From Propionibacteriaceae bacterium (lineage in GTDB: Bacteria > Actinomycetota > Actinomycetes > Propionibacteriales > Propionibacteriaceae): a DNA stretch of 17,134 nucleotides. The DNA lies in assembly GCA_031265725.1 (NCBI GenBank), contig JAISCH010000357.1:1-17134 (forward strand), given 5' to 3'. Numbering within the stretch: the stretch's first letter is position 1; the number at the start of each line of letters is the position of its first letter. This document shows positions 1 through 17,134 of the stretch, one piece after another. The notes under the pieces are model-generated. The model saw only the letters and a program-made list of their open reading frames with translations. It was not told where the DNA came from and did not search any database. The translations under genes and the position numbers were made by a program.

Positions 1-2
1 AA

Positions 3-821
3 ATCCTCGTCCACGCCGCCAGCTTCTTCGGCTCCAGCCATGATGTCATAGTCGCCCGTCGTCATTTCGTGGACGACGCCACCGACAGCTCCCAATTGGC
101 TTCGGCTGGCACGCTCACCCCCGACGAGCACGCTCAATTCATCAGATTCACCGCCGAGTCCGCGCGCAGCCTGTACGAGCAGAATCGCTACGCCCGCTAC
201 GTGGTCGTCTTCCAGAATTGGCTGCGTCCAGCCGGGGCGTCCGTCGACCATCTGCACAAACAACTCGTCGCCATTGATGAATGGGGGCAACAGCATTCCC
301 AAGCCATGCAATTGCTGCGTTCCAACCCGAATATCTTCAACGAAGCCGCCGTCAACTACGCCTCCTATCAAAACCTGGTCATCGCCGAGAACGACTACAG
401 CATCGCCTTCGCCGGTTTCGGCCACCGCTACCCGACCGTCGAGATATTCTCCAAGTCGCGCTCCTGCGATCCCTGGGACCACTCCAAGGAGGAACTGCGC
501 GGAATGTCAGACATGATCCACGCCATCCATGCCGCGAGTGGGCCGGGGATCTCAACCAACGAAGAGTGGCACTATCGGCCGCTCGACGCCGACATGCCGC
601 AACCTTGGCGGGTATTGCTGAAGTGGCGCATTTCCACGCTGGCCGGTTTCGAGGGAGCGACCAGAATCTATCTGAACACCATCGATCCGCTCTCGCTGCG
701 CGACCGCATCGTCTCCAACCTTTTCCAGTTGCGCGCCACTCAGCAGATCGGTGAGCTGCGGATCGCAACTGAGTGTGAATGCCGCCCCAACTCGTTGCGT
801 TACGTAGGCAATCGCGGATAA
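3..821 (+). CDS. GalT-like / HIT-superfamily protein (DUF4921-like), 5' end outside window
   Basis: The frame is open from base 3, and the residues before the first possible start (GTG at 69) read as normal protein, so the true start lies upstream and this is the C-terminal part (272 visible codons). The segment ASVDHLHKQ (codons from about 231) has the H-x-H-x-Q pattern of the galactose-1-phosphate uridylyltransferase branch of the HIT superfamily, preceded by the strand-like stretch ARYVVVFQNW. In that family the histidines bind or form an adduct with a nucleotide phosphate. The whole resembles, from memory, the actinobacterial DUF4921 family, which is described only as GalT-like. The substrate is unknown and a true GalT role is not shown. 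It ends with TAA and is separated from the ABC genes by 135 bases, so it is probably a separate transcription unit. Confidence 0.65.
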   Translation: MLVHAASFFGSSHDVIVARRHFVDDATDSSQLASAGTLTPDEHAQFIRFTAESARSLYEQNRYARYVVVFQNWLRPAGASVDHLHKQLVAIDEWGQQHSQAMQLLRSNPNIFNEAAVNYASYQNLVIAENDYSIAFAGFGHRYPTVEIFSKSRSCDPWDHSKEELRGMSDMIHAIHAASGPGISTNEEWHYRPLDADMPQPWRVLLKWRISTLAGFEGATRIYLNTIDPLSLRDRIVSNLFQLRATQQIGELRIATECECRPNSLRYVGNRG

Positions 822-956
822 CTACGATTGAGGCGAGTGTTGAGCAATTCATGCTTGTGGATGAGCCGATTGAGTGAGTTAGGCCCTGCTCAGGGAAACC
901 AACCAGAAGACCCCTATTTGTTCCTTGGTCGATAACGTTCTGGGAAAACCCGAGTT
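822..956. other. Intergenic region, no gene seen
   Basis: This gap separates the GalT-like gene from the ABC transporter genes. It has no open frame of useful length. The only structure is a tight CCCTGCTCAGGG inverted repeat near 883-894, without a T-tract. I could not place a convincing -35/-10 pair for the ABC ATPase here. Confidence 0.4.
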
Positions 957-1766
957 ATGTTGGCAGTTATGACTGCTCATACACTCTTGCCCACAGCCGC
1001 GACGCCCACTTGGATGCCAAGCGCTGAAACGCCGGTGACTGGTCCGCAAATCGTCCAGGCGATAAACCTGGTGAAGGTTTACGGCGAGGGCGACACCGCC
1101 GTCAAAGCCCTCGACAATGTCTCCGCGATATTCGGTGCCGGGTCGTTCACCGCGATCATGGGGCCTTCCGGATCGGGCAAGTCAACCCTGATGCATTGCC
1201 TGGCCGGTTTGGACAAGGTGACCTCCGGGCGGGTGATCGTGGCAGGCACCGAGTTGACGACGTTGAACGATCGCAAGCTCACCATGCTGCGTCGGGACCA
1301 AATCGGCTTCGTCTTCCAGCAGTTCAACCTGCTGCCGACGCTGACCGCGAAACAGAACATACTCTTGCCGCTCGACCTGGCTGGGCGCAAAGCGGACCCG
1401 GCCCAACTGGAGGCCGTCGTCTCGTCCCTCGATTTGGGTGGGAGACTGAAGCACCTGCCGTCCCAGCTCTCCGGTGGCCAGCAGCAGCGCGTCGCAGTGG
1501 CCCGGGCGTTGATCAGCAAGCCGCAGGTCATCTTCGCCGACGAGCCGACTGGCGCTCTCGACTCGCACAATTCGCAACAACTCCTCAACTATCTGCGCCG
1601 TTGCACCGACCAGCTCAAACAGACGATCATCATGGTCACCCATGATCCGAACGCCGCCGCGTACGCCGATCGGGCGCTGATCCTGTCCGACGGACGGATA
1701 GTGGGCGACCTGAACCAGCCGAATGCCGACCTGGTGCTCACTGCGCTGCGGGGGTTGGGCGCGTAG
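957..1766 (+). CDS. ABC transporter ATP-binding protein (MacB/LolD type)
   Basis: Cytoplasmic ATPase subunit of 269 residues. All ABC motifs are visible: Walker [10 protein letters not shown] (69-77), Q-loop glutamine 121 in FQQFNLLP, signature LSGGQQQR (171-178), Walker B VIFADEP (191-197, catalytic Glu196), D-loop GALDS and H-loop MVTHD (His229). [15 protein letters not shown] and the early ALDNVS segment are typical of the MacB/LolD/FtsE group, whose partners are FtsX-type permeases. Such a permease follows at once, its ATG directly after this TAG, so the two are surely co-translated. The first ~30 residues are not part of the ATPase fold. No clear Shine-Dalgarno precedes ATG 957; ATG 969 or ATG 1014 are possible alternatives. 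The cargo could be a lipid, peptide, lipoprotein or antibiotic; the sequence does not say. Confidence 0.93.
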
Positions 1767-4223
1767 ATGTTCAAACTTGCCACTCGTGAACTGAAGTACC
1801 ATCCGGCGCGATTCGTGGCGACGCTGGTAGCGATTGCGATCAGCGTCGGTTTCATGGTCGCCGCCTCCGGTATCACCACCACCATGCAGGAGGGTATGGC
1901 CCAGCGACAGACGGTCAATCTCAACAAAGCCGATATTTCCGCTGCAGCCTACCCAGAAGATTCATACCCGGCCGACAAATTGCGGCAGGCATTGTCCGCG
2001 ATACCGGGCGTGAAAGACTGTGCCCACTTGCGCGAATACACCGATACGACGAAATTCGGCGATCGCAGCGAATTCATCAGCTACTACTCGCTACCGGAAG
2101 AGCAATTCCGTTGGGCGCAGTTGCTGGAAGGCTCCTGGCCACAGGCGGACGACGAGATCGCCATCGCCGAGAGCGCGATGAAGTTGTTCCAAGCCAAACT
2201 TGGCGACTCCCTGCGGCTGACCTCACTGAACAAAGACCTGCGGGTGGTCGGGATAACCGACGATCCGCCAACGATCTCCACTCAGACCGGCTATTTGGCT
2301 CCGGAAGCCTTCTCAGCGAATTTCCCGAATGCCAATGACGCCAGTGGCCAATGGTTGCTGCAAATCGACTCGGATGCCGACCAGGCCAGCGTCATCAAGG
2401 CGGTCAATGCCGCAGTGAACACCACGGGCATCTCCGGTGAAGTGGTCAGCAAAGCCGACGCGCTCAAGGAGGCCCGGAATGGCTTCTTGCGTGATCTGGA
2501 GATTTGGAAATGGATCCTGTGGGCATTCGGCGGCATAGCGATGGTGGTGGGCATGATAACCATCTCCAACACCTTCTCCATTCTGCTCGCCGGACGGCGA
2601 CGGCAGATCGGTCTGCTCCGCGCCGTCGGTGCCAGCGGTCGTCAGGTCCGGAATTCGGTCTTCATCGAGGCGCTGCTGCTCGGCCTGCTCGGCTCGCTCC
2701 TCGGTGTGGCACTCGGCGTCACCGCCACAGTGATCGGTGCGGCAGTCACCGACACACTCAGATATGGGTTGCAGTTGCCGCTGGCCGAGATCGTCGCCGT
2801 CGGCATGTTGGGGACGTTGATCACCCTGGCGGCGGCTTTCCTGCCGACGCTGCGCTCAACCCGGGTGGCACCGTTGGACGCACTGCGTCCGGCCAGCGCG
2901 AAAACAGAGCAAAGGGCCGGGATCGTCCGGGGAATCGTCTGTGGATTGCTAGCGCTATCCGGCCTGACGATCATCACAGTCAGCCTGCAAGCCAGCGAGA
3001 ACACCCTGCTTTACAGCGTCGCCGGGGCTGGCTTATTCAGCATCGGCGTGCTCTTCGGCGCTCCGTTATTCGTCCCCGCGCTGCTCCGGTTGGCCGGGAT
3101 GGCCGTATCCCGATTCGGGCCGACCCCCAGACTGGCCGCGAAGAACGTCATCCGCAATCCGCGCCGTTCTGCGGCTACCGCGACCGCGCTGATGCTGGCG
3201 ATGGGTCTGATCGTGACGCTGCAAGTCGGTTCCGCCTCGTTGCTGCAAACTGTGCAAGACAAGATGAGCAGCAGCTATCCCATCGACATTGGAATCGACA
3301 CCAGTTGGAGTGAATCACTCGTCTCCATTCCGGAAAATGTCTTGGAGCAAGCCACCCGCGCCAAGGGCGTCGCCAGTTGGGTCGAACTGTCCGGAACCAG
3401 ATGGACCAACGAGGGCGAACAGCTATACACGTACACGGTACTCGGCTACGACCCGGCCATTACCAAGGTGGCAGCCAGCGCTCCAACGGCTTTGGCTGAC
3501 GATGTGGCCCTCGTTGCCAACAGTTCTAGCAGAATCGGCGAGGACGGCACCATCAAACTCAACGGTCTCAGCTTCAAAGCCGAAAGGACCAGGCTGCTAA
3601 ACAACGAATTCGTCATGGTCAACCCCAAACTGCTGGCCAAGATCGGCACGCCGGTTCCGGCTGTCGCACTGTGGCTGTCGGTGCCGGACCGTTCACTGGC
3701 GACCTCAGCCTACGTCGATGTGAATAGCGCGGTCAGTGACAACAGCGACCTGCGGGTCAGTGGCTCCGTCATCGACACCGCTGGTATGGAACAGGGCATC
3801 TTCCTGGTGATGAGTGTCGTCACCGCGCTACTCGGCGTCGCCATCCTGATCGCGCTACTCGGCGTGAGCAACACCCTCACCCTGTCAGTGATGGAACGCA
3901 AGCGCGAATCGGCATTGATGCGGGCGCTCGGCCTGCAAAAGTCCAGCCTGCGCGTCATGCTGCTGATCGAGGCGCTGTTACTAGCCGGAGTCGGAGCTAT
4001 CGTCGGCCTGGCCGCCGGCCTATACTTCGGCTGGGTCGGCTTACAGGCCATCATCCAAGAATCAGCCGGAGCTGGCACCACCATGCAGACCTCTTTCAGC
4101 GTAGACCTCGGCTGGACAGCCGTCCTGCTGATCAGCGCCTTTGCAGTGGCCGCGCTAGCCTCACTACTGCCCGGACGCCGCGCCGCCAGTGCCCCACCCG
4201 TGGAGGCCCTGGCCGACATCTGA
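1767..4223 (+). CDS. FtsX-like ABC transporter permease
   Basis: Membrane protein of 818 residues, partner of the ATPase just upstream; its ATG follows that TAG with no gap. One hydrophobic helix near residues 16-36 is followed by a ~200-residue extracytoplasmic MacB-type domain. A first FtsX bundle follows (around 248-370, with SNTFSILLAGRRRQIGLLRAVGA), then further central helices. A second extracytoplasmic domain and a second FtsX bundle follow, the latter with SNTLTLSVMERKRESALMRALG in the last ~140 residues. About ten helices in all. The duplicated FtsX arrangement is usual for Gram-positive exporters of about 800-850 residues. The partly duplicated motif (SNT-x-S-x(n)-R-x-x-x-ALMRALG) marks the loops that touch the ATPase. 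Such systems export or extract lipids, lipoproteins or peptides, or confer drug tolerance. No sensor kinase or regulator gene is adjacent. Confidence 0.9.
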   Translation: MFKLATRELKYHPARFVATLVAIAISVGFMVAASGITTTMQEGMAQRQTVNLNKADISAAAYPEDSYPADKLRQALSAIPGVKDCAHLREYTDTTKFGDRSEFISYYSLPEEQFRWAQLLEGSWPQADDEIAIAESAMKLFQAKLGDSLRLTSLNKDLRVVGITDDPPTISTQTGYLAPEAFSANFPNANDASGQWLLQIDSDADQASVIKAVNAAVNTTGISGEVVSKADALKEARNGFLRDLEIWKWILWAFGGIAMVVGMITISNTFSILLAGRRRQIGLLRAVGASGRQVRNSVFIEALLLGLLGSLLGVALGVTATVIGAAVTDTLRYGLQLPLAEIVAVGMLGTLITLAAAFLPTLRSTRVAPLDALRPASAKTEQRAGIVRGIVCGLLALSGLTIITVSLQASENTLLYSVAGAGLFSIGVLFGAPLFVPALLRLAGMAVSRFGPTPRLAAKNVIRNPRRSAATATALMLAMGLIVTLQVGSASLLQTVQDKMSSSYPIDIGIDTSWSESLVSIPENVLEQATRAKGVASWVELSGTRWTNEGEQLYTYTVLGYDPAITKVAASAPTALADDVALVANSSSRIGEDGTIKLNGLSFKAERTRLLNNEFVMVNPKLLAKIGTPVPAVALWLSVPDRSLATSAYVDVNSAVSDNSDLRVSGSVIDTAGMEQGIFLVMSVVTALLGVAILIALLGVSNTLTLSVMERKRESALMRALGLQKSSLRVMLLIEALLLAGVGAIVGLAAGLYFGWVGLQAIIQESAGAGTTMQTSFSVDLGWTAVLLISAFAVAALASLLPGRRAASAPPVEALADI

Positions 4224-4272
4224 GTCGGGAAGTCAGTTACGCGTCCAAGCTGGGAGGCCGAAGACAACGGGT

Positions 4273-4293
4273 TACCGGTCAGCCATACCGGTA
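4273..4293. repeat. Inverted repeat between convergent permease and fixX genes
   Basis: TACCGGT (4273-4279) and ACCGGTA (4287-4293) form a perfect 7-bp stem around a 7-base loop. The structure overlaps the fixX stop codon and lies in the 55-base gap between two convergent genes, where a bidirectional terminator is expected. There is no T-tract on either side, so termination is only a guess. Confidence 0.35.
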
Positions 4294-4578
4294 TTGCACC
4301 CCCATAGTCGGGCCGGGAAAGTGCCATTCGATCACCACCGTGCCGCCCGCCGCTATCCGACAGGTACCGCACTCCAGACAACCCGCGAAATCGAAGGTCT
4401 GGTTGCCAGCGGCGTCGATCTTATACAGCGCAGCCGGACACACCCGCACCAACTTCAAGAACTCCTCCCGGCCAGGGTCAACTGCCAACTCGATATGCGG
4501 ATTGCCCTCATCGACGGCATACTTGTTCACTCCGAGATAATCAGCCATATCCACTGTGACTGGACCCACCTTGCTCAC
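4279..4578 (-). CDS. fixX: FixX ferredoxin-like protein
   Basis: A 99-residue ferredoxin-like protein, close to the E. coli FixX length and pattern. Recognisable segments are LGVNKYAVDEGNPHIEL, VRVCPAALYK, FDFAGCLECGTCR and a C-terminal GVQYRYG. Cys47 (in CP) plus Cys67, Cys70 and Cys73 (C-x2-C-x2-C) are the likely ligands of one [4Fe-4S] cluster. In the family, FixX pairs with FixC and passes electrons towards quinone or another acceptor. The start is GTG at 4578, overlapping the fixC TGA as GTGA, so the two are translationally coupled. The open frame continues far upstream antisense-like through fixC, but only this downstream part resembles a protein family. It is the last gene of the minus-strand cluster. 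Confidence 0.92.
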   Translation of the reverse strand: MSKVGPVTVDMADYLGVNKYAVDEGNPHIELAVDPGREEFLKLVRVCPAALYKIDAAGNQTFDFAGCLECGTCRIAAGGTVVIEWHFPGPTMGVQYRYG

Positions 4579-5864
4579 AGTGCCCGCACCCCTCTCCACA
4601 AATCCTTGCCCAGCTTCAGCACACCGACCTGTTTGACCAACGGCAACAGCGACTTCCGCACTGGCTTGATGGGAGTCCCATCGACCACGAACAACTCGCG
4701 CATCGCATCCCGGGCAAGCGCCGGATACTTTTCGAACAGCCGGGTGGTGTGCTCCATGAAATCCGGAAACCGGCGCAGCGTCCGCAAATCGCGTAAGACG
4801 AATGACGACTCCAGCGCCTGCCGATACCCGGCCAAACCCGCCGCAGACGTGTCCCCGGCGGCCAATGCAGCCACAACCGCCCGGCCCGCGTGCATTCCAG
4901 CCGCGATAGCGAAATCCATCCCGCGCACCGTGTAGCCGATGTTGACACACATCATCGCCACGTCCCCGGCCAATACCACCCCATCCCCCGCCAGCGGCGG
5001 CATGGCGTCGAATCCGCCCTCCGGCACGAGATGACCCGCATGCTCAACGACTTTGCCTCCGGCGATGAGCGGCGCAACGACCGGATGACGCTTGAAGTCC
5101 TCCAACATCTGATAGATCGGGGTCTCCGACCGGGCCAGGTCCGCCACTGTGACGACCAGTCCGAGCGAGATCGAATCCCGGTTCGTGTAGACAAAACCTC
5201 CCCCGACGTGTCCCTTAGTCGGATCACCGACGAATAGCCATGCCGCACCCTCGGTATCCGATGCCACCAACACCCGGTCAGTGATTACCGGCGCTGGCAA
5301 TTCGATAACCTGTTTGATCCCAACGGCGACAGTAGCGGGCTTGGGCCTGATCGCCCCCACCGCCTGATCCGCCAACAACGAGTTCACCCCATCGCTGAGA
5401 ATCACCACATCGGCGGTGATCTCATCATCGCCGGCCCTGACCCCGGTGACTCTGGGTCCGTCCCGCAACAAGGCCTCCACGGCGATGCCATTGATGTATT
5501 CAGCCCCGGCAGCCTCCGCCCGCGCGGCCAACCACGGGTCGAATCGCGCCCGCAACACCGAATACGACGCGCACCCAACGTCCCTCAACCGCTCGTCCGC
5601 ATAGTCGAGGGTCACCCCCGCGTCCGGTGCCAGCAGCGAAATCCTTTCCCGCACGATCCGTCGCTCCAAAGGCGCGTCCGTGGCAAAATCTGGGAACACC
5701 GCCCGCAGTGAATGGGTGTAGAGCCGCCCTCCGGACACGTTTTTCGCCCCGCAGCTTTCACCTCGCTCCACCACCAGCACTGACCGTCCGGCCTTCGCCA
5801 CCTCATACGCGGCCACTGGCCCGGCCATCCCAGACCCGACGACAATGACATCGAAATCGGACAT
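4575..5864 (-). CDS. fixC: FixC, FAD-dependent electron-transfer oxidoreductase
   Basis: A 429-residue flavoprotein; E. coli FixC is essentially the same length. The N-terminus has the FAD Rossmann motif GSGMAG (10-15) and an acidic end of beta-2 (VVERGE), followed by the FixC hallmark GAKNVSGGRLYTHS. Near residue 300 is the second FAD-contact segment GDVAMMCVNIGYTVRGMDFA, also typical of the ETF:quinone oxidoreductase/FixC family. FixC lacks its own iron-sulfur domain and uses FixX, whose gene follows with a 4-base overlap. A purine-rich ribosome site (GAGAGAAAGAG) precedes ATG 5864. It is separated from fixA and fixB by three genes and lies 99 bases downstream of the transporter gene, behind a large stem-loop. 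Likely role: passing electrons between FixAB and the quinone pool or the reductase of the cluster. Confidence 0.94.
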   Translation of the reverse strand: MSDFDVIVVGSGMAGPVAAYEVAKAGRSVLVVERGESCGAKNVSGGRLYTHSLRAVFPDFATDAPLERRIVRERISLLAPDAGVTLDYADERLRDVGCASYSVLRARFDPWLAARAEAAGAEYINGIAVEALLRDGPRVTGVRAGDDEITADVVILSDGVNSLLADQAVGAIRPKPATVAVGIKQVIELPAPVITDRVLVASDTEGAAWLFVGDPTKGHVGGGFVYTNRDSISLGLVVTVADLARSETPIYQMLEDFKRHPVVAPLIAGGKVVEHAGHLVPEGGFDAMPPLAGDGVVLAGDVAMMCVNIGYTVRGMDFAIAAGMHAGRAVVAALAAGDTSAAGLAGYRQALESSFVLRDLRTLRRFPDFMEHTTRLFEKYPALARDAMRELFVVDGTPIKPVRKSLLPLVKQVGVLKLGKDLWRGVRAL

Positions 5865-5895
5865 CTGTCTCTTTCTCTCTCGAAGCTGTCACCAA

Positions 5896-5942
5896 TAGGT
5901 CCGGTTGCCTGACGACGTTGCGTCATCGGACAACCGGACCTA
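5896..5942 (-). repeat. Strong two-level stem-loop between MFS gene and fixC
   Basis: TAGGTCCGGTTG (5896-5907) pairs perfectly over 12 bp with CAACCGGACCTA (5931-5942). Inside it TGACG (5910-5914) pairs with CGTCA (5921-5925) around a six-base loop. It lies in the transcript between the transporter stop and fixC start. No U-tract follows on the minus strand, so it may be an mRNA processing or stability element, a factor-dependent terminator, or a protein-binding site rather than a simple terminator. Confidence 0.7.
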
Positions 5943-5963
5943 CCAGTGATATGGCCAAAACGA

Positions 5964-7227
5964 CTAAGACCCGCTCACCGGCGCGGGATCGAACTTTGCC
6001 ACATAGTCCTTGCCGACCCTGCCCGCCACGATGTAGAGCAGGCAGGCGATGGCGGTGAAACCGGCGGACAGGTAGAAGGTGATCCGATAATCACTGCCTG
6101 CCGCTATCTGGTTGTAGACGGGGATGAAGATGCTGGAGCCAAGAGTCGTGGCCAGTGAGACACCGCCGAAGATGGCGCTGTATTCCTTCATACCGAAGGT
6201 CTTGCGGACGTAGACCGGTGGCTCAATGTTGTAGACGCCAAGGCCCAAACCGAAGACGGCGGCCGCCACATAGATCAGGCCGGTGTTGTCGAACGCCAAG
6301 GCAACCATGATGAGACCGATGATAGTCACGACGCCACCGATGATGTTGGCCTGGTCGACACCGAACTTATCGGTCAGCATACCCAGGAATATCTTGCCGA
6401 AGATGAGCCCGAAGGCGCAGCAGGAGACAATGACACCGGCTTGGATCGCGTCGAATCCAAGGTTGGCCTGGCCATAGGTGTTGAGCAGTTGGTTCGAGGC
6501 CGTCATAATCGAGAAGCAGAACTGGCCGATGAACATCAGATAGAACGCCGGTGTCTTGAACGACTGCTTCTGGGTCACGCCACGAGCCGGAGCCTGGACG
6601 GGTTTCGTCGCCGGGCCCGTACCTCCGTCGAGAGGAGCGCCGTAGGGCAGCAAGCCCTTCTGTTGGGGCGTCTTCAGCAGGAACAGCGCGACCGGAATAG
6701 TCAAACACTGCGCAGATTATGCCGACAGCGAAGAATCCGGTCCGCCAACCGCCCGACTTGATGATCGCGCCGACGACGATGTTCATAATCATGGAGCCGA
6801 TACCGCTGAAGGCCAGTGCCACGCTCATGGCGAAGCCAGTACGCTCGCGGAACCACATCATGATGATGCTGGGGACAGCGATGAAGTAGACGACGCTGGC
6901 ACCGATGGCGACCACAACGGAGACGGCATAGAACTGCCAGACCTCCTGGCAGACGCCGTAAAGAGCGGCACCGATGGCCAAGACCGCCGATCCGGCGGCT
7001 ATCACGGTGCTGGGGCTGAGGACGGCCATGATCAGCGCACTGACGGATAGATAGATGGACAGGGTAGTGATGGGAATATCAAGATCCTGGCTTATCGGGT
7101 AGAGGAATACTGCGGAGGTTCCGCCGACGGTTCCAAGCGAACCCGTGACGAGGACGCAGCACGCGACCATGACGACCCAGGCATATGGGGTCTTGGCGGT
7201 GCCGCCCGTGGTCGATGTGTCGGACAT
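5964..7227 (-). pseudogene. MFS transporter (OFA/OxlT-like) broken by a +1 frameshift
   Basis: Two frames together encode one 12-helix major facilitator. The N-terminal half runs from ATG 7227 (good ribosome site, GGGAGG) to about codon 174. The C-terminal half continues one base out of frame from 6704 to 5964. Removing one T from the TTT at 6703-6705 joins ...ICAV to LTIPVALFLL and gives a natural 420-residue protein. Unrepaired, the first frame runs on to an unrelated tail ending at 6367. Helices 1-6 lie around residues 17-178; the C-half retains a motif A-like loop (GMLTDKFG). The equivalent N-half loop between helices 2 and 3 is missing: ALIMAVLSP passes straight into STVIAAGSAVLAIG. Position in the cluster suggests uptake or exchange of the pathway substrate, probably an organic anion. 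Either a real double lesion or partly a sequence error. Confidence 0.8.
6703..6705 (-). other. Frameshift site in MFS gene
   Basis: On the minus strand GCA GTG TTT GAC carries one base too many; GCA GTG TTG ACT restores the transporter frame. The run is only three T, a modest target for slippage or sequencing error. The site does not match the prfB-type +1 site, because no stop codon lies in the zero frame. Confidence 0.75.
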
Positions 7228-7242
7228 GGCAAGCCTCCCTTT

Positions 7243-7256
7243 CTAGTTGCTAGTTG
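7243..7256. repeat. 7-bp tandem repeat in MFS leader
   Basis: CTAGTTG occurs twice head to tail just upstream of the ribosome site of the transporter gene. It is short, and its meaning is unclear. Confidence 0.4.
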
Positions 7257-7344
7257 AGATTGGAAAATAGGAATTCAGGCACTCGGCGTCCCGGCCGACT
7301 AATAGCGTCAGCCAGACCGAGACTCCGCGTGATTATGGATTGTT

Positions 7345-7358
7345 TCTAGATCGCTAGA
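7345..7358. promoter_or_regulatory. TCTAG inverted repeat upstream of MFS gene
   Basis: TCTAG (7345-7349) and CTAGA (7354-7358) are separated by ATCG. The repeat sits about 120 bases upstream of the transporter ATG in a 232-base gap, where a separate promoter or operator is plausible. No convincing -35/-10 pair was found beside it. Confidence 0.3.
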
Positions 7359-7394
7359 TATCTGAAACGTTGACGGATGAGCAAAGTTTTATTT

Positions 7395-7454
7395 GTCCGG
7401 GGTCCCCGAAAAGTACCGGACCGCAGCGAAGCGGAGGGAGGACACTTTTTGGGG
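7395..7454 (-). repeat. Complex stem-loop element between SDR2 and MFS genes
   Basis: CCCCGAAAAGT (7404-7414) pairs with ACTTTTTGGGG (7444-7454) with one mismatch. Inside, CCGC (7421-7424) pairs with GCGG (7431-7434). A competing stem joins GTCCGG (7395-7400) to CCGGAC (7416-7421), so at least two folds exclude each other. It lies immediately after the SDR2 stop in transcript direction. It could be a partial terminator or processing site uncoupling the transporter from the upstream genes; it also has the look of a dispersed palindromic repeat. Confidence 0.6.
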
Positions 7455-7459
7455 CTTAG

Positions 7460-8275
7460 TTAGTGGGCGGTGTTCTTGCCGCCATCGGTTGCCCAGATGG
7501 CACCGCTGATGTACGACGCGGCGTCGGACAGGGTGAACAGGACGACCTCGGCCTGTTCGATGGGATCGCTGACCCGATTGAGCGGCACCCGGTCATGCAT
7601 GGCTTTGAGGTAGCCATCGCCCATCTTGTGCCAGTTCTCATCCATCTTCAGTGATGCGATCGGACCGGGGCAGATGGCGTTGACTCGAATATTCTGCGGT
7701 CCGTACTCGTCGGCCGCCGTCTTCGTCATGCCAAGCACGGCGTGTTTGGAAGTCGAGTAGCCCGTCATGTCGGGCTGACCGAGCAGGCCGACCTCGGAGG
7801 ACGTGTTGGTGATGGCTCCACCCTTGCCTTGCTTTACCATCTGGGCAGTCTCGTACTTGAGCAGATAGAAAGTCCCGTAGGCGTTGGTCTTCATATGCAA
7901 GTCGAATTCATCGGACGGGTAGTTTTCCGTCTTGGTGAGGAATTGAAAATAGCCCTGGTTGTTGGCGGCCAGATTCAACTCCCCGAATTTCTCCACCACG
8001 AAAGCCACCAGAGCGGCGCATTCGGGCTCATTCTTGACATCACAATGTTTGAAATAGGCCTCGCCACCGGCATCACGGATGGTTTGCGCCACGGCTTCGC
8101 CCTCGTTGTCAAGAATGTCGCCAATGACGATTTTGGCACCTCGCGCTGCTCCGAGCCGGGCAATCCGTTCGCCAGTATTACGGGCACCGCCCACCACCAG
8201 CAGAACCTTGCCCGCCAGCGACAAAGAGCCGAACGGTTCGGAATAGTCTTGTGCTCTCAAAAGGCTGTCGGTCAT
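7460..8275 (-). CDS. Short-chain dehydrogenase/reductase (SDR2), divergent
   Basis: Start ATG 8275 is chosen because AAGGAG lies 8-9 bases before it; the frame is open further upstream, but that would overlap the preceding gene. The protein has 271 residues. The catalytic set is present: Ser160 (TSSEVG), Tyr173 and Lys177 (YSTSK), with Asn131 in KTNAYGT. The cofactor loop is unusual: VGGARNTG (28-35) in place of TGxxxGIG, and AANNQG instead of the usual NNAG. Asp53 at the end of beta-2 favours NAD(H) over NADP(H). The C-terminus DAASYISGAIWATDGG is typical SDR. It follows the acyl-CoA dehydrogenase-like gene by 40 bases and is surely in the same operon. It probably oxidises or reduces a hydroxyl/keto group of the pathway substrate; the specificity is not readable. 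Confidence 0.9.
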   Translation of the reverse strand: MTDSLLRAQDYSEPFGSLSLAGKVLLVVGGARNTGERIARLGAARGAKIVIGDILDNEGEAVAQTIRDAGGEAYFKHCDVKNEPECAALVAFVVEKFGELNLAANNQGYFQFLTKTENYPSDEFDLHMKTNAYGTFYLLKYETAQMVKQGKGGAITNTSSEVGLLGQPDMTGYSTSKHAVLGMTKTAADEYGPQNIRVNAICPGPIASLKMDENWHKMGDGYLKAMHDRVPLNRVSDPIEQAEVVLFTLSDAASYISGAIWATDGGKNTAH

Positions 8276-8315
8276 AGTCTTGTCTCCTTGTTCTATGCGT
8301 GATTCAATCTTGGGA

Positions 8316-9482
8316 TCAGTCGGACAGGGTGTACTTGACACCGAGGCCGAGGACGGACTGGGCTACCTGCTGGTAATGCCCAGTAGTCGGACGGTCGGCG
8401 GCAAGCATCGTTAAAGCGTCACGGACGTAACGGGCCACACCGACCTCTTCATTGACACCGATGCCGCCCCACAATTCCATGCACCCTCGGGAGACCCGGG
8501 CGAACATGTCCGTGCAGTACGGCTTGACCATGCTGGTGTGCGGCTTGCCGCCGTAGCCAGTCTGGAAACCCTTGAGCGTGTTGTGGAGGAAGCACTGAGC
8601 CGCCTCGACCTCAATGGCGAAACCAGCCAGCCGGTCAGCTATCACACTCATATCCGCCAATGGGACGCGGTGCGTCGTGCGCTGTTTCAGATAGTCGATG
8701 GTCTTGGCGAGGACGCCCTGGGCACCGCCGACCGCACAGCAGCAAGCACCGATATAGCCGGAGGCATTGCCTCGGCGGTCGGCCTCGGTGCCAGGCGGGA
8801 TGGGGCAGACCTGATCGCCTGGGACTCGGACGGATTCATAGGACACCACGGCATTCGCCGTGCCAGCCAGGCCGAGCTTGCGCTCGAACGGCTCGACCTT
8901 GACGCCGGGGGTCTCAACATCGACATACCACTGGTGCCATGAGCCATCGTCGCCCATGCCCGACGCGAAATGATACTTGGCGATCCCGGCGTAGGTGCCG
9001 AACAGTCGCGTGCCGTTGAGAATCCAGTCATCGCCGTCCCGCCGACCGAATACCGGCGCTTCGGTGTGGTTGAAGGAACCCGCTGGATCGGTGCCAGTGA
9101 AGGTGAACTTGGCCGTGCCGTCGAGGGCTTCCTCCAAGTACTTATCAACTAGTTTGGGTGCCAAGCCGACAAGGTAGTAGGCCTCGCCGATGGCGGGGGC
9201 CAGCGCAAAGGCCATAGCTGGACTGATCTTCGCCCACTCCTCTTCGATGAGCCATTTGATGACGGGACCGTGGCCGCCACCGCCCAGCTTCTCCGGCAGC
9301 ATCAGATGGTAGAACCCGAGTTCACCCATCCGCTTCGCCAAGTCCCAGGGATATTCATTGCTGGCGTCGATCTCGGCCACCCGGGGGGCGATCTCGTTCT
9401 CGCCGAATTCTTTGGCCGTCTGCAGGATGAGTTGCTCTTCCTCGGTCAACTCGATATACCAATTCGCTTCATAATCGCTCAT
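8316..9482 (-). CDS. Acyl-CoA dehydrogenase-like flavoprotein, catalytic Glu not conserved
   Basis: 388 residues, the usual length of the family, starting at ATG 9482 behind AAAGGAG. The order is classic: N-terminal helices (with LPEKLGGGGHGP near 65-75), a middle beta domain (WILNGTRLFG, PGVKVEPFERKLGLAG), and C-terminal helices ending with MELWGGIGVNEEVGVARYVRDAL. Several signatures are altered: the usual T-E-P-x-A-G-S-D reads GTDPAGSFN, and the R-x-x-F-G segment reads RTTHRVP. In the MCAD-type position of the catalytic Glu (after the RDA segment) an ungapped alignment gives Asp363, and the alternative IVD/LCAD-type helix position also shows no Glu. This favours an enoyl-reducing or other non-standard role, like CaiA beside Fix proteins. 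It lies 54 bases after fixB, whose product with FixA should be its electron partner. Confidence 0.88.
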   Translation of the reverse strand: MSDYEANWYIELTEEEQLILQTAKEFGENEIAPRVAEIDASNEYPWDLAKRMGELGFYHLMLPEKLGGGGHGPVIKWLIEEEWAKISPAMAFALAPAIGEAYYLVGLAPKLVDKYLEEALDGTAKFTFTGTDPAGSFNHTEAPVFGRRDGDDWILNGTRLFGTYAGIAKYHFASGMGDDGSWHQWYVDVETPGVKVEPFERKLGLAGTANAVVSYESVRVPGDQVCPIPPGTEADRRGNASGYIGACCCAVGGAQGVLAKTIDYLKQRTTHRVPLADMSVIADRLAGFAIEVEAAQCFLHNTLKGFQTGYGGKPHTSMVKPYCTDMFARVSRGCMELWGGIGVNEEVGVARYVRDALTMLAADRPTTGHYQQVAQSVLGLGVKYTLSD

Positions 9483-9536
9483 ATTTGCTCCTTTGCTTTT
9501 ACTACGTGTTATTGCTGAATGAGTGATGGTGCCGGG

Positions 9537-10436
9537 TCAGGACAGCGCCGCGATCAGTTGTGGCACGACGCTGCGGTAGTCTCCGACGATGCCGTAGTCA
9601 GCGTTGCGGAAGATGGGGGCGTCCTTGTTGATGTTCACGGCAGCGATGAGTTTGGCCTCACGGACGCCGTACAGATGCTGAATCTGGCCGGAGATACCGA
9701 CTGCCAGATAGAGGTCCGGGCTGAGATTCAACCCGGAAACCCCGATGTACTGGTCAAACCAGCCACGTTCCTCGCAGACTCCCCGGCTGCAACTGACACC
9801 GCCACCAAGCAGCTTCGCCAGAACTTCCAATTGCGCCAGATCAGCTTGGTCGGACACACCCAGACCGACCCCGACGACAGCGGGTGCCGTGGTGAGGTCG
9901 GCTTGGCCACCACCGGCGTCTGCGCGCTCAATCAGTATGACCCGTCGGTCGGTTTCCACCGTCACCTCGTCGATGGGGCTCTCTCCACCAACTGTCAGCG
10001 GTGTGGCGGCTCCGGCACCCACGGTCAGGACGGCCAACTCTTCAACCTGACCAGTCTCAATGAGTTTGCCGCCGTAGGTACTGCGCTGGGCGGTGAAGCC
10101 ACCGCCGTCCGGCGCAATGTGGCTGGCCCCGCTGATCATTCCGGCCCGGCAATGACCCGCTACCCTGGCTGCCAAATCCCTACCCCGGATTGTGTCCCCG
10201 ACTAGCAGGGCTTTCGCCTTTCGCTCTTGCAGCAACTCCGCCAGTGGCCGGGAGTAGTTCTCAATCACCTCGTCGTCGGACTTGAGGACGAGTACCTGGG
10301 TTGCTCCCAGGGTAGTCAGTCCCGGCGCGACTTGGCCGAGGGAAACGAGCACAACCGGATCACCTAGAGTCTGGGCCAACCCGACCAATTCGGCCGCCAA
10401 CTTTGGGCTGTCACTGTAAACGAACACGCCGCTCAT
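9537..10436 (-). CDS. fixB: FixB, electron transfer flavoprotein alpha subunit
   Basis: 299 residues, slightly shorter than E. coli FixB. The C-terminal FAD domain of ETF-alpha is clear: YIGVSGLNLSPDLYLAVGISG, IQHLYG, then INKDAPIFRNADYGIVGDY. The N-terminal half (VFVYSDSPKLAAELVGLA, KALLVGDTIRGRDLAARVAG) is the usual nucleotide-fold-like domain. It forms a heterodimer with FixA in the cytoplasm and moves electrons between dehydrogenases and FixC/FixX. Its ATG overlaps the fixA stop (ATGA), with a strong GGAAGGAGGGG ribosome site inside fixA. An open frame on the opposite strand covers much of this gene but is a shadow. Confidence 0.94.
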   Translation of the reverse strand: MSGVFVYSDSPKLAAELVGLAQTLGDPVVLVSLGQVAPGLTTLGATQVLVLKSDDEVIENYSRPLAELLQERKAKALLVGDTIRGRDLAARVAGHCRAGMISGASHIAPDGGGFTAQRSTYGGKLIETGQVEELAVLTVGAGAATPLTVGGESPIDEVTVETDRRVILIERADAGGGQADLTTAPAVVGVGLGVSDQADLAQLEVLAKLLGGGVSCSRGVCEERGWFDQYIGVSGLNLSPDLYLAVGISGQIQHLYGVREAKLIAAVNINKDAPIFRNADYGIVGDYRSVVPQLIAALS

Positions 10437-11206
10437 GAGATAGTCCCCTCCTTCCTGAGCGCTTCGATGAACTCAGCCACATTGGTGGCCTCATCCGGAC
10501 CGTCAAACACGAGTTGTTTGCGGTTGTTCTGCAGACCAGTCACGGCAGTGACCGTCACCGCCGGAGTGGCATCGACGCTGAGGCTGGCGAATTCCAGCGT
10601 GTGCTGGGGCTTCCTCTTCGCCGCCAGAATGGCCTTCATCCCCGGCAGGTCCGGATTGTTGATCTCCGGCAGGACGGCGACGACGGCTGGCAAAGGCAGC
10701 GCAAGTGTCTCGAATGAGTCCTCCAACTTCCGGCTGACCTTGAGTGATCCGCCGTCAGTCTCGACCGAGACGACACTCGTGACAGTCGGCCAATCCAGCA
10801 CCGCTCCGAGCCGTGAAGCTGTCTGGCGACCGTACCGATCACTGGACCCTTCGGCGCAGATGACCAAGCCGACTTCCGGCATGGTCTTAATGGCTTTGGC
10901 CAACGCCTCAGTGACGACGCGATAGTCGGACGGTGCTTCAGCCCCGCAATCAATGAGATAGACCTCCGCAAGACCCCGCGACAAGGCGTCTTTCAACCCG
11001 GACGCGGCGGCACTCGACCCGAGCGTCAACCCAAGCGGCATCCCGCCGGATTTGGCCGCCACTTGGACGGCCGCCTCGATGGCATTACGGTCGTACTCGC
11101 TGATCTTCGACTTGGCCCGGCTGAAGTCGGGTGTCAGACTGGCGTCAACAACTACGTCAGCCTCGTCGTAGACCCATTTGAAGCAGGCGATCACGTTGCT
11201 GGACAT
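10433..11206 (-). CDS. fixA: FixA, electron transfer flavoprotein beta subunit
   Basis: 257 residues from ATG 11206, preferred over the upstream TTG at 11212 because the AAGGAG box is then 10 bases away rather than 4. Family marks are CFKWVYDEADVVVD near the N-terminus, the FixA-type segment DFSRAKSKISEYDRNAIEAA, the nucleotide-binding region AEGSSDRYGRQTASRLG, and LPLPAVVAVLPEINNPDLPGMKAILAAKRK. These match the FixA branch rather than housekeeping EtfB. In some bacteria FixABCX bifurcates electrons from NADH to ferredoxin and quinone; in the carnitine pathway it supplies electrons for crotonobetaine reduction. It lies 24 bases after SDR1 and overlaps fixB by 4 bases, so the two subunits are made together. 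Confidence 0.94.
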   Translation of the reverse strand: MSSNVIACFKWVYDEADVVVDASLTPDFSRAKSKISEYDRNAIEAAVQVAAKSGGMPLGLTLGSSAAASGLKDALSRGLAEVYLIDCGAEAPSDYRVVTEALAKAIKTMPEVGLVICAEGSSDRYGRQTASRLGAVLDWPTVTSVVSVETDGGSLKVSRKLEDSFETLALPLPAVVAVLPEINNPDLPGMKAILAAKRKPQHTLEFASLSVDATPAVTVTAVTGLQNNRKQLVFDGPDEATNVAEFIEALRKEGTIS

Positions 11207-11230
11207 ATCCAAGACACTCCTTAAATTCGC

Positions 11231-11998
11231 TCAGGCGGCAGTGTGCCCACCATCGAGGACGAAGGCCGCGCCAGTCGTATAGCCAGAGGCATCCGAGAGC
11301 AGGAAGGTCACAGCTTTGGCGATCTCCTCGGGCTTGCCGGTCCGCCCGATGGGGATCCGGTCGACCATCTGCTGATAGATCTCGGGGAAGCTCTTCCGCG
11401 TGCCGGCTACCGCCTCTGTCTCGGTAACCCCGGGGCAGACAGCGTTGACCCGGACGTTGGTCCGCGCGTATTCGAGGGCCGCACTGCGGGTCAGTCCGAC
11501 TACACCATGCTTGGACATCGAATAGCCAGCGAGACCGGCGGAACTGCCGACGATCCCGGAGTTGCCGGAGAAGTTGACGATGGCGCAGGGGGTGTCCTGC
11601 TTCAGCATCTGCTTGATCTCGTATTGGCAGCAGAGATAGACGCCGACGGCATCGACCATGACCATCTGCACTAAGTCGTCATACTTGACGTCGACCAACT
11701 TCATGTTGGGGATCGCATACCCGGCGGCATTGACCGCATAGTCGAGTGAGCCGAAAGTGTCCACTGCGAATTGGACCATCGCCTCGATGTCGTCTGGTTT
11801 GATCATTTCGGCGGCGATGAAAGCCACCTGCTGACCCGACTGCTTGAATTCCTTTTCGACGGCGGCCCCTTTCTCAGCATTCCGGTCAGCGATGACCACC
11901 TTGACGCCTTCACTGAGCAAGGTTTCGACAACCGCTCGTCCGATACCTTGTACGCCGCCGGTCACGATGGCGACCTTGCCTGCCATTTTCAGGTCCAT
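11231..11998 (-). CDS. Short-chain dehydrogenase/reductase (SDR1), first gene of the fix cluster
   Basis: 255 residues from ATG 11998, chosen for the AAAGGGAG site just upstream; an ATG ten codons earlier lacks one. All classical SDR marks are visible: TGGVQGIG (13-20), Asp38 after beta-2 (NAD preference), NAAG (90-93), Tyr159 and Lys163 in YSMSK, and the C-terminal SDASGYTTGAAFVLDGG. The serine is either Ser144 or Ser147, since NFSGNSG is one residue longer than usual. The likely reaction is NAD-dependent oxidation of a secondary alcohol or 3-hydroxyacyl group. As the promoter-proximal gene of the cluster it probably acts on the entering substrate. SDR2 is a second, more divergent member, so the pathway may have two different hydroxyl/keto steps. 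Confidence 0.92.
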   Translation of the reverse strand: MDLKMAGKVAIVTGGVQGIGRAVVETLLSEGVKVVIADRNAEKGAAVEKEFKQSGQQVAFIAAEMIKPDDIEAMVQFAVDTFGSLDYAVNAAGYAIPNMKLVDVKYDDLVQMVMVDAVGVYLCCQYEIKQMLKQDTPCAIVNFSGNSGIVGSSAGLAGYSMSKHGVVGLTRSAALEYARTNVRVNAVCPGVTETEAVAGTRKSFPEIYQQMVDRIPIGRTGKPEEIAKAVTFLLSDASGYTTGAAFVLDGGHTAA

Positions 11999-12022
11999 AC
12001 TGGCTCCCTTTGAGATGAAAGC

Positions 12023-12040
12023 GGCCACACCGTCGTGGCC
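12023..12040. promoter_or_regulatory. Inverted repeat GGCCAC-N6-GTGGCC in SDR1 leader
   Basis: A perfect 6-bp inverted repeat (12023-12028 and 12035-12040) lies just downstream of the proposed start of transcription of the fix cluster. It could be an operator or a 5' mRNA hairpin. The right arm is itself part of the palindrome GTGGCCAC. Confidence 0.5.
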
Positions 12041-12048
12041 ACGGCCCT

Positions 12049-12078
12049 AATCTAAGAGCTGGCCACCAGGCCTGTGAA
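12049..12078 (-). promoter_or_regulatory. Candidate promoter of the SDR1-fixAB-ACAD operon
   Basis: On the minus strand TTCACA (12073-12078) matches the -35 consensus at five of six positions. An 18-base spacer separates it from TAGATT (12049-12054), which matches four of six. Transcription would start near 12042, giving a leader of about 44 bases before ATG 11998. Confidence 0.45.
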
Positions 12079-12304
12079 TCAGCAAAGGGCCGGAAATCAC
12101 AGCCGGTATTCGCCACATTTGTCGAAACTATGGAACCGGCTTTGCGGCGTTATTGAGTTGGGCTGATGATCCCTAAGACAAATAGCTGAACTCTGATCTC
12201 CAGCCTTGAACAGTTGTAGAAAACACCTTGTCACAGGCATATTGAGCAGATGTTTGTCCGCCAGTGGACGGGGCTTTCACTACTGCTTGGGTGATCGGAA
12301 AACC

Positions 12305-12333
12305 TTGTGACGATTCCGGCCCCTAGGTAAAAT
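12305..12333 (+). promoter_or_regulatory. Candidate promoter of the PucR-type regulator
   Basis: TTGTGA (12305-12310) and TAAAAT (12328-12333) are spaced by exactly 17 bases. Transcription would start near 12340, which rules out the TTG at 12337 as a start codon and supports ATG 12376 with its AAGGAGG site (12365-12371). Confidence 0.6.
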
Positions 12334-12375
12334 AAATTGCCTGACCCTTCGTCACGCATGTCGCAAGGAGGCCGC

Positions 12376-13911
12376 ATGTTGTGCAGCGATATTGTTCAAG
12401 CGCTTCAACGAGATTACTCGGTCACGGAAGTGGCTTCACTACCGTCACTCGATATCACCGATGTGCGACTCCTCGACACCTACACCCTCTCCTTTGATCC
12501 CAACACGCTCTATATCGGCTCGTACCAGGAGATCGGCGACACTGGCCGACTTGGCCCGCAAGCTCCACTCATTCTCTGCGGCTCGGTGCCCGAGGGGTTC
12601 GCCGCCGCGCACCTATGCCTCTCCATCGCTCCAGAGAACGAATTGGCCCAAATTTTCAACGCCGCCAAAGACTATTGCCTGGGCGATCTCGTCATGAAGG
12701 GGGAACTGGCCAAGTTCCTCATCTCGTCCAAGAGCGGATACCTGGCCGATATGGTCAACGAGACTGCCAAGGCACTGGGCAATCCCGTCATCGTCATGGA
12801 CATATCCTTCAACGTCCTCGCCTACTCCGACTCGTTCACCTCGGGCGACGAGTGGTGGAACGAATTCATCCAGTCCGGCCGGTTCATGCCCGATCTGCTC
12901 AAGCACTCGCTGGCCGCCGACGCCAGTCTCGAAGTCGAGGGCAACGAACCTTTCCTGGTCACAACTTGCACTCTCAGCGAGACGCCGAAGCTCTCCACCC
13001 GACTGACGGTCGATGACAAATGGGTCGGATCGCTGGTGATGCGGGCCTGTTGCACGCCGATCAACCCCCGGCACTACCGGCATCTGAGCGTGATAAGTCC
13101 CATCATTTCCGAAGCAGTGGCATCGCTGTCGAAGTTCAAACACATTGGGACCGTTCAGGAGAAACTGTTGGGCGATATCCTTGATGCCCCCGACAACAAC
13201 GCCCTGTCGGATGCGTGTCTGGCGCTCAACAATTTCGCCAACGAACTACCCGACCGGACGGCCCTCATCGTCTTTCAGAACGCCAAGGGTCTGCCCACCC
13301 GTAACAGAGTCTCCTATCTGCGTTTCAACTTGAAAGAACTATTTCCCGACTCCTATGTCATCTACCACGAGGACCATCTCACCATGCTGGTGCCGGTGGA
13401 CCAGGACCGAGTGACCCTCAACGACGCCCAGCAGACCACACTTGACTCCTTCATCCAGGCGGAGCAGTTGCTGGCCGGAGCGAGCCACGTCTTCGCCGAT
13501 ATAGGCCAACTGCCCAACGCCTTCCAAGAAGGCCTCCGCTCACTAGACCATTGCTCACCGGCATCCCCATTCCGGAACTGGCATGAGTGCGTCTTCGCTG
13601 AATTGGTCCACGAATACGCCCGCGTCCATTCCACCGCTGACCTCATCCATCCCGCCCTCCGCCTGGTCGAGACACACGACCGACTCCACGGCTCCGAATT
13701 GAGCAAGACCCTCCGCGTTTATCTGGAAAACGATAAGAACATCGAACGCTGCACCCAACTCCTCCACCTACATCGCAGTTCGGTCTACTATCGCCTCAAC
13801 CGAGTCAAAGAATTGGCCCACCTCAACATTGACGATCCCGAAGTCTCGTTTCAATTGCTCTGTTCCTACCGAATCCAGCAATACCAGTCCCGCCGCACCA
13901 CACTCACCTGA
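12376..13911 (+). CDS. PucR/CdaR-family transcriptional regulator
   Basis: 511 residues from ATG 12376, which has an ideal ribosome site (AAGGAGG, five bases away); upstream in-frame starts lack one. The C-terminus (about 441-480) is the PucR-type HTH, with SKTLRVYLENDKNIERCTQLL followed by LHRSSVYYRLNRVKEL. The middle region resembles the GGDEF-like/GAF-like part of CdaR-type regulators: LGNPVIVMDISFNVLAYSD (around 135) looks like the start of a sensor domain. The N-terminal ~110 residues match no domain I can name. It is transcribed away from the SDR1-fix cluster and is the natural candidate for its activator, probably responding to the pathway substrate. This role is inferred from position only; the gene could also be autoregulated through the shared region. 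Confidence 0.88.
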   Translation: MLCSDIVQALQRDYSVTEVASLPSLDITDVRLLDTYTLSFDPNTLYIGSYQEIGDTGRLGPQAPLILCGSVPEGFAAAHLCLSIAPENELAQIFNAAKDYCLGDLVMKGELAKFLISSKSGYLADMVNETAKALGNPVIVMDISFNVLAYSDSFTSGDEWWNEFIQSGRFMPDLLKHSLAADASLEVEGNEPFLVTTCTLSETPKLSTRLTVDDKWVGSLVMRACCTPINPRHYRHLSVISPIISEAVASLSKFKHIGTVQEKLLGDILDAPDNNALSDACLALNNFANELPDRTALIVFQNAKGLPTRNRVSYLRFNLKELFPDSYVIYHEDHLTMLVPVDQDRVTLNDAQQTTLDSFIQAEQLLAGASHVFADIGQLPNAFQEGLRSLDHCSPASPFRNWHECVFAELVHEYARVHSTADLIHPALRLVETHDRLHGSELSKTLRVYLENDKNIERCTQLLHLHRSSVYYRLNRVKELAHLNIDDPEVSFQLLCSYRIQQYQSRRTTLT

Positions 13912-13998
13912 CCCGTCCCACACCGTCAGCGGAGCACGGGCTTACTCGGACGGCCAATGGCGGGGTCCGGCTATCAGAGCGGGGCTTGGCCCGTTGGG

Positions 13999-15225
13999 TC
14001 AATCTGAGGGGGGTGGTTTTGGACGGGATTGGAGGTGGCGGACTTCGGGGAAGCAGAGTGCGCCTAGGGTTACTGCTATGACGACCAAACCACTTAGACC
14101 CATTGCTAGATGGATGCCGAACAGTTCTGACATCGGGGCGGCGATTAGCAGGCCTAGCGGGCCGAGGACTAGGGAGCCGAAGGCGTCGTAGGCGGCCACT
14201 CGGGAGAGGACTTCGGGAGGAACTTCCAGTTGCATGGTGGTCATCCAGAGCACGGTGAAGAATTCAAAGCCGAAACCCATCGCCACTGCGGCGAGCACTA
14301 CAAATGGGACAGGGACGCTCAGCCCGAGCAGTAAGGCTGGCACACCGGCGGTTAAGGTGACCAAGGTGCCGACAAAGATCGGGTGTTTGGGCATCCAGCG
14401 CAAAGAGATGATCACGCCCACTCCAGCACCCAGCGCCTCGCCAGTCAGGATCGCTGTCCAGGCGACCGGCCCGCCAAGTTCCTCCTTGGCCAGGACTGGT
14501 CCAAGCACACCGTGGGAAGCGTTCAGCATCATCACCACGAAGGCATACTGCAGCACTACCACCCAGAGCCACTGCCGGGAGCTGAATTCCTTCCAGCCCT
14601 CTTTCAACTGGGTGAACAGATTGGGCGAGGACGAGGGCTGCGGTTTGTTGACCGGCAGGAAACAGACCAAGGTAGCGGAGCACAGGTAGAGCAGTCCGGT
14701 AGTGATCACCGCCCACCCGCTGCCCAGGAAAACGACGGCGGCGCCAGCGGCCACCAATCCGAACAACCTGGCCGCTGCCGATGCCATCTGCAGCCAAGAA
14801 TTTCCCTGTTGCAGCTTGTCGGCGGGCACGATCTCCGGGATGATCCCGGTAAAGGCCGGGTAGAGGACCGCCCCGGCAATCCCAGTGATCGACGCCGCCG
14901 CGCAGATCGGCGCGATCGCACTCGACTCGGACCAGATCAGCACCCCGATGGTGACCCAGCCCAAGCCCATGGTGAACATTCCCAATTGGAGCACTCTGGC
15001 CCGTGGGTAGCAGTCGGCGATGACCCCGCCGAAGAGGATCAGCAAAACCTGCGGCATCACCTGGAAGAAGAGCACCACGGAGAGATGCTGATCGTCGCCC
15101 CAAGGCAGCGCGAGGATGCCGAACGCCAGCGCCACCGGCCCGAAAGCGAAGCCGAGCATAGCCGCCGTCCGCCCGATCAGCAGCAGGAAGAACGAACGGT
15201 CGTTAAGCAATTCATTTCTGCCCAT
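13999..15225 (-). CDS. MFS efflux-type permease (MFS_3/MDR type)
   Basis: 408 residues with about twelve hydrophobic helices and no long hydrophilic insert. The opening MGRNELLNDRSFFLLLIGRTAAMLG is typical of the EntS/macrolide-efflux MFS_3 group. Motif A is partly kept as GGVIADCYPRARVL (66-79). A conserved-looking PAFTGIIPEIVPADKLQQGNS follows, corresponding to the loop before helix 5 in this group. Such proteins usually export drugs or siderophores; the substrate is not readable. It converges with the PucR-type gene, 87 bases apart, and has its own leader, so it is probably independent of the fix cluster. A purine-rich site (GGAAAGGA) lies about 12 bases before ATG 15225. Confidence 0.85.
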   Translation of the reverse strand: MGRNELLNDRSFFLLLIGRTAAMLGFAFGPVALAFGILALPWGDDQHLSVVLFFQVMPQVLLILFGGVIADCYPRARVLQLGMFTMGLGWVTIGVLIWSESSAIAPICAAASITGIAGAVLYPAFTGIIPEIVPADKLQQGNSWLQMASAAARLFGLVAAGAAVVFLGSGWAVITTGLLYLCSATLVCFLPVNKPQPSSSPNLFTQLKEGWKEFSSRQWLWVVVLQYAFVVMMLNASHGVLGPVLAKEELGGPVAWTAILTGEALGAGVGVIISLRWMPKHPIFVGTLVTLTAGVPALLLGLSVPVPFVVLAAVAMGFGFEFFTVLWMTTMQLEVPPEVLSRVAAYDAFGSLVLGPLGLLIAAPMSELFGIHLAMGLSGLVVIAVTLGALCFPEVRHLQSRPKPPPSD

Positions 15226-15271
15226 TTAGACCCATCCTTTCCAGCCAAACCAGACGACGGCACAGCCGACC

Positions 15272-15301
15272 ATCATATCCCGAGTGCGGACGCCGGTTAA
15301 A
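15272..15301 (-). promoter_or_regulatory. Candidate promoter of the MFS efflux gene
   Basis: On the minus strand TTTAAC (15296-15301), an 18-base spacer and TATGAT (15272-15277) form a plausible promoter, with a leader of about 40 bases before ATG 15225. The -10 is good; the -35 is weak. Confidence 0.4.
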
Positions 15302-15307
15302 CACCTT

Positions 15308-15323
15308 GCCGTCCCGAGACGGC
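15308..15323. promoter_or_regulatory. Inverted repeat GCCGTC-CCGA-GACGGC upstream of MFS efflux gene
   Basis: A perfect 6-bp inverted repeat with a 4-base spacer lies just upstream of the proposed -35 box of the efflux gene. An operator is plausible; no regulator gene is adjacent. Confidence 0.4.
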
Positions 15324-15379
15324 CGGTCCGAAATCGAAGCATTCCCCCCAGCCAATCGAATCCAAACCCCAGGTTTAGC

Positions 15380-15424
15380 GGTCGCGCCAATAGGTTGCAA
15401 GCCAAGCCACCTATTGGCTCGACC
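15380..15424. repeat. Long inverted repeat between efflux gene and AAA ATPase
   Basis: GGTCG-c-GCCAATAGGT (15380-15395) pairs with ACCTATTGGC-t-CGACC (15409-15424): 15 of 16 positions, with a 13-base loop. It lies between divergent genes, so no terminator is expected, and no T-tract follows. It may be a terminator-like insulator, a small mobile remnant, or a binding site. Confidence 0.65.
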
Positions 15425-15433
15425 TCTTAGCGC

Positions 15434-15525
15434 GCGGCAGAACTGCACTCTACCCAGCGGCAGAACAGCACCCCAGGTGGCGGCAAAACTGCATTCTACC
15501 TAGCGGCAAAACTGCATTTCATGGT
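15434..15525 (+). repeat. Four tandem 23-bp repeats upstream of the AAA ATPase
   Basis: Units begin at 15434, 15457, 15480 and 15503, each with a core of the form GCGGCARAACWGCAYY. Units 1 and 3 agree at 20 of 23 positions; units 3 and 4 share their first 16 bases. The last unit runs to within 12 bases of the ATPase ATG and covers the promoter spacer. Repeats follow one another with no unique spacers, so it is not CRISPR. An iteron-like operator for autoregulation is the simplest reading. Confidence 0.75.
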
Positions 15526-15536
15526 ATTGTGAACAC
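15521..15536 (+). promoter_or_regulatory. Extended -10 box, probable leaderless promoter of AAA ATPase
   Basis: TGGTATTGT (15522-15530 region) is an extended -10 of the TGnTAtnnT form, with TATTGT at about 15525-15530 only some six bases before ATG 15537. No Shine-Dalgarno is present. Transcription would start at or next to the ATG. Confidence 0.5.
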
Positions 15537-16805
15537 ATGGTGCCGATTATTCCCCCATCCCCATTGGGTGAGATTCTGCCTCGGCGGGCCGCTGCTATGG
15601 TCCGGGAGGCGCTATTGGATACGCGAATAGTCCTCATCAATGGTGCCCGGCAATCAGGGAAGAGCACATTGGCGGCACAGATGGGCCGTGAACACGATGC
15701 ATCATGGCACACTCTGGACCGGGCAGACACACTCCAGGCTGCTCTCAACGACCCGACCGAGTTCGTCCGGTCCGATCAACGCATGGTCATAGACGAAGTA
15801 CAGCGGGCACCTGGACTTTTCCTGGCTATGAAGGAATTGGTGGACAGCCAGCCTGTTCCCGGACGGTTCCTGCTCACCGGGTCGGCACGGATAATGGGAC
15901 TGCGCGGGCTGCCCGATACCTTGCCCGGCCGGATAGAGACGGTGGAGTTGTGGCCGCTGTCCCAAGGCGAGATCGATGGTAAGCCGGATGGGTTCATCGA
16001 CGCAGCTTTCGAACTGGGACCAGAACTCAAGCACGATTCGGCTGATGTCCGGCGCGATTACTGTGACCGGCTGGTACGTGGAGGCATGCCGGAGGCGGTC
16101 GGTCGAGCCGAACGGCGGCGTTCGCGCTTCCATCAGTCCTACCTGGCCGATCTGGTCAACCGGGACGTAATGCAGCTTTCGACGGTGGAGAAGGGACGAG
16201 AGTTACGCTCGTTGATTCGGCTGCTAGCGGCCCGCTCTGGCCAAATCTTAGTTCCCGCCGCCCTAGGACGAGATCTTGGCCTCACCCAACACACGGTGAA
16301 TCATTACCTCTCCCTGTTAGAAGAAGTTTTCCTGATCAAACGCCTACCCGCATGGTCGCGGAATCTGTCGACTCGCGCCGTCGGGGCGTCCAAAGTCGCC
16401 TTTGTGGACTCTGGCCTGGCTTGCAGTCTGCTGAACCAGCAATCCAGCAGCTTGGCCAAGTTCGACAGTCCTCTGGGTCCGCTACTGGAGGCATTCGTGA
16501 CGATGGAAGTCGCCCGTCAGGCCACTTGGTCTACACAACCAGTCGAGTTGTTCCACTACCGGACGCGAGACCAAGTCGAAGTCGATCTCGTGATCGAGAA
16601 TCTGGACGGACGGGTAATAGCCATAGAAGTGAAAGCCACATCATCCGTCCGAGGTGACGATTTCAAAGGTCTGCGCCATCTGCAGAGCCGCCTCGGCGAC
16701 GACCTGGTTGCCGGTTACCTGCTCCACCTCGGTCAGGCTACATTGCCATTCGGCCCGAAACTGCGCGCATTACCTGTCTCCGCACTATGGGAAACCGGGA
16801 TTTGA
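15537..16805 (+). CDS. AAA ATPase with DUF4143 C-terminal domain
   Basis: 422 residues, the usual size of the AAA_14/DUF4143 family. Walker A is GARQSGKST (36-44), Walker B MVIDEVQ (83-89), and FLLTGSA (111-117) is the sensor 1 segment, followed by LPGR (129-132). The middle part, starting with RGGMPEAV and SYLADLVNRDV, is the family hallmark, followed by a winged-helix-like stretch (AALGRDLGLTQHTVNHYLSLLEEVFLI). The C-terminal EVDLVIE...IAIEVKAT has the D-x(n)-E-x-K spacing of the PD-(D/E)XK nuclease fold. The cellular role of this widespread family is not established. It starts behind four tandem repeats and probably without a leader. Its 3' end overlaps the antitoxin-like gene by 73 bases. 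Confidence 0.9.
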   Translation: MVPIIPPSPLGEILPRRAAAMVREALLDTRIVLINGARQSGKSTLAAQMGREHDASWHTLDRADTLQAALNDPTEFVRSDQRMVIDEVQRAPGLFLAMKELVDSQPVPGRFLLTGSARIMGLRGLPDTLPGRIETVELWPLSQGEIDGKPDGFIDAAFELGPELKHDSADVRRDYCDRLVRGGMPEAVGRAERRRSRFHQSYLADLVNRDVMQLSTVEKGRELRSLIRLLAARSGQILVPAALGRDLGLTQHTVNHYLSLLEEVFLIKRLPAWSRNLSTRAVGASKVAFVDSGLACSLLNQQSSSLAKFDSPLGPLLEAFVTMEVARQATWSTQPVELFHYRTRDQVEVDLVIENLDGRVIAIEVKATSSVRGDDFKGLRHLQSRLGDDLVAGYLLHLGQATLPFGPKLRALPVSALWETGI

Positions 16806-17017
16806 AATTCGGTCATGAGTTCGTAGTATACGGCTTTCCAGTCCAGTCCGATTGACTCGTCGGCATCCAGTTCGTCATCACGGCGACGGATCATCGCCTT
16901 CTCTGCTGTGGTCAACTCGACCTCGCCGGGGATCGTGCTGGTGATGTAGGCAACAAGTTCCAACCGCTTATCTGTGCTGAGCGCTTCGACTGCCTTCTGC
17001 ATCGTGGGTGTGACCAT
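16733..17017 (-). CDS. Small addiction-module antitoxin-like protein
   Basis: 94 residues from ATG 17017; an in-frame GTG at 17035 is possible but falls upstream of the -10 box. The pattern MQKAVEALSTDKRLELVAYI, then LTTAEKAMIRRRDDELDAD and LDWKAVYYEL, resembles the putative addiction-module component family (Unstab_antitox, PF09720 from memory), usually 70-80 residues. The last ~23 residues (from QIPVSHSA) are read from the antisense of the ATPase gene and look like a tail acquired by stop-codon loss. No RelE/ParE-type toxin lies beside it in the window: downstream is the convergent ATPase, and upstream only 117 bases are visible. It is therefore an orphan here, or its partner is distant. 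Confidence 0.65.
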   Translation of the reverse strand: MVTPTMQKAVEALSTDKRLELVAYITSTIPGEVELTTAEKAMIRRRDDELDADESIGLDWKAVYYELMTEFQIPVSHSAETGNARSFGPNGNVA

Positions 17018-17023
17018 GAGGTT

Positions 17024-17029
17024 ATTGTA
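17024..17029 (-). promoter_or_regulatory. -10 box of antitoxin-like gene, probably leaderless
   Basis: TACAAT on the minus strand lies six bases before ATG 17017. No ribosome site is present. No good -35 box could be placed 16-18 bases upstream, so the call rests on the -10 alone. Confidence 0.35.
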
Positions 17030-17035
17030 CGCCAC

Positions 17036-17134
17036 CTGGTCACACCAGCAGAGCGGAGAAGCAGGTCTGCAAAGGTTAGTGTTCTTAGTGTTGATGCGCT
17101 GATGAGGTCGTTGTGCCTGCTGGCGGCAGTTAGT
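17036..17134. other. Right edge, nothing supported
   Basis: No gene can be supported. A plus-strand frame is open to the edge and contains an ATG at 17102 followed by hydrophobic codons, but eleven codons without a ribosome site are not evidence. Confidence 0.3.

What the first reader, a model, noticed from the sequence alone, without database searches (positions are those of the whole stretch)
4279..11998. Split fixABCX cluster with two SDRs, a dehydrogenase homologue and a transporter
fixA and fixB are separated from fixC and fixX by an acyl-CoA dehydrogenase-like gene, an SDR and an MFS gene. All lie on one strand with short gaps or 4-base overlaps (larger gaps flank the MFS gene), downstream of a divergent PucR-type regulator. 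E. coli has fixABCX as one block beside the carnitine genes. Here the order reads like one dedicated pathway: two NAD-linked oxidations or reductions, an enoyl-type step and its own electron chain. Substrate unknown. The set may be an undescribed anaerobic reductive or dehydrogenating pathway.
Basis: partly seen in the sequence, partly recalled or inferred. Interest (0 to 1): 0.7.

Follow-up and report, generated by a model that had tools for sequence, protein, structure and literature searches.

The report
Fix-linked redox operon, apparently CoA-free
A draft bacterial genome carries a conserved set of genes that seems to add or remove hydrogen on an unknown small molecule through a Fix electron chain, using an acyl-CoA-dehydrogenase-like enzyme that has lost a CoA-holding residue and sits beside alcohol-dehydrogenase-type genes instead of CoA-attaching ones.

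Summary
In detail: on the minus strand run SDR1, fixA, fixB, an acyl-CoA-dehydrogenase homologue (ACAD), SDR2, MFS, fixC, fixX, with a divergent PucR-type regulator. One correction: the MFS gene is broken here. The set recurs: one metagenome contig appears to carry ACAD, SDR1 and FixC, and a genome of another class has fixA-fixB-SDR-MFS-ACAD-fixC-fixX. The split fixAB/fixCX is ordinary: carnitine-type operons of the same genus have it. What is unusual is the ACAD. It belongs to a clade (22 sequences, one 100/99 branch) that lost the CoA-binding Arg of the DxxR pair; its catalytic Glu is Asp. Clade members have an SDR within 1.5 kb in 6 of 8 loci not used to frame the rule, against 0 of 37 Arg-bearing ACADs; a CoA-transferase or ligase in 0 of 13 against 10 of 37. 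Two sit beside oleate hydratase, three have an acetoacetate-decarboxylase-family gene. My reading: a CoA-independent ketone/enone redox step, the SDR-made ketone replacing the thioester, coupled through non-bifurcating FixAB and FixCX to menaquinone. Substrate and direction are unknown. A new variant of the cai/fix kind.

The parts
11231..11998 (-). SDR1, classical short-chain dehydrogenase fold whose catalytic Ser is Gly145; Asp after strand 2 suggests NAD(H) (recalled rule)
10433..11206 (-). FixA (ETF beta); no RXGV or GXXSPTXV bifurcation motif
9537..10436 (-). FixB (ETF alpha); RSTYGG where group-2 ETFs have RPXFGG; 4-base overlap with fixA
8316..9482 (-). acyl-CoA-dehydrogenase-fold flavoprotein; Tyr243 at the CoA-binding Arg, Asp363 at the catalytic Glu
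7460..8275 (-). SDR2, short-chain dehydrogenase with Ser-Tyr-Lys kept but VGGARNTG in place of the glycine-rich motif
5964..7227 (-). MFS transporter (nearest curated models: conjugated bile salt, L-lactate and oxalate/formate MFS, all far below cut-off), broken by a frame change near 6,700 and an in-frame gap of about 11 residues
4575..5864 (-). FixC, ETF-quinone-oxidoreductase-like; groups with the carnitine-operon FixC of the same genus
4279..4578 (-). FixX, ferredoxin-like, four Cys (one [4Fe-4S] expected); 4-base overlap with fixC
12337..13911 (+). divergent PucR-type regulator (HTH_30)

Best explanation
An operon for a CoA-independent redox pathway on a small hydroxy/oxo compound. SHOWN: gene content, recurrence of the set, loss of the CoA-binding Arg and change of catalytic Glu to Asp in the ACAD, association of such ACADs with SDR genes, and absence of bifurcation motifs in FixAB. 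INFERRED: an SDR interconverts a secondary alcohol and a ketone with NAD(H). The ketone then plays the part the CoA thioester plays in ordinary acyl-CoA dehydrogenases: it acidifies the neighbouring C-H, so the ACAD-fold flavoprotein can reduce the conjugated C=C (or form it), with Asp363 as proton donor or base. Electrons pass between this FAD and menaquinone through FixAB (a plain, non-bifurcating ETF) and FixCX (ETF-QO-like). By analogy with carnitine the likelier direction is reduction, with the substrate as electron acceptor. The MFS gene would import the substrate and the PucR-type protein would control the operon; in this assembly the MFS gene is broken.
For: (1) Active site: Arg-to-Tyr/Phe in 7 of 7 close relatives (window included) while 125 of 132 other ACADs keep Arg; Asp (6) or Cys (1) for Glu, which 116 of 132 keep. 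In SCAD D269 contacts the pantetheine arm and R272 is named with it as a contact of hexanoyl-CoA (PMC13027082, passages). (2) One origin: 22 Arg-less and 57 Arg-bearing ACADs are parted by one branch, 100/99. (3) Context within 1.5 kb: SDR in 10 of 13 Arg-less and 0 of 37 Arg-bearing loci; 6 of 8 against 0 of 37 without the rows that framed the rule, Fisher p 3.4e-6; CoA-transferase or ligase 0 of 13 against 10 of 37. Within 4 kb: SDR 7 of 8 against 0 of 19; CoA-transferase or ligase 0 of 8 against 12 of 19. (4) Free-acid chemistry in relatives: oleate hydratase beside L265 and L277, ADC family in L153, L154, L242; these are the hydratase and isomerase types of free-fatty-acid saturation, whose enone step acts on an oxo acid (PMC13365329, passages). 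(5) Recurring operon. (6) FixAB lacks RXGV and GXXSPTXV; FixC passes the ETFQO_UQ-bd cut-off (28.7 against 27.7).
Against: The Arg-less clade is not wholly free of CoA-type genes: L242 has a 2-hydroxyacyl-CoA-dehydratase-family gene and L167, L265, L277 have a crotonase-family gene. L152 and L242 have no SDR near by. The Asp of DxxR is poorly conserved anyway (52 of 132 others), so only the Arg speaks. Asp at the catalytic position occurs in CoA enzymes too (ACAD10-12, PMC11153573; GDG in cyclohexanecarboxyl-CoA dehydrogenase, PMC8360864; passages). Loss of one Arg does not prove loss of CoA binding. Oleate hydratase is not commoner in genomes with an Arg-less ACAD: 4 of 14, against 3 of 8 genomes where I saw none; only the adjacency in two loci counts. 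The window's genome has none, but is 59.7% complete, so CoA genes too may lie elsewhere. SDR1 has lost its catalytic Ser and the MFS is broken. Kinship among loci makes the p value too small.
Confidence: 0.5

Rival explanations
1. CoA-dependent variant of the carnitine-type pathway: the substrate is a CoA thioester made by enzymes encoded elsewhere, and the SDRs act on hydroxyacyl/oxoacyl-CoA, as in beta-oxidation.
For: Same split fix layout as the carnitine-type operons of the genus; FixC closest to carnitine-operon FixC, 100/99; crotonase or CoA-dehydratase genes in some Arg-less loci; SDRs lie within 4 kb of 23 of 80 ACADs found in genome contigs.
Against: Arg of DxxR lost in 7 of 7; 0 of 8 Arg-less loci with a CoA-transferase or ligase match within 4 kb; relatives with oleate hydratase or ADC.
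Confidence: 0.25
2. The same CoA-free chemistry run oxidatively: the operon degrades an alicyclic or hydroxy acid, the ACAD desaturates a ketone, and FixABCX passes the electrons to menaquinone.
For: Nothing in the sequence fixes direction; FixCX is ETF-QO-like; an Asp base is compatible with desaturation.
Against: The Fix operons with a proposed direction in propionibacteria (carnitine) are described as serving an electron acceptor (PMC7650540, passage); I saw no further catabolic genes in the window.
Confidence: 0.25
3. A decaying, no longer working operon: MFS broken, SDR1 inactive.
For: Frame change and missing residues in MFS; catalytic Ser lost in SDR1.
Against: Gly at that site is shared by both other SDR1 orthologues, so it is old and kept; the other operon genes are open frames; a frame change in a draft genome may be an error.
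Confidence: 0.1
4. FixAB bifurcates electrons and the operon makes reduced ferredoxin at the expense of NADH, with the ACAD or quinone as the high-potential acceptor.
For: Fix family name; FixB keeps the Arg of the R-x-x-[YF]-G-G segment.
Against: RXGV and GXXSPTXV absent, RPXFGG reads RSTYGG; that Arg is found in sequences of all five ETF groups (PMC10734219, passage).
Confidence: 0.05

Closest known systems
Carnitine (cai/fix) operon of Propionibacteriaceae: L195 of the same genus; gene set published for P. freudenreichii (PMC11007987, passages)
   Same: in L195 fixAB and fixCX are separated by substrate enzymes and an MFS gene; FixC 75% identical; an ACAD and transporters in the operon
   Different: CaiA, CaiB and a CaiC-like ligase (CoA-dependent) there; here an Arg-less ACAD and two SDRs and no CoA-attaching gene found
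E. coli caiTABCDE and fixABCX
   Same: ACAD-type reductase served by FixABCX (recalled; the pairing is restated in PMC11007987)
Free-fatty-acid saturation pathway of Lactiplantibacillus plantarum (CLA-HY, CLA-DH, CLA-DC, CLA-ER)
   Same: SDR makes and unmakes a ketone next to a C=C on a free acid; some relatives of the window ACAD lie beside oleate hydratase or ADC-family genes
   Different: no hydratase or ADC in the window; the enone step would be done by an ACAD-fold enzyme with FixABCX instead of CLA-ER
Caffeyl-CoA reductase CarCDE (6fah)
   Same: ACAD-fold reductase with ETF; best PDB hit by sequence
   Different: CoA-dependent and bifurcating; its ETF shows the REGV stretch
Equol gene cluster (PMC8898433, passages)
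   Same: fixAB in 18 of 18 and fixCX in 13 of 18 clusters beside reductases acting on a non-CoA substrate
   Different: different reductases (DZNR, DHDR, THDR); not compared here by sequence

Membership tests
carnitine cai/fix operon | CaiA, CaiB and CaiC genes | tested here: not met
   ACAD scores 85.8 bits against the CaiA cut-off of 540; no CoA-transferase or ligase query matched within 4 kb of it
carnitine cai/fix operon | fixAB and fixCX with transporter in one gene row (layout of L195) | tested here: met
acyl-CoA dehydrogenase fold family | N, middle and C domains and overall fold | tested here: met
acyl-CoA dehydrogenase (CoA-dependent enzymes) | CoA-binding Arg of DxxR | tested here: not met
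   Tyr243; 7 of 7 relatives lack Arg
acyl-CoA dehydrogenase (CoA-dependent enzymes) | catalytic Glu at the YEG or IVD site | tested here: not met
   Asp363 at the YEG site; the residue before Tyr243, the IVD site as I read it, is Gly (Ser in P0007; alignment)
group-2 (bifurcating) ETF | RXGV and GXXSPTXV in the small subunit | tested here: not met
   motifs from PMC10734219 (passages); bifurcating chains show REGV
group-2 (bifurcating) ETF | RPXFGG in the large subunit | tested here: not met
   RSTYGG; Arg kept
FixCX / ETF-QO-like | FixC-type flavoprotein with ETF-QO quinone-site domain | tested here: met
   NF007450 507 against 466 and PF21162 28.7 against 27.7 are passed; the FixC-specific NF007542 (462.8 of 610) and the FixX model NF011993 (99 of 166) are not
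classical SDR | Ser-Tyr-Lys and glycine-rich motif | tested here: inconclusive
   SDR1 has Gly for Ser but TGGVQGIG; SDR2 has Ser-Tyr-Lys but VGGARNTG
free-fatty-acid saturation pathway | oleate hydratase in the genome | tested here: inconclusive
   none found in G000, which is 59.7% complete
free-fatty-acid saturation pathway | ADC-family isomerase and enone reductase activity | not tested
   no ADC match in the window; rest of the genome not searched for it; activity needs the bench

The most novel reading that the evidence does not exclude
A clade of acyl-CoA-dehydrogenase-fold flavoproteins, found here in two classes of actinobacteria, has given up CoA. With a ketone made by a partner SDR in place of the thioester, its members are FixABCX-coupled enone reductases (or ketone desaturases) of anaerobic respiration on free hydroxy/oxo acids. 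One sub-branch is the enone reductase of fatty-acid saturation; the window holds another branch for a transported substrate.
Probability: 0.4. Interest if true: 0.75.

Novelty: new variant of a known kind. Interest (0 to 1): 0.56.

Why it matters
Proteins of this fold are commonly annotated as CoA enzymes. A single clade marked by a lost Arg and an SDR neighbour can be recognised from sequence and would turn such annotations into candidates for CoA-free enone or ketone redox chemistry, coupled to a quinone by Fix proteins. It gives a directly testable idea of how these actinobacteria may use unsaturated or hydroxylated free acids as electron acceptors, including an alternative enone reductase for fatty-acid saturation.

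Tried and rejected
Split fix as the novelty: rejected, it is the layout of the genus's own carnitine-type operons. Shikimate/quinate or hydroaromatic substrate: considered from SDR hits to 4-hydroxycyclohexanecarboxylate dehydrogenase models (below cut-off); a paper search gave nothing relevant (listing only); left open. Bile-acid substrate: the MFS hit to the conjugated-bile-salt model is far below cut-off (71.8 and 43 of 400); not pursued. Bifurcation: rejected on motifs, with the caution that none of the 25 FixA tested there has them, so the positive control is only the PDB chains. Close relatives in genome contigs: a first scan with the window protein found none and a second with the alignment gave 80 kept loci, all at 25-30% identity. 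Riboswitch or other Rfam RNA: none at gathering score. The gap between SDR2 and MFS folds somewhat better than shuffles (z -1.93) and was not followed; promoter and terminator scans were at about chance. 16S typing of the genome: no match. Plasmid records: 1,246 with a match, all under 60% identity, best listed 27.7%. Mosaic origin of fixAB and fixCX: FixC groups with carnitine FixC (100/99) while the best FixA identities are 44-47%, but the FixA tree is weak (72/81), so this is only a hint.

Rows left out of counts: of the 38 matches listed only the 30 with a locus were scored (8 second matches in the same genomes were not); of those listed only the 20 with a locus. The SDR queries include SDRs from some of the Arg-less loci, which favours finding SDRs there; the 8 new loci are free of that, though one (L214) is a near copy of an earlier one (L155), and for these two the Arg column rests on a gapped stretch. 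Some Arg-bearing loci repeat loci (L224, L260, L261). CoA-attaching genes were sought with only two CoA-transferase and two ligase sequences.

Literature: searches were (open-access PMC only). None of the listings I saw showed an Arg-less, SDR-linked ACAD clade; the listings are capped and subscription journals are not covered. Papers: only passages were read, of PMC8898433, PMC6085437, PMC10734219, PMC11007987, PMC7650540, PMC7024585, PMC13365329, PMC8360864, PMC13027082 and PMC11153573.
Full report
What is there. Between 4,279 and 11,998 on the minus strand lie, in order of transcription, SDR1, fixA, fixB, an acyl-CoA-dehydrogenase (ACAD) homologue, SDR2, an MFS gene, fixC and fixX; a PucR-type regulator (HTH_30) starts on the other strand at 12,337. 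Gaps are 24, -4, 54, 40, 232, 99 and -4 bases. The MFS gene is broken: its halves are in two frames that change near 6,700, and against three relatives about 11 residues are missing after 'LSP'. The window is one contig of a draft genome of 1.87 Mb, 59.7% complete. Two genomes of the same genus have contigs whose lengths equal those of records named Propionibacteriaceae bacterium (104,907 and 20,663 bases), so I take the genus to belong to that family.

Is the set conserved? In the protein search (best 8,000 candidates scored) the ACAD has only six relatives above 31% identity (85, 77, 74, 67, 46 and 45%; one from a Gracilibacteraceae MAG, one from Adlercreutzia sp. R7). It has no close relative in the 29 other genomes of its genus, where the best hits are ACADs at about 30%. 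One relative lies on a contig of 16,009 bases; SDR1 (72%) and FixC (72%) also have relatives on a contig of that length from the same sources, so the operon very probably exists in a second population. In a genome of another class of the phylum (G731, which I take for Coriobacteriia) the order is fixA-fixB-SDR-MFS-ACAD-fixC-fixX, with ACAD 42% identical and the same Tyr and Asp (L240). G378 has a divergent PucR-type gene, then SDR-MFS-ACAD-fixA-fixB and part of fixC up to the contig end (L243). G021, same genus, has ACAD-SDR-ACAD-SDR-fixA-fixB-MFS (L266). G482 has SDR-ACAD-fixA-fixB-fixC-fixX (L241).

The split fix is not the news. Ten of 30 genomes of the genus have a FixC hit at E <= 1e-60. 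Six of the fetched loci show ACAD, CoA-transferase, fixA, fixB, a CoA-ligase, and then fixC and fixX, with fixAB and fixCX about 4 kb apart (L195-L198, L200, L201). L195 was annotated in full: MFS, alpha/beta-hydrolase, CaiA (691 bits against a cut-off of 540), CaiB (666 against 413), fixA, fixB, a CaiC-like ligase (592.7 against 651, below cut-off), a MaoC-domain protein, MFS, fixC, fixX. Much the same gene set is described for P. freudenreichii (caiABC, fixABCX, two MFS genes, a hydrolase and an enoyl-CoA hydratase; PMC11007987, passages); the passages do not say whether fix is split there. A second layout, fixA-fixB-CoA-transferase-ACAD-transporter-ligase-fixC-fixX, is L202. The window's FixC falls with the carnitine-type FixC proteins (100/99, 75% identity). 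The window's own genome also carries a CaiA-like ACAD that groups with that of L195 and part of another FixC on separate contigs (L209, L203). The window operon is therefore the familiar layout with the CoA-attaching enzymes replaced by two SDRs.

Neighbours. Within 4 kb, SDR genes lie beside 7 of 8 Arg-less ACADs, 0 of 19 Arg-bearing ACADs (17 of them with fixA within 4 kb), and 23 of 80 ACADs from genome contigs; a CoA-transferase or CoA-ligase match lies beside 0 of 8, 12 of 19 and at most 3 of 80. I then scored the loci of two later searches by the Arg column and looked within 1.5 kb: an SDR in 10 of 13 Arg-less and 0 of 37 Arg-bearing loci, a CoA-transferase or ligase in 0 of 13 and 10 of 37. 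Without the rows used to frame the rule it is SDR 6 of 8 against 0 of 37, Fisher p 3.4e-6, which ignores kinship. One of the two misses (L216, seen whole as L243) has its SDR about 1.4 kb away, beyond an MFS gene, mostly outside the stretch scored.

A hint of the chemistry. In the Phe sub-branch, an oleate hydratase (732 bits against 567) stands directly before ACAD-SDR-crotonase-fixA-fixB-fixC-fixX in G816 (L265), and a 74% identical one stands divergently before ACAD-SDR-crotonase in G823 (L277). An acetoacetate-decarboxylase-family gene stands between ACAD and SDR in L153 and L154 and lies further down in L242. Hydratase, SDR, ADC-family isomerase and enone reductase are the four enzymes of free-fatty-acid saturation in L. 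plantarum, in which a ketone on the free acid is set next to the C=C (PMC13365329, passages). The missing member in these loci is the enone reductase, and the ACAD with Fix would fill it. Against making too much of this, oleate hydratase was found in 4 of 14 genomes with an Arg-less ACAD and in 3 of 8 genomes where I saw none. I extend the principle, not the substrate, to the window: an MFS of the lactate/oxalate/bile-salt kind (all weak) suggests a small transported acid, and no oleate hydratase was found in this genome.

Electron path. FixA and FixB hit E. coli-type FixA/FixB and related ETF models best, below their cut-offs. The group-2 bifurcation motifs RXGV and GXXSPTXV are absent and RPXFGG reads RSTYGG (motifs from PMC10734219, passages). 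FixC passes one FixC-type subfamily model (NF007450) and the ETF-QO quinone-site cut-off but not the FixC-specific model; FixX is below its model's cut-off and has four Cys. I infer ACAD-FAD to FixAB to FixCX to menaquinone, or the reverse, without bifurcation.

The SDRs. SDR1 has Gly145 at the catalytic Ser; its two orthologues share Gly and all 117 other homologues aligned have Ser. Of 14 SDRs from the window and the Arg-less loci, only SDR1 lacks it (read from the alignment). SDR2 keeps Ser-Tyr-Lys but has VGGARNTG. Asp at the end of strand 2 in both points to NAD(H) (recalled rule). SDR1 may therefore do something other than plain alcohol oxidation.

Against the reading. L242 carries a 2-hydroxyacyl-CoA-dehydratase-family gene, three loci carry crotonases, and L152 and L242 have no SDR near by. 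One lost Arg is not proof of lost CoA binding; the genome is incomplete; direction and substrate are unknown; the MFS is broken in this assembly.

Verdict. The split fix is ordinary. The Arg-less, SDR-linked ACAD is the real find: a new variant of the cai/fix kind, with a testable prediction of CoA-free enone or ketone redox chemistry.

Noticed in passing
L265 (G816:C1:458000-477900) 7440-15567; L277 (G823:C58) 100-5566: Oleate hydratase beside an Arg-less ACAD, SDR and crotonase (with fixABCX in L265): candidate FixABCX-coupled enone reductase for free fatty acids.
   Followed up: partly
L154 9251-12190; L153 7932-11012; L242 314-10342: Arg-less ACADs with acetoacetate-decarboxylase-family genes, two of them between ACAD and SDR; L242 also has a 2-hydroxyacyl-CoA-dehydratase-family gene and a CooC-like ATPase.
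   Followed up: partly
G000 contigs C146 (L209) and C46 (L203): The window's own genome has a CaiA-like ACAD and part of a second FixC on other contigs, so it probably also has a carnitine operon.
   Followed up: partly
G000:C287 (L166) 3050-5861: A further ACAD-fixA-fixB set with Glu and Arg kept, as in many genomes of the family.
   Followed up: no
L150 9635-10813: The Arg-less ACAD of G364 is interrupted by an in-frame TAG; its relative L151 is intact.
   Followed up: no
window 7228-7459: 232-base gap between SDR2 and MFS with hairpins (z -1.93); may separate two transcription units.
   Followed up: no
window 13999-15225: A second MFS gene (efflux-like models, all below cut-off) 51% identical to a gene near the fixX end of the carnitine operon of G021 (L195).
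   Followed up: no
window 957-4223: By eye an ABC transporter: ATP-binding gene and a large permease; not tested with profiles.
   Followed up: no
window 15537-17035: A 422-residue ORF without an NCBIfam match, by eye an AAA-type ATPase, and a small antitoxin-like ORF on the other strand.
   Followed up: no
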